Assembly (NCBI GenBank): GCA_019635275.1
Contig: JAHBZV010000025.1
Coordinates: 1 to 43,770, forward strand
DNA length: 43,770 nucleotides
Direction: 5' to 3'
Source of the DNA: Burkholderiaceae bacterium
GTDB taxonomy: Bacteria > Pseudomonadota > Gammaproteobacteria > Burkholderiales > Burkholderiaceae_E
Both the position numbers and the translations under genes were made by a program. Below are positions 1-43,770 of this stretch, one piece after another; the stretch's first letter is position 1; every line of letters starts with the position of its first letter. The notes under the pieces are model-generated. The model had not been told where the DNA came from. It searched no databases and was given only the letters and a program-made list of their open reading frames with translations.

Positions 1-1077
1 GCCCGGCATGCCGCAGGCGCAGGGCTCGGTCCAGACCTGCAGCAGGTCGCCGAGCGCGTAGCGCATGAACGGCCCGCCGCGCCAGTCGAGGAAGGTGAAG
101 ACCATCTCGCCGATCGCGCCGTGGCGAAGCGCGATCGGCGCGCGCGTGGCCGGGTCGACCAGCTCGAGCAGGCAGTGATCCTCGGAGACGAAGTGCATGC
201 CGGCGCAGTCCTCGGCCGGCGCATCGCACGAGATGCCGTGAAACGCGTGGCCGCCGCCGGTGTGGTCGAAGACGCGTGCGCCGAAGCCGTCGGCGAGCGC
301 CCGCCTGACCTCGGGGTCTCCGCCGCCGCCCTCGCCCGCGCAGAAGAACCAGCGCAGCCCGAGCTCGCTGGCCGGACGCCCGGTGAGACGCGGCGCTTCC
401 TCGATCAGGTATTGCCCGAACGACGGGGTCGCGACGATCGCGTGCGGGCGGGTGATCCGCGCGATGTCGATAACGCGCTTGGTGCCGCCTTCGATGCCGA
501 CCGGCACGACGCAGGCACCGAGGTGCATGATGCCCTGCGACAGCGGCAGCCCCCCGGTGAACATGCTCAGCGACAACGCCTGCAGCATCACGTGGCCGGG
601 GCGGATGCCGGCGCGCCAGTACTTGCGCGCGTGCATTTCGTTGACGATCGCCACGTCGTGCGCAGTCAGCGTGTACAGCGTCGGCACGCCGGTGGTGCCC
701 GACGTGGCATTGATGCGCACGATCTCCTCGGGCGCCGCGCAGCCCAGCAACGCGAACGGGCTGCCGTGGCGCTCGAGCGACTCCTGCTGGACGCGGCGGT
801 GCTCGTCCTTCGTCATCACCGGGATGCGCGAGAAGTCCTCGAAGCTGCGGATGTCCTCGGGCCGGGCTCCGACCTCGTCGAACTTGCGCCGGTGCGCGGG
901 CGACCGGTCGTAGTTGTAGCGCACCTGCTGCTTCAGCCGCTGCAGCTGCAGTTCGGCGATCGCGTCGCGCGACAGCGTCTCGACCGCCTCGTTCCAGAGG
1001 CGGCGGCCGCGGTCCCCGGCTGCGGGCTCGCGGGCGGCGCGAACCCCGGCTGCTCGCTTGCCGGACGTGCCGCTCAC
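1..1077 (-). CDS. Phenylacetate-CoA ligase family AMP-forming acyl-CoA ligase (3' end off window)
   Basis: Predicted to activate a carboxylic acid to its CoA thioester through an acyl-adenylate. The visible 359 residues start at a GTG (1077) that overlaps the stop of the preceding gene by four bases. The N-terminal stretch from about residue 28 resembles PaaK-type ligases (WNEAVETLSRD, then RSPAHRRKFDE at 58-68). The phosphate-binding loop TSGTTGVPT lies at about 125-133. A TGGGHAFHG-like segment and a late GDLLQVW segment match the adenylation core. The reading frame runs off the left edge, so the C-terminal domain is missing. As the last gene visible in the hyuAB-VOC operon, it probably activates that pathway's acid product. 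The family call is firm; the substrate is unknown, and phenylacetate itself is not implied. Confidence 0.85.
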   Translation of the reverse strand, partial: MSGTSGKRAAGVRAAREPAAGDRGRRLWNEAVETLSRDAIAELQLQRLKQQVRYNYDRSPAHRRKFDEVGARPEDIRSFEDFSRIPVMTKDEHRRVQQESLERHGSPFALLGCAAPEEIVRINATSGTTGVPTLYTLTAHDVAIVNEMHARKYWRAGIRPGHVMLQALSLSMFTGGLPLSQGIMHLGACVVPVGIEGGTKRVIDIARITRPHAIVATPSFGQYLIEEAPRLTGRPASELGLRWFFCAGEGGGGDPEVRRALADGFGARVFDHTGGGHAFHGISCDAPAEDCAGMHFVSEDHCLLELVDPATRAPIALRHGAIGEMVFTFLDWRGGPFMRYALGDLLQVWTEPCACGMPG

Positions 1078-1505
1078 GATGGCTGCTCCGTCGCGGAGCC
1101 CTCTTCGTCGGGCTGGCACAGCTCGAAGCGCAAGCCGGTGACGCCGTCGCGCGGCAGGAACGCGATCCGGCCATGCGCGCCGCGCCTCGGAAAGCCCGGC
1201 AGCGGCTCGATCCCTTCGACGCGAAGCGCGGCGAGCGCGGCGTCGAGGTCGGGCACCGACAGCGACAGGTGGTTGACCCCCGGCGCCGGGCCCATCACCG
1301 CGCGGCCGAATCCGTCGCCGCGATCGGTGTAGCGCAGCAACTCGACGATCAGGTTCTCGGCGTGGAACTCGGCCACCTCGAGCCCGGCGTCGGGCACCGA
1401 GCGCCGGCGCAACGGCGCGCCCGGCAGCAGGCGCGCCATCGCGTCGATCGCCGGCTCGAGCTCGTCGACGACGATGCCGATGTGGTCGACGCGCGGCGCG
1501 CTCAT
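1074..1505 (-). CDS. VOC-family protein, methylmalonyl-CoA epimerase-like
   Basis: A 143-residue vicinal-oxygen-chelate protein. These metal-dependent folds include glyoxalase I, extradiol dioxygenases and methylmalonyl-CoA epimerase. Two beta-alpha-beta-beta-beta modules are visible: one begins with VDHIGIVV near residue 6, the other with GVNHLSLSV near 76. Candidate metal ligands are His8, Glu55, His79 and Glu128, which is the expected spacing. The length matches an epimerase rather than a dioxygenase. The ATG overlaps the hyuB stop (ATGA) and its own stop overlaps the ligase GTG (GTGA), so it sits within a translationally coupled operon. Epimerisation of an acyl-CoA made by the neighbouring ligase would fit but is inference. 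Confidence 0.82.
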   Translation of the reverse strand: MSAPRVDHIGIVVDELEPAIDAMARLLPGAPLRRRSVPDAGLEVAEFHAENLIVELLRYTDRGDGFGRAVMGPAPGVNHLSLSVPDLDAALAALRVEGIEPLPGFPRRGAHGRIAFLPRDGVTGLRFELCQPDEEGSATEQPS

Positions 1506-3244
1506 GTCGCCTCCCGAAGCCGCCGGGTCGCGGCTTCGTCGAGCGCCAGCGTCGCCGGGTCGATCACGACGCCGTAGTCTTCGCGCGCCGCCTCGACGCT
1601 CAGCACGCCGTCGAGGACGTCGTCGACGACCCGCTCGACCGGCCTCTCGCGCGGATCGCCGTAGCCGCCGCCGCCGCCGGCGCGCTGGCGGTACACCGAG
1701 CCGCGCTCGATCCCGCGCACGATCTCCTTCGCCTTCGGGCGGCGCACGACACCGCCCGGCGCCGTGATCGTCACCTCGTTGACGCTGCCCGCCTTGCCGC
1801 CGAACAGGCCGAACGCGCGCGCTTCCTCCTCGATTCCGTCGCCGAAAGCGATTCCGGTGACGTCCTTGCCTTCGATGACGAACTCGGTCTCGACCCCCAG
1901 CCCGCCACGCCAGCGGCCGGCGCCGGCCGAGTCGCGCGCGTACTCGTGGCGCAGCAGGCGGTGCGGGTCGTGGATCTCGAACATCTCGTAGTCCTGCGCC
2001 AGGATGCCGCCGGCGCAGTTGATCAGGCCGATGTGGTCGTAGCCGTCGGCGCCCCAGGTGGCGCCGGAGCCGCCCTTGAGCGCAAGGAACAGGATGTCGA
2101 CGTAGGGCCGCTCGTTGCGCGCGTCGTAGCCGGTGATCGTGAAGCCCATCATCCGGTTCCAGCCGGCGGTCACCATCTTCGGCAGCGCCTGCGAGAACGC
2201 GCGGAAGATCGCGTCCGACGTCGGGCCGGTGATCGAGTTGCCGAAGGTCGTCGCCGCGGGGAAGCGCGCGTTGAGGAACGAACCCTCCGGGTTCACGATG
2301 CGGATCGGGCGCAGGATGCCGGCGTTGTGCGGCACCTCCGGGTTGATCAGCATCAGGAACGTGAGCAGCAGCGCCGACGCGGTCGCCGAATACGGCGCGT
2401 TGACGAAGCCGGGCGTCTGCGGCGACGAGCCGGTGAAGTCGAACGTGACTTCGTCGCCCGACACGGTGACCGCGAGGTTGATTCTCATCGACGAGCCATC
2501 GGTCACGCCGTCGTAGAACGCCCGGCTCTCGCCGCGGTAGACGCCGTCCGGGATGGCCGCGATCTCCCGCCTGACCATCCGCTCCGACGCGTCGAACAGG
2601 TAGCCGACGCAGTCGTCGAACTCGCGCGCACCGAAGCGGCGGAACAGCTCGTGCATGCCGCGCTCGCCCACGCGGGTCGCGCCGATCTGCGCCTTGATGT
2701 CTTCCTCGACGATCGCGTAGCGGATGTTGGCGAAGATCATCCGCCAGACGTCGCGCCGCAGCTGCCCGCGCTCGTGGACCTTGATCGGCGTGATGCGTAG
2801 CGCCTCCTGCCAGACCTCGCGCGCCTCGGGATTGTAGCCGCCGGCCTGCGCGCCGCCGATGTCGGCCTGGTGCCCCTTGCAGGCGGCCCAGGCGACCAGG
2901 CGGCCATCGCGGAAGATCGGGCGGAACACGGCGACGTCGTTGTTCTGGTTGCCGCCGGAGAACACGTCGTTGTGCAGGATGACGTCGCCCTCGTGGACGT
3001 CGTCGCCGAACCAGCGCACGACGTGCTCGCACGCCGGCTGCAGCGCGAATGCGAGCACCGGGATGTACTCGGACTGCTCGAGCATCTGCCCGCGCGCGTC
3101 GTACAGCCCGGTGACGAAGTCGCGCGCCTCGTTCAGGATCGGCGAGCGCGTGGTGCGCAGCAGCGTGAGGCCCATCTCCTCGGTGATCGACTTCAGCCGC
3201 CGGTGCAGCACCGAGGCCCGGATCGGATCGACGCCCGGCGTCAT
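1502..3244 (-). CDS. Hydantoinase B / oxoprolinase family protein
   Basis: A 580-residue HyuB-type subunit of the ATP-dependent hydantoinase, 5-oxoprolinase and acetone/acetophenone carboxylase superfamily, normally working with HyuA. Family hallmarks are present: an N-terminal helix with LRTTRSPILNEARDF, the segment HNDVFSGGNQNNDVAVFRP, then KGHQADIGGAQAGGYN with His and Asp residues typical of the metal site. A Gly-rich segment, AGGGGGYGDP, lies near the C-terminus. The ATG at 3244 overlaps the hyuA stop by four bases (ATGA). HyuA and HyuB are separate genes in separate frames; a longer open frame spanning both is not a real fusion. The sequence cannot say whether the substrate is an N-methylhydantoin-like ring, a 5-oxoproline analogue or a ketone. 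Confidence 0.92.
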   Translation of the reverse strand: MTPGVDPIRASVLHRRLKSITEEMGLTLLRTTRSPILNEARDFVTGLYDARGQMLEQSEYIPVLAFALQPACEHVVRWFGDDVHEGDVILHNDVFSGGNQNNDVAVFRPIFRDGRLVAWAACKGHQADIGGAQAGGYNPEAREVWQEALRITPIKVHERGQLRRDVWRMIFANIRYAIVEEDIKAQIGATRVGERGMHELFRRFGAREFDDCVGYLFDASERMVRREIAAIPDGVYRGESRAFYDGVTDGSSMRINLAVTVSGDEVTFDFTGSSPQTPGFVNAPYSATASALLLTFLMLINPEVPHNAGILRPIRIVNPEGSFLNARFPAATTFGNSITGPTSDAIFRAFSQALPKMVTAGWNRMMGFTITGYDARNERPYVDILFLALKGGSGATWGADGYDHIGLINCAGGILAQDYEMFEIHDPHRLLRHEYARDSAGAGRWRGGLGVETEFVIEGKDVTGIAFGDGIEEEARAFGLFGGKAGSVNEVTITAPGGVVRRPKAKEIVRGIERGSVYRQRAGGGGGYGDPRERPVERVVDDVLDGVLSVEAAREDYGVVIDPATLALDEAATRRLREAT

Positions 3245-5331
3245 CGCAGCTCCTCCATCATGCGGTCTTCGAGCACGCAGCCGCCGAGCGCGTCGACCGA
3301 GACGGCGAACCCGGCGGGAACGAAGATCGTCGTCGTCACCTTCTCGACGATCGCCGGGCCCTCGAGCCGGTTTCCGTGGCGCAGGCGGTCGCCGTCGTAG
3401 ACCGGCGTCTCGCGGAAGTCGCCGGCCTGTGGCTGGTAGACCGCACGCCGGCCCTTCAGCGCGTGGCTCGCGTCCTCGCCGTCGCGCGGCTCGTCGACCT
3501 GCGGCGGCTTGTCGGTCTCGCCGACCGCCGACAGGCGAACGCTCACCATCTCGACGGGTGTCGCCTCGTCGCGCAGCGAGTAGCCGTACAGTCGGTCGTG
3601 CCGCTCGTGGAACGCGTCGCGGATCGCGTCCCACGCGCCGCCGCGAAGCTGCCCGGCGCTCACGCCGACCGGCACCTCGTGGTACTGCCCACGGTAGCGC
3701 AGGTCGAGCGCGTACGACAGGCGCCGCCTGTCCGGCGCGATGCCTTCGGACTGCAGCACCGCATCGGCGTCGGCGGTCATCTCGTCGGCCAGCTCTCCGA
3801 CGCGACCGCGCGAGGTCGTCGCGTCGCCCAGCACCGCCGCGTGACTGCGCACGAAGTCGTGCTTCAGGTCGGTTCGCAACATGCCCGACGCGCAGAAGAT
3901 CGCCGCGTCGCGGGGCACGAGCACCCGGCGGATGCCGAGCTCGCGCGCGATCATCGCGGCGTGGATCGCCCCCGCGCCGCCGGCGCAGATCAGCGTGAAC
4001 TCGCGCGGATCCCAGCCCTTCTGCACCGAGATCTCGCGGATCGCCGAGGCCATGTTCACGTTCATCACCTGGTACATGCCCCAGGCCGCGCGAACCGTGT
4101 CGATGCCGAGCGCGGCGGCGACGCCGCGCTCGACGGCGGCGCGCGCCGCCCCGGCATCGAGCCGGATGCTGCCGCCAGCGAAGAAGTCGGGCGACAGGTA
4201 GCCGAGCACGAGGTTCGCATCGCTGCAGGTCGGCTCGGTGCCGCCGCGACCGTAGCAGGCGGGGCCGGGATCCGCGCCGGCGCTCTGCGGCCCCATCTTG
4301 AGCAGGCCGTCGTCGATCCAGGCGATCGAGCCGCCCCCGGCGCCGATCGTGACGATGTCCATCGACGGCAGCGCGAGCGCGAAGCGGCTGACGCTGGTGG
4401 ACGTCGTGATCGACGGCGCGCCGCCGACCACCAGCGCCGCGTCGAAGCTCGTGCCGCCCATGTCCACCGTGATGAAGCTGTCCTCGCCGTGCGGGCGCAG
4501 CGCGGCCAGCCCCGCGGTCGGCGCCGCGGCCGGACCCGACAGCAGCGTCGAGGCCGCCAGCGCCGCGACCGCCTCGGGCGACGTGACGCCGCCGTTGGAC
4601 TGCATGATGCGCAGCGCACCCCGGAAACCGCTGTCGGCGAGGCGCCGCCGCAGGTTCTCGACATAGCGGCGCAGGATCGGCCCGACCACCGCATTGAGCA
4701 CCGTGGTGCTGGTGCGCTCGTAGAAACGGACCTGCGGCAGCACCCGGCTCGAGACCGACAGGTACGCGTCGGGCATCCGTCGCGCGACGAGCCCGGCGGC
4801 CGCCTCCTCGTGGGCAGGGTTCGCGTACGCGTGCATGAAGCTGATCGCCACCGCTTCGACGCCGCTCGCCTGCAGCACGTCGACGGCGCGCTCGACGTCG
4901 TCGAGCGACAGCGGCTCGAGCTCTCGGCCCCGGTGATCGATGCGGCCCCGCACCGGCAGCCGCAGGCGCCGGCGCACGAGCGGCGCGGGCGCGGTGAGCT
5001 TGTTGTCGTAGAACGACTCGCGCACGCCGCGGCGCATCTCCAGCGCGTCGCGAAAGCCGTGCGTCGTGAGCAGCCCGGCGCGCGCGATGCGTCCGGTGAG
5101 CACGGCGTTGGTCGTCACCGTCGTGCCGTGGACGATGATGTCCACGCGCTCGAGAAACCCGGCGAGCGGCAGTCCGGCGCCGGCGGCCAGGTCGCCGAGG
5201 CCCTGCAGCACGGCCTGCGACGGATCGGCCGGCGTCGACAGCACCTTGTGCGCGCGAGTGCCGCCGCGCTCGTCGAGCAGCAGGTAGTCGGTGAACGTGC
5301 CCCCGACGTCGATGCCGATCCGGTAACCCAT
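3241..5331 (-). CDS. Hydantoinase A / oxoprolinase family protein
   Basis: A 696-residue HyuA-type ATP-binding subunit. The N-terminus carries the ASKHA phosphate-1 motif GIDVGGTFTD (about residues 6-15), and the central region has a second motif, VDMGGTSFDAALV. This gives the Hydant_A_N, Hydantoinase_A and C-terminal domain order of the family. HGTTVTTNAVL and the GAGGGSIAWID segment are also family signatures. It is the first gene of a minus-strand operon (hyuA, hyuB, VOC, ligase) in which every junction is a four-base overlap. It starts opposite a divergent TetR-type gene about 100 bases away, with a palindrome between them that suggests repression. It acts in the cytoplasm; the substrate is unresolved. 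Confidence 0.93.
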   Translation of the reverse strand: MGYRIGIDVGGTFTDYLLLDERGGTRAHKVLSTPADPSQAVLQGLGDLAAGAGLPLAGFLERVDIIVHGTTVTTNAVLTGRIARAGLLTTHGFRDALEMRRGVRESFYDNKLTAPAPLVRRRLRLPVRGRIDHRGRELEPLSLDDVERAVDVLQASGVEAVAISFMHAYANPAHEEAAAGLVARRMPDAYLSVSSRVLPQVRFYERTSTTVLNAVVGPILRRYVENLRRRLADSGFRGALRIMQSNGGVTSPEAVAALAASTLLSGPAAAPTAGLAALRPHGEDSFITVDMGGTSFDAALVVGGAPSITTSTSVSRFALALPSMDIVTIGAGGGSIAWIDDGLLKMGPQSAGADPGPACYGRGGTEPTCSDANLVLGYLSPDFFAGGSIRLDAGAARAAVERGVAAALGIDTVRAAWGMYQVMNVNMASAIREISVQKGWDPREFTLICAGGAGAIHAAMIARELGIRRVLVPRDAAIFCASGMLRTDLKHDFVRSHAAVLGDATTSRGRVGELADEMTADADAVLQSEGIAPDRRRLSYALDLRYRGQYHEVPVGVSAGQLRGGAWDAIRDAFHERHDRLYGYSLRDEATPVEMVSVRLSAVGETDKPPQVDEPRDGEDASHALKGRRAVYQPQAGDFRETPVYDGDRLRHGNRLEGPAIVEKVTTTIFVPAGFAVSVDALGGCVLEDRMMEELR

Positions 5332-5381
5332 CCGTGTCTCCGCCGATCGGGTTCGGTGTAGATTCCCCTGTATTGCAGAGA

Positions 5382-5409
5382 TGGTACCGGAAACTTGTTT
5401 TTGGTACCA
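5382..5409. promoter_or_regulatory. Candidate TetR operator palindrome
   Basis: Inverted repeat TGGTACC (5382-5388) and GGTACCA (5403-5409), separated by 14 bases. It lies between the divergent hyuA start (5331) and the TetR-family start (5433). A dimeric TetR repressor usually binds such a palindrome and can control both directions. The assignment rests on symmetry and position only. Confidence 0.55.
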
Positions 5410-5432
5410 GACACCTTCTGGAGGAAACGACC

Positions 5433-6158
5433 TTGACGACCAGGCGCTCGTCGCCGGCGCCGCGCGAGGAGGAACTGCTCGACCGGCTCGAGGCGATCTT
5501 CCTGAAGGAGGGTTTCCGCAAGGTGACCGTCGCGGAGCTTGCCAGTCGCCTGCGTTGCTCGCGGCGCAGCTTCTACGAACTGGCCGACAGCAAGGAAGCG
5601 CTGTTCCTGCGCGTGTTCGACCGCTACCTGACCCGGCTGCGCGAGCAGGGCACGCGCGGCGCGGCGGCCGTGCCGCCGCAGCAGGCCTTCGAACCGTACC
5701 TGATGCCGGCGATCGACGCGGCGCGCAAGCTCTCGGCGACGCTGATGCAGGACATGACCGGCTATCCGCCCGCGACCGCGATGTGGGAACGGCACCAGCG
5801 CGAGCGGTTGGACGGGCTTCGTCGCCTCGTGGAGCGTTGCGTCGAGCAGGGCCTGTTCCGCGGCGTCGATCCGTACCTGGTCGCCGAGGTGATGGCGGCG
5901 TCGTTGCGCCGCATCCGCGAGCCTGCGTTCCTCGCCGCGTCCGGGCTGTCGTACCGCGACGCCGTCGAGGAGCTGTACGGCCTGCTGCTTCACGGCCTGT
6001 TCAGGCGCGACGCGCCCGACGCCCCGCCGCCTCGCGTGCCGGCGCCCGGCGAGGGGGCGCCGGCGCGCAAGCCGGCGCTCAGCGAGAAATCCCCGGCCTC
6101 GCCTGCGCGAGAAAAGCCAGCGCGTCGGGCAGCATCCGCCAGATCTGCGCGGCAATGA
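5433..6158 (+). CDS. TetR/AcrR-family transcriptional regulator
   Basis: A 241-residue regulator. The N-terminal helix-turn-helix is clear: an ILEAIF-like helix (LDRLEAIFLKEGF), then VTVAELASRLRCSRRSFYELADSKEALF at about 30-57. The rest is a helical ligand-binding domain. I choose TTG 5433 because GGAGG at 5420-5424 lies eight bases upstream. The longer open frame from 5334 would run through the palindromic operator. The last 45 residues are a Pro/Ala-rich tail whose codons overlap the convergent downstream gene by 80 bases. The divergent position suggests control of the hyuAB operon, with an intermediate of that pathway as the likely effector. Confidence 0.88.
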   Translation: MTTRRSSPAPREEELLDRLEAIFLKEGFRKVTVAELASRLRCSRRSFYELADSKEALFLRVFDRYLTRLREQGTRGAAAVPPQQAFEPYLMPAIDAARKLSATLMQDMTGYPPATAMWERHQRERLDGLRRLVERCVEQGLFRGVDPYLVAEVMAASLRRIREPAFLAASGLSYRDAVEELYGLLLHGLFRRDAPDAPPPRVPAPGEGAPARKPALSEKSPASPAREKPARRAASARSARQ

Positions 6159-7575
6159 ACATCACGCCGAGCGGATCGCCGAAGCTGCCCACCGTCGGCG
6201 GCCCGAGCACCCGCAGGGCCGGGCGCGCGCGCGCGTCGGCACCGATCGCGCAGCAGTTCGCGTCGACCGCGAAGCCAATGCCTGCGTCGTCGACGCGAAG
6301 CCATCCGTCGTCGACCAGCGACGCCAGGAAAGGATTCGCGCGAAGACCCGCCGCCGCATCGAGCCCGGTGCAGTTGACCAGCATGTCGAAGGTCTCGGTG
6401 CGCTCGCCCGCGCTGCCGCGTCCGGCGAACCGCACGCGCAGCGAGCGGCTGCCGGCCACCGGTTCCACCGCCCGCAGGCGCGCCGCGCGGAATGCGACCC
6501 GGCCGCGCGCCTCGGCGTCGCGCACCAGCGCGTCGTTCTGCGGCGGCGCGCGGAAGCGATGCACGTCGTACCAGGTACGCATCCTGCGCAGAAACCTTCG
6601 CTGCTCGGCGGCCGGCAACAACGGCCACGCCCGCCACACCACGTCGCGAAGCTCGTCGAAACCCTTGTGCCAACTCTCGCCGCGAGCCTCGAGCTCGCGG
6701 ATGCGCACGCGCAGTGCGCGCACCCAGCCGCGCAGCGTCGGCGGCGCGTCGTGCAGAAGGAAGCCCGGCACCGTGCCCATGATCCGCTCGAGCGGCGCTT
6801 GCGCCGCCGCGTCGGCGGCCACGACCCCGGCCGACGCTGCCGCCGGCGGCTGCGCGCGCGGCCGCAGCCCGCGTCGCGACACCACGACGACGTCGCCTCG
6901 GTGACCGGCGCGCACCAGGGTCGACGCGATGTCCAGCGCCGTGAGCCCGCTGCCGACGACGAGCACCCTCGCGCGAGGATCGACCTGCGCCAGGCGGCCC
7001 GGTTGCAGCGGGTCCTCGATGACCGACGGGTGGCCGGCCAGCGATCGCGCGAGCGGCGCTTGCAGCCGCGGCAGCGGATTGCCTGTCGCGACCACCAGCA
7101 GGTCCGACTCGAGCGTGCGGCCGCCGGCCGTGCGGATCGCCATCGCGTCGCGCGACGCGGAAACGGCCACCGCGCGGTCGCGAAGGTGTGCGATCGTCGA
7201 ACGCGTCGCCGGCCATTGCTCGTGGGCGCGCAGCGTGTCGGACAGGTAGTCGCCGTAGTCCGCGCGCCGCACGAACGCGTTTCCGTCGGCCGCCAGGGCC
7301 TCGGGGTCGCGCTGGAAGATCGAGTTCGCTTCGCACCAGCGCGTGAAGTGCCCCGCGTCGCCGGGAACGATCGAGTGCGACCAGGTCGGGCCGTTCAGGC
7401 GATGGTCGGGATCGGTGGCCGAGTACGCGAGGCCGGGGCCGACCCGCTCGCGCGGCTCGACGACGGTGATCGCGAGCTGCACCGTACTCGCGCGAACCAG
7501 CTGCACCGCAGTCGATGCGCCGGTGAAGCCGCCACCGACGATCGCGACCCGGCGCGGCGCCCTGTCCTGGTTCAA
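6079..7575 (-). CDS. FAD/NAD(P)-binding protein (NAD_binding_9 / YdhS-like)
   Basis: A 498-residue flavoprotein with two nucleotide-binding motifs: VAIVGGGFTGASTA near the N-terminus and VLVVGSGLTALDIA near the middle. The segment GPGLAYSATDPDHRLNGP is typical of the YdhS/HpyO-like FAD-NAD(P)-binding group. Such proteins resemble flavin monooxygenases, but most have no proven substrate. TTG 7575 is preferred because the minus strand reads AAGGGGGAGCG immediately before it; an ATG 63 bases upstream would skip this Shine-Dalgarno sequence. It is transcribed toward the TetR gene and overlaps its 3' end by 80 bases. It is divergent from the TauE/SafE gene, with 161 bases between them, in which I see no confident promoter. 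Confidence 0.8.
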   Translation of the reverse strand: MNQDRAPRRVAIVGGGFTGASTAVQLVRASTVQLAITVVEPRERVGPGLAYSATDPDHRLNGPTWSHSIVPGDAGHFTRWCEANSIFQRDPEALAADGNAFVRRADYGDYLSDTLRAHEQWPATRSTIAHLRDRAVAVSASRDAMAIRTAGGRTLESDLLVVATGNPLPRLQAPLARSLAGHPSVIEDPLQPGRLAQVDPRARVLVVGSGLTALDIASTLVRAGHRGDVVVVSRRGLRPRAQPPAAASAGVVAADAAAQAPLERIMGTVPGFLLHDAPPTLRGWVRALRVRIRELEARGESWHKGFDELRDVVWRAWPLLPAAEQRRFLRRMRTWYDVHRFRAPPQNDALVRDAEARGRVAFRAARLRAVEPVAGSRSLRVRFAGRGSAGERTETFDMLVNCTGLDAAAGLRANPFLASLVDDGWLRVDDAGIGFAVDANCCAIGADARARPALRVLGPPTVGSFGDPLGVMFIAAQIWRMLPDALAFLAQARPGISR

Positions 7576-7736
7576 CGCTCCCCCTTCGTTGCGACTTTCC
7601 GGAACGCGCCGGGCACTGGCCACGAAGCACGCCTCCATCGTACGCCGACGTCGATGCTAGGCTTCGGCTGCGGCCGGGCACTCGCTCGTCGCATCCTCCC
7701 ATCGCTCCCCGGGATCGGTCCCGGCCCGGAATCCGG

Positions 7737-8474
7737 ATGAACCTGCCCATCGAGACGCTCATGGGTGTCGGCCTGGTCGTCACGTTCGCCTACACCGTGG
7801 TCGGACTCACCGGCTTCGGCGCGTCGATGGTGGCCATGCCGATGCTGGTGCAGCTGCTGCCGCTGCGCCTGGCGCTGCCGATGATGCTGGTCTACGACCT
7901 GATCGGCGGCGTGGCGATCGGCGTGCGCCACCGCAGGTCGGTCGATCGCAGCGAGCTGCTGCGCCTGGTCCCGTTCATGCTGATCGGGGTCGCGCTCGGG
8001 GTGACCGTGCTGGTGAAGGCGCCCGAGCGCGCGCTGCTGCTGCTCCTCGGCGTATTCGTGTTGGCCTTCTCGGCGTGGAGCCTGCTGTTCCGCCCGAGCC
8101 AGGCGACGATCGCGCCCGGCTGGGCCCTGCCGCTGGGCACGGTGGGCGGCGTGTTCAGCGCGCTGTTCGGCACCGGCGGGCCGATCTACACCATCTACCT
8201 CGCGCGACGGGTGCAAGACAAGGGCCGGCTGCGCGCGACGATCTCGCTGCTGCTGTTCATGAGCGCGCTGGCTCGGCTCGCGTCGTTCGTCGCTGCGAGC
8301 CTGTTCTCGCCGCCCGGGCTGCCGATGCTGATCGCAGCGATGCTGCCCTGCGCGCTCGCCGGCATGTATCTCGGTACGCACTTGCATCACCGCCTGCCCG
8401 CCCATCGCATCGTTCAGACCGTGTGGGTGATCCTGATTGTCGGCGGCGCGACGCTGGTGCTGCGCAGCCTCTGA
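7737..8474 (+). CDS. TauE/SafE-family membrane permease
   Basis: A 245-residue, mostly hydrophobic protein of the sulfite exporter TauE/SafE family (anion or organic acid export). Two repeated halves of about four membrane segments are visible. The first contains TFAYTVVGLTGFGASMVAMPML and the second the related GTVGGVFSALFGTGGPIYTIYL; these Gly-rich pairs are the family signature. The ATG at 7737 has only a weak upstream Shine-Dalgarno. It stands alone on the plus strand between a divergent flavoprotein and the convergent ThDP-enzyme gene. A second TauE/SafE paralogue occurs at 25644-26387. The substrate is unknown. Confidence 0.85.
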   Translation: MNLPIETLMGVGLVVTFAYTVVGLTGFGASMVAMPMLVQLLPLRLALPMMLVYDLIGGVAIGVRHRRSVDRSELLRLVPFMLIGVALGVTVLVKAPERALLLLLGVFVLAFSAWSLLFRPSQATIAPGWALPLGTVGGVFSALFGTGGPIYTIYLARRVQDKGRLRATISLLLFMSALARLASFVAASLFSPPGLPMLIAAMLPCALAGMYLGTHLHHRLPAHRIVQTVWVILIVGGATLVLRSL

Positions 8475-8505
8475 ACGGGGCGCCGCGGCCGGCGAGCGTT
8501 GGCGC

Positions 8506-10155
8506 TCAACCGGGGCGGCCGATCACCGGCGCGGCGACCCCCTCGATCATCACATTCAGGCAGGCCGGCAGGCCGGACTCCTGTGCGCGCGCCGCGGCAG
8601 GCCCGAGCTGCGTGGGCTCGGTCACCAGCTCGCCGTAGCCCCCGAATGCTTCGCTGACCTTGTCGTAGCGCATCGGCCGCAACTCGCAGCCCACCAGCCG
8701 GTCGGCGCCGTAGTCCCTGAGCTGGATCTGGTACTCGGCGTTCCAGCGCGCGTCGTTGCCGACGACCGCGACGAACGGGAGCGCGTAGCGCACGGCGGTG
8801 TCGAGCTCGGCGACGTGGAAACCGAAGGTGCCGTCGCCCATCACGGCGACCACCGGCACATCGGGCTTCGCGACGCGCGCCGCCAGTGCGAACGGCAGCC
8901 CGGCGCCGATCGATCCCGCGACGCCGTTGATCACGCGGTTCGGCGCCGACAGGCAGGCCTGCGCCCACTGGCCGATCTCGCCGCCGTCGGACACCAGCAC
9001 CGAATCCGGGTGCGCGTCGAGCAGCTTCTGCAACGGGCGACAGGCCTGCACCGGGTGCAGCCGATCGGCTTCGCCCGACGCGGCGCGGTCCCACTCGGGG
9101 GGACGCCAGTCGATCGCGCTGCGTACTTCGGCGAGCCAGGCGGAGCGCGACTTCTCCTCGGGCCTCCCCTGCCCGCGCGCGCAGGCGGCGAGCGCCTCGA
9201 TCGCGGCCTGCGCGTCGGCGGCGAACGCGGCGGCCAGGCGAGCGCCGACCGCGCGCCGCGTGCGATCGATCTCGGCCTGCTCGGCGTCGACCTGGACGAA
9301 GGCGCAGCCCGCTTCGAACGCCGGCGGCTGGCCGAACTTCAGCGTGAAGTCGCAGCGCTTGCCGGCGAGCAGCACGCAATCGGCCTGGGCCAGCACCTGT
9401 GCGAAGGCGCCGAGGCCAGGGTCGTTCACGCCGCGCGGACTCTCCATGCCGATCACCGGCACGTCGATCGCCGCTTCGAGCGCGCGCAACTGCGGGCGCC
9501 CGCGCCGGGTCATGAAGGCCGGCCCTGCGAGCACCAGCGGCCGCTTCGCCTGCCGCAAGCGCGCGAGCACGGACACCGCGTCGCTCGCCGGCAGCGGCTG
9601 CACCCGAGCAGCGAACGCCGGCGCGCCCGGCAGGCGATCGGCGTCGGCCGCCTTCTCGAGCACGTCGGTGGGAAGGCTCAGGTGCACCGGCCCCGGCCTG
9701 CCCGAGCGCGCGAGCGAGATCGCGCGGGCCAGGTCGTGGGCCACCTCGTCGGCGCTCGCGCAGGTCCACGAAGCCTTCGTGACCGGCGCCGCCATCTCGG
9801 CCTGGCGCATCTCCTGGAACGCGCCCATGCCCAGCTGCCCGTTGGGCGCGTGGCCCGACAGCAGCACGATCGGCGCCTCGGCCATCTGCGCGGTATAGAG
9901 CGCCGACACCGCGTTCGCGTGGCCGGGCCCGCCGGTGACCAGCGCGATGCCCGGTTCACCGGTGAGCCGGGCCCAGGCGTCGGCCATGTGGACCGCAGCG
10001 GCCTCGTGGCGCGTGTGCAGCAGCGAGATGCCCGCGTCGATCGTCGCGTCGAACACCGGCATCACGTGGTTGCCGGACAGCGTGAAGATGCGCGCGACGC
10101 CGGCCGTGCGCAGCGCGCGCGCCAGCGCGTCCGCGCCGCGGAAGACCCGTGTCAT
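8506..10155 (-). CDS. Thiamine diphosphate-dependent enzyme (acetolactate synthase-like)
   Basis: A 549-residue three-domain ThDP enzyme. The N-terminal pyrimidine-binding domain has the catalytic Glu51 in HTRHEAAAVHMADAW, and the segment VTGGPGHANAVSALYTAQ follows. The C-terminal domain has the ThDP/Mg motif, starting GDGTFGF and ending about 25 residues later at an Asn in VVGNDARWN. The family covers acetolactate synthase, benzoylformate decarboxylase, oxalyl-CoA decarboxylase and 2-hydroxyacyl-CoA lyase; the C-terminal GGYGELV resembles the last two, but I cannot pick one. It is the last gene of the minus-strand operon that starts at 16969, eight bases after a Bug-protein gene. Cleavage or condensation of a 2-oxo or 2-hydroxy acid from the pathway would fit. 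Confidence 0.85.
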   Translation of the reverse strand: MTRVFRGADALARALRTAGVARIFTLSGNHVMPVFDATIDAGISLLHTRHEAAAVHMADAWARLTGEPGIALVTGGPGHANAVSALYTAQMAEAPIVLLSGHAPNGQLGMGAFQEMRQAEMAAPVTKASWTCASADEVAHDLARAISLARSGRPGPVHLSLPTDVLEKAADADRLPGAPAFAARVQPLPASDAVSVLARLRQAKRPLVLAGPAFMTRRGRPQLRALEAAIDVPVIGMESPRGVNDPGLGAFAQVLAQADCVLLAGKRCDFTLKFGQPPAFEAGCAFVQVDAEQAEIDRTRRAVGARLAAAFAADAQAAIEALAACARGQGRPEEKSRSAWLAEVRSAIDWRPPEWDRAASGEADRLHPVQACRPLQKLLDAHPDSVLVSDGGEIGQWAQACLSAPNRVINGVAGSIGAGLPFALAARVAKPDVPVVAVMGDGTFGFHVAELDTAVRYALPFVAVVGNDARWNAEYQIQLRDYGADRLVGCELRPMRYDKVSEAFGGYGELVTEPTQLGPAAARAQESGLPACLNVMIEGVAAPVIGRPG

Positions 10156-10163
10156 CGAGTTGC

Positions 10164-11153
10164 CTACTTCAGCTCGATGCCGAGCTGCTTGCCGAGCCGG
10201 TCGTAGACCCCGAACTGGTCGGCCGCGAACTTCGCGGTGGCCGCCGGCGACATCACGCCGGGAATGCCGCCGAAGCGCTCGGTGCCGGCGACCCACGCGG
10301 GATCCTTCGCGAGCTTCGCGAGCACGTCGGCCCAGTACGCGACGAGCTCGGCGCTCATCCCCGGCGGGCCGTAGAGCGCGCTCCATCCGACGATCGCCTC
10401 GAGCTGCGGGTAGCCCAGCTCGCGAACCGTCGGCACATCGGGAATGTCCTTCCAGCGCTCGGGCGTGGTGGTCATCAGCGCGCGCAGCTTGCCGGCCTTG
10501 ATGTTGCCGATCACCGAAGTGAGGTTCGCGCAGTTGAAGTCCACCTCGCGCGACAGCACTGCCAGCGCTGCGTCGCCGCCGCCCTTGTAGACGACCTGCG
10601 TCGCCGCGTCCTTGCCGAGCCCGAGCGTGTCGAACAGCAGCTGCGGGCCGAAGTTCAGGATCGTCCCGGGCCCCGAGGTGCTGTAGTTGAGCTTGCCGGG
10701 CTGCGCCTTCAGCGCGCCGACGAGGTCGCCGAGCGTCCGGTACGGCGAGTCGGCATGAACGACGCAGACGAACGGGTTGCGCTCGAGCAGGCCGAGGAAC
10801 GTGAAGTCGCTCCACTTGTAAGGCACGCTCGGCTTGAGTGCCGGAAGCAGCGTCTGCGAGCCGACGCGCGCGAGCAGCAGCGTGTAGCCGTCGGGCTTCG
10901 CTTCCTTGACCAGCTGCGAGCCGATCGCGCCGCCGGCGCCCGCTCGGTTGCTGACGACGATCGGCTGCGGCACGAACTTCTGCGCGGCCGCAGCGAGGTT
11001 GCGCGCCGACAGGTCGGCGTCGCCGCCGACGCTGAACGGCGCGACCAGCGTGATCGAGCGCTCCGGATAGGTCTGCGCCCCGGCCGACGCGACGCCCAGC
11101 GCCGTCGCGATGCAGGCCGCGAGCGCGGCCACAGTTTTCCTGGTGGTGCTCAC
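10164..11153 (-). CDS. Bug-family tripartite tricarboxylate transporter substrate-binding protein
   Basis: A 329-residue periplasmic binding protein of the Bug/TctC type. Residues 1-27 are a Sec signal peptide (KTVAALAACIATALGVASAGA), followed by YPERSITLVAPFSVGGDADLSAR, where the usual PxxPGG-like loop reads PFSVGGD. The conserved KPDGYTLLL and the interdomain QPGKLNYSTSG segments are present. The start is GTG 11153 with GGAGA upstream. It has no adjacent TctA/TctB and lies between the flavoprotein and the ThDP enzyme. It may deliver substrate to the TctAB pair encoded at 17062-19195 or act as a sensor. Bug receptors often bind carboxylates; the ligand cannot be read from sequence. Confidence 0.9.
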   Translation of the reverse strand: MSTTRKTVAALAACIATALGVASAGAQTYPERSITLVAPFSVGGDADLSARNLAAAAQKFVPQPIVVSNRAGAGGAIGSQLVKEAKPDGYTLLLARVGSQTLLPALKPSVPYKWSDFTFLGLLERNPFVCVVHADSPYRTLGDLVGALKAQPGKLNYSTSGPGTILNFGPQLLFDTLGLGKDAATQVVYKGGGDAALAVLSREVDFNCANLTSVIGNIKAGKLRALMTTTPERWKDIPDVPTVRELGYPQLEAIVGWSALYGPPGMSAELVAYWADVLAKLAKDPAWVAGTERFGGIPGVMSPAATAKFAADQFGVYDRLGKQLGIELK

Positions 11154-11182
11154 CGTGGGTCTCCGGTCGTTGGAATGATCGT

Positions 11183-12913
11183 TCAGGCCGACTGGTCGCC
11201 GGCGATCAGGCTCTGTCCGGGCCGAACCCGGGTGAAATTCACGGGCTCGCGGCCGATGCTCACCGCGCCGTCGTGCAAGCGCGCCACCGTGTAGGTCGAT
11301 TGCTCGAGGTCACCGGTCTCCGGATGGTCTTCGCGGAAGTGCGCGCCCCGCGAATCCCCGCGCGCGATCGCCGCGGCGGCGATGACGCGGCTCACCGAGA
11401 CCAGGCTGCGCAGGTTCAGCCAGTCGTGCCAGCTCAGGTTGAACGCGCGCCCCGCATCGGCGACCCCGGTTCGCGACAGCTGCGCGTCGAGCTCGCCGAG
11501 CCGCGTCGCGGCGCGCCGCAGGCCGTCGGCGGTGCGCAGGATGCCGACGTCGTTCCACATGCACTCGTAGAGCGACTCGCGGATCGCTTCGACGTCGCCG
11601 ACCGGCAAAGAGAACGGCGCCTCGTGCGCGGCGATGCTGCGTTCGATCGCCGCCATGTCGGGCTCGCGATGTCGCGCATGCTCGCGGACCCACGCGGCCA
11701 TGCTCTCTCCGGCGATGCCGCCGAAGACAGTGGAGTTGGCGACCCCGTTGCCACCCAGCCGATTCGCCCCGTGCACGCCGCCGGTGTCCTCGCCGGCGGC
11801 GAACAGGCCGGGCAGCTGCGTCGTGCAGTCGGCATCGAACACCACGCCGCCCATCATGTAGTGCGCGGTCGGAACGACCTCGACCAGGCCGCCGGCCAGG
11901 TCGAATCCGCAATCGGCACAGCGCTCGACCATCCCCTTGAACATCCGGCGCACGTTGTCGGGCCCGAGGTGGTGCATCTGGATGTAGACGCCGCCGTTGG
12001 GCGAGGTGCGGCCCGCGCGCATCTCCGAATAGATCGAGCGCGAGACGATGTCGCGCGTCGCGCGCTCGGCGCGCGGGTCGTAGCGCTGCATGAAGCGCTC
12101 GTTCGCGCCGTTCAGCAGCTGCCCGCCCGCGCCGCGCAGCCCTTCCTCGAGCACCGTTCCGGTCATCCGCGTGCCGGGCCCCGCGAGCAGGCCGGTGGGG
12201 TGGAATTGCACCATCTCCATGTCGCGCAACGCGAGCCCGGCGCGCAGCGCCATCGCCAGGCCGTCGCAGCTCTTGTCGCCCGACGGCGTGTGGTACTTGT
12301 ACATCGTCGGCCCGCCGCCGGTGGCCAGCAGCACCGCCTTCGCCTGCACGAAGACGAAGTCGCCGGCGCGCATGTCGATCATCAGCACGCCCGCCAGCGC
12401 CGACCCGTCGGCGGTGCGCACCAGCTCGATCGCGCGATGCTCCTCGAGCCGGCCGATGCCGCGCGACCAGACCTGCTCGGCGAGCCGGTTGATGATCTCG
12501 ATGCCGGTCAGGTCGCCCTTGTGCACCGTGCGATCGAAGGTCTGTCCGGCGAACGCCTTCTGGTGGACCGTGCCGTCCGGGTTGCGATCGAAGAAGCATC
12601 CGAGCTCGTTCTCGAGTTCGTGGATGCGCTCGACCGCCCCGGTGACCAGCGTCCAGGCGAGCTCCTGGTTCGACAGCCACTTGCTGCCTTCGATCGTGTC
12701 CATGAAGTGACGCTCGACCGAGTCGCCTTCTGCGATGGCGACGTTGTAGCCGCCCTGGACCATCCGCGTGCAGCCGCTCTTGCCGAGCAGCCCCTTCACC
12801 GCGACGGTGATCGACAGCGCGGGATTGGCCTGGTGCGCGTGCAGTGCCGCGAACAGGCCGGCCCCGCCGGAACCCAGGATGAGGATGTCGGTCTGAAGCC
12901 GGCGCAACCTCAC
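11183..12913 (-). CDS. Succinate dehydrogenase/fumarate reductase-like flavoprotein lacking the covalent-FAD His
   Basis: A 576-residue flavoprotein of the SdhA/FrdA/L-aspartate oxidase family. The N-terminal dinucleotide motif is DILILGSGGAGLFAA. Dicarboxylate-site landmarks are kept: QFHPTG, ERFMQRY, RDIVSRS, TAHYMMGGV and GANRLGGNG. Two features are unusual. The residue aligned with the His that carries 8-alpha-histidyl FAD in SdhA/FrdA is Cys48 (SGCTRMVQGG). The loop after HPTG is longer and ends in LEEGLRGAGG, where SdhA/FrdA has a Thr before the Glu. FAD is therefore probably non-covalent and the substrate pocket altered. GTG 12913 overlaps the upstream hydratase stop (GTGA). Its partner Fe-S and membrane subunits are encoded 2.6-4 kb upstream in the same operon. 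It is not a canonical sdhA. Confidence 0.85.
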   Translation of the reverse strand: MRLRRLQTDILILGSGGAGLFAALHAHQANPALSITVAVKGLLGKSGCTRMVQGGYNVAIAEGDSVERHFMDTIEGSKWLSNQELAWTLVTGAVERIHELENELGCFFDRNPDGTVHQKAFAGQTFDRTVHKGDLTGIEIINRLAEQVWSRGIGRLEEHRAIELVRTADGSALAGVLMIDMRAGDFVFVQAKAVLLATGGGPTMYKYHTPSGDKSCDGLAMALRAGLALRDMEMVQFHPTGLLAGPGTRMTGTVLEEGLRGAGGQLLNGANERFMQRYDPRAERATRDIVSRSIYSEMRAGRTSPNGGVYIQMHHLGPDNVRRMFKGMVERCADCGFDLAGGLVEVVPTAHYMMGGVVFDADCTTQLPGLFAAGEDTGGVHGANRLGGNGVANSTVFGGIAGESMAAWVREHARHREPDMAAIERSIAAHEAPFSLPVGDVEAIRESLYECMWNDVGILRTADGLRRAATRLGELDAQLSRTGVADAGRAFNLSWHDWLNLRSLVSVSRVIAAAAIARGDSRGAHFREDHPETGDLEQSTYTVARLHDGAVSIGREPVNFTRVRPGQSLIAGDQSA

Positions 12914-13524
12914 CGCGACTGCACTCCGAGGCTGGCGAGCACCTGCGCGCGCCGCGCGTCGACGTCGTGCCGGACGACGTCGTAGAGGCTGCCGCCGTGG
13001 CTGTCCATCGCCACCAGCAGCGGCCCGAAGTCGCGGATGCGGAACTTCCACAGCGATTCGGGGTTGAGGTCGTCGAGGTCGACGTCCTCGATGCTCTCGA
13101 TCCACGTGGTCTCGAGCGCCGCGGTGCCGCCGACGATCGCGAGATAGACGCCGCCGAGCTCGCGGAACGCGGCGAGCGAATCGGCGCGCAACCCGCCCTT
13201 TCCGATGATGATGCGCACGCCGTTGCGCTCCATCAGCGGGCGCGTGAAGCGCTCCATCCGGTCGGACGTCGTCGTGCCGATGCACACCGGCGCGTAGCCG
13301 GCCGGATGCTCGGCGCTCGGCTCGACCTTCTTCACGTTGGGCGCCGTGTGGATCACCGCGTGGCCGCGCAGGTCGAATCGGGTCGTGCGCCCGCGATCGA
13401 ACATCGCGATCTGCGTCGCGTCGCGGATGCCGAACAGCGTCTGCTGCAGCGTGACCGTGTCGTTGACGCGCAGCTGCCGGACCTGCTCTTCGGTCACCGG
13501 CGTCTTCAGCTCGTAGTGGGCCAT
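12910..13524 (-). CDS. Class I fumarase/tartrate dehydratase-type hydratase, beta subunit
   Basis: A 204-residue subunit corresponding to the C-terminal domain of one-chain class I fumarases, or to FumB/TtdB-type beta subunits. Features seen are an N-terminal VNDTVTL segment, a GTTTSDRMERF motif and IIGKGGL (substrate and cluster-proximal loops of the family), then YLAIVGGTAALETTWIESI. It follows the alpha subunit with two bases between the genes and overlaps the flavoprotein GTG. Together the two subunits should form a [4Fe-4S] hydro-lyase acting on fumarate, mesaconate, tartrate or a related unsaturated or hydroxy diacid. Class I enzymes of this two-subunit type can hydrate mesaconate as well as fumarate, so fumarase should not be assumed. 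Confidence 0.88.
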   Translation of the reverse strand: MAHYELKTPVTEEQVRQLRVNDTVTLQQTLFGIRDATQIAMFDRGRTTRFDLRGHAVIHTAPNVKKVEPSAEHPAGYAPVCIGTTTSDRMERFTRPLMERNGVRIIIGKGGLRADSLAAFRELGGVYLAIVGGTAALETTWIESIEDVDLDDLNPESLWKFRIRDFGPLLVAMDSHGGSLYDVVRHDVDARRAQVLASLGVQSR

Positions 13525-13526
13525 GC

Positions 13527-14402
13527 TCAGAATCCGAACGTGACGCCGTCGGGCCCGAACGTCGCGGTCGCGCGTCGCGCCGAATGGCACTGCATGTTCA
13601 CTGCGACCGGGTTCATCGTGATGTGCGTCGCAGCGAGCTCGACGTGCACCGCGAAGGACGTCGAGTCGCCGCCCAGCCCCTGCGGGCCCACACCGAGCCG
13701 GTTGACCGCTGCGCTCAACTGTTCCTCGATTTTCGCGCCTTCCGGGTCGCCGCAACGGCTGCCGAGCTCGCGCGTGGCCGCGCGCTTGGCCAGCGCCACG
13801 CACAGGTCGGACGTGCCGCCGATGCCCACGCCGACGATCGTCGGCGGGCAGGTCTTGCCGCCTGCCGCGATCACGCAGTCGACGACGAAGGTCTTGATCG
13901 CGTCGACCCCTTCGGCGGGGATCGCCATCTTCAGGAACGAGTTGTTCTCCGAGCCGCTGCCCTTGGGCACCATCTCGATCGACAGCGTGTCGCGGCGGTC
14001 GCTGAAATCGACGTGGATCACCGGCACCTCGATGCCGCACGAGGTGTGCTCGTTGCGGCGGGTGAGCGGGTGCACGACCGACGACCGCAACGGATGCTCG
14101 CGCGTCGCGCGCTCGCAGCCGTTGCGGATCGCCTGCTTCAGCGCGTGGCCGTCGACCTCGACGCCGCTGCCGATCACCACGTTGTAGATCGGGATGCCGG
14201 TGTCCTGGCAGAGCAGGTTTCCGGTGTCCTCGGCCACCCTGATGTTGGTCACCATGGTGGCCAGCACGCCCTGCGCGGTGCGGTCGGTTTCGCCCGCCGA
14301 CAGGCGCGCGAAACCGTCCTTGATATCCGGCGGAAGGATCTTCAGCGCCCGGATGTAGAGTTCCCTGGCGGCGTCCTCGACCGCGGACAGATCGATCTTC
14401 AA
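13527..14402 (-). CDS. Class I fumarase/tartrate dehydratase-type hydratase, alpha subunit
   Basis: A 291-residue alpha subunit (fumarate hydratase N-terminal domain). Cys residues that can hold the [4Fe-4S] cluster occur in LLCQDTGIP, HTSCGIEVP and GGKTCPPTIVG; the first and last are family signatures. PKGSGSENNSFLKM and GVGIGGTSDLC are also typical. The start is TTG at 14402, with a GAGG about nine bases upstream; no better start fits between it and the previous stop at 14418. It lies immediately after a Bug receptor gene and before the beta subunit. With the SDH-like genes it gives a dehydrogenation-then-hydration pair acting on a diacid. Confidence 0.88.
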   Translation of the reverse strand: MKIDLSAVEDAARELYIRALKILPPDIKDGFARLSAGETDRTAQGVLATMVTNIRVAEDTGNLLCQDTGIPIYNVVIGSGVEVDGHALKQAIRNGCERATREHPLRSSVVHPLTRRNEHTSCGIEVPVIHVDFSDRRDTLSIEMVPKGSGSENNSFLKMAIPAEGVDAIKTFVVDCVIAAGGKTCPPTIVGVGIGGTSDLCVALAKRAATRELGSRCGDPEGAKIEEQLSAAVNRLGVGPQGLGGDSTSFAVHVELAATHITMNPVAVNMQCHSARRATATFGPDGVTFGF

Positions 14403-14417
14403 CTCGGCGAACCTCGT

Positions 14418-15419
14418 TCAATTGGCCTTGAGCTTGCGGCGCTCGACCACCTTCGCCCAGTACGCCGACTCCTTGTCTATCGCGGCAGCGAACTCGGCCG
14501 GCGAGTTGCCCACGGGACTCATGCCGGCCACGAACAGTCGCGCCTTCATTTCGGTGCTCTGCAGCGCCTTGACCGTGTCGCGGTGGATCTTGTCGACGAT
14601 GTCCTTGGGCGTGCCGGCAGGCACCATGAACCCGAACCAGCCGGTGTTTTCGAAGCCGGGCAGCCCGCTCTCGGCGACCGTAGGCACGTTCGGCAGCAGC
14701 GGCGAGCGGGTCTTGCTCGTCACCGCCAGCGCGCGCAGGCGGCCGTTGTTCACATAGGGTGCCACCGCGGCGATGTTGCCGACCACCAGCTGGAGTGCGC
14801 CGGTCACGAGGTCGGGGTACGAAGCCGCCTCGCCCTTGTAGGGGATGTGGACGAGGTCGATGCCGGCCGCGTCGATGAAGCTCTCGCCCGCCATGTGCAC
14901 CTGGCTGCCGATGCCGGCCGAACCGAAGTTCAGCTTGCCGGGCTGGCTCTTCGCGTAGGCGATGAACTCCTTCAGCGTCTTGGCCGGAATCGACGGATTG
15001 ACCGTCACGACCTGCGGTCCGCTCGCCACGTTCGTCACTGCGATGAAATCCTTCTTCGCATCGAAGGGCATCTTCGCGTACATGTGCGGATTGACGGTGA
15101 AGATGCTGCCCGAGGTCATCAGCAACGTGTAGCCGTCCGGGGCCGATTTCGCCACGACGTCCGCGCCGATGTTGCCGCCCGCGCCGCCGCGGTTCTCGAC
15201 CACCACCGGCTGGCCCCACATCTCGCTGAGGTCCTTCGCAAGCGCCCTGGCCACCACGTCGGTGGTGCCGCCAGCCACGAAGGGCACGACGATCTTCACC
15301 GGCCTGGTGGGCCACGCGTCCTGCGCGGCAGCCGGCAGCGGCGAGCACAGCGCGAGCGCGCACGAGGCAGCCGCGAGGCCCAGGGCGACGCGGCGGTTCC
15401 GGTTTTCGATTGTCTTCAA
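14418..15419 (-). CDS. Bug-family tripartite tricarboxylate transporter substrate-binding protein
   Basis: A 333-residue periplasmic solute receptor. A signal peptide occupies roughly residues 1-32 (VALGLAAASCALALCSPLPAA). It is followed by WPTRPVKIVVPFVAGGTTDVVAR, containing the Bug ligand-loop pattern, and then SAPDGYTLLMTSG and QPGKLNFGSAGIGSQVHMAGE. The start is TTG 15419 with GGGAGA upstream. It sits between the membrane-anchor gene and the hydratase genes, an unusual place for a transport protein, and implies that its ligand is the operon's substrate. Its partners are probably the TctA/TctB pair at 17062-19195. Confidence 0.92.
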   Translation of the reverse strand: MKTIENRNRRVALGLAAASCALALCSPLPAAAQDAWPTRPVKIVVPFVAGGTTDVVARALAKDLSEMWGQPVVVENRGGAGGNIGADVVAKSAPDGYTLLMTSGSIFTVNPHMYAKMPFDAKKDFIAVTNVASGPQVVTVNPSIPAKTLKEFIAYAKSQPGKLNFGSAGIGSQVHMAGESFIDAAGIDLVHIPYKGEAASYPDLVTGALQLVVGNIAAVAPYVNNGRLRALAVTSKTRSPLLPNVPTVAESGLPGFENTGWFGFMVPAGTPKDIVDKIHRDTVKALQSTEMKARLFVAGMSPVGNSPAEFAAAIDKESAYWAKVVERRKLKAN

Positions 15420-15477
15420 GCTCTGTCTCCCGTTTGATTCGATACGTTCGTCGTGATCCCTGCGCAGGGCCGGGGGC

Positions 15478-15876
15478 TCAACCGATCAGCGCCAGCGCGA
15501 AAGCGAGGCCCGCGACGATTCCCAGGCCGGCGGCTGCGGCGATCCAGTTCTTGCGCAGCCCCGACCACGGCTTGAATTCGATCACGAGCAGCCGCAGGCC
15601 ACCAGTCAGGTGAATCGCTAACAGGACGACCAGGCACCACTCGCCGAACTTGAACAGCGGCTGGTCCGCGAAGCGCAGGAAGCCGTCGAGCGCGGCCTCG
15701 CCGCGCAGCGCCTGGCCGAGCGCCCAGAAGTGCAACGGCAGGAACGCGGCCAGTGCAATGCCCGACAGTCGATGCGCGAGGAACGCCCACCATGCCGGAT
15801 GGCTGCGGGCGCGAAAGTCGTTGCGGCGCGCCGCGCGACGCGGTTGCGGCACGGCGGGGCCGCTCGCCGTGCTCAT
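15478..15876 (-). CDS. Succinate dehydrogenase-like membrane anchor (cytochrome b-type), second subunit
   Basis: A 132-residue integral membrane protein with three predicted membrane segments. SHPAWWAFLAHRLSGIALAAF carries the HRxSG motif typical of SdhC-type cytochrome b556 anchors. His49, at the end of the first segment, and His89 (LLAIHLTGG), in the second, are placed to bind heme b. The ATG overlaps the stop of the preceding anchor gene (ATGA). With that gene and the Fe-S subunit it should dock the flavoprotein to the membrane and exchange electrons with quinone. The family is short and poorly conserved, so the call relies partly on context. Confidence 0.8.
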   Translation of the reverse strand: MSTASGPAVPQPRRAARRNDFRARSHPAWWAFLAHRLSGIALAAFLPLHFWALGQALRGEAALDGFLRFADQPLFKFGEWCLVVLLAIHLTGGLRLLVIEFKPWSGLRKNWIAAAAGLGIVAGLAFALALIG

Positions 15877-16214
15877 GCGACCACCGCGTAGACGGCCCGC
15901 AGGCCCAGCGCCGCGAGCGCGAGCGCCACCGCGACCGCGGCGACGTTGCTGCGTCGCGCGCCCCAGCCGAGCCACTCCTCGGCGATGCGCGCGAGCCCGA
16001 TCGGGACGTGCACCGCGCAGGCGAGCACGAACGCGCCATAGAACGCCGCGACCAGCCAGTTGCCCTGGGTGCGGGAGAGGATCTCGGCGCCGCTCAGCCC
16101 GCCGCGGACCGCATAGACGATCGTCGCGAGGTGAACCGCGACGAAGAGCGCGAGCACCATCGCGCTCAGGCGCTGGAGGTACCAGAGCCGGGCCTGCGTG
16201 GCGGCGGAACTCAC
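15873..16214 (-). CDS. Succinate dehydrogenase-like membrane anchor, first subunit
   Basis: A 113-residue membrane protein with three predicted transmembrane segments (about 15-36, 54-76 and 92-112). His28, in VLALFVAVHLATIV, and His69, in LACAVHVPIG, occupy equivalent positions in the first two segments. QRLSA resembles the HRxSG motif of cytochrome b anchors. The start is GTG 16214, preceded by GAGGGG, 38 bases after the Fe-S subunit stop. Both anchors carry a His pair, so the complex could hold two b hemes; this is inference from the residues. Confidence 0.78.
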   Translation of the reverse strand: MSSAATQARLWYLQRLSAMVLALFVAVHLATIVYAVRGGLSGAEILSRTQGNWLVAAFYGAFVLACAVHVPIGLARIAEEWLGWGARRSNVAAVAVALALAALGLRAVYAVVA

Positions 16215-16252
16215 GAACGGCCCCTCATCTTGCGTCGCTCCCCGGCCGCGGC

Positions 16253-16969
16253 TCAGAGTTCGCCGCGCATCGCGCGTCGCGCCGCGACGCGCTTGAGGCC
16301 GGAGATCCCGGCGGTCGGCTCGATCGCCTTCGGGCAGCGCTCGCTGCACGAGCCCTGCGTGTGGCAGGCGTGGCAGCCCGCGTCGCCGGCCACCGCGCGC
16401 AGTCGCTCCTTCTGGTCGACGTCGCGCACGTCGTTCACCAGCGTCCACGCGCGGTTGAGCGCGGCGGGCCCCAGGTAGTCGGGGCGCCACGCGACCACGT
16501 CGCACGACGCGTAGCAGACGCCGCAACCGATGCACTCGATTCCGGCGTTCGCCGAGACGCGCTCGGGCGATGCCGGCTCGACCCGCGCAAAGTCGTCGTG
16601 GCGCGTCGTCGCGCCGCGGAACCTCCCCTTCGCGCGCGCCCACTTGTCGAAGAACTCGCCCATGTCGGTCGCCAGGTCCTTGATGACCGGCAGGTTCGAC
16701 AGGGGCGCGATCTCGAGCGAGTCGCCGTCGACGACCTTCGACACGTGCGTGCGGCAGGTCCAGCGCGCGACGCCGTTGACGGTCATCGCGCACGAACCGC
16801 ACATGCCGACGCGGCACGAGAAGCGATAGCTCAGCGTCGGCTCGAGCCTGCGCTGGATGTAGGTGACGACGTCGAGCACGGTCTGGCTGGCCTGCCGCGG
16901 CACCTCGTAGGTGGAGAAGCCGCCGTCGGCGCCGCCGCGCCAGACCTTGACGCGCAGGTGGGTGGACAT
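16253..16969 (-). CDS. Succinate dehydrogenase/fumarate reductase-like iron-sulfur subunit
   Basis: A 238-residue electron-transfer subunit. The N-terminal ferredoxin domain has the [2Fe-2S] pattern CRVGMCGSC plus a distal Cys in RWTC. The C-terminal domain has CIGCGVCYASC for a [4Fe-4S] cluster and CHTQGSCSERCP for a [3Fe-4S] cluster, giving the full three-cluster relay of SdhB/FrdB. The Pro normally after the fourth Cys of the [4Fe-4S] motif is Asp here. It is the first gene of the operon running to 8506. There is no Shine-Dalgarno in front of the ATG; instead the shared promoter/operator element ends only five bases upstream, so the mRNA may be leaderless. Electrons should pass from the flavoprotein at 11183-12913 to the membrane anchors. 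Confidence 0.92.
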   Translation of the reverse strand: MSTHLRVKVWRGGADGGFSTYEVPRQASQTVLDVVTYIQRRLEPTLSYRFSCRVGMCGSCAMTVNGVARWTCRTHVSKVVDGDSLEIAPLSNLPVIKDLATDMGEFFDKWARAKGRFRGATTRHDDFARVEPASPERVSANAGIECIGCGVCYASCDVVAWRPDYLGPAALNRAWTLVNDVRDVDQKERLRAVAGDAGCHACHTQGSCSERCPKAIEPTAGISGLKRVAARRAMRGEL

Positions 16970-16973
16970 GGAG

Positions 16974-17005
16974 GCATTGTCCGAGTTTGGTCAATCAAGG
17001 GAAAC
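16974..17005 (-). promoter_or_regulatory. Shared regulatory/promoter element, copy A (in front of the SDH-like operon)
   Basis: Written on the plus strand, it reads GCATTGTCCG, seven bases, then TCAATCAAGGGAAAC. The same arrangement and spacing occurs at 26441-26472 in front of the other operon, with 24 of 32 bases identical. Read toward the sdhB-like gene it can be viewed as TTTCCC, 17 bases, then GACAAT (a 4/6 match to a sigma-70 -10 box). It is probably a promoter overlapped by a LysR-type activator site. Confidence 0.6.
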
Positions 17006-17045
17006 AGATTTATTCTTGCATCGAAATAAAGTTTTCCTAGATTGA
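16991..17045. promoter_or_regulatory. Imperfect 15-bp inverted repeat (candidate LysR site)
   Basis: Arm TCAATCAAGGGAAAC (16991-17005) is mirrored by GTTTTCCTAGATTGA (17031-17045), 13 of 15 positions complementary, around an AT-rich 25-base spacer. The spacer itself contains TTTATT (17009-17014) and AATAAA (17025-17030). The whole lies in the 92-base gap between tctA and the sdhB-like gene. The AT content stands out against the GC-rich surroundings, as is usual for a regulated promoter. Confidence 0.6.
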
Positions 17046-17061
17046 CGACTTCCTCTCCCGA

Positions 17062-18594
17062 TCAGACCCGAGCCGCAACCCGGGCGAACCGTGCGGAGCG
17101 GCGCATCCGGGCCAGCGCGCGCACGATCGGCCAGAACAGGCCGATGAGCGCCAGGACCATCACCACGCCGCTGATCGGGCGGCGGAACAGGATGGTCCAG
17201 TCGTTGTCGAAGCTGACCATCAGCGTCATGAAGTTGGTCTCGGCCAGCGGACCGAGGATGGTGCCCAGCACCAGCGGCGCGATCGGAAACCTGAAGCGCT
17301 CGAACAGGTAGCCGACGAGCCCGAAGGCGGAGATCACGTACAGGTCGGACAGGCTGTTGCGCGCGGCGAACGCGCCGACGAAGCAGAACACGACCACGAA
17401 CGCCGAGACGATGGCTTCGGGCGCATCGAGCACCTTGCACAGCGGCTTGATCGCGAAGTAGCCCAGCACGCACATGCCGATGACCGACAGGAACACCGCC
17501 GCGAACACGGTGTAGACCAGGTCGGTGCTGCTCACGAACACCTGAGGCCCGGGCTGGATGCCGTGCAGCAGGAACGCCGCCAGGATGATCGCGGTGGCGC
17601 CGCTGCCCGGGATGCCCATCGCCAGCAGCGGCACGAGCGCGCCGCCGACCGACGCGGTGGCCGCCGACTTGGCGACGACGATGCCCTCGGGCGCGCCGGT
17701 GCCGAGCTGCTTGCGGTTCTTGCCGTACTGGCTCTCCAGCCCGTAGGCGACGAACGCGGAGACCGTCGCCCCGGCGCCGGGCACGATGCCGACCACCACG
17801 CCGGTGAGCGTGCCGCGCAGCAGCGTGTACTTCATCCGCACGATCTCGGCCCATCGCGGCAGCGCCGTGCGAAAGCGCGCCTGCCCGTCGCCGGCCTCGC
17901 CGGGCTCGGCGGCGAAGCCCGCGCGCAGCCGCGTGAGCACCTCGCCGATCCCGTAGGCGCCCACCATCACCAGCAGGAACTCGATGCCGTCGAGCAGGAA
18001 CGGCTGGCCGAACGCAAAGCGCTCGGCGCCGTAGATCGAGTCGACGCCGACCGTCGCGATCAGCAGCCCCATGCACAGGCTGATCAGCGAGTTCACCACC
18101 GAGTCGCCCGACAGCGCGACCACGCTGATCAGGCCGAAGAACACGATCGCGAAGAACTCCGGCGACGAGAAGCTCAGCGCCATGTGCGCCACCGGCTCGG
18201 CCATCGCCACCATCATCACCGCCGAGGCGATCCCGCCGATGAACGAGGCCATCAGCGACCACCCGAGCGCCTTGGCAGCCTGCCCCTTGCGCGTCATCTC
18301 GTAGCCGTCCCACAGCAGCGGAACGTCCATCGGCTCGCCGGGGATCCGGAACAGGATCGACGTGATCGCGCCGGCGTACGTGCCCGACGCGTACATCGCC
18401 GTGAGGAGGATCAGCCCGGGACCCACCCCCATCTTGTAGGTGAACGGCAGCGCGAGGACGACGCCCATCACCAGCGTCAGCCCGGGCAGCACCGCCACCA
18501 GCATGCCCAGCACCAGCCCGATCAGCAGCACGAGGAAGTGAACCGGCGAGAGCACCGTGAGGATGCCGCCGAACAGGTGCGTCAACACGTCCAT
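17062..18594 (-). CDS. tctA: Tripartite tricarboxylate transporter large membrane subunit TctA
   Basis: A 510-residue TctA-family permease with about 11-12 hydrophobic segments. Family signatures visible are GLVLGMLVAVLPGLT near the N-terminus, FRIPGEP with YASGTYAGAITSI, and the matching second-half motif VVGIVPGAGATVSAFVAYGLES, all Gly/Pro-rich ligand-site loops. MGIPGSGATAIIL repeats the theme. It is the last gene of the tctC-tctB-tctA set, 13 bases after tctB. It forms the ion-coupled channel for uptake of a carboxylate delivered by a Bug protein. The gene symbol follows the family; citrate is not implied. Confidence 0.93.
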   Translation of the reverse strand: MDVLTHLFGGILTVLSPVHFLVLLIGLVLGMLVAVLPGLTLVMGVVLALPFTYKMGVGPGLILLTAMYASGTYAGAITSILFRIPGEPMDVPLLWDGYEMTRKGQAAKALGWSLMASFIGGIASAVMMVAMAEPVAHMALSFSSPEFFAIVFFGLISVVALSGDSVVNSLISLCMGLLIATVGVDSIYGAERFAFGQPFLLDGIEFLLVMVGAYGIGEVLTRLRAGFAAEPGEAGDGQARFRTALPRWAEIVRMKYTLLRGTLTGVVVGIVPGAGATVSAFVAYGLESQYGKNRKQLGTGAPEGIVVAKSAATASVGGALVPLLAMGIPGSGATAIILAAFLLHGIQPGPQVFVSSTDLVYTVFAAVFLSVIGMCVLGYFAIKPLCKVLDAPEAIVSAFVVVFCFVGAFAARNSLSDLYVISAFGLVGYLFERFRFPIAPLVLGTILGPLAETNFMTLMVSFDNDWTILFRRPISGVVMVLALIGLFWPIVRALARMRRSARFARVAARV

Positions 18595-18607
18595 CGCGGT
18601 CGCCTCC

Positions 18608-19195
18608 TCAGCTCACGCCCAGCAGGCGCAGCAGCGCCAGCGACAACTCGCGAAAGGGCCCCGCACCCAGCGGCAGCGAGATGTAGGCCACGCGCATGAA
18701 GATCACGATCAGCAGGAAGCTGCCCGCGACGCCGATGCCCGCTGCCAGCAGCGGGCGCCTGAACCCCCCGATCAGCATGAACGCCACCAGGAACACCGCC
18801 GTGGCCACGAAGAAGCCGAGCCAGTCGACGCCGAGCGCGAACGCTGCGATGAGGACGATCCCGGCCAGCAAGCGTCCCGGGTGCTCGCGCTGCGCCGGCG
18901 GCGCCACCTCGGCCTCCGGCGCCGGCTCGGCCGGCGCCGGCTCGGCCGGGTTGTGGTCGACGTCGCCCGTGAGCCCCTCGGCGGTGAACGTCGTCTTCAC
19001 GAGCAGGCGCTTGACGACCTCGTAGACACACAACGCGCCCATGATGACGATGATCGCCTTCGGCCAGAACTCCGGGCCGATGCGCCGACCGCCCTCGGCG
19101 CCACGCGTGTCGATCTGCAGCGCCGCCCAGTACAGCAGCACCGAAACCAGCAGCATCACCAGGTGCGGCAGCACCCGCCTCATGCGGTGGGTCAT
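18608..19195 (-). CDS. tctB: Tripartite tricarboxylate transporter small membrane subunit TctB
   Basis: A 195-residue TctB-family protein with four predicted membrane segments. The first is near residues 9-26, a second (IIVIMGALCVYEVV) is about 48-61, and two or three lie in the C-terminal half (LLAGIVLIAAFALGV, FFVATAVFLVAFMLIGG, SFLLIVIFM). RIGPEFWPKAI is characteristic. Between the halves is a Pro/Ala/Glu linker (AEPAPAEPAPEAE) encoded by a short tandem repeat. It lies 22 bases after tctC and 13 before tctA. It assists TctA in the membrane; the family is variable in sequence. Confidence 0.85.
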   Translation of the reverse strand: MTHRMRRVLPHLVMLLVSVLLYWAALQIDTRGAEGGRRIGPEFWPKAIIVIMGALCVYEVVKRLLVKTTFTAEGLTGDVDHNPAEPAPAEPAPEAEVAPPAQREHPGRLLAGIVLIAAFALGVDWLGFFVATAVFLVAFMLIGGFRRPLLAAGIGVAGSFLLIVIFMRVAYISLPLGAGPFRELSLALLRLLGVS

Positions 19196-19217
19196 CGCGG
19201 ATCGTTCCCAAACACCC

Positions 19218-20174
19218 TCATCTGGCGCTCGCGTGCTTCTTCATCGCCTCGAGCTCGCCACGCAGGAACGCCATCGCGTCCTTCGCCGGGATGTAGCTGT
19301 CCGCGTCGGCGAGCTGGTCCTCAAGATATCGCGCATAGTCCGCTGACTTCGCGACCTTCGCGAGTTCGTCCGAGAGCAGCTTCACCTTCTCGGGATCGGT
19401 GCCCGCCTTCACGGTGACCATGCGGAACTGGGGCATCGTGATGTCGAAGCCGAGTTCCTTCGAGACCGGCACCCCGGCGAACGCAGGGTGCCGCTTCTCG
19501 CCGAACAGGATCACCGGCCGCATCTGCTTGCCGTCGATGAAGTTGCGCACGTCGCCCGGCTGCTCGTAGAGCAGGTCGGCGTGTCCGCCGAGGATCGCCG
19601 AGTAGCGCTCGCCGGGCTTGGCGAAGGGCACGCTCACAAGTTTGAGGCCGCGGCGCACGAAATAGTTGACCGTCATGTCGTCAGGGCTGCCGAACCCGGT
19701 GACTGCGACCTTGAGCGGTCGCGTCTTCGCCTCGCGCTCCACGTCCGCCCAGGTCTTGATCGGGCCGTTCTCGGCCGCCAGGAAAGCCGAGGGCTGCCGG
19801 ATCATGATCGCCACCGGGACCAGCGCGTCGAGGCTCCAGCTGGGGTGCGGGTCCGCCAGCAGGCCGAAGGTATCGCCGGTCATGATCGAAATCGTGTAGC
19901 CGTCGGCGGGGGCCGACAGCATCTTGTTCAGGCCGGTTCGCCCGGTTGCGCCGGGCACGTTGATGACCGGAAACGACGCCTTCAGGCTGTCTTCGAGCAT
20001 CTTGCCGGCCTTGCGTGCGACCGCGTCGGCACCGCCTCCGGGCCCCCAGGGCACGATGAACTCGACCGGCCGCGATGGGTACTTCTCCTGCGAGCGGGCG
20101 GCTGGCGACACGACGGACAGGGCCGCCGCCGATACGATCCCGGCGACGACGGCTCTTCTCGTGATCGAATGCAT
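19218..20174 (-). CDS. tctC: Tripartite tricarboxylate transporter receptor TctC (Bug family)
   Basis: A 318-residue periplasmic receptor with a signal peptide at about 1-28 (ITRRAVVAGIVSAAALSVVSPAARS; the Arg pair makes Tat export possible but not proven). YPSRPVEFIVPWGPGGGADAVAR contains the ligand-binding PWGPGGG loop, and PADGYTISIMTG matches the family DGYT motif. GAGGAGACC precedes the ATG. Immediately followed by tctB and tctA, it forms the full high-affinity uptake system of this operon. It is one of three Bug proteins in 10 kb. Confidence 0.92.
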   Translation of the reverse strand: MHSITRRAVVAGIVSAAALSVVSPAARSQEKYPSRPVEFIVPWGPGGGADAVARKAGKMLEDSLKASFPVINVPGATGRTGLNKMLSAPADGYTISIMTGDTFGLLADPHPSWSLDALVPVAIMIRQPSAFLAAENGPIKTWADVEREAKTRPLKVAVTGFGSPDDMTVNYFVRRGLKLVSVPFAKPGERYSAILGGHADLLYEQPGDVRNFIDGKQMRPVILFGEKRHPAFAGVPVSKELGFDITMPQFRMVTVKAGTDPEKVKLLSDELAKVAKSADYARYLEDQLADADSYIPAKDAMAFLRGELEAMKKHASAR

Positions 20175-20204
20175 GGTGGTCTCCTCGTTGTTGATGGATT
20201 GTGC

Positions 20205-21194
20205 TCAGCGGACGCGCAAGAGAAGCTTTCCACGGCTCTCGCCGGCCTCCAGGAAGCGGTGCGCATCGGCCGCCTCCTCGAGGGGAAACACCCGATCGAT
20301 CGTGACCTTCAGGCGCCCTTCGCCGGCCCAGCGGAACAGGTCGCCGGTGCGTCGCAGGATCTCTTCACGGTCGGCCGTGTAGTCGGCGAGGTGGGGTCGG
20401 GTGAAGAACACCGAACCGGCCTCGCCCAGCTCGATCGGCTCGATCGAGGGCACCGGCCCCGAACTCGCGCCGTACAGGATGCAGGTGCCACGGCGGCGCA
20501 GGCTGCGGATGCTGCGCGCGATCGTGTCGATCCCGACCGAGTCGTAGACCACGTCGACGCCGCGCCCACCGGTGAGGCGGCGCACCTCGTCGCGGAAGTC
20601 CTGGGTGCGATAGAGGATGACCTCGTCGGCGCCGCGGGCGCGCGCGATCGCCGCCTTCTCCTCGCTGCCCACCGTCGCGATCACGCGCGCGCCCCGCAGC
20701 CTGGCGACCTGGGTCAGAAGCTGCCCGACCCCGCCGGCGGCCGCGTGAACCAGGCAGGTGTCGCCGGGTTCGAGCGCGAACGCCGAGTGCGCCAGGTAGT
20801 GCGCGGTGCAACCCTGAAGCATCAGCGTCACGGCCACCTCGTCGGAGACGCCGCCGGGCACCGGCACGGCGCGCCACGCCGGCACGCACGCATACTGCGC
20901 GTAGCTCCCGCGCGAGAGGCACCAGGCCACCCGATCGCCCGGCGCCACGCCGGTGACCCCCTCGCCCAGCGCCGACACGCGCCCGACGCCCTCCATGCCG
21001 AGCCCCATCGGCAGCGGTGTCCGATACGTCTGCGACTTGGCGTAGGTGCCGTTGCGCATGTAGATGTCGATGAAGTTCAGCCCGGCCAGGCTGACCTCGA
21101 CCTGCACCTCGCCGGGCCCCGGCGCGGGCGCGTCGATCTCGCGCAGGGTCATCTCGTCGGGCGCGCCGAAGCGGTCGATCCGGATCGCGCGCAT
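20205..21194 (-). CDS. Quinone oxidoreductase-type zinc-independent MDR enzyme
   Basis: A 329-residue member of the medium-chain dehydrogenase/reductase superfamily, NADPH:quinone reductase (QOR) branch. The N-terminal GroES-like domain has GLNFIDIYMRNGTY and GMEGVGRV, and the Rossmann domain has VHAAAGGVGQLLTQVAR. The catalytic and structural zinc Cys clusters of alcohol dehydrogenases are absent. The ATG shares one base with the glmE-type stop (TGATG), so the genes are coupled. In this setting it may reduce an enone or enoate-type intermediate with NADPH rather than act on a quinone. The substrate is not determinable here. Confidence 0.85.
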   Translation of the reverse strand: MRAIRIDRFGAPDEMTLREIDAPAPGPGEVQVEVSLAGLNFIDIYMRNGTYAKSQTYRTPLPMGLGMEGVGRVSALGEGVTGVAPGDRVAWCLSRGSYAQYACVPAWRAVPVPGGVSDEVAVTLMLQGCTAHYLAHSAFALEPGDTCLVHAAAGGVGQLLTQVARLRGARVIATVGSEEKAAIARARGADEVILYRTQDFRDEVRRLTGGRGVDVVYDSVGIDTIARSIRSLRRRGTCILYGASSGPVPSIEPIELGEAGSVFFTRPHLADYTADREEILRRTGDLFRWAGEGRLKVTIDRVFPLEEAADAHRFLEAGESRGKLLLRVR

Positions 21195-22720
21195 CAGGAT
21201 TCGCTCCCGCGCGCCGGCGCGTCCTTCGCCCATCCGTCGGACAGCAGCACGCCGAGCGGCTCGGATAGCTCGTAGACACTGGAAACGGCGAGGTCGTAGC
21301 CCATGTCGAGCTTCTCGCGGCTGGCCCTGCGCGCCAGCCGCGCCCGATGTTCCTCGAGCACGTCGGCTTCGATCGGCACCGCGCCGGCGTCGAGGATGCG
21401 CAGGTATCCGTCGGCATCGCGGGCAGGCAGCACGCGCGATGCCACCTGGCGGTTCGGCGACCAGGGAACGTCGAGCACGCCGGCCTCGAACGCCCTAACC
21501 GTGCCGATCGCTACGTCGCCCTCACCCATCTCGAGCACGCGTTCGACGATGCCGCGCACCTCGCGCCGGATCAACGCCTTCTCGCGCTCGTAGTCGGGGA
21601 GCCCGTCGAGGCGCAGGTTGCGCGCCAGATAAATCGCCATGCGCGTCATCCGCAGGCCTTCGGCGTTGGCCTCCGGTGTCGGAATGCCGAGCGCCTCATG
21701 GGTCGACTTGGTCGTCACCGACACCGCACCGCCGACCGCCGCCACGGTGCCGCCGTAGGCGACCAGCGCCGCTGCCTGTGCCTCGTCGTGCGGCCACGCG
21801 CCCATCCAGTGCAGCGAGGTGATCGGCGTCTCGACGCCGGCGTAACCGCGCTTGCCCAGGTACTCCTGGGCCATCTCCTCGCAGACCGCGATCGCCGCGG
21901 CGTCCTGCACCAGATGCAGCGTCTGCCCGAGCTCGAGCCCGTACTGCTTCACGCCCTGGGCTGCGGCAAGCAGGCAGTCGAGCACCGCAATCGCGATCGC
22001 GATGCACGGCGGGATGTTGGTACCGGTGAGGAACCCCGGCTGGCGGCGATGCAGCAGCACGCCACGCCGGGCATACAGCGCCGCGAGCCGGTCGAGGTAC
22101 TGATAGTTTCGGATGCCGTCCTCGATCGAGTATTCCTTCGTGTACGAAGTCGTGTACGCGATGCCGGACCCGAGAAAGCCGGTGTAGCCGGCCGCGTAGC
22201 CGATCTCGCCGACCAGCTTCGGCATCGCGGTGCCGGTCAGCATGATCGCGGGCTTGTCGATCGCCTCGACCAGTTCTCGGCACGCGGCGACGCCGTAGTT
22301 GACGATCGGAAAGCCGTTCAGCAGCGACCGGCCGGCCGCCTCGGACTCCTCCGATCCCCGCCCGGCCTGCGCGAAATGCTCGTTGCGGGTGTAGCTGTCG
22401 GTCGTCGTCGGCACGATGTCGGCGAGGCCTTCACGATCGAGCGCCTGCATCAGCGCCTTCTGCAGCCGCAGCGTGCCGAAGCCGCCGCGAGGCTGCGTCA
22501 GGCAGCGACGCTCGGCCTTCGCCCGCCGCAGCACCTCGGCAAGCCGCTTGTGGCTCGCGAGGCCGAGGTGGAACTCGACCGCCTCATCGAGGTCGACCGC
22601 CGCACCGGTCGGCCAGCGCGCCAGGTTCTCGGCGCGCATCGCGTCGAATTCGTCCCAGGGAATCGCCGCCTCGCCGAGCGGCCGCTTCGTGCGAAGCGAC
22701 TCCGACATCACGCTAGCCAT
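21194..22720 (-). CDS. Glutamate mutase epsilon-like subunit (B12 carbon-skeleton mutase) with altered substrate site
   Basis: A 508-residue TIM-barrel catalytic subunit of the methylaspartate (glutamate) mutase type. Compared from memory with Clostridium cochlearium GlmE, the alignment is ungapped from QPR to KSTHE with an offset of 12. Arg78 and Arg112 match Arg66 and Arg100, Tyr189 and Tyr193 match Tyr177 and Tyr181, and Lys338 and Glu342 match Lys326 and Glu330. Leu161 stands at Arg149 (carboxylate binding) and Leu183 at Glu171 (amino-group contact). The codons are CTG (22240-22238) and CTC (22174-22172). The coenzyme-handling residues are therefore kept while the substrate pocket changed. 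It is encoded directly after the GlmL-like gene (eight-base overlap) and pairs with the GlmS-like subunit. Annotating it simply as glutamate mutase would probably be wrong. Confidence 0.88.
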   Translation of the reverse strand: MASVMSESLRTKRPLGEAAIPWDEFDAMRAENLARWPTGAAVDLDEAVEFHLGLASHKRLAEVLRRAKAERRCLTQPRGGFGTLRLQKALMQALDREGLADIVPTTTDSYTRNEHFAQAGRGSEESEAAGRSLLNGFPIVNYGVAACRELVEAIDKPAIMLTGTAMPKLVGEIGYAAGYTGFLGSGIAYTTSYTKEYSIEDGIRNYQYLDRLAALYARRGVLLHRRQPGFLTGTNIPPCIAIAIAVLDCLLAAAQGVKQYGLELGQTLHLVQDAAAIAVCEEMAQEYLGKRGYAGVETPITSLHWMGAWPHDEAQAAALVAYGGTVAAVGGAVSVTTKSTHEALGIPTPEANAEGLRMTRMAIYLARNLRLDGLPDYEREKALIRREVRGIVERVLEMGEGDVAIGTVRAFEAGVLDVPWSPNRQVASRVLPARDADGYLRILDAGAVPIEADVLEEHRARLARRASREKLDMGYDLAVSSVYELSEPLGVLLSDGWAKDAPARGSES

Positions 22721-24119
22721 GCGCGTTCTCCTCCTCGAGTTGGACCAGGCTCGACCGCGCGAGCGCGAAAGCAGCCGCCGGCTCGCATTCCGCGAGCAGC
22801 CCGGCGGCGTAGAGCAGGTAGTCGCGATCGAGCCACAGGGCGGCCGCGCGCGGCGCGAGCGACGACGGATCGCGGCCGTCGGCGAGCGCCGCCGAGAGCA
22901 GGGCGTGCGGCTCGGGTGCCGCTGCGAGCACCCCGCCGGTGCCGATCACCGCGTTCAGCCGGGTCAGGTCCTTGCCGCGCTGGACGCGCACCGGGCCCTG
23001 CGCCGTGTAGACGGTCTCGATGCGCCCGGCGTGCCGCGCGACCGCGATGCGCACCGCCGCGCCGGCCAGCGCGCGATCGATCGCGCGCTCCTCGTCGTCA
23101 CGGGGCAGGCGGCCGACGTCGCGCGCCAGCTCCTCGACCAGTTCGCGCGTGCGCGCGGCGCCGAGACCGGCGTCCCGGGCGATCGACTCGAGCCCCGCGA
23201 CCTCGACGATGGTCAGCGCATTGTGCCGCATGCCGAGGTCGCCCTCGACGGTCCGCTTGGCGTAGGGCTCGGGAAGCCCGTACGGCAGCACGCCGGGCTC
23301 CGCCGGCTCGCCCTTGCCGATCGAGTGTACGTCGGTCGTCGCACCGCCGGGGTCGATCACCATCAGGTCGCCGAGTCCGCGCTCGCCGCCGGCGCCTTCG
23401 GCGAGCAGCCGCGCACCCTCGAGCACTGCGGCCGGGGTCGGCATCAGCACCCGGTCGAATTTGGCCTGCGCGCGGTCGATGCCCTTGGCGGTGACGATCC
23501 GCGCCATGAACAGCTCGCGGATCGCCTTGCGCGCCGGCTCGATCGACAGCACGTTCAGCTCCGGCATGACGTTGTCGGTCACGAGCGCGAGCTTGCCCGC
23601 CGCGGCGAGGCTCTGCGCGACCTCGTCGGCAGCCTCGCGGTTGCCGGCGACCACGAACGGACAGCCGAGATTGCTGGCGGCCAGCGCGCGGGCGTTGTGG
23701 AGAATGACGTCGCTGTTGCCCCCGTCGGTGCCGCCGCACAGCAGCAGCAGGTCGGGGGCGAGATCCGCCAGGCGACGCAGATCGCTCGCCGTGAGGCGGT
23801 AGGCGAAGCTGCCGACCAGCTTCGCGCCGGCGCCCAGTGCGGCCTGCCGCGCAGCCTCGGCAGTCAGCTCGCGCACCAGTCCGACGGTGGCCATCCGCAG
23901 GCCGCCGGCGGCGCTGCTCGAGGCGAGCCGGTAGCGAAACCCCGGCAGCCCGCCCAACTCGACGGCGAGACCGGCGAGCGCGGCATCCAGCCCCAGGTTG
24001 ACGTCGCTGGTCACGGTCGACGGCGCCTGCGCCGTCGCGACGATCCGGCAGGCGTCGAGGTCGACCGCACGCAGCTTCGTGAACGTGCTGCCGAAGTCGA
24101 TGAGCAGAGCGGCGCTCAT
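22713..24119 (-). CDS. GlmL/MutL-family protein (mutase accessory ATPase)
   Basis: A 468-residue protein of the GlmL/MutL family, encoded between the two subunits in most glutamate mutase operons. The ASKHA-type nucleotide motif is at the N-terminus (ALLIDFGSTFTKLRAV). A second phosphate motif is VIDPGGATTDVHSIG, with LLLCGGTDGGN and VIGTGGVLAA also typical. GlmL is not needed for catalysis by the purified enzyme and is thought to protect or reactivate the B12 holoenzyme. The name is unrelated to DNA mismatch-repair MutL. The ATG overlaps the glmS-like stop (ATGA). Confidence 0.9.
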   Translation of the reverse strand: MSAALLIDFGSTFTKLRAVDLDACRIVATAQAPSTVTSDVNLGLDAALAGLAVELGGLPGFRYRLASSSAAGGLRMATVGLVRELTAEAARQAALGAGAKLVGSFAYRLTASDLRRLADLAPDLLLLCGGTDGGNSDVILHNARALAASNLGCPFVVAGNREAADEVAQSLAAAGKLALVTDNVMPELNVLSIEPARKAIRELFMARIVTAKGIDRAQAKFDRVLMPTPAAVLEGARLLAEGAGGERGLGDLMVIDPGGATTDVHSIGKGEPAEPGVLPYGLPEPYAKRTVEGDLGMRHNALTIVEVAGLESIARDAGLGAARTRELVEELARDVGRLPRDDEERAIDRALAGAAVRIAVARHAGRIETVYTAQGPVRVQRGKDLTRLNAVIGTGGVLAAAPEPHALLSAALADGRDPSSLAPRAAALWLDRDYLLYAAGLLAECEPAAAFALARSSLVQLEEENAHG

Positions 24120-24556
24120 GCCTGCCGGCTGCGCGGCGTCTCGGCGCGCGCCCCAAAGTCCTGCGCCAGCGCCTCGAGCACCGCCTCGACGCGGGTACCG
24201 GGCGGGAAGGCACGGTCGAAGCCCATGTCGAGGAACTTGCGCTCGACCTCCGCCCAAGGCGTCTTGCCGACCACCAGGTTGCCGCCGACGTAGATCAGGA
24301 CGTCCTCGAGCCCGGCCTCGATGCACAGGTCGCGAAACCCCCGGCAGTCGATCTCGCCCTGCCCGTACAGCGACGAGACCATGATGCCGTCGGCGTCGGT
24401 CTCGATCGCCGCCTTGACGAAGTCCTGGGCCGGCGTCAGCGCGCCGAGCGCGACGACTTTGTAGCCGGCCTTCTCGAGCGCGAGACTCAGGATCCGGTTG
24501 CCGACGATGTGCGTGTCGGCGCCGATGACTCCCGTCACCAGCGTGCGCTGCTTCAT
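24116..24556 (-). CDS. Glutamate mutase sigma-like subunit (B12-binding)
   Basis: A 146-residue cobalamin-binding subunit. The base-off/His-on motif is complete: Asp14, His16 and Gly19 in GVIGADTHIVGNRIL, where His16 replaces dimethylbenzimidazole as the lower cobalt ligand. VSSLYGQGEID and IYVGGNLVVGK line the nucleotide-tail pocket. It looks canonical along its whole length, unlike its catalytic partner. The ATG overlaps the stop of the enolase-superfamily gene (ATGA). It assembles with the GlmE-like subunit to bind adenosylcobalamin, so the host must make or import B12. Confidence 0.93.
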   Translation of the reverse strand: MKQRTLVTGVIGADTHIVGNRILSLALEKAGYKVVALGALTPAQDFVKAAIETDADGIMVSSLYGQGEIDCRGFRDLCIEAGLEDVLIYVGGNLVVGKTPWAEVERKFLDMGFDRAFPPGTRVEAVLEALAQDFGARAETPRSRQA

Positions 24557-25647
24557 GCGGGTCTCCCCCCCTGTCGATCGATCTCGTAGCGCGCCAGCGC
24601 AACCTCATCGGGGGCGCCGCAGAACCCCGGCTGAAGGACGATCGCGCCGTCTTCGAAGGCGAGCGGCCGCCCGAACAGCCCCGCGTGCGGCTTGAGGAAG
24701 CCGTTCATCTCGCCGGCGTTGTCGATGTGACGCGCGGCGACGCAGGCCTCCATCCAGCAGCCGAGATCGCAGGCCACGCCGTTTCCGAGCACCGGGATCA
24801 TGCCAAGCGCGCGGATCCTTTCGACCGCCGCGACGAGGCCGTCCAGGCTCACCAGCTTCATCAGCTTGACCTTGACGTAGCGGGCGGCGCCGAGCCGCGC
24901 GGCACGCTCGATGTCGGACAGCCCGTAGATCGATTCGTCGAGCATCAGCGGCACCGTCGAGTGCGGCACCACCGACATGTGCGCGTCCCAGTCGCCGGCC
25001 GCGCACGGCTGCTCGAAGAGCTCGATGTCCGCCGGGTCGAGCGCGCCTGCGAAGCGCCGTGCCTGCTGCGCCGTGTAACCCTGGTTCGCATCCAGGCGCA
25101 GGCGGGCGCGCCCCGCCACGCGCGCCTGGATCAGCGCGACGCGCCGCAGGTCGGACTCGACGTCGAAACCGACCTTCACCTTCAGCGTCCGGTAGCCCGC
25201 GCCGAGCAGCCGTTCGATCTCGGCCTCGAGCGCGCCGTCGTCGGTCTCGTTGAGGATGCCCAGGATCGGCACCCGGGTCGGCGCGTCGACCGTCAGGAGC
25301 GGGTGGGCATGCAACGCATCGAGCGCGGTCATGAACGCGGTCGCGAGAAACGGCGAGGACGGCGCGACCGGCAGCACCTTGCGGGCAACCTCGCGCGCCG
25401 ACGCCCCGGCCAGCGCCGTCGCGAGCGCACGCGCCCCGTCCCATGCGCCCTCGATGGTTTCGTCGGTGTAGCCGGTCAGCAGCGTGGCCTCCCCGGCCCC
25501 GCGGCGACCCGCGTCGTCGTGCATCAGTACGACCACCGTGTCGAAGGCCGTGACCGGGCCGAAGGCCAGCTTGTACGGGCGAACCAGCGGCACCCGCAGG
25601 CGGACGACCTCGATCCGGATCGGCGCGTCGCGCGGTTCGGTCGTCAC
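24553..25647 (-). CDS. Enolase-superfamily enzyme, muconate lactonizing-type subgroup
   Basis: A 364-residue capping-domain plus TIM-barrel enzyme. The KxK motif is Lys156-Val-Lys158. Metal ligands are Asp186 (LRLDANQGY), Glu212 (ELFEQP) and Asp237 (MLDES), and the opposite-face Lys is Lys261 in VKVKLMK. This is the MLE subgroup pattern (cycloisomerases, o-succinylbenzoate synthase, N-acylamino acid racemase, dipeptide epimerase). Methylaspartate ammonia-lyase, the usual partner of glutamate mutase, is also an enolase relative but has a different active-site layout, so it is not the obvious match. GTG 25647 overlaps the TauE/SafE stop (GTGA). It likely abstracts a proton alpha to a carboxylate of a pathway intermediate. 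Confidence 0.88.
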   Translation of the reverse strand: MTTEPRDAPIRIEVVRLRVPLVRPYKLAFGPVTAFDTVVVLMHDDAGRRGAGEATLLTGYTDETIEGAWDGARALATALAGASAREVARKVLPVAPSSPFLATAFMTALDALHAHPLLTVDAPTRVPILGILNETDDGALEAEIERLLGAGYRTLKVKVGFDVESDLRRVALIQARVAGRARLRLDANQGYTAQQARRFAGALDPADIELFEQPCAAGDWDAHMSVVPHSTVPLMLDESIYGLSDIERAARLGAARYVKVKLMKLVSLDGLVAAVERIRALGMIPVLGNGVACDLGCWMEACVAARHIDNAGEMNGFLKPHAGLFGRPLAFEDGAIVLQPGFCGAPDEVALARYEIDRQGGRPA

Positions 25648-26387
25648 GTCGCAGCCCTCGCAACCAGCAGCGCCCCGCCCGCGAGCGCAATCCACAGCAG
25701 CGCACGATTGAATCCTTCGCCGCTCAGCCGGTCGAAGACCTTCAGCCCCAGGAACATCCCGAGCAGTGCGATCGGCAGCGCCCACACCAGCAGGCGGCCG
25801 GTGTCCTCGCGGAAACCGACGATGCCGGCGATGCAGGCGATCGTGATCAGGTGCGTGTACATGCCGAACGGTTGCGCGATCGCGCGCTGCTCCTCCTTGC
25901 TCCAGCCGCGGGCACTCCACCACAGCGCGGGCACGATGATCGACAGGCCGCTGGTGCCGCCCATGACCCCGCCGACGAATCCGACCGTCGTGTCGGCCGC
26001 CGGTCCCGCCAGCGCCGGCACGCGAACGCGCAGCCCGCGCGGCATCCGCATCGCCAGCAGCGCGTAGCCGACCAGCACCGAGCCGATCGCGACACGCACG
26101 GTCGAGGCGTCGAGGCGTGCCAGCGCAAGCGCGCCCAGCGGGACTCCGAGCGTGCTGCCGACGGCGAACGGCAGCATCCGGCGCCAGGCGAAATGCTGCC
26201 TGAAGCGCGGCAGCAGGATCAGGTTCATCGCCAGCGGGATGACGATCACCAGCGCGACGATGCTCGCCGGCGCGAATGCCTGCAGCCAGATCGCCGAAGC
26301 GACGATGCCGAACGAGAAGCCGGCGATGCCGAAAGTCAACGATCCGGCGAGCGCCCCGGCGATCAGCACGACCAGGTCGGTGTCCAT
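25644..26387 (-). CDS. TauE/SafE-family membrane permease
   Basis: A 247-residue hydrophobic protein of the TauE/SafE family. It shows about eight membrane segments in two halves. The first contains LAGSLTFGIAGFSFGIVASAIWL and the second AADTTVGFVGGVMGGTSGLSIIV, the duplicated Gly-rich signature. ATG 26387 is chosen over an upstream ATG at 26465 because the protein then starts at the first membrane helix, and GGAGA lies about ten bases upstream. It is the first gene of the operon, divergent from the LysR gene. It is probably an exporter or importer of an organic anion linked to the pathway; the direction is unknown. Confidence 0.85.
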   Translation of the reverse strand: MDTDLVVLIAGALAGSLTFGIAGFSFGIVASAIWLQAFAPASIVALVIVIPLAMNLILLPRFRQHFAWRRMLPFAVGSTLGVPLGALALARLDASTVRVAIGSVLVGYALLAMRMPRGLRVRVPALAGPAADTTVGFVGGVMGGTSGLSIIVPALWWSARGWSKEEQRAIAQPFGMYTHLITIACIAGIVGFREDTGRLLVWALPIALLGMFLGLKVFDRLSGEGFNRALLWIALAGGALLVARAAT

Positions 26388-26440
26388 GCGTTGGCGTCTC
26401 CGTTGCCCTGCCACCGAGCCGGCGGCGGGTTGTTCTGGAT

Positions 26441-26472
26441 GCATTGTCCGGAATCCGTCGATCAAGGAAAAT
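26441..26472 (-). promoter_or_regulatory. Shared regulatory/promoter element, copy B (LysR/TauE intergenic region)
   Basis: GCATTGTCCG, seven bases, then TCGATCAAGGAAAAT, in the same order and spacing as copy A at 16974-17005. Read toward the permease operon, TTTTCC and GACAAT lie 17 bases apart, giving a promoter-like layout with a start point near 26436 and a leader of about 50 bases. The position between a LysR gene and its divergent target is the classic place for a LysR site. Confidence 0.62.
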
Positions 26473-26504
26473 CCATTTTTGGTTCACCCGAGCACAAGGA
26501 AAAT
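26463..26504 (+). promoter_or_regulatory. Direct repeat CAAGGAAAAT (two half-site candidates)
   Basis: CAAGGAAAAT occurs at 26463-26472 and again at 26495-26504, 32 bases (about three helical turns) start to start. At 16997-17038 a similar AAGGGAAAC and its reverse-oriented partner GTTTTCCT are 34 bases apart. The pair may be the recognition and activation half-sites of the LysR protein. The second copy also supplies AAGGA in front of the lysR start at 26511. Confidence 0.5.
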
Positions 26505-26510
26505 TTTCGA

Positions 26511-27416
26511 ATGTCCTCGATCCGCACGATGAAGACCTTCCTCGCGGTCGTCAGGCACGGCAGCTTTGCGGCCGCCGGCGGCGAAATCGGGCTGAGCGCC
26601 GCCGCGGTCGGCCTGCAGATGCGCGCGCTCGAGGAGAGCCTGAAGCAGCAGCTGTTCGACCGCAGCGGCCGCTCGGTCGTGCTGAACACCGCCGGCCGGC
26701 GCGCGATCCCCCGGATCGAGGAACTGGTGATGCGCTACGAGGAGCTGATCGGCGGCCGCGACGGCGACGCGCTTTCCGGAACGATCGTCATGGGCGCGCT
26801 GGTGTCGACCCTGATGGGCGCCTTCGCCGACGCGCTGTGGTCGCTCAAGCGCGAGAACCCGGGGCTCGAGGTCAAGCTGTTCGCCGGCCAGTCGAGCGAC
26901 TTCGCGAACCGCGTCGAACAGGGGTTGCTCGACGCGGCGATCGTCACCCGCCCGCCGCGCCCGCTGCCGCGCAGCCTGGCCTGGACGCAGCTCTATGTCG
27001 AGCCGATGGTGATGATCGTCCCGCGTCACCCGCACTTCGACCTGCCCAGGGATCCGCTGCAGGCGTTGCGCCAGGCGCCTTTCATCCGCTTCGACCGCGA
27101 GACCTGGACCGGGCTGCTGGTGAAGGACGTGCTGAGCCAGTGCGGGGCCGAGGTTCGCGACGAAATGGAACTGAACTCGGTCGAGGCGATCCTGGCGATC
27201 GTGCGCCAGGGCTTCGGCGTGTCGATCGTCCCGAAGCTCGCCAACGTGCGCTGGTCCGAGGACCGCGAGCTGCGTGTCGTCGAGTTGCCCGACGTCGACG
27301 TACGCCGGCGCGTGGGGCTGCTCGAGCGTTCGCGCCATGCGCGCATGCGCTTCACCGGCGCGATCAAGCGGTACTTTGCCGACGCCGGGCAACGCGCGAG
27401 GGCGCGCGCCCGCTGA
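26511..27416 (+). CDS. LysR-family transcriptional regulator
   Basis: A 301-residue LysR regulator. The N-terminal winged helix-turn-helix is at about 1-60 (MKTFLAVVRHGSFAAAGGEIGLSAAAV, then ALEESLKQQLFDRSGR). The periplasmic-binding-protein-like effector domain follows, with GALVSTLMGAFADAL and a typical FGVSIVPKLAN near the C-terminus. The ATG at 26511 fits the family's start. It is divergent from the permease-enolase-mutase operon. Copies of one element in front of that operon and in front of the SDH-like operon suggest it controls both, probably with a pathway acid as co-inducer. Confidence 0.9.
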   Translation: MSSIRTMKTFLAVVRHGSFAAAGGEIGLSAAAVGLQMRALEESLKQQLFDRSGRSVVLNTAGRRAIPRIEELVMRYEELIGGRDGDALSGTIVMGALVSTLMGAFADALWSLKRENPGLEVKLFAGQSSDFANRVEQGLLDAAIVTRPPRPLPRSLAWTQLYVEPMVMIVPRHPHFDLPRDPLQALRQAPFIRFDRETWTGLLVKDVLSQCGAEVRDEMELNSVEAILAIVRQGFGVSIVPKLANVRWSEDRELRVVELPDVDVRRRVGLLERSRHARMRFTGAIKRYFADAGQRARARAR

Positions 27417-27425
27417 GGGGCGCGC
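27404..27425 (+). terminator. GC-rich hairpin at the end of the LysR gene
   Basis: GCGCGCCC (27404-27411) pairs with GGGCGCGC (27418-27425) around a six-base loop that includes the LysR stop codon. No T-tract follows, so it may be a weak or Rho-assisted terminator. Confidence 0.35.
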
Positions 27426-27520
27426 CGGCAGGCGGTTCCCGTGTAAAGTGCCCGCAGCACATCCGCTCGATCGAACCGGAGCCTGCCCTGCCGACCCGAC
27501 TGCTGCAACGGCTGCGCCCC

Positions 27521-27751
27521 TTGCGCGTCTTCGCGCTCGCGACGCTCGTCTGGTTCGGAGGGTGGGGCCACGTCGCGCGGCTGCGCTACGGGCGTCAGCT
27601 CGCGTGCGACTTGTTCGCCGGCCCATGGCTGCCCTGCGGACCGTACGACTGGCGCACACCGCTGCTGGTTGCGCTGCTGCCGCTCGCGGCGCTCGGGATC
27701 GTGTGGGTCACCAGGACGATCGTCGTGCGCCGGTTCCGGGCGCAGACCTAG
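27521..27751 (+). CDS. Small two-segment membrane protein, unrecognised
   Basis: A possible 76-residue protein starting at TTG 27521; the frame is open further upstream but has no ATG or GTG start. Two hydrophobic segments are visible (VFALATLVWFGGWGHVA near the start and LLVALLPLAALGIVWV near the end). They are separated by a polar loop with two Cys and several aromatic residues (CDLFAGPWLPCGPYDWR), and the end is basic (RRFRAQT). A GTGTAAAGT sequence at about 27440 could be a -10 region. No family is recognised. It lies between the LysR gene and the tRNA-Thr gene. Coding status is plausible because of the clean membrane-protein pattern, but the start is uncertain. Confidence 0.4.
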   Translation: MRVFALATLVWFGGWGHVARLRYGRQLACDLFAGPWLPCGPYDWRTPLLVALLPLAALGIVWVTRTIVVRRFRAQT

Positions 27752-27817
27752 CGCGATCGCACTGCCGAGCCACAGCGCGGACCTGCAGCGCGATCCCGGT
27801 CGGCAGCCCACCGCGTC

Positions 27818-27893
<76 letters not shown>

Positions 27894-27954
27894 ACGGTCG
27901 GGCAAGTGTAGCCGAAGCGTCGCGACGCGCGACCCGGTCGCGCGCCGGCCGCGC

Positions 27955-28686
27955 CTACTTCACGCGCTTCAGGTGCGGCCTTCCCGACGGGGGAGCGCCG
28001 GGACCGGGCTCGTCGTCGCCGGAGCCGTCGGCGTCGGCCGCCGGGCTGGCCGGCGCTTCGGTGCGCGACTTCGCCGCGTCGCGAGGAGCCGGCTCCGCCG
28101 CGGTGGCGGAATCGGCCGACGGCTTCGTGGCCGCGGGCACCGCCGCAATCTGCGTCTTGCGCCGCCCCGGCTTCGGAGCCTCCTCGCCGGACGCAGGAAC
28201 CGACGCGAGCCTGGGCCGCTTGCGCGCGCGGCCGGTCGTCGTCGTCGCGCCCGCCGCCCCTTCGTCGTCGACCGGCAGCGACGCCGCGTCGGACCCCGCG
28301 GCGGCGTCGGACGCCAGGGCCTGCTGGCCGGCGCCTGCGTCGTCGCCGCCTGATTCGGGCGTCAACGCGAGCGCCTTCGGCACCTCGAACGCCATCCCGT
28401 GGCCGTTCTCCTGCGCGAAGATCGCCGAGACGTTCTCGATCGGGATCGACACCTGCCGGGCGACGCCGCCGAAGCGCGCCTCGAATTCCAGCAGCTCGTT
28501 GCCGATCGTGAGGCGGTTGGTCGCGGCCGCCGAGATGTTCAGCACGATCTCGCCGTTGCGCACGAACTCGCGCGGCACCAGCGTGCGCTCGTCGACGGCC
28601 ACCGCGATGTACGGGCGGTAGCCGTTGTCCGAGCACCACTCGTACAGTGCCCGGATCAGGTACGGCTTGGTGGAAATCTCGGCCAT
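27955..28686 (-). CDS. sspB: ClpXP protease specificity-enhancing factor SspB
   Basis: A 243-residue SspB. It tethers ssrA-tagged and other substrates to ClpX for degradation by ClpXP. The folded domain is the first ~110 residues (STKPYLIRALYEWCSDNGYRPYI, then VLNISAAATNRLTIGNE and IPIENVSAIFAQENG). A long, low-complexity Ala/Pro/Glu-rich tail follows and ends in a basic GRPHLKRVK. In SspB this C-terminal peptide docks on the ClpX zinc-binding domain. The tail is longer than in E. coli SspB. The ATG shares one base with the sspA stop (TGATG), so the pair is coupled. Confidence 0.95.
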   Translation of the reverse strand: MAEISTKPYLIRALYEWCSDNGYRPYIAVAVDERTLVPREFVRNGEIVLNISAAATNRLTIGNELLEFEARFGGVARQVSIPIENVSAIFAQENGHGMAFEVPKALALTPESGGDDAGAGQQALASDAAAGSDAASLPVDDEGAAGATTTTGRARKRPRLASVPASGEEAPKPGRRKTQIAAVPAATKPSADSATAAEPAPRDAAKSRTEAPASPAADADGSGDDEPGPGAPPSGRPHLKRVK

Positions 28687-29300
28687 CAGCGGCGCATCAC
28701 CTTCTCGGACGGAGTCAGCGCCTCGATGTAGGCCGGGCGCGAGAAGATGCGCTCGGCGTAGCGCAGCAGCGGCGCCGCGGTCTTGGGCATCTCGATGCCG
28801 TAGTGGTCGAGGCGCCAGAGCAGCGGCGCGATCGCCACGTCGAGCATCGAGAAGTCGTCGCCGAGCATGTACTTGTTCTTGATGAAGATCGGCGTGAGCT
28901 GCGTGAGGCGGTCGCGGATCTGCGAGCGGGCCTTGTCCATCGCCTTGGACGCGTCGCGCGCCTGGTCGCGGCGCTCGAGCTGTTGCACGTGGACGAACAG
29001 CTCGCGCTCGAAGTTGAACAGGAACAGCCTCGCTCGCGCGCGCATGACCGGGTCGGCCGGCATCAGCTGCGGGTGCGGGAAGCGCTCGTCGATGTACTCG
29101 TTGATGATGTTCGATTCGTACAGGATCAGGTCGCGCTCGACCAGGATGGGCACCTGGCCGTACGGGTTCATGATCGAGATGTCCTCGGGCTTGTTGTAGA
29201 GATCGACGTCGCGGATCTCGAAGTCCATGCCCTTCTCGAACAGCACGAAGCGGCAGCGCTGCGAGAACGGGCAGGTCGTGCCGGAGTACAGCACCATCAT
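28686..29300 (-). CDS. sspA: Stringent starvation protein A
   Basis: A 204-residue glutathione S-transferase-fold protein that binds RNA polymerase and adjusts transcription under starvation. The thioredoxin-like N-terminal domain begins MVLYSGTTCPFSQRCRFVLFEKG and contains NPYGQVPILVERDLILYESNIINEYID. The all-helical C-terminal domain includes LGDDFSMLDVAIAPLLWRL. The minus strand reads AGGAGCTCGACC before the ATG. It precedes sspB, the usual order, and follows petABC after a strong terminator. Confidence 0.96.
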   Translation of the reverse strand: MMVLYSGTTCPFSQRCRFVLFEKGMDFEIRDVDLYNKPEDISIMNPYGQVPILVERDLILYESNIINEYIDERFPHPQLMPADPVMRARARLFLFNFERELFVHVQQLERRDQARDASKAMDKARSQIRDRLTQLTPIFIKNKYMLGDDFSMLDVAIAPLLWRLDHYGIEMPKTAAPLLRYAERIFSRPAYIEALTPSEKVMRR

Positions 29301-29333
29301 GGTCGAGCTCCTGATAAGTCTGGGTACCGCATG

Positions 29334-29371
29334 AAAAAAATCAGGGTGAGCCCGTCGGCGGACTCACCCTG
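29334..29371 (-). terminator. Rho-independent terminator after petC
   Basis: On the minus strand, CAGGGTGAG...CTCACCCTG forms a long stem (29371 to 29342) with an inner CCG/CGG extension, and a run of seven T residues follows (29340-29334). It ends the petABC transcript before sspA. Confidence 0.92.
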
Positions 29372-29392
29372 CATCGGATCGGTGCCGCCCGG

Positions 29393-30259
29393 TTACTTGA
29401 CGTCTTTCCAGTATTCCCGGTTCAACATCCAGGCGAAGACGGTGAACACGCCGAGGAACAGCAGCACCCAGACGCCCAGCCGCGTGCGGGTCTGCGCCGT
29501 CGGGTCCGACATGTAGGTGACGTAGGCAACCAAGTCGGCGACGTTGTCGTCGTACTCGGCCTGCGACATCTTGCCGCCCGTGGGCGTGGCGAGCGTCCAG
29601 TGGCGCGAAGGATGGTGGTGCAGGCCTTCGAGCTTCTCGGACTTCTCGGTGCGCACGCCGCTCGCGTCGAAGGTGACGACGGTCTTCGTGAAGCCGCTCG
29701 GCTTGCCGGTGCTCTCGTCGGCGACTTCCCTGATCTCCTCGAGCGTCGCGCCGCGCGCGCCCTGCAGTTCCCAGAACACGTGCGGCATGCCGACGTTCTC
29801 GAACAGCACGTTGTTCCAGCCCGTCGGGCGGGTGGAGTCGCGGAAGTACGCGCGCAGGTACGTGTAGAGCCAGTCGGACCCCGAACCGGCGCCGGAGGCG
29901 CGTGCGCGCGCGATCACCGAGAGGTCGGGGGGCAGCGCGCCGAACCACTCCTTGGCGTCGGCGGCGTGCATCGCGATCGACATCGGGTCGCCGACCTTGC
30001 CGGCGGTGAACAGCAGGCTCTTCCTGATCTGGTCGTCGTCCAGGCCGATGTCGTGCAGCCGGTTGTAGCGCATCAGCGACGCGCTGTGGCAGTTCAGGCA
30101 GTAGTTGACGAACAGCTTCGCGCCGTTCTGCAGCGCCGCCTGCTGCGTGAGCTTCTCGGTGGGGAAGTGGTCCAGCGGATAGCCGGCCTCGGACGCGAAG
30201 GCGCTCCCGATCACAAGCGCCGACGCCAGCGCAGCGAGGGACTTGACGAGTTTTTTCAT
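29393..30259 (-). CDS. petC: Ubiquinol-cytochrome c reductase, cytochrome c1
   Basis: A 288-residue cytochrome c1. The signal peptide is residues 1-22 (LVKSLAALASALVIGSAFA). The c-type heme motif is CLNCH in FVNYCLNCHSASLMRYNRL. The axial Met region is FENVGMPHVFWELQG. One C-terminal membrane anchor is present (LGVWVLLFLGVFTVFAWML) with a basic end. It transfers electrons from the Rieske centre to soluble cytochrome c. It is the third gene of petABC, 32 bases after petB, and is followed by a terminator. Confidence 0.96.
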   Translation of the reverse strand: MKKLVKSLAALASALVIGSAFASEAGYPLDHFPTEKLTQQAALQNGAKLFVNYCLNCHSASLMRYNRLHDIGLDDDQIRKSLLFTAGKVGDPMSIAMHAADAKEWFGALPPDLSVIARARASGAGSGSDWLYTYLRAYFRDSTRPTGWNNVLFENVGMPHVFWELQGARGATLEEIREVADESTGKPSGFTKTVVTFDASGVRTEKSEKLEGLHHHPSRHWTLATPTGGKMSQAEYDDNVADLVAYVTYMSDPTAQTRTRLGVWVLLFLGVFTVFAWMLNREYWKDVK

Positions 30260-30291
30260 GTTCGATGCAGCTCCGTGTGCCTCGATTGCGC

Positions 30292-31677
30292 TCAGTGCGC
30301 CGCGAAGGTGACCCGATCGGGCACCGGCTTGAACTTGCCCATCTTGCTCCACCACGGCATCAGCAGGAAGAAGGCGAAGTAGATCAGCGTGCCGATCTTC
30401 GCGAACAGCGCGTTGACCGGCGACGGCGCGAGCGTGCCGAAGTAGCCGAGCACCAGGAACACGACGACGAACACGCCGTAGAGCCACCAGTGCAGCGCCG
30501 GCCGGTAGCGGATCGACCGCGCCGGGCTCTGGTCGATCCAGGGCAGGGCGAACAGGATCATGACCGAGGCGCCCATTGCGACGACACCCCAGAACTTCGC
30601 GTCGATGACGAAGAAGCCGAGGATCAGTGCCGCGCAGACGGCGACGCCGATGACCTTCGACAGGCCGCTGCGGGCGCTGGCGAGGACGAGCAGCGCGAAC
30701 GCGACGAGGAACGGAATCATCCAGTACATCAGGAAGTCTTCGGTCGTCGCGCGCAGCACCGAGTAGTACGGCGTGAAGTACCACACCGGCGCGATGTGCG
30801 GCGGCGTCTTCAGCGGGTCGGCCGGGATGAAGTTGTTGTACTCGAGGAAGTAGCCGCCGAACTCGGGCGCGAAGAACAGCACGGCCGAGAACGCCATCAG
30901 GAACACCGCGACGCCCAGGATGTCGTGCACGGTGTAGTACGGGTGGAACGGGATGCCATCGAGCGGAATGCCGCGGGCGTCCTTCTTCGCCTTGATCTCG
31001 ATGCCGTCGGGGTTGTTCGACCCGACTTCGTGCAGCGCGATGATGTGCGCAACCACGAGGCCGAGAAGCACCAGCGGCACTGCGATCACGTGGAACGAGA
31101 AGAAACGGTTCAGCGTTGCGTCGCCGACCACGTAGTCGCCGCGGATCCAGATCGCGAGGTCGGGGCCGATGAACGGGATCGCCGAGAACAGGTTGACGAT
31201 CACCTGCGCGCCCCAGTACGACATCTGGCCCCAGGGCAGCAGGTAGCCCATGAACGCCTCGGCCATCAGGCACAGGAAGATCAGGCAGCCGAAGATCCAG
31301 ACCAGCTCGCGCGGCTTGCGGTACGAGCCGTAGAGCAGTCCGCGGAACATGTGCAGGTAGACGACGATGAAGAACGCCGACGCGCCAGTGGAGTGCATGT
31401 AGCGGATCAGCCAGCCCCACGGCACGTCGCGCATGATGTACTCGACCGATGCGAACGCCTGCGCCGCATCGGGCTTGTAGTGCATGACGAGCACGATCCC
31501 GGTGACGATCTGGATGACCAGCACCAGCATCGCCAGCGAGCCGAAGAAGTACCAGAAGTTGAAGTTCTTCGGCGCGTAGTACTCGGACAGGTGCTCCTTC
31601 CAGAGCTTCGTCAGCGGGAAGCGGGTATCGACCCAGCCCAGCAGACCCGTGGTTTCGACCGTTTTTTCCTGCGCCAT
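30292..31677 (-). CDS. petB: Ubiquinol-cytochrome c reductase, cytochrome b
   Basis: A 461-residue cytochrome b subunit of the bc1 complex, carrying two b hemes and the Qo and Qi quinone sites. The first four-helix half holds heme-ligand His residues in RYMHSTGASAFFIVVYLHMF and SFHVIAVPLVLLGLVVAHIIALH. The Qo-site PDWYF-type motif appears as APVWYFTPYYSVLR. About eight membrane segments are predicted. The frame includes both the cytb6-like N-terminal and subunit-IV-like C-terminal halves, as in proteobacteria. It lies 96 bases after petA; that gap contains a CCCCGGC/GCCGGGG hairpin. Confidence 0.97.
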   Translation of the reverse strand: MAQEKTVETTGLLGWVDTRFPLTKLWKEHLSEYYAPKNFNFWYFFGSLAMLVLVIQIVTGIVLVMHYKPDAAQAFASVEYIMRDVPWGWLIRYMHSTGASAFFIVVYLHMFRGLLYGSYRKPRELVWIFGCLIFLCLMAEAFMGYLLPWGQMSYWGAQVIVNLFSAIPFIGPDLAIWIRGDYVVGDATLNRFFSFHVIAVPLVLLGLVVAHIIALHEVGSNNPDGIEIKAKKDARGIPLDGIPFHPYYTVHDILGVAVFLMAFSAVLFFAPEFGGYFLEYNNFIPADPLKTPPHIAPVWYFTPYYSVLRATTEDFLMYWMIPFLVAFALLVLASARSGLSKVIGVAVCAALILGFFVIDAKFWGVVAMGASVMILFALPWIDQSPARSIRYRPALHWWLYGVFVVVFLVLGYFGTLAPSPVNALFAKIGTLIYFAFFLLMPWWSKMGKFKPVPDRVTFAAH

Positions 31678-31773
31678 CTTCTATGCTCCCCGCGAGGCTT
31701 CACGAGTGATGGGTTGATCCTGGGGCCCCGGCTCCGCCACGGGCGCCGGGGGGCAGACTTCGCTTGTCGCTCG

Positions 31774-32376
31774 TCAGGCCTTCTTGTCGTCGCCGATCAG
31801 CAGACGCGTGTCGGACAGGTACATGTGCGGCGGCACCTCGAGGTTGTCGGGCGCCGGCTTGTTCTTGAAGACGCGGCCGGCCAGGTCGAACGTGGAGCCA
31901 TGGCAGGGGCACAGGAAGCCGCCAGCCCAGTCGGCCGGCAGGGACGGATCGCCGCCGCCCTCGAACTTGTCGATCGGCGAGCAGCCCAGGTGCGAGCAGA
32001 TGCCGACCACGACCAGGTACTCGGGCTTGATCGACCGGTATTCGTTCTTCGCGTACTCGGGCGTGGGATAGGCGGTGCGCAGCGAATTCGGATCGGCGAC
32101 CTTGTCGTCGGTCTTCTTCAGCGACTCGAGCATTTCCGGCGTGCGACGCACCACCCAGACCGGCTTGCCGCGCCATTCGACCCGCTTGAGCTCGCCCGGC
32201 TTCATGCCGGCGATGTCGACTTCGACCGGGGCCCCTGCGGCCTTGGCTTTCTCGGAAGGCGCCAGCGTGCTGACGAACGGGATGGCCACCGCAACGGTGC
32301 CGACAGCGCCCGCGGCACAGGTCAGGCCGATGGCGGTCCGGCGGGACGAGTCCAGTGGCTTGGGTGAATCGCTCAT
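31774..32376 (-). CDS. petA: Ubiquinol-cytochrome c reductase, Rieske iron-sulfur subunit
   Basis: A 200-residue Rieske protein. A Tat-type N-terminus (SSRRTAIGLTCAAGAVGTVAVAIPFV) serves as signal-anchor. The [2Fe-2S] ligands lie in CSHLGCSP and CPCHGSTFD, two Cys and two His in the usual arrangement. It oxidises ubiquinol at the Qo site and passes one electron to cytochrome c1. It is the first gene of petABC, with a promoter about 45-75 bases upstream and AGGGA before the ATG. The Tat genes needed for its export are about 3 kb away. Confidence 0.96.
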   Translation of the reverse strand: MSDSPKPLDSSRRTAIGLTCAAGAVGTVAVAIPFVSTLAPSEKAKAAGAPVEVDIAGMKPGELKRVEWRGKPVWVVRRTPEMLESLKKTDDKVADPNSLRTAYPTPEYAKNEYRSIKPEYLVVVGICSHLGCSPIDKFEGGGDPSLPADWAGGFLCPCHGSTFDLAGRVFKNKPAPDNLEVPPHMYLSDTRLLIGDDKKA

Positions 32377-32421
32377 GACTTCCCTGTTGGAGATGATGTC
32401 GGGCGGGATCGAAAACCCCCT

Positions 32422-32450
32422 ATTTTAGCGTATTGCGGCGCAACGATTAA
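32422..32450 (-). promoter_or_regulatory. Predicted sigma-70 promoter of petABC
   Basis: On the minus strand TTAATC (32450-32445) and TAAAAT (32427-32422) are 17 bases apart. The -10 box is a 5/6 match to consensus while the -35 is weak. Transcription would begin near 32415, giving a leader of about 40 bases before petA. It is the only AT-rich patch in the 289-base gap 32377-32665. Confidence 0.5.
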
Positions 32451-32591
32451 AGGGGCGGTGGCTGCGGCGCTACGAACCGTGGCGCGGCGCCCGCGCCCCG
32501 CCGCCGGGTTCATGCCCCCGATTCGCCTCCGGCGCGACGCCGACACATGGCCCGCGTGACGCTCGCACCGTCGCGGTGCTAAGGTTGGCGC

Positions 32592-32618
32592 GGGCCGTTC
32601 GGGCCGTTCGGGCCGTCG
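32592..32618. repeat. Three tandem 9-bp units upstream of mscL
   Basis: GGGCCGTTC occurs twice in tandem, followed by GGGCCGTCG. It lies in the mscL leader region about 50 bases before the start. Just upstream, GCACCG-TCG-CGGTGC (32565-32579) can form a small hairpin. No function is evident. Confidence 0.6.
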
Positions 32619-32665
32619 CGGACGGAGCATCGAATCGGACAACGAGAAACACAGGGAGAAGCGAC

Positions 32666-33097
32666 ATGGGCATGATGGCGGAGTTCAAGGAATTCGCAAT
32701 GAAGGGCAACGTGATGGATCTCGCCGTCGGCGTGATCATCGGCGGGGCCTTCGGAAAGATCGTCGACTCGCTGGTGGGCGACGTCATCATGCCGGTGATC
32801 TCGGCCATCCTGGGCGGCCGCTTCGACTTCAGCAACCTGTTCATCGCGCTCGGCAAGGTACCCGACGGCACCGCGATGACGCTCGACGCGGTCAAGAAGG
32901 CGGGCGTGCCCGTCTTCGCCTACGGCAACTTCATCACGATCCTGATCAACTTCATCATCCTCGCCTTCGTGATCTTCATGATGGTCAAGATGATGAACCG
33001 CTGGAAGGAGCAGCCGGCCCCCGCTGCCCCGGCCGCCCCGCCCGCGCAGGAAGTGCTGCTGGGAGAGATCCGCGACCTGCTGAAGACCCGCGCCTGA
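32666..33097 (+). CDS. mscL: Large-conductance mechanosensitive channel
   Basis: A 143-residue MscL, a homopentameric channel that releases solutes on hypo-osmotic shock. The N-terminal amphipathic helix ([31 protein letters not shown]) runs into TM1, which has the small-residue gate. TM2 is about 85-107 ([23 protein letters not shown]). The cytoplasmic C-terminal helix contains [10 protein letters not shown] after a Pro/Ala linker. GGGAG precedes ATG 32666. It is transcribed alone on the plus strand between two minus-strand units. Confidence 0.97.
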
Positions 33098-33101
33098 GCA
33101 C

Positions 33102-33125
33102 CGGCCCGGCCGCGAGGCCGGGCCG
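33102..33125. terminator. Perfect 10-bp GC hairpin between mscL and the convergent NIF3-family gene
   Basis: CGGCCCGGCC (33102-33111), loop GCGA, GGCCGGGCCG (33116-33125). It lies four bases after mscL and just before the end of the opposing gene, suited to a bidirectional terminator. No T-tract is present on either side, so efficiency is uncertain. Confidence 0.6.
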
Positions 33126-33128
33126 CGC

Positions 33129-33875
33129 TCACACCGGGTTGTCGTCGTCGACGAACCGGTGCGCGATGCGCATCCGGGCGGCGACGTGCTCGCCGAGCGC
33201 CTGTACGCCGTAGCGCTCGGTCGCGTGGTGGCCGGCGGCGAAATAGACGACACCGGCCTCGCGGGCCAGGTGCGTCGTCCGCTCGGCGATCTCGCCGCTC
33301 ACGAACGCGTCAGCGCCCGCCGCGATCGCCTGATCGAGCATGTCCTGCGCCGCGCCGGTGCACCAGGCCAGGCGCCGGATGGGACGGTCCAGCGCCCCCA
33401 CCGCCAGCGGCTCGCGGCCGAGGCGCTCTCCGAGTTGCCGCGCGACCCGCGCGGCGCTCACCGGCCGCGCGAGGTCGTGCCACGCGATCAGGTCCTGCTC
33501 CCCCGCGTGGCCGTCGACGCGCCAGCCCATCCGCGCGGCGAGCTGCGCGTTGTTGCCCAGTTGCGGATGCACGTCCAGCGGCAGGTGATACGCGAACAGG
33601 TGCAGCCCGTGGCCGAGCACTTCGGCCAGCCGCGCACGTCGCGTGCCCGTCACCCGCGGATCTTCACCGCGCCAGAACCAGCCGTGGTGGACCAGCAGCG
33701 CGTCGGCGCCGTCGTCGACCGCTGCGCGAACCAGCGCGAGGCTCGCGGTGACGCCACTCACCAGCCGGCGGATCGGGCGCTCGCCTTCCACCTGCAGGCC
33801 GTTTGGGCAATAATCGGCGAACCTGCTCGCCCCGAGTACCTCCTCGAAGCACGCCGACAGTTCGGCGGCGGTCAC
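33129..33875 (-). CDS. NIF3-family dinuclear metal-centre protein
   Basis: A 248-residue NIF3/YbgI-type protein that forms a hexameric toroid with a di-metal site; its role is unsettled in the family (GTP cyclohydrolase-like fold, DNA or metal binding proposed). Metal ligands are visible in LLVHHGWFWRG, AYHLPLDVHP and AAGHHATERYG. RFADYCPNGLQVEG is the N-terminal signature. GTG 33875 gives the normal family length and start (VTAAELSACFEEVL). An ATG at 33929 would add 18 residues and overlap the divergent protease start. Neither start has a strong Shine-Dalgarno. Confidence 0.9.
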   Translation of the reverse strand: MTAAELSACFEEVLGASRFADYCPNGLQVEGERPIRRLVSGVTASLALVRAAVDDGADALLVHHGWFWRGEDPRVTGTRRARLAEVLGHGLHLFAYHLPLDVHPQLGNNAQLAARMGWRVDGHAGEQDLIAWHDLARPVSAARVARQLGERLGREPLAVGALDRPIRRLAWCTGAAQDMLDQAIAAGADAFVSGEIAERTTHLAREAGVVYFAAGHHATERYGVQALGEHVAARMRIAHRFVDDDNPV

Positions 33876-33927
33876 CGCCGCGGCAGCCGAACCCCGTTCC
33901 GTGCGTCCCTCTCCGCGTCGCCGAGTC

Positions 33928-35136
33928 ATGCTCAAGAAGCTCTGGTTGGTCTTTGCGCAGGCGGTCACGATCCTGCTGGCGCTGCTGTTCACGTTCGCGA
34001 CGCTGCGTCCCGAATGGCTGCCGCAGCGGTGGGTGCGCGAGCGGCCGCCGCTGTCGGCGCCCGCGCCCGGCGCCACCGTGGAGCCAGCCGCCGGCGATTC
34101 TGCGCCGGCTACCGGCACTGCTGCCGGCCGCGTCACGCCGATTCTGTCATACAGCGAAGGGGCGCGTCGGGCGACCGCGGCGGTGGTCAACATCTACACG
34201 ATGAAGACCGCGAGGGTGCCGCAGGATCACCCGCTGCTGGGCGACCCGCTGTTCCGCCGATACTTCGGCGACCAGTTCGGCGATCGCCAGCAGGCCAACA
34301 GCCTCGGTTCGGGAGTCATCGTCTCCGCCGACGGATACGTGCTCACCAACCACCACGTGGTCGAAGGCGCCGACGAGATCGAAGTGCTGCTGGCCGACGG
34401 CTCGCGGGGGCGCGCCCGGGTCGTCGGCACCGATCCGGAGACCGATCTGGCCGTGCTGCGCATCGACCTGTCCGACCTTCCGGCCATCGCGTTCGGCAAT
34501 GCCGACGCCGCCCGCGTCGGCGACGTCGTGCTGGCGGTGGGCAATCCGTTCGGCGTCGGGCAGACCGTGACGATGGGCATCATCAGTGCGCTCGGGCGCA
34601 CGCAGCTGGGCATCAACACCTTCGAGAACTTCATCCAGACCGACGCCGCGATCAACCCGGGCAACTCGGGCGGCGCGCTGGTCGACACCGAAGGCCGGCT
34701 GCTCGGCATCAACACGGCGATCTACTCGCGCACCGGCGGTTCGCTCGGCATCGGTTTCGCGATTCCGGCCAGCACCGCGCGCCAGGTGATGGAGCAGATC
34801 GTCGCCACCGGTTCGGTCACCCGCGGCTACATCGGCGTCGAGCCGCAGGACCTCACTCCCGAGCTGGCCGAGGCGTTCAAGCTGCCGCGCAAGGACGGCG
34901 CGATCATCGCCGGCGTGATGCGCAACGGGCCGGCCGATCGCGCCGGCGTCAAGGTCGGCGACATCCTGGTCGAGGTCGAAGGGCAGCCGGTGACGAACAC
35001 CGCGACGATGCTCAACGTGATCGCGCAGCTCAAGCCGGGATCGACCGCGCGCTTCCGCTTCGTGCGCGACAGCAGCACGATCGAGATCCCGATCCGCATC
35101 GGCAAGCGTCCGAAGCCGGGGGCCCCGCGCGAGTGA
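33928..35136 (+). CDS. Membrane-anchored HtrA-family serine protease (DegS/AlgW-like)
   Basis: A 402-residue trypsin-fold protease. A single N-terminal membrane anchor is at about 5-25 (LWLVFAQAVTILLALLFTFA), followed by a Pro/Ala-rich linker. The catalytic triad is His143 (LTNHHVV), Asp173 (ETDLAVLRI) and Ser247 (NPGNSGGAL). One PDZ domain follows at about 295-390 (GYIGVEPQDLTPELAEAF). One PDZ plus an uncleaved anchor fits DegS/AlgW, the periplasmic site-1 proteases that sense misfolded outer-membrane proteins and activate sigma-E, rather than two-PDZ DegP. ATG 33928 is preferred over the upstream GTG 33901 because it begins at the anchor. It converges on tatC with 21 bases between them. Confidence 0.93.
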   Translation: MLKKLWLVFAQAVTILLALLFTFATLRPEWLPQRWVRERPPLSAPAPGATVEPAAGDSAPATGTAAGRVTPILSYSEGARRATAAVVNIYTMKTARVPQDHPLLGDPLFRRYFGDQFGDRQQANSLGSGVIVSADGYVLTNHHVVEGADEIEVLLADGSRGRARVVGTDPETDLAVLRIDLSDLPAIAFGNADAARVGDVVLAVGNPFGVGQTVTMGIISALGRTQLGINTFENFIQTDAAINPGNSGGALVDTEGRLLGINTAIYSRTGGSLGIGFAIPASTARQVMEQIVATGSVTRGYIGVEPQDLTPELAEAFKLPRKDGAIIAGVMRNGPADRAGVKVGDILVEVEGQPVTNTATMLNVIAQLKPGSTARFRFVRDSSTIEIPIRIGKRPKPGAPRE

Positions 35137-35157
35137 GCGCGAGGACGGTCGGGCGAG

Positions 35158-35985
35158 CTAGCGCTGGCCGCCGCCCGGCAACCTGGGGTCGGCCGGCGCC
35201 GGCGCGACGGTCGCGCCGCCGGGTTCGCCCGAGTCCGCTTCCGCCGCTTCTTCTTCGTCGGGCGCGCGGCTGCGCGCCTTGATGAAGCCCGCCAGCACGA
35301 TGCCCAGTTCGTAGAGCAGGATCAGCGGGATCGCGAGCATGAACTGGCTGAGCACGTCGGGCGGGGTCAGCACCGCCGCGACGATGAAGGCGCCGACCAC
35401 CACGTAGCGGCGCGCCGCGCGCAGCTGCTCGGTCGTGACCATGCCCAGCTTGACCAGCAGCATCTCGGCCACCGGCACCTCGAAGGTCAGGCCGAAGCCG
35501 AAGAAGATCGCCAGCGTGAAGTCCCAGTACTTCTGCAGGTCCTGCATCACGTCGGCGCCGGTGCGCGAGGCGAACGCGAAGAAGAACTTGTAGGCGGCCG
35601 GCAGCACGAACAAGTAGGCGAAGCCGATGCCGACGACCAGGAAGAAGATGCTCGAGACGATCAGCGGCAGTGCGAACTTCTTCTCGTGCTCGTACAGGCC
35701 CGGCGCGACGAAGGCCCACGCCTGGTACATGATCCACGGCAGCGAAAGCAGCACTGCGGCCAGGAACGACACCTTGGTCAGCGTGAAGAACGCACCGGCC
35801 TGGTCGGTGAAGATCGGCCTGGTGCCCGGCGGCAGCGACTGATACAGCGGCTGCGACAGGAACTTCATGATCTCGCCGGAGAAGTAGAAGCACACGCCGA
35901 ACAGCACGAGCACCACCACCAGCGACCGGATCATCCGGTCGCGCAGTTCGACGAGGTGGGAGACGAAGCTTTCTTCCTGGCTCAT
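35158..35985 (-). CDS. tatC: Sec-independent protein translocase TatC
   Basis: A 275-residue polytopic membrane protein, the core receptor for twin-arginine signal peptides. Six membrane segments are predicted. Conserved features are ESFVSHLVELRDR with Glu13, FFTLTKVSFLAAVLLSLPWIMYQAW, and LYEHEKKFA with its Glu in the cytoplasmic loop, all part of the signal-peptide site. TPPDVLSQFMLAIPLILLYELGI is also diagnostic. The acidic, Pro/Gly-rich C-terminal tail (about 40 residues) is longer than in E. coli. It is the last gene of the his-hinT-tatABC series and needed for exporting substrates such as the Rieske protein. Confidence 0.97.
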   Translation of the reverse strand: MSQEESFVSHLVELRDRMIRSLVVVLVLFGVCFYFSGEIMKFLSQPLYQSLPPGTRPIFTDQAGAFFTLTKVSFLAAVLLSLPWIMYQAWAFVAPGLYEHEKKFALPLIVSSIFFLVVGIGFAYLFVLPAAYKFFFAFASRTGADVMQDLQKYWDFTLAIFFGFGLTFEVPVAEMLLVKLGMVTTEQLRAARRYVVVGAFIVAAVLTPPDVLSQFMLAIPLILLYELGIVLAGFIKARSRAPDEEEAAEADSGEPGGATVAPAPADPRLPGGGQR

Positions 35986-36058
35986 GGAGATCGGATCGGG
36001 CTGCGGGCGCCCGGGCGCCCGCTGGGCCGGTGCCGCGCGGCGCGCGGACCGGGCCGTG

Positions 36059-36490
36059 TCAGTGGTGACGGCGCTTCGGACGCTTGTGCCCGAGCTCCTT
36101 CTCGCGCTCGATGCGCCGGTCGTGGATCCGCTCGCGCAGGCGCCGCTGCGCGTAGACCTTGTCCCAGTCGGTGGCCGGCTCGCTGGCGCCGGCCTTCGTG
36201 CCGTCGAGGTCGGCAGCGATCGAGTCGAACTGCGACTGGGTCTCGGAGATCGTCGATTTCAGCGTGGCTTCGAGGTTCTGCGCCGCGCCGGTGACCTCGC
36301 TCTGGAGCTTGCGCAATTCGTCGAGCTCCATCTGGCGGTTGATGTCCGATTTCACGTCGGCGACGTAGCGCTGCAGCTTGCCGAGCCACTGCCCGGCCTG
36401 CTTCGCGACCTTCGGCAGGCGCTCGGGGCCGAGCACGATCAGGCCGACGATCGCCACGATGACCATCTCGGAGAAGCCGAAATCGAACAT
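36059..36490 (-). CDS. tatB: Sec-independent protein translocase TatB
   Basis: A 143-residue TatB. The N-terminal membrane helix (MFDFGFSEMVIVAIVGLIVLG) has the conserved Glu8, then the GPERLP hinge and a long amphipathic helix (PKVAKQAGQWLGKLQRYVADVK). The C-terminal half is charged and ends in the His/Arg-rich GHKRPKRRHH. With TatC it forms the receptor complex. The GPERLP motif and the Glu separate it from TatA. Confidence 0.95.
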   Translation of the reverse strand: MFDFGFSEMVIVAIVGLIVLGPERLPKVAKQAGQWLGKLQRYVADVKSDINRQMELDELRKLQSEVTGAAQNLEATLKSTISETQSQFDSIAADLDGTKAGASEPATDWDKVYAQRRLRERIHDRRIEREKELGHKRPKRRHH

Positions 36491-36542
36491 CTTCGCGTCT
36501 CAGGCAGTCGGCCGACCGGCCATCGCGGCCCCCGGAAACGAC

Positions 36543-36568
36543 GCGAGCGGCCGCAGGCGACCGCTCGC
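36543..36568 (-). promoter_or_regulatory. Intercistronic hairpin between tatA and tatB
   Basis: GCGAGCGG (36543-36550) and CCGCTCGC (36561-36568) pair perfectly around ten bases, in the 106-base tatA-tatB gap. No T-tract follows, so it is more likely an RNA-stabilising or partial-termination element than a full terminator. Confidence 0.45.
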
Positions 36569-36596
36569 AGGCGAATCGGGGCGCTCGATGCGTCGA

Positions 36597-36809
36597 TCAG
36601 CTCTTTTCGCGGGCCTCGACATCGATGGTCTTCGACGATGCCTGCTGCGATTCGGAGGCCGCCTTCTCGGTGCCTTCCTTGACGCCTTCCTTGAACCCGC
36701 GCACTGCGCCGCCGAGGTCGGACCCGATGTTGCGCAGCTTCTTGGTCCCGAAGATCAGCATGATGATCACCAGCACGATCAGCCAGTGCCAGATGCTAAG
36801 ACTTCCCAT
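36597..36809 (-). CDS. tatA: Sec-independent protein translocase TatA
   Basis: A 70-residue TatA that multimerises to form the translocation element. The N-terminal helix is [20 protein letters not shown], followed by the [10 protein letters not shown] hinge and an amphipathic helix ([17 protein letters not shown]), then a polar tail. The FGTKKL hinge distinguishes it from TatB. It lies 12 bases after hinT. Confidence 0.97.
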
Positions 36810-36821
36810 GTCGTACTCCCG

Positions 36822-37223
36822 TCAGGTGCGGTTCATGCCGGAACCGAGTGGATCCGGCCCGCCAAGCACATGTACGTGAAGATGATACACCTCCTGCCTG
36901 CCCACCCTCCCGTTGTTGACTACCACCCGGAATCCGTCGACGGCGCCCTGCTCGCGCGCGAGCTGGCCGGCCACGCCGAGCAGCTTGCCGAGCAGCGCCT
37001 GGTACTTCATGTCGGCGTCGTAAAGGTTCTCGAGGTGCAGCCGGGGAACGATCAGGAAGTGCACCGGGGCCGATGGGTGGATGTCGTGGAAAGCGACGAT
37101 TTCGTCGTCCTCGTAGACCTTTCGCGACGGAATCTCCCCGCGCGCGATCCGGCAAAAGAGGCAGTCGGCCTTCTGGCCCGACGGCGCCTGGCCGCCGGCG
37201 GTCGCTCCGGTCTTCGTGCTCAC
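36822..37223 (-). CDS. hinT: HIT-family nucleotide-binding protein (HinT)
   Basis: A 133-residue histidine-triad hydrolase acting on purine nucleoside phosphoramidates and aminoacyl-adenylates. [20 protein letters not shown] opens the fold, HFLIVPRLH lies mid-chain, and the catalytic HxHxHxx motif is HLHVHVLGG at about 114-122. The start is GTG 37223 overlapping the hisE stop (GTGA). The first ~17 residues ([16 protein letters not shown]) form a flexible extension. The position between hisE and tatA is common in Burkholderiales. Confidence 0.94.
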
Positions 37224-37615
37224 TCAGGCATCCCCCTGGAACCGGACTTCCTCGCGGCCTTCTCGTCCAGTCCGGACAGGCCCTCCCGGCGGGCCAGTTC
37301 GTCGAGCACCTGGCGCGGCGACAACCCGAAGTGGGCCAGCATCACCAGGCAGTGGAACCACAGGTCGGCGGTCTCGGCGACGATCCGCTCGGGCGCGCCG
37401 TCCTTCGCGGCCATCACGGTTTCGGTCGCTTCCTCGCCGATCTTCTTCAGGATCGCGTCGGGCCCCCTGGACAGCAGCCGCGCGACGTAGGAACGCTCGG
37501 GGTCGCCCCCCTTGCGCGATTCGAGCACGGCCGCCAGCCGATCGAGGATCACGCCGGCATCGCCGGGCGCCGCGACCGGCGCGCCCCCTGCCTTCGCATC
37601 GCTTCGACGCGTCAT
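37220..37615 (-). CDS. hisE: Phosphoribosyl-ATP diphosphatase
   Basis: A 131-residue HisE that hydrolyses phosphoribosyl-ATP to phosphoribosyl-AMP, the second step of histidine synthesis. The all-alpha MazG-like fold shows [25 protein letters not shown] and [20 protein letters not shown], with the metal-binding EExxE/ExxD pattern. An N-terminal extension of about 20 residues is polar and Ala-rich. The ATG overlaps the hisI stop (ATGA). Confidence 0.96.
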
Positions 37616-38028
37616 CGGTAGATCGACTCCGGGTCCTTCAGCACCGGGTCGACCACGACCCAGCGCTTGTCCTCGAGACGCCTGAAGAAGCACGAGTGGC
37701 GCCCGGTGTGGCAGGCGATGCCTCCGACCTGCTCGACCTTCAGCAGGACCACGTCGCCGTCGCAGTCGAGGCGCACCTCTCGAACGGCCTGGGCGTGCCC
37801 GGACTCCTCGCCCTTGCGCCACAGGCGGCCGCGCGAACGCGACCAGTAGACCGCGCGGCCCGTGGCGACGGTTTCGGCGAGCGCCTCGCGGTTCATCCAG
37901 GCCACCATGAGGATCCGGTCGCTCGACGCCTCCTGGGCGATCGCGGGCACGAGACCGTCGGCGTCGAACCGGACTTCGTCCAGCCAGGCGCCGTCGTCGC
38001 GCGGGATGCCGGTGCTCGCGGGGTGCAT
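37612..38028 (-). CDS. hisI: Phosphoribosyl-AMP cyclohydrolase
   Basis: A 138-residue HisI that opens the adenine ring of phosphoribosyl-AMP (step 3). Zinc and magnesium ligands are in [31 protein letters not shown], which contains the DxDxD-like and CHTGxxSCF motifs. [17 protein letters not shown] is the other family signature. HisI and HisE are separate genes here, not fused. Confidence 0.96.
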
Positions 38029-38044
38029 GGCTGCCGTGCCCGCG

Positions 38045-38806
<762 letters not shown>

Positions 38807-38819
38807 CGGCGCGGTGCAC

Positions 38820-39560
38820 TCAGCCGTTGAGCTCGTCGGCGCGCGCCTGGGCGGCCCGGAAGTCGAGCTTGCCCTCGTAGAGCGCGCGTCCGAGGATCGC
38901 CCCGGTGACGCCGTCCTCCTCGATGGCGCACAGCTTCTCGACGTCCTCGAGGCTGGCGAAGCCGCCCGACGCGATGACCGGGATGCGCAGCTCGCGCGCG
39001 AGCCGCACGGTGGCCTCGACGTTCACGCCGGTGAGCATGCCGTCGCGACCGATGTCGGTATAGATGACGGCCTCGACGCCGTAGCCCTCGAACTTCTTCG
39101 CGAGGTCGAGCACGTCGTGGCGGGTGAGCTTGCTCCAGCCGTCGGTGGCGACCTTGCCGTCGCGGGCGTCGAGCCCGACGATGATCTGGCCGGGGAACGC
39201 GCTGCAGGCGTCGTGCAGGAAGCCGGGATTCTTGACCGCGGCGGTGCCGATGATGACGTAGCTGATGCCGTCGTCGAGGTAGCGCTCGATGGTGTCGAGG
39301 TCGCGGATGCCGCCGCCGAGCTGCACCGGCACGTTGCCGCCGACCGCGTCGACGATCGAGCGGATCGCCGCCTCGTTGCGCGGGCGCCCGGCCACGGCCC
39401 CGTTCAGGTCGACCAGGTGGATGCGGCGGGCCCCCTGCTCGACCCAGTGCCGCGCGACGGCGCCCGGGTCGTCGGAGAAGACGGTTTCGGCGTTCATGTC
39501 GCCCTGTTTGAGGCGGACGCAGCGGCCGTCCTTCAGGTCGATGGCGGGGATGAGGAGCAT
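38820..39560 (-). CDS. hisA: ProFAR isomerase
   Basis: A 246-residue half-barrel-duplicated TIM barrel that isomerises ProFAR to PRFAR (step 4). The catalytic Asp8 is in [20 protein letters not shown] and the second Asp in [12 protein letters not shown]. Phosphate loops are [12 protein letters not shown] and [11 protein letters not shown]. It follows hisH after 89 bases and precedes hisF. Confidence 0.98.
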
Positions 39561-39649
39561 CGCAATGGTGACGGTCGGTTCGGAAGCTTGTCGGGTCGCG
39601 GCGCGGCCGCACCCGTCCGGGAAGGCTGCCTGCCGGCGGGCGCGGCGGG

Positions 39650-40285
39650 CTAGGGTTGCCAGTGGATGAAGTTCTCGTAGAGCCTCAGGCCGTTGGCTGC
39701 GCTCTTCTCCGGGTGGAACTGGGTCGCGAAAATGTTATCCCGCGCCACCGCCGAGGTAAAGCGAAGCCCGTACTCGGTTTCCCCGACCGACAGTTCGCCG
39801 GCCGCGGGCACCGCGTAGAAGCTGTGCACGAAATAGAAGTACGCGCCGTCGGGCACGCCCGACCAGATCGGGTGCGCGCGCGCCTGGACGACGCGGTTCC
39901 AGCCCATGTGGGGCACCTTGAGCGCCGCGCCGTCGGGCGCACGCATCGCGTCGCGCCGGAACCGTGTCACCTGTCCGCCGAGCACGCCGAGCCCTTCGGT
40001 GTCGCCCTCTTCGCTTCGCTCGAACAGCATCTGCTCGCCCACGCAGACGCCGAACAGCGGCTTGGTGCGCGCGGCCCGCAGCACCGCCTCGCGCAGGCCG
40101 GCCGCGTCGAGATAGCGCATGCAGTCGGGCATCGCGCCCTGGCCGGGAAATACGACGCGGTCGGCCTCGTCGACCTGGGCAGCGGTACCCGACACGACCA
40201 CGCGCGCCTTCGGCGCGACGTGCTCGAGCGCCTTCGCCACCGAGCGCAGATTGCCCATCCCGTAGTCGACGACCGCGATCAGCAC
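39650..40285 (-). CDS. hisH: Imidazole glycerol phosphate synthase, glutaminase subunit
   Basis: A 211-residue class I glutamine amidotransferase. The nucleophilic Cys is in [14 protein letters not shown] and the His/Glu pair in [21 protein letters not shown] opens the protein. The oxyanion-strand [10 protein letters not shown] is present. The start is GTG 40285, which directly abuts a run of AAGGGGG repeats acting as Shine-Dalgarno. It supplies ammonia to HisF. Confidence 0.97.
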
Positions 40286-40312
40286 CCCCTTCCCCCTTCC
40301 CCCTTCTCCCTT
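40285..40312. repeat. Four 7-bp units forming the hisH ribosome-binding region
   Basis: Plus-strand CCCCCTT occurs three times in tandem (40285-40305), followed by the variant CTCCCTT (40306-40312). On the coding strand this gives AAGGGAG then three AAGGGGG units, whose last G is the first base of the hisH GTG. Each unit resembles a Shine-Dalgarno sequence, so repeat slippage could shift initiation strength. Confidence 0.75.
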
Positions 40313-40319
40313 CGCTCGC

Positions 40320-40907
40320 TCAAAGCGATTCCTTGGTGGAGGGAATGCGCCCGCCGGCGCGGGGGTCGAACTCGACGGCCATGCGCAACGCACGGGCGAA
40401 CGCCTTGAACACGGTCTCGCACTGGTGGTGGGCGTTCTCGCCGCGCAGGTTGTCGACGTGCAGCGTGACCTGCGCGTGGTTGACGAAGCCCTGGAAGAAC
40501 TCGCTCGCGAGGTCGACGTCGAAATGGCCGATCATCGCGCGCGTGAACGGCACGTTCCAGTGCAGCCCGGGCCTTCCCGAGAAATCGATGACGACCCGCG
40601 TGAGCGCCTCGTCGAGCGGCACGTAGGCGTGCCCGTAGCGGCGGATGCCCTTCTTGTCGCCGATCGCGCGCGCGACGGCCTGGCCGAGCGTGATGCCGAT
40701 GTCCTCGACGGTGTGGTGCGCGTCGATGTGCAGGTCTCCCTGCGCCTCGACCTCGAGGTCGACGAGGCCGTGGCGAGCGACCTGGTCGAGCATGTGGTCG
40801 AGGAACGGCACGCCGGTGGCCAGCTTCTGCTGGCCGCTGCCGTCGAGCGCGACGCGGACCCGGATTCGGGTCTCGGCGGTGTTGCGGGTGACTTCGGCGG
40901 TACGCAT
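40320..40907 (-). CDS. hisB: Imidazoleglycerol-phosphate dehydratase
   Basis: A 195-residue HisB that dehydrates imidazole glycerol phosphate (step 7) at a di-manganese site. His/Glu metal motifs occur in [29 protein letters not shown] and [16 protein letters not shown] 40907 gives the usual length and N-terminus ([19 protein letters not shown]). A GTG at 40958 overlapping the hisC stop would add 17 unconserved residues. It is monofunctional, with no phosphatase domain. Confidence 0.97.
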
Positions 40908-40954
40908 GGGGATCCGGCGGTTCTCTGGCGGCGCGACCGGCGCGCTGCCGGGGT

Positions 40955-42040
40955 TCACAAGGACTGGCGCAGCGCCTCGACCAGCAGCCGGTTCTCGTCG
41001 GGGGTCCCGACCGTCAGGCGAAGGCAGTTGCGCAGCGATTCGTGCATTCTACCGACGTCCTTGACCAGGACACCGCGGGCGCGCAGCCGCTCGAAGGTCG
41101 CCGGGCCGTCGGGCACGCGCACCAGCAGGAAATTGGCGCGCGACGGGAACACCGCCGCGCCGGGCAGGCCGCCGAGCAACGCCCCCAGCGAGCGGGCGAG
41201 CGCGTCCCGGTCGGTGCGCAGACGCGCCGCCTGCGCCTCGAACACGTCCAGGTGGTCGAGCGCGAAGCGGGCCGCGGCCTCGGTCAGCACGTTGACGTTG
41301 TAGGGCGGCCTCAGCTTGTCCAGTTCGGCGAGCCATGGGCCGGACGCGCTCAGGTAGCCCAGCCGCAGGCCGGCGAGGCCGAGCTTGGAGACGGTGCGCA
41401 GGACCATCAGGTTCGGGTAGTGCGGCAGGCGCGGCATCCAGGTGTCGACCGCGAAGGGCTGGTAGGCCTCGTCGATCACCACGAGCCCGGGCGCCGCGTC
41501 GAGCACCCGCCCGACCGCCGCCTCGTCGAAGCAGTTACCGGTCGGGTTGTTCGGCCACGACAGCCAGACGATTGCCGGGCGATGCGCTTCGATCGCGGCG
41601 AGCATGCCGGGCAGGTCGAGCGAGAAGTCGGCAGCCAGCGGCACGCCGACGAAACGGCTGCCCGCGAGCCGCGCCGACATCTCGTACATGACGAACGACG
41701 GCCACGGGGACAGGTGGACGGCGCCGGGCCGCGCGGTGGCCACCGCGAGCAGCGTGATCAGCTCGTCGGAGCCGTTGCCGAGGAGAACGTCGTAGCCGGC
41801 AGGCACGCCGAACCGCTCGCGGATCGCCTGCCTGAGCTCGCGATAGTCCGGCGCCGGGTAGCGGTTGATCGCGACGTCGGCGAGCCGGCGCGCCAGCTCC
41901 GCGCGCAGCGGCTCGTCGAGCCGGTACGGATTCTCCATCGCGTCGAGCTTGACCAGCCCCGCGGCGTCGGGGACATGGTAGCCCTTCATCGCGAGGATGT
42001 CGGCCCGCAGCAGCTCGGCCGGTGCCAGGCGGGCGCTCAC
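40955..42040 (-). CDS. hisC: Histidinol-phosphate aminotransferase
   Basis: A 361-residue class I/II PLP enzyme that transaminates imidazole-acetol phosphate with glutamate. The PLP Lys is in [16 protein letters not shown], the Asn site in [11 protein letters not shown] and the Asp/Tyr site in [25 protein letters not shown] is typical of HisC. GTG 42040 overlaps the hisD stop (GTGA). Confidence 0.96.
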
Positions 42041-43365
42041 GACCGCTCGTCCGCTTCGCCCTCCAGGCGCATCTCGGCGCTGCGCGCGTGCGCCTCGAGC
42101 CCCTCGCCGCGCGCCAGCGTCGCGGCGATGCGGCCCAGGGTGCGCGCGCCCGCTGCCGACACCTCGATGATGCTCGAGCGCTTCTGGAAATCGTAGACGC
42201 CCAGCGGCGACGAGAAGCGCGCGGTGCGCATCGTCGGCAGCACGTGGTTCGGCCCGGCGCAATAGTCGCCGATCGACTCGGACGACCAGGGCCCGAGGAA
42301 CATCGCACCGGCGTGGCGGATGCGCGCCGCCCATTTCGGCGCGTCGGCGGCCGAGATCTCGAGGTGCTCGGCGGCGATCCGGTTCGCGATGTCGCAGGCC
42401 TCCTCCATGCTGCGCACGACGACGAGCGCGCCGCGGTCGGCGAGCGAGCGCGCGATCACCTCGCGGCGCTGCATCGTCGGCAGCAACCTGACGATCGAGG
42501 CCGCCACCCGGTCGGCGAAGCCGGCATCGGGCGTGAGCAGGATCGACTGCGCCATCTCGTCGTGCTCGGCCTGCGAGAACAGGTCCATCGCGACCCAGTC
42601 CGGGTCGGTCGTGCCGTCGCACAGCACCAGGATCTCGCTGGGCCCGGCGATCATGTCGATGCCGACGGTGCCGAACACGCGGCGCTTGGCCTCGGCCACG
42701 TAGGCGTTGCCGGGGCCGACGATCTTGTCGACCGCCGGCACGGTGGCCGTACCGTAGGCGAGCGCCGCCACCGCCTGCGCGCCGCCGATCGTGAAGACAC
42801 GGTCGACGCCCGCGATGCAGGCGGCGGCCAGCACCAGCGGATTGCGCACCCCGCCCGGCGTGGGCACGACCATCACCAGTTCGGGGACGCCCGCCACGCG
42901 GGCCGGCAGCGCGTTCATCAGTACCGACGACGGATAGGCGGCCTTCCCGCCCGGCACGTAGAGCCCGACCCGGTCCAGGGGCGTGATCTGCTGGCCGAGC
43001 CGGGTGCCGTCGGCCTCGGTGTACGACCACGACTTCGCCAGCTGGTGCGAGTGGTAGTTGCGCACGCGCTCGGCGGCCGCCTGCAGTGCATCGCGCTCGG
43101 CGGCGCCCAGCGAATCGAGCGCCGCCTGCAGCTCGGCCCGGGGCAATTCGAGGGCTGCGGCATCGGTCACGTCGACGCGGTCGAAGCGCCGCGTGTATTC
43201 GAGCAGGGCCTCGTCGCCCCGGCGTCGCACCTCGCGAAGGATCTCGGCGACGGCGCGCTCGACCGCGCCGTCCTGCATCGGCTCGTAGGCGAGCAGCGCG
43301 GCGAGCCGCCGGTCGAAATCGGGGCTGCGGCTGTCCAGTCGGGTGATCGGTACGCTGGCACTCAT
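42037..43365 (-). CDS. hisD: Histidinol dehydrogenase
   Basis: A 442-residue NAD- and zinc-dependent enzyme catalysing the last two oxidations to histidine. [19 protein letters not shown] and [16 protein letters not shown] bind substrate and [15 protein letters not shown], the zinc-site region [12 protein letters not shown] and the C-terminal [18 protein letters not shown] are all conserved. The ATG overlaps the hisG stop (ATGA). Confidence 0.98.
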
Positions 43366-43770
43366 CGCCCGCCCCCCGCCGCGCGGCCGATCGCCGCCAC
43401 CAGCGGCTCGAGCTGCGCGGATTTCGTCTTCAGCGACGCCTGGTTGACGATCAGCCGCGACGAGATCTGCATGATCTCCTCGACCTCGACCAGGTGGTTG
43501 GCGCGCAACGTGCTGCCAGTGCTCACCAGGTCGACGATCGCGTCGGCAAGGCCGACCAGCGGCGCGAGTTCCATCGACCCGTACAGCTTGATCAGGTCGA
43601 CGTGCACGCCCTTGGCGGCGAAGTGCTCGCGCGCGACCTGCACGTACTTGGTGGCGATGCGCAAGCGCGCTCCGCGCCTCACCGCGTTGGCGTAATCGAA
43701 GCCGTCCGGCGCTGCCACGCACATCCGGCACCGCGCGATGCCGAGGTCGACCGGCTGGTACAGGCCCTCC
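43362..43770 (-). CDS. hisG: ATP phosphoribosyltransferase, short form (5' end off window)
   Basis: The last 135 residues of HisG, the first committed enzyme of histidine synthesis. Visible segments are [53 protein letters not shown] and the PRPP-binding [22 protein letters not shown]. The chain ends about 40 residues after this motif, without the roughly 80-residue C-terminal regulatory domain of long HisG. It is therefore the short form, which needs HisZ encoded elsewhere. The frame is open to the right edge. Confidence 0.95.

Follow-up and report, generated by a model that had tools for sequence, protein, structure and literature searches.

A glutamate-mutase-type catalytic subunit with a rebuilt substrate pocket, encoded in an apparent transporter-linked operon of a Burkholderiaceae bacterium

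The window, by which we mean the whole 43,770-nucleotide stretch of Burkholderiaceae bacterium DNA analysed here, contains nine genes, several of them touching, that form an apparent operon, with a TauE-family gene first and the gene for a TctA-type permease last (Table 1). With the start positions adopted here, the TauE/SafE-family gene and the one after it share 4 bp; the mutL/glmL-like gene overlaps both the mutE start and the mutS stop, and the start of the quinone reductase-like gene overlaps the mutE stop. The enolase-superfamily (MR_MLE) enzyme retains both lysines (KVKVG and VKLMK) and the metal ligands, scores below the cut-off of every NCBIfam family, and occupies the place expected for a methylaspartate ammonia-lyase. 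Profile searches found no Xsc, SauS or SuyAB among the nine operon genes; two sauS genes and one xsc gene are present on other contigs of the same genome. An SDH/FRD-like set and a class I fumarase alpha gene lie 3' of the operon on the same strand.

Table 1. Coordinates of the genes in and around the operon, numbered along the window.
Feature	Position	Strand	Details
Divergent LysR-type regulator	26511..27416	+	PF00126, PF03466
TauE/SafE-family permease	25644..26387	-	First operon gene; PF01925 80 bits (cut-off 32.6)
Enolase-superfamily (MR_MLE) enzyme	24553..25647	-	PF13378 above cut-off; 364 aa if the start is GTG 25647
mutS/glmS-like B12-binding subunit	24116..24556	-	146 aa; motif DTHIVG
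mutL/glmL-like accessory protein	22713..24119	-	468 aa; NF040745 573 bits (cut-off 475)
mutE/glmE-like catalytic subunit	21194..22720	-	508 aa; L161/T162/L183 for R149/H150/E171, R226 for E214
MDR-family NADPH:quinone reductase-like enzyme	20205..21194	-	Below NCBIfam cut-offs of PRK10754 and PIG3
TctC-type solute-binding protein	19218..20174	-	Sister clade of TctC proteins adjoining sauS
TctB-type subunit, tripartite tricarboxylate transporter	18608..19195	-	
TctA-type permease	17062..18594	-	Last operon gene
SDH/FRD-like set	16253..16969, 15478..15975, flavoprotein within 11183..12910	-	
Class I fumarase alpha	13527..14402	-	

The best PDB-chain match of the mutE product in a phmmer search is GlmE of Clostridium cochlearium (1cb7/6h9e, E 1e-111), to which residues 23-485 align with GlmE residues 11-473 without a single gap and at an offset of +12 throughout, so that the gapless correspondence described in the original prediction holds over 463 residues. 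The protein exceeds the cut-offs of both the PF06368 profile (463.4 versus 26.6 bits) and the TIGR01503 equivalog (451.9 versus 390.1 bits), a curated model that names it ‘methylaspartate mutase subunit E'. An AlphaFold2 model (mean pLDDT 83.7, pTM 0.87) superposes on 6h9e_B/1cb7_B with TM scores of 0.89 (query) and 0.94 (target) and an rmsd of 1.8 Å over approximately 470 columns; the predicted fold is that of the GlmE epsilon subunit. The gapless 463 residues, together with this fold match, rule out alignment error as the source of the pocket differences described below. The B12 radical machinery is likewise intact by sequence, with a canonical sigma-like subunit, as had been proposed: the parts on the adenosylcobalamin side are kept, the partner B12 subunit reaches 199.4 bits against NF002612 (cut-off 110), and its DTHIVG motif is found in all 15 clade loci searched.

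In GlmE numbering, the window protein retains R66, T94, D96, R100, N123, Y177, Y181, M294, K326 and E330, among them all six residues that the original prediction had listed as present (Arg66, Arg100, Tyr177, Tyr181, Lys326 and Glu330). Three further residues, present in 9/9 canonical reference enzymes, are replaced (R149 by L161, H150 by T162 and E171 by L183), and L161 and L183 are the final residues of the predicted strands 158-161 and 181-183. The arginine claw of glutamate mutase proper (R66/R100/R149), with E171, is consequently incomplete: the two leucines, correctly read in the original prediction, are fixed in 16/16 clade members, as are K326 and E330, which have a role at the cofactor. 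These replacements are part of a broader change than the original prediction noted. When a switch is defined by each residue being present in all but at most one member of its group, a comparison of the clade with the nine canonical reference enzymes yields 54 such positions, several of them at barrel-strand ends (including E214 to R226, G251 to E263, N212 to H224, H291 to L303 and Q292 to H304).

A crystallographic study (PMC10947579) places R66, R149 and E171 at the glycyl group, which migrates, and has R100 and Y177 contact the acrylate half of the substrate. It is therefore sound to conclude that the contact to the ammonium group is lost. The earlier reading of the substrate as an acid without an amino group, such as an unsubstituted or branched C5-C6 diacid, is not fully supported, as it took the two leucines for the sole change: the rebuilding extends over several strands, and a new conserved Arg226 appears at the end of strand 6. 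From its position at the end of the predicted strand 224-226 (strand 6), Arg226 probably points into the pocket. As Glu214 has given way to this conserved arginine, the pocket may have relocated an arginine instead of losing one, and, given Arg226 and the rebuilding over several strands, it may still bind a second anionic group.

Leu149 and Leu171 (GlmE numbering) occur together in 16 of 52 aligned sequences, a count that sets aside the two frames of a frameshifted MAG copy (mutE of L003/G469); all 16 distinct members, the window included, also carry Thr150 and form one clade on a long stem (UFBoot 100). Among the other 36 sequences, Leu171 is found alone in two (L051 and L052) and Leu149 in none. 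The check proposed with the original prediction, namely whether the two leucines define a clade tied to this gene neighbourhood, thus returned a positive answer, with 16/16 members, full bootstrap support and recurring neighbours. In a class sample (5/369 genomes with any match) and a phylum sample (6/398 genomes with any match), the only genome with a clade member was that of the window itself. Gene decay, against which the original prediction had already argued, is ruled out by the strict clade-wide conservation of the changed residues and by purifying selection on mutE (dN 0.10 versus dS 0.70 between the window and an 84%-identical relative), with dN/dS values of about 0.15 to 0.18 for mutE, mutL, mutS and the MR_MLE gene when the window is compared with L001. 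The break in the L003/G469 mutE results from a frameshift in a single MAG.

The neighbourhood of the clade differs from that of canonical enzymes, in that methylaspartate ammonia-lyase is encoded in none of the 17 clade loci compared with 7/7 canonical loci (counted in the loci only). The MR_MLE enzyme is found in 13/17 clade loci and is missing from the stretch examined in the other four; the quinone-reductase-like enzyme and the tripartite transporter are each found in 9/17, with no TctC of the mutase-linked clade in the stretch examined in eight. MutS is encoded in 15/17 loci, and the remaining two (L002 and L067) end at that side. Among the recurring neighbour clusters annotated there is no ammonia-lyase or transaminase (single-locus genes were annotated in part). 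SDH-like and fumarase neighbours are confined to two loci, the window and the closely related L003.

Several observations point somewhat towards sulfonate metabolism. In all nine first-listed plasmid records matching the window TctC, seven of which are from Azospirillum, a SauS-type dehydrogenase adjoins the transporter, and this dehydrogenase scores above the SauS cut-off in three plasmid regions with annotation. In a tree of 46 TctC proteins, whose sampling is not neutral in that it includes plasmid members chosen as top hits or as MR_MLE neighbours, the 11 mutase-linked proteins form a clade (support 0.996) that is sister to three sauS-linked TctC proteins (0.987), and the next branch (0.996) is a TctC from a Sulfitobacter record, in which it adjoins the MR_MLE homologue that is closest among those on plasmids. 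This record has no MutE match and contains a gene annotated as a putative sulfate exporter, which at 153 of 232.6 bits lies below the curated cut-off. A transporter of the tripartite tricarboxylate type adjoining sau genes is termed the putative sulfoacetate transporter SauXYZ in PMC12625764.

At a distance of up to about 10 kb from the mutase, sauS is present in 6/17 loci (L056, L060, L061, L063, L064 and L067) from two families, five of them from one family of related MAGs, and either sauS or xsc is present in 7/17, the addition being L057, where an xsc gene that is duplicated in that MAG, the two copies matching at 99.8%, adjoins the MR_MLE gene. TauD-family genes occur in L059, where the TauD-like protein scores 212 bits against taurine dioxygenase, short of the curated cut-off of 313, and TauE-family matches occur in the window, L003 and L059; TauE-family permeases are a broad family. 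TctABC-sauS operons without the mutase also exist (L131, L133 and L134), and the adjacency of sauS and the mutase may therefore join two separate units. Homospermidine synthase (cluster 8), which lies between the mutase and sauS in family f123, was set aside as a bystander, as it also adjoins sauS where no mutase is seen; the Ldh_2 and GD_AH genes of L001 were considered as sulfolactate genes and rejected, as neither reaches its curated cut-off (218 of 500 bits, and 140 of 731 for galactarate dehydratase).

At the genome level, Xsc looks enriched at first sight, being above its cut-off in 13 of the 16 mutase-bearing genomes (G507 and G831 are without it, and in G469 it is split over two frames) compared with 24 of the 200 genomes of an order sample that itself includes five of the 16. 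Within family f123, xsc occurs in 7/8 mutase-bearing genomes versus 40/66 other genomes (p 0.13; the latter include G829 and G854, which carry clade fragments), and sauS in 7/8 versus 23/45 sampled genomes (p 0.06). With lineage held constant the co-occurrence is weak, and that of xsc is not strong evidence because the gene is common within f123 anyway. The physical linkage retains its weight, subject to the lineage bias of the linked loci; a binomial estimate, which presupposes independent genomes, was set aside.

Given a clade-consistent rebuilding of the pocket and a distinct operon in several bacteria, the enzyme very probably rearranges an imported acid other than glutamate. More tentatively, and at a little under even probability for the statement as a whole, we favour a working adenosylcobalamin-dependent carbon-skeleton mutase whose pocket has been rebuilt for an imported, amino-less anionic acid and whose substrate is an organosulfonate. 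We infer the substrate and the reaction as follows. TctABC would import the anionic acid lacking an amino group, and the adenosyl radical would take a hydrogen adjacent to the carboxylate that Arg112 (R100) and Tyr189 (Y177) would hold. The remaining half of the molecule, bound by Arg78 (R66) and perhaps by Arg226, would split off and re-add one carbon over, for an overall rearrangement of X-CH2-CH2-COO- <-> CH3-CH(X)-COO-. The enolase-superfamily enzyme might then act on the new alpha-hydrogen by beta-elimination or epimerisation, playing the part that methylaspartate ammonia-lyase has in the glutamate pathway. An organosulfonate would be the most likely substrate; the mutase might, for instance, turn a gamma-sulfo acid into a beta-sulfo acid or run in the opposite direction, and sulfite would exit via the TauE-family permease. 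A specific version, which we consider doubtful, is a pathway parallel to the methylaspartate one but for sulfonates, in which the mutase would rearrange a gamma-sulfo carboxylate, for example 4-sulfobutyrate to 3-sulfo-2-methylpropionate, the enolase-superfamily enzyme would eliminate sulfite and the TauE-family permease would export it.

A mutase of the same type could instead act on a non-sulfonated diacid in which the amino group is simply absent or replaced by CH2, interconverting glutarate and 2-methylsuccinate or 2-methyleneglutarate and 3-methylitaconate, with racemisation or dehydration by the enolase-superfamily enzyme and continuation through the SDH-like enzyme and class I fumarase. 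We regard this as rather unlikely. The charge balance agrees with it, since the glycyl-half site loses a positively charged and a negatively charged side chain, and tripartite tricarboxylate transporters commonly carry di- and tricarboxylates; the Sulfitobacter MR_MLE locus, with an annotated CoA ester lyase, MaoC-type dehydratase and acyl-CoA ligase, would suit a C5-diacid route. The SDH/FRD-like set and fumarase that would serve it downstream of the window operon are, however, neighbours in 2/17 clade loci only, while the window TctC groups with sauS-linked TctC and genes for SauS, Xsc and TauD-family proteins recur near the mutase. The neighbourhood favours organosulfonates somewhat more than plain diacids.

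Readings that retain an amino acid fare less well. Another amino acid, its amine held differently, for example by Glu263 (G251E), is an improbable substrate: the new conserved glutamate, the histidines near strand ends and the diversity of GlmE-type enzymes, some of which have other pockets, are compatible with it, but E171 is a leucine in every clade member and the annotated recurring neighbours offer neither an ammonia-lyase nor a transaminase. That the enzyme is still a glutamate mutase, tolerating Leu161 and Leu183 and holding glutamate by other residues, has the equivalog score in its favour and is nonetheless barely credible, as the replaced residues are glycyl-half binders in PMC10947579, all nine reference enzymes retain them, and the ammonia-lyase is absent from every clade locus. 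The alteration of substrate-side residues alongside unaltered cofactor-side residues would also fit an enzyme that no longer shifts a C-C bond and acts as a radical eliminase or in a structural or regulatory role; with the accessory protein, the S subunit and the recurring neighbourhood all retained, this seems very unlikely.

Few B12-dependent carbon-skeleton mutases are known, and the substrate-binding residues, the partner enzyme and the transporter described here all differ from those implied by the equivalog name. The residue-by-residue change of the pocket and the recurring operon make the question of the substrate directly testable, and the equivalog annotation would be corrected. If the sulfonate reading is true, a radical step would be added to the organosulfur cycle; a sulfonate pathway would, moreover, constitute a B12-dependent route to C-S bond cleavage in organosulfonates and give the glutamate-mutase fold a substrate outside the amino acids.

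Compared with GlmES/MutES of C. cochlearium, the window enzyme has the same fold, subunit set, B12 motif, R66, R100, Y177, Y181, K326, E330 and GlmL-type accessory protein, but differs by R149L, H150T, E171L, E214R and 50 further switches, and its locus has a different neighbourhood, without methylaspartate ammonia-lyase. 2-Methyleneglutarate mutase is a carbon-skeleton mutase for a glutamate-like acid with CH2 in place of the amino group, and is a single-chain enzyme of another sequence. The operon MR_MLE enzyme resembles the dipeptide epimerase/muconate-lactonising subgroup in that both lysines and the metal ligands align, although its best match among solved structures, 1jpm, scores only 87 bits. 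In contrast with sulfoacetate utilisation (SauXYZ, SauS, SauCD/SauT, Xsc), for which the available part of PMC12625764 mentions no mutase, the window operon has no sauS; in common with that system, the window TctABC belongs to the sister clade of sauS-linked TctABC, and sauS or xsc lies near the mutase in 7/17 loci.

The MutE protein encoded in the window (508 residues) aligns with GlmE (1cb7) over 463 residues with zero gaps (phmmer), and the predicted offset of +12 between the two is therefore exact. In GlmE numbering, R66, R100, Y177, Y181, K326 and E330 are retained and leucine is found at R149 and E171, as anticipated from the sequence, while H150 is replaced by threonine. An AlphaFold2 model, calculated from 14 sequences (ten members of the clade described below and four paralogues; mean pLDDT 83.7, pTM 0.87), superposes on the solved enzyme with TM values of 0.89/0.94 at 1.8 Å. 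Its predicted strands 158-161 and 181-183 end with L161 and L183 (positions 149 and 171 of GlmE); judged by fold and sequence, no arginine or glutamate returns to these places.

Among 52 aligned sequences (duplicates and the two frames of a frameshifted copy left out), L149 and L171 occur together in 16, all with T150; R/H/E is found at 149/150/171 in 20 and other residues in 16, and two of these 36 have Leu171 without Leu149. The 16 form a single clade on a long stem (ultrafast bootstrap 100; 0.73 substitutions per site), and nine canonical reference enzymes group separately with one Fusobacterium sequence (support 96). L149/T150/L171 is invariant in the clade (16/16), as is R/H/E in the reference enzymes (9/9); the check proposed with the original prediction, whether the leucine pair marks a clade, was thus answered affirmatively. 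In a search sample of one genome per species, the enzyme is present in 3/74 genomes of the window's family (G000, to which the window belongs, G458 and G469), in 7/399 of the order sample and in 8/74 of f123, a further family of related MAGs, two other members of which (G829, G854) hold fragments only and are not counted among the eight. A contig scan yielded four loci, L001-L004, three of which (L001, L003, L004) are apparently identical with loci of G458, G469 and G513; together with the window and L056-L067 these make up the 17 clade loci. The window locus is the single PF06368 match in G000 (87% complete). Nine clade members measured share 69-84% identity with window MutE, and mutE is under selection against change (dN 0.10, dS 0.70). 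The frameshift in L003 mutE is likely a sequencing error, since two-frame matches are seen for tctB and tctA there as well. Positions 66/149/150/171 carry still other residues in additional glutamate-mutase-like proteins of related uncultured genomes (L068-L075, L017, L018, L014), examples being Q/N/S/S in L018 and, in L046, Y/R/I/T; in L068-L075 their genes adjoin TctC-like genes, and an ammonia-lyase match is absent there. These proteins point to a broader radiation of B12 mutases beyond the clade.

The substitutions are more extensive than the original prediction held: its two leucines stand, but at 54 positions the residue of the nine reference enzymes is exchanged for another in the clade. 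With barrel strands assigned from the AlphaFold2 model, those at strand ends (reference to clade) are Q147I, R149L and H150T (strand 4); S169G, E171L and G173S (strand 5); N212H, E214R, P215Q, F216P and P218F (strand 6); I248Y, T249G and G251E (strand 7); and V289T, H291L and Q292H (strand 8). Position 214 is glutamate in 9/9 reference enzymes and arginine in 16/16 clade members, and its equivalent, residue 226, terminates predicted strand 224-226. With R149L and E214R at strand ends, the claw has lost one arginine and another, R226, has arisen, perhaps close by; R226 may reach the substrate. In crystallographic work on glutamate mutase (PMC10947579), R66, R149 and E171 hold the glycyl half, and R100 with Y177 the acrylate half, so that the clade retains the acceptor-carboxylate site and one arginine for the migrating half, with the amine contact gone. 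The residue pattern argues for a migrating group without ammonium, possibly still anionic.

Coordinates of features in the window and in compared loci
Feature	Sequence	Position	Strand
Probable operon: TauE/SafE-family permease, MR_MLE, mutS, mutL, mutE, MDR quinone-reductase-like (QOR), TctC, TctB, TctA	window	26387-17062	-
SDH/fumarate-reductase-like flavoprotein, iron-sulfur and cytochrome b subunit genes, unusually ordered, with a TctC gene and class I fumarase genes between them; next in line is a TPP enzyme gene (nearest models acetolactate synthase and 2-hydroxyacyl-CoA lyase, below cut-offs)	window	11183-16969	-
Caprolactamase alpha-like protein (712 bits, cut-off 1000)	window	3241-5331	-
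mutE, frameshifted around codons 342-364 (window protein numbering)	L003	9001-10520	
xsc, present again on a different contig of this MAG (99.8% identity across 1812 bp)	L057	13367-15178	
Two mutase-like genes in tandem	L070	8404-9867; 9919-11412	
Full-length methionine adenosyltransferase gene overlapping the MR_MLE gene, odd for a catabolic operon	L115 (Sulfitobacter plasmid)	10781-13050	

The nine consecutive genes probably form one transcript, judging from their spacing; the ends of the first six overlap, given the starts assumed, and a LysR-type regulator gene is divergent from them. No methylaspartate ammonia-lyase was found near the window mutase, and none of the nine genes encodes a known sulfonate enzyme. 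Across the 17 clade loci, MutS is present in 15 (the sequence ends on that side in L002 and L067), MutL in 14 (with a partial copy besides in L002), the enolase-superfamily enzyme MR_MLE in 13, the QOR-like gene and TctC of the window's clade in nine each, sauS in six and the ammonia-lyase in none. The ammonia-lyase gene comes after mutE in 7/7 canonical loci (Gemmobacter, Ensifer, Rhizobium, Peptoclostridium, Salmonella, E. coli, Prevotella), which account for seven of the nine reference enzymes, GlmE and that of L007 standing outside the count. MR_MLE and methylaspartate ammonia-lyase belong to one superfamily, and with the latter absent and the former present, MR_MLE therefore occupies the ammonia-lyase's place in the locus. 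It shares the lysine pair and metal ligands of the muconate/dipeptide-epimerase subgroup, but reaches no NCBIfam cut-off.

In six clade loci, five from f123 and one (L056) from another family, the gene behind TctA or TctC encodes SauS, an acylating sulfoacetaldehyde dehydrogenase (in L056 it scores 789 bits, with the cut-off at 600; it is also over cut-off in L060, L061, L063, L064 and in L067's genome, G828), followed in L061, L063, L064 and L067 by a SucC-like ligase subunit gene. A SauS-type gene adjoins, by coordinates, in the first nine records listed among plasmid matches to window TctC (7/9 Azospirillum), and is annotated and confirmed in three of them (L116-L118). In a TctC tree (46 proteins, sampled non-neutrally), the 11 mutase-linked proteins form one clade, sister to three sauS-linked plasmid TctC, and the next branch is a Sulfitobacter TctC adjoining the best plasmid homologue of MR_MLE (43% identity). 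That plasmid record contains no MutE match; annotations nearby are a putative sulfate exporter (below the curated cut-off), an acyl-CoA ligase, a carboxyltransferase and a CoA ester lyase. The tripartite tricarboxylate transporter adjoining sau genes is named a putative sulfoacetate transporter, SauXYZ, in a published survey (PMC12625764). In L057, xsc adjoins MR_MLE, L059 has two TauD-family genes (a TauD-like protein there is below the curated cut-off), and G000 carries xsc and two sauS on contigs other than the window.

As controls, TctABC-sauS operons without a mutase occur, and within f123 mutase-bearing genomes have xsc in 7/8 cases versus 40/66 others (p 0.13) and sauS in 7/8 versus 23/45 sampled others (p 0.06); over all 79 genomes searched, sauS is found in 14/16 versus 30/63 (p 0.004, kinship ignored). 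Also counting against the link are the near-identical second copy of the L057 xsc, the sub-cut-off scores of the TauD-like protein and the Sulfitobacter exporter, and the lack of a known sulfonate enzyme among the nine genes. Because of these controls, the proposal that the substrate would be an organosulfonate is given slightly less than an even chance. A non-sulfonated diacid is the somewhat less likely alternative; it is favoured by the genes for SDH-like and class I fumarase enzymes that lie downstream of the operon, although these are shown by the window and L003 only.

In the known pathway, glutamate is converted via 3-methylaspartate to mesaconate and ammonia. By analogy, the mutase would convert X-CH2-CH2-COO- to CH3-CH(X)-COO-, a carbon acid whose hydrogen alpha to the carboxylate could be taken by the enolase-superfamily enzyme with elimination of a beta group such as sulfite; alternatively, this enzyme could epimerise the product. 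For an organosulfonate, the mutase could also work in reverse, linearising a branched sulfo acid, from which beta-oxidation would give sulfoacetyl-CoA, the SauS substrate. Both directions are proposals.

Glutamate mutase proper combines the claw and E171 with a partner ammonia-lyase in the locus; MutE lacks E171 and one claw arginine, its locus lacks the ammonia-lyase, and for these reasons it is not classed with glutamate mutase proper. It resembles glutamate mutase in all of the tested features on the cofactor side, and it belongs to the same protein family, PF06368/TIGR01503.
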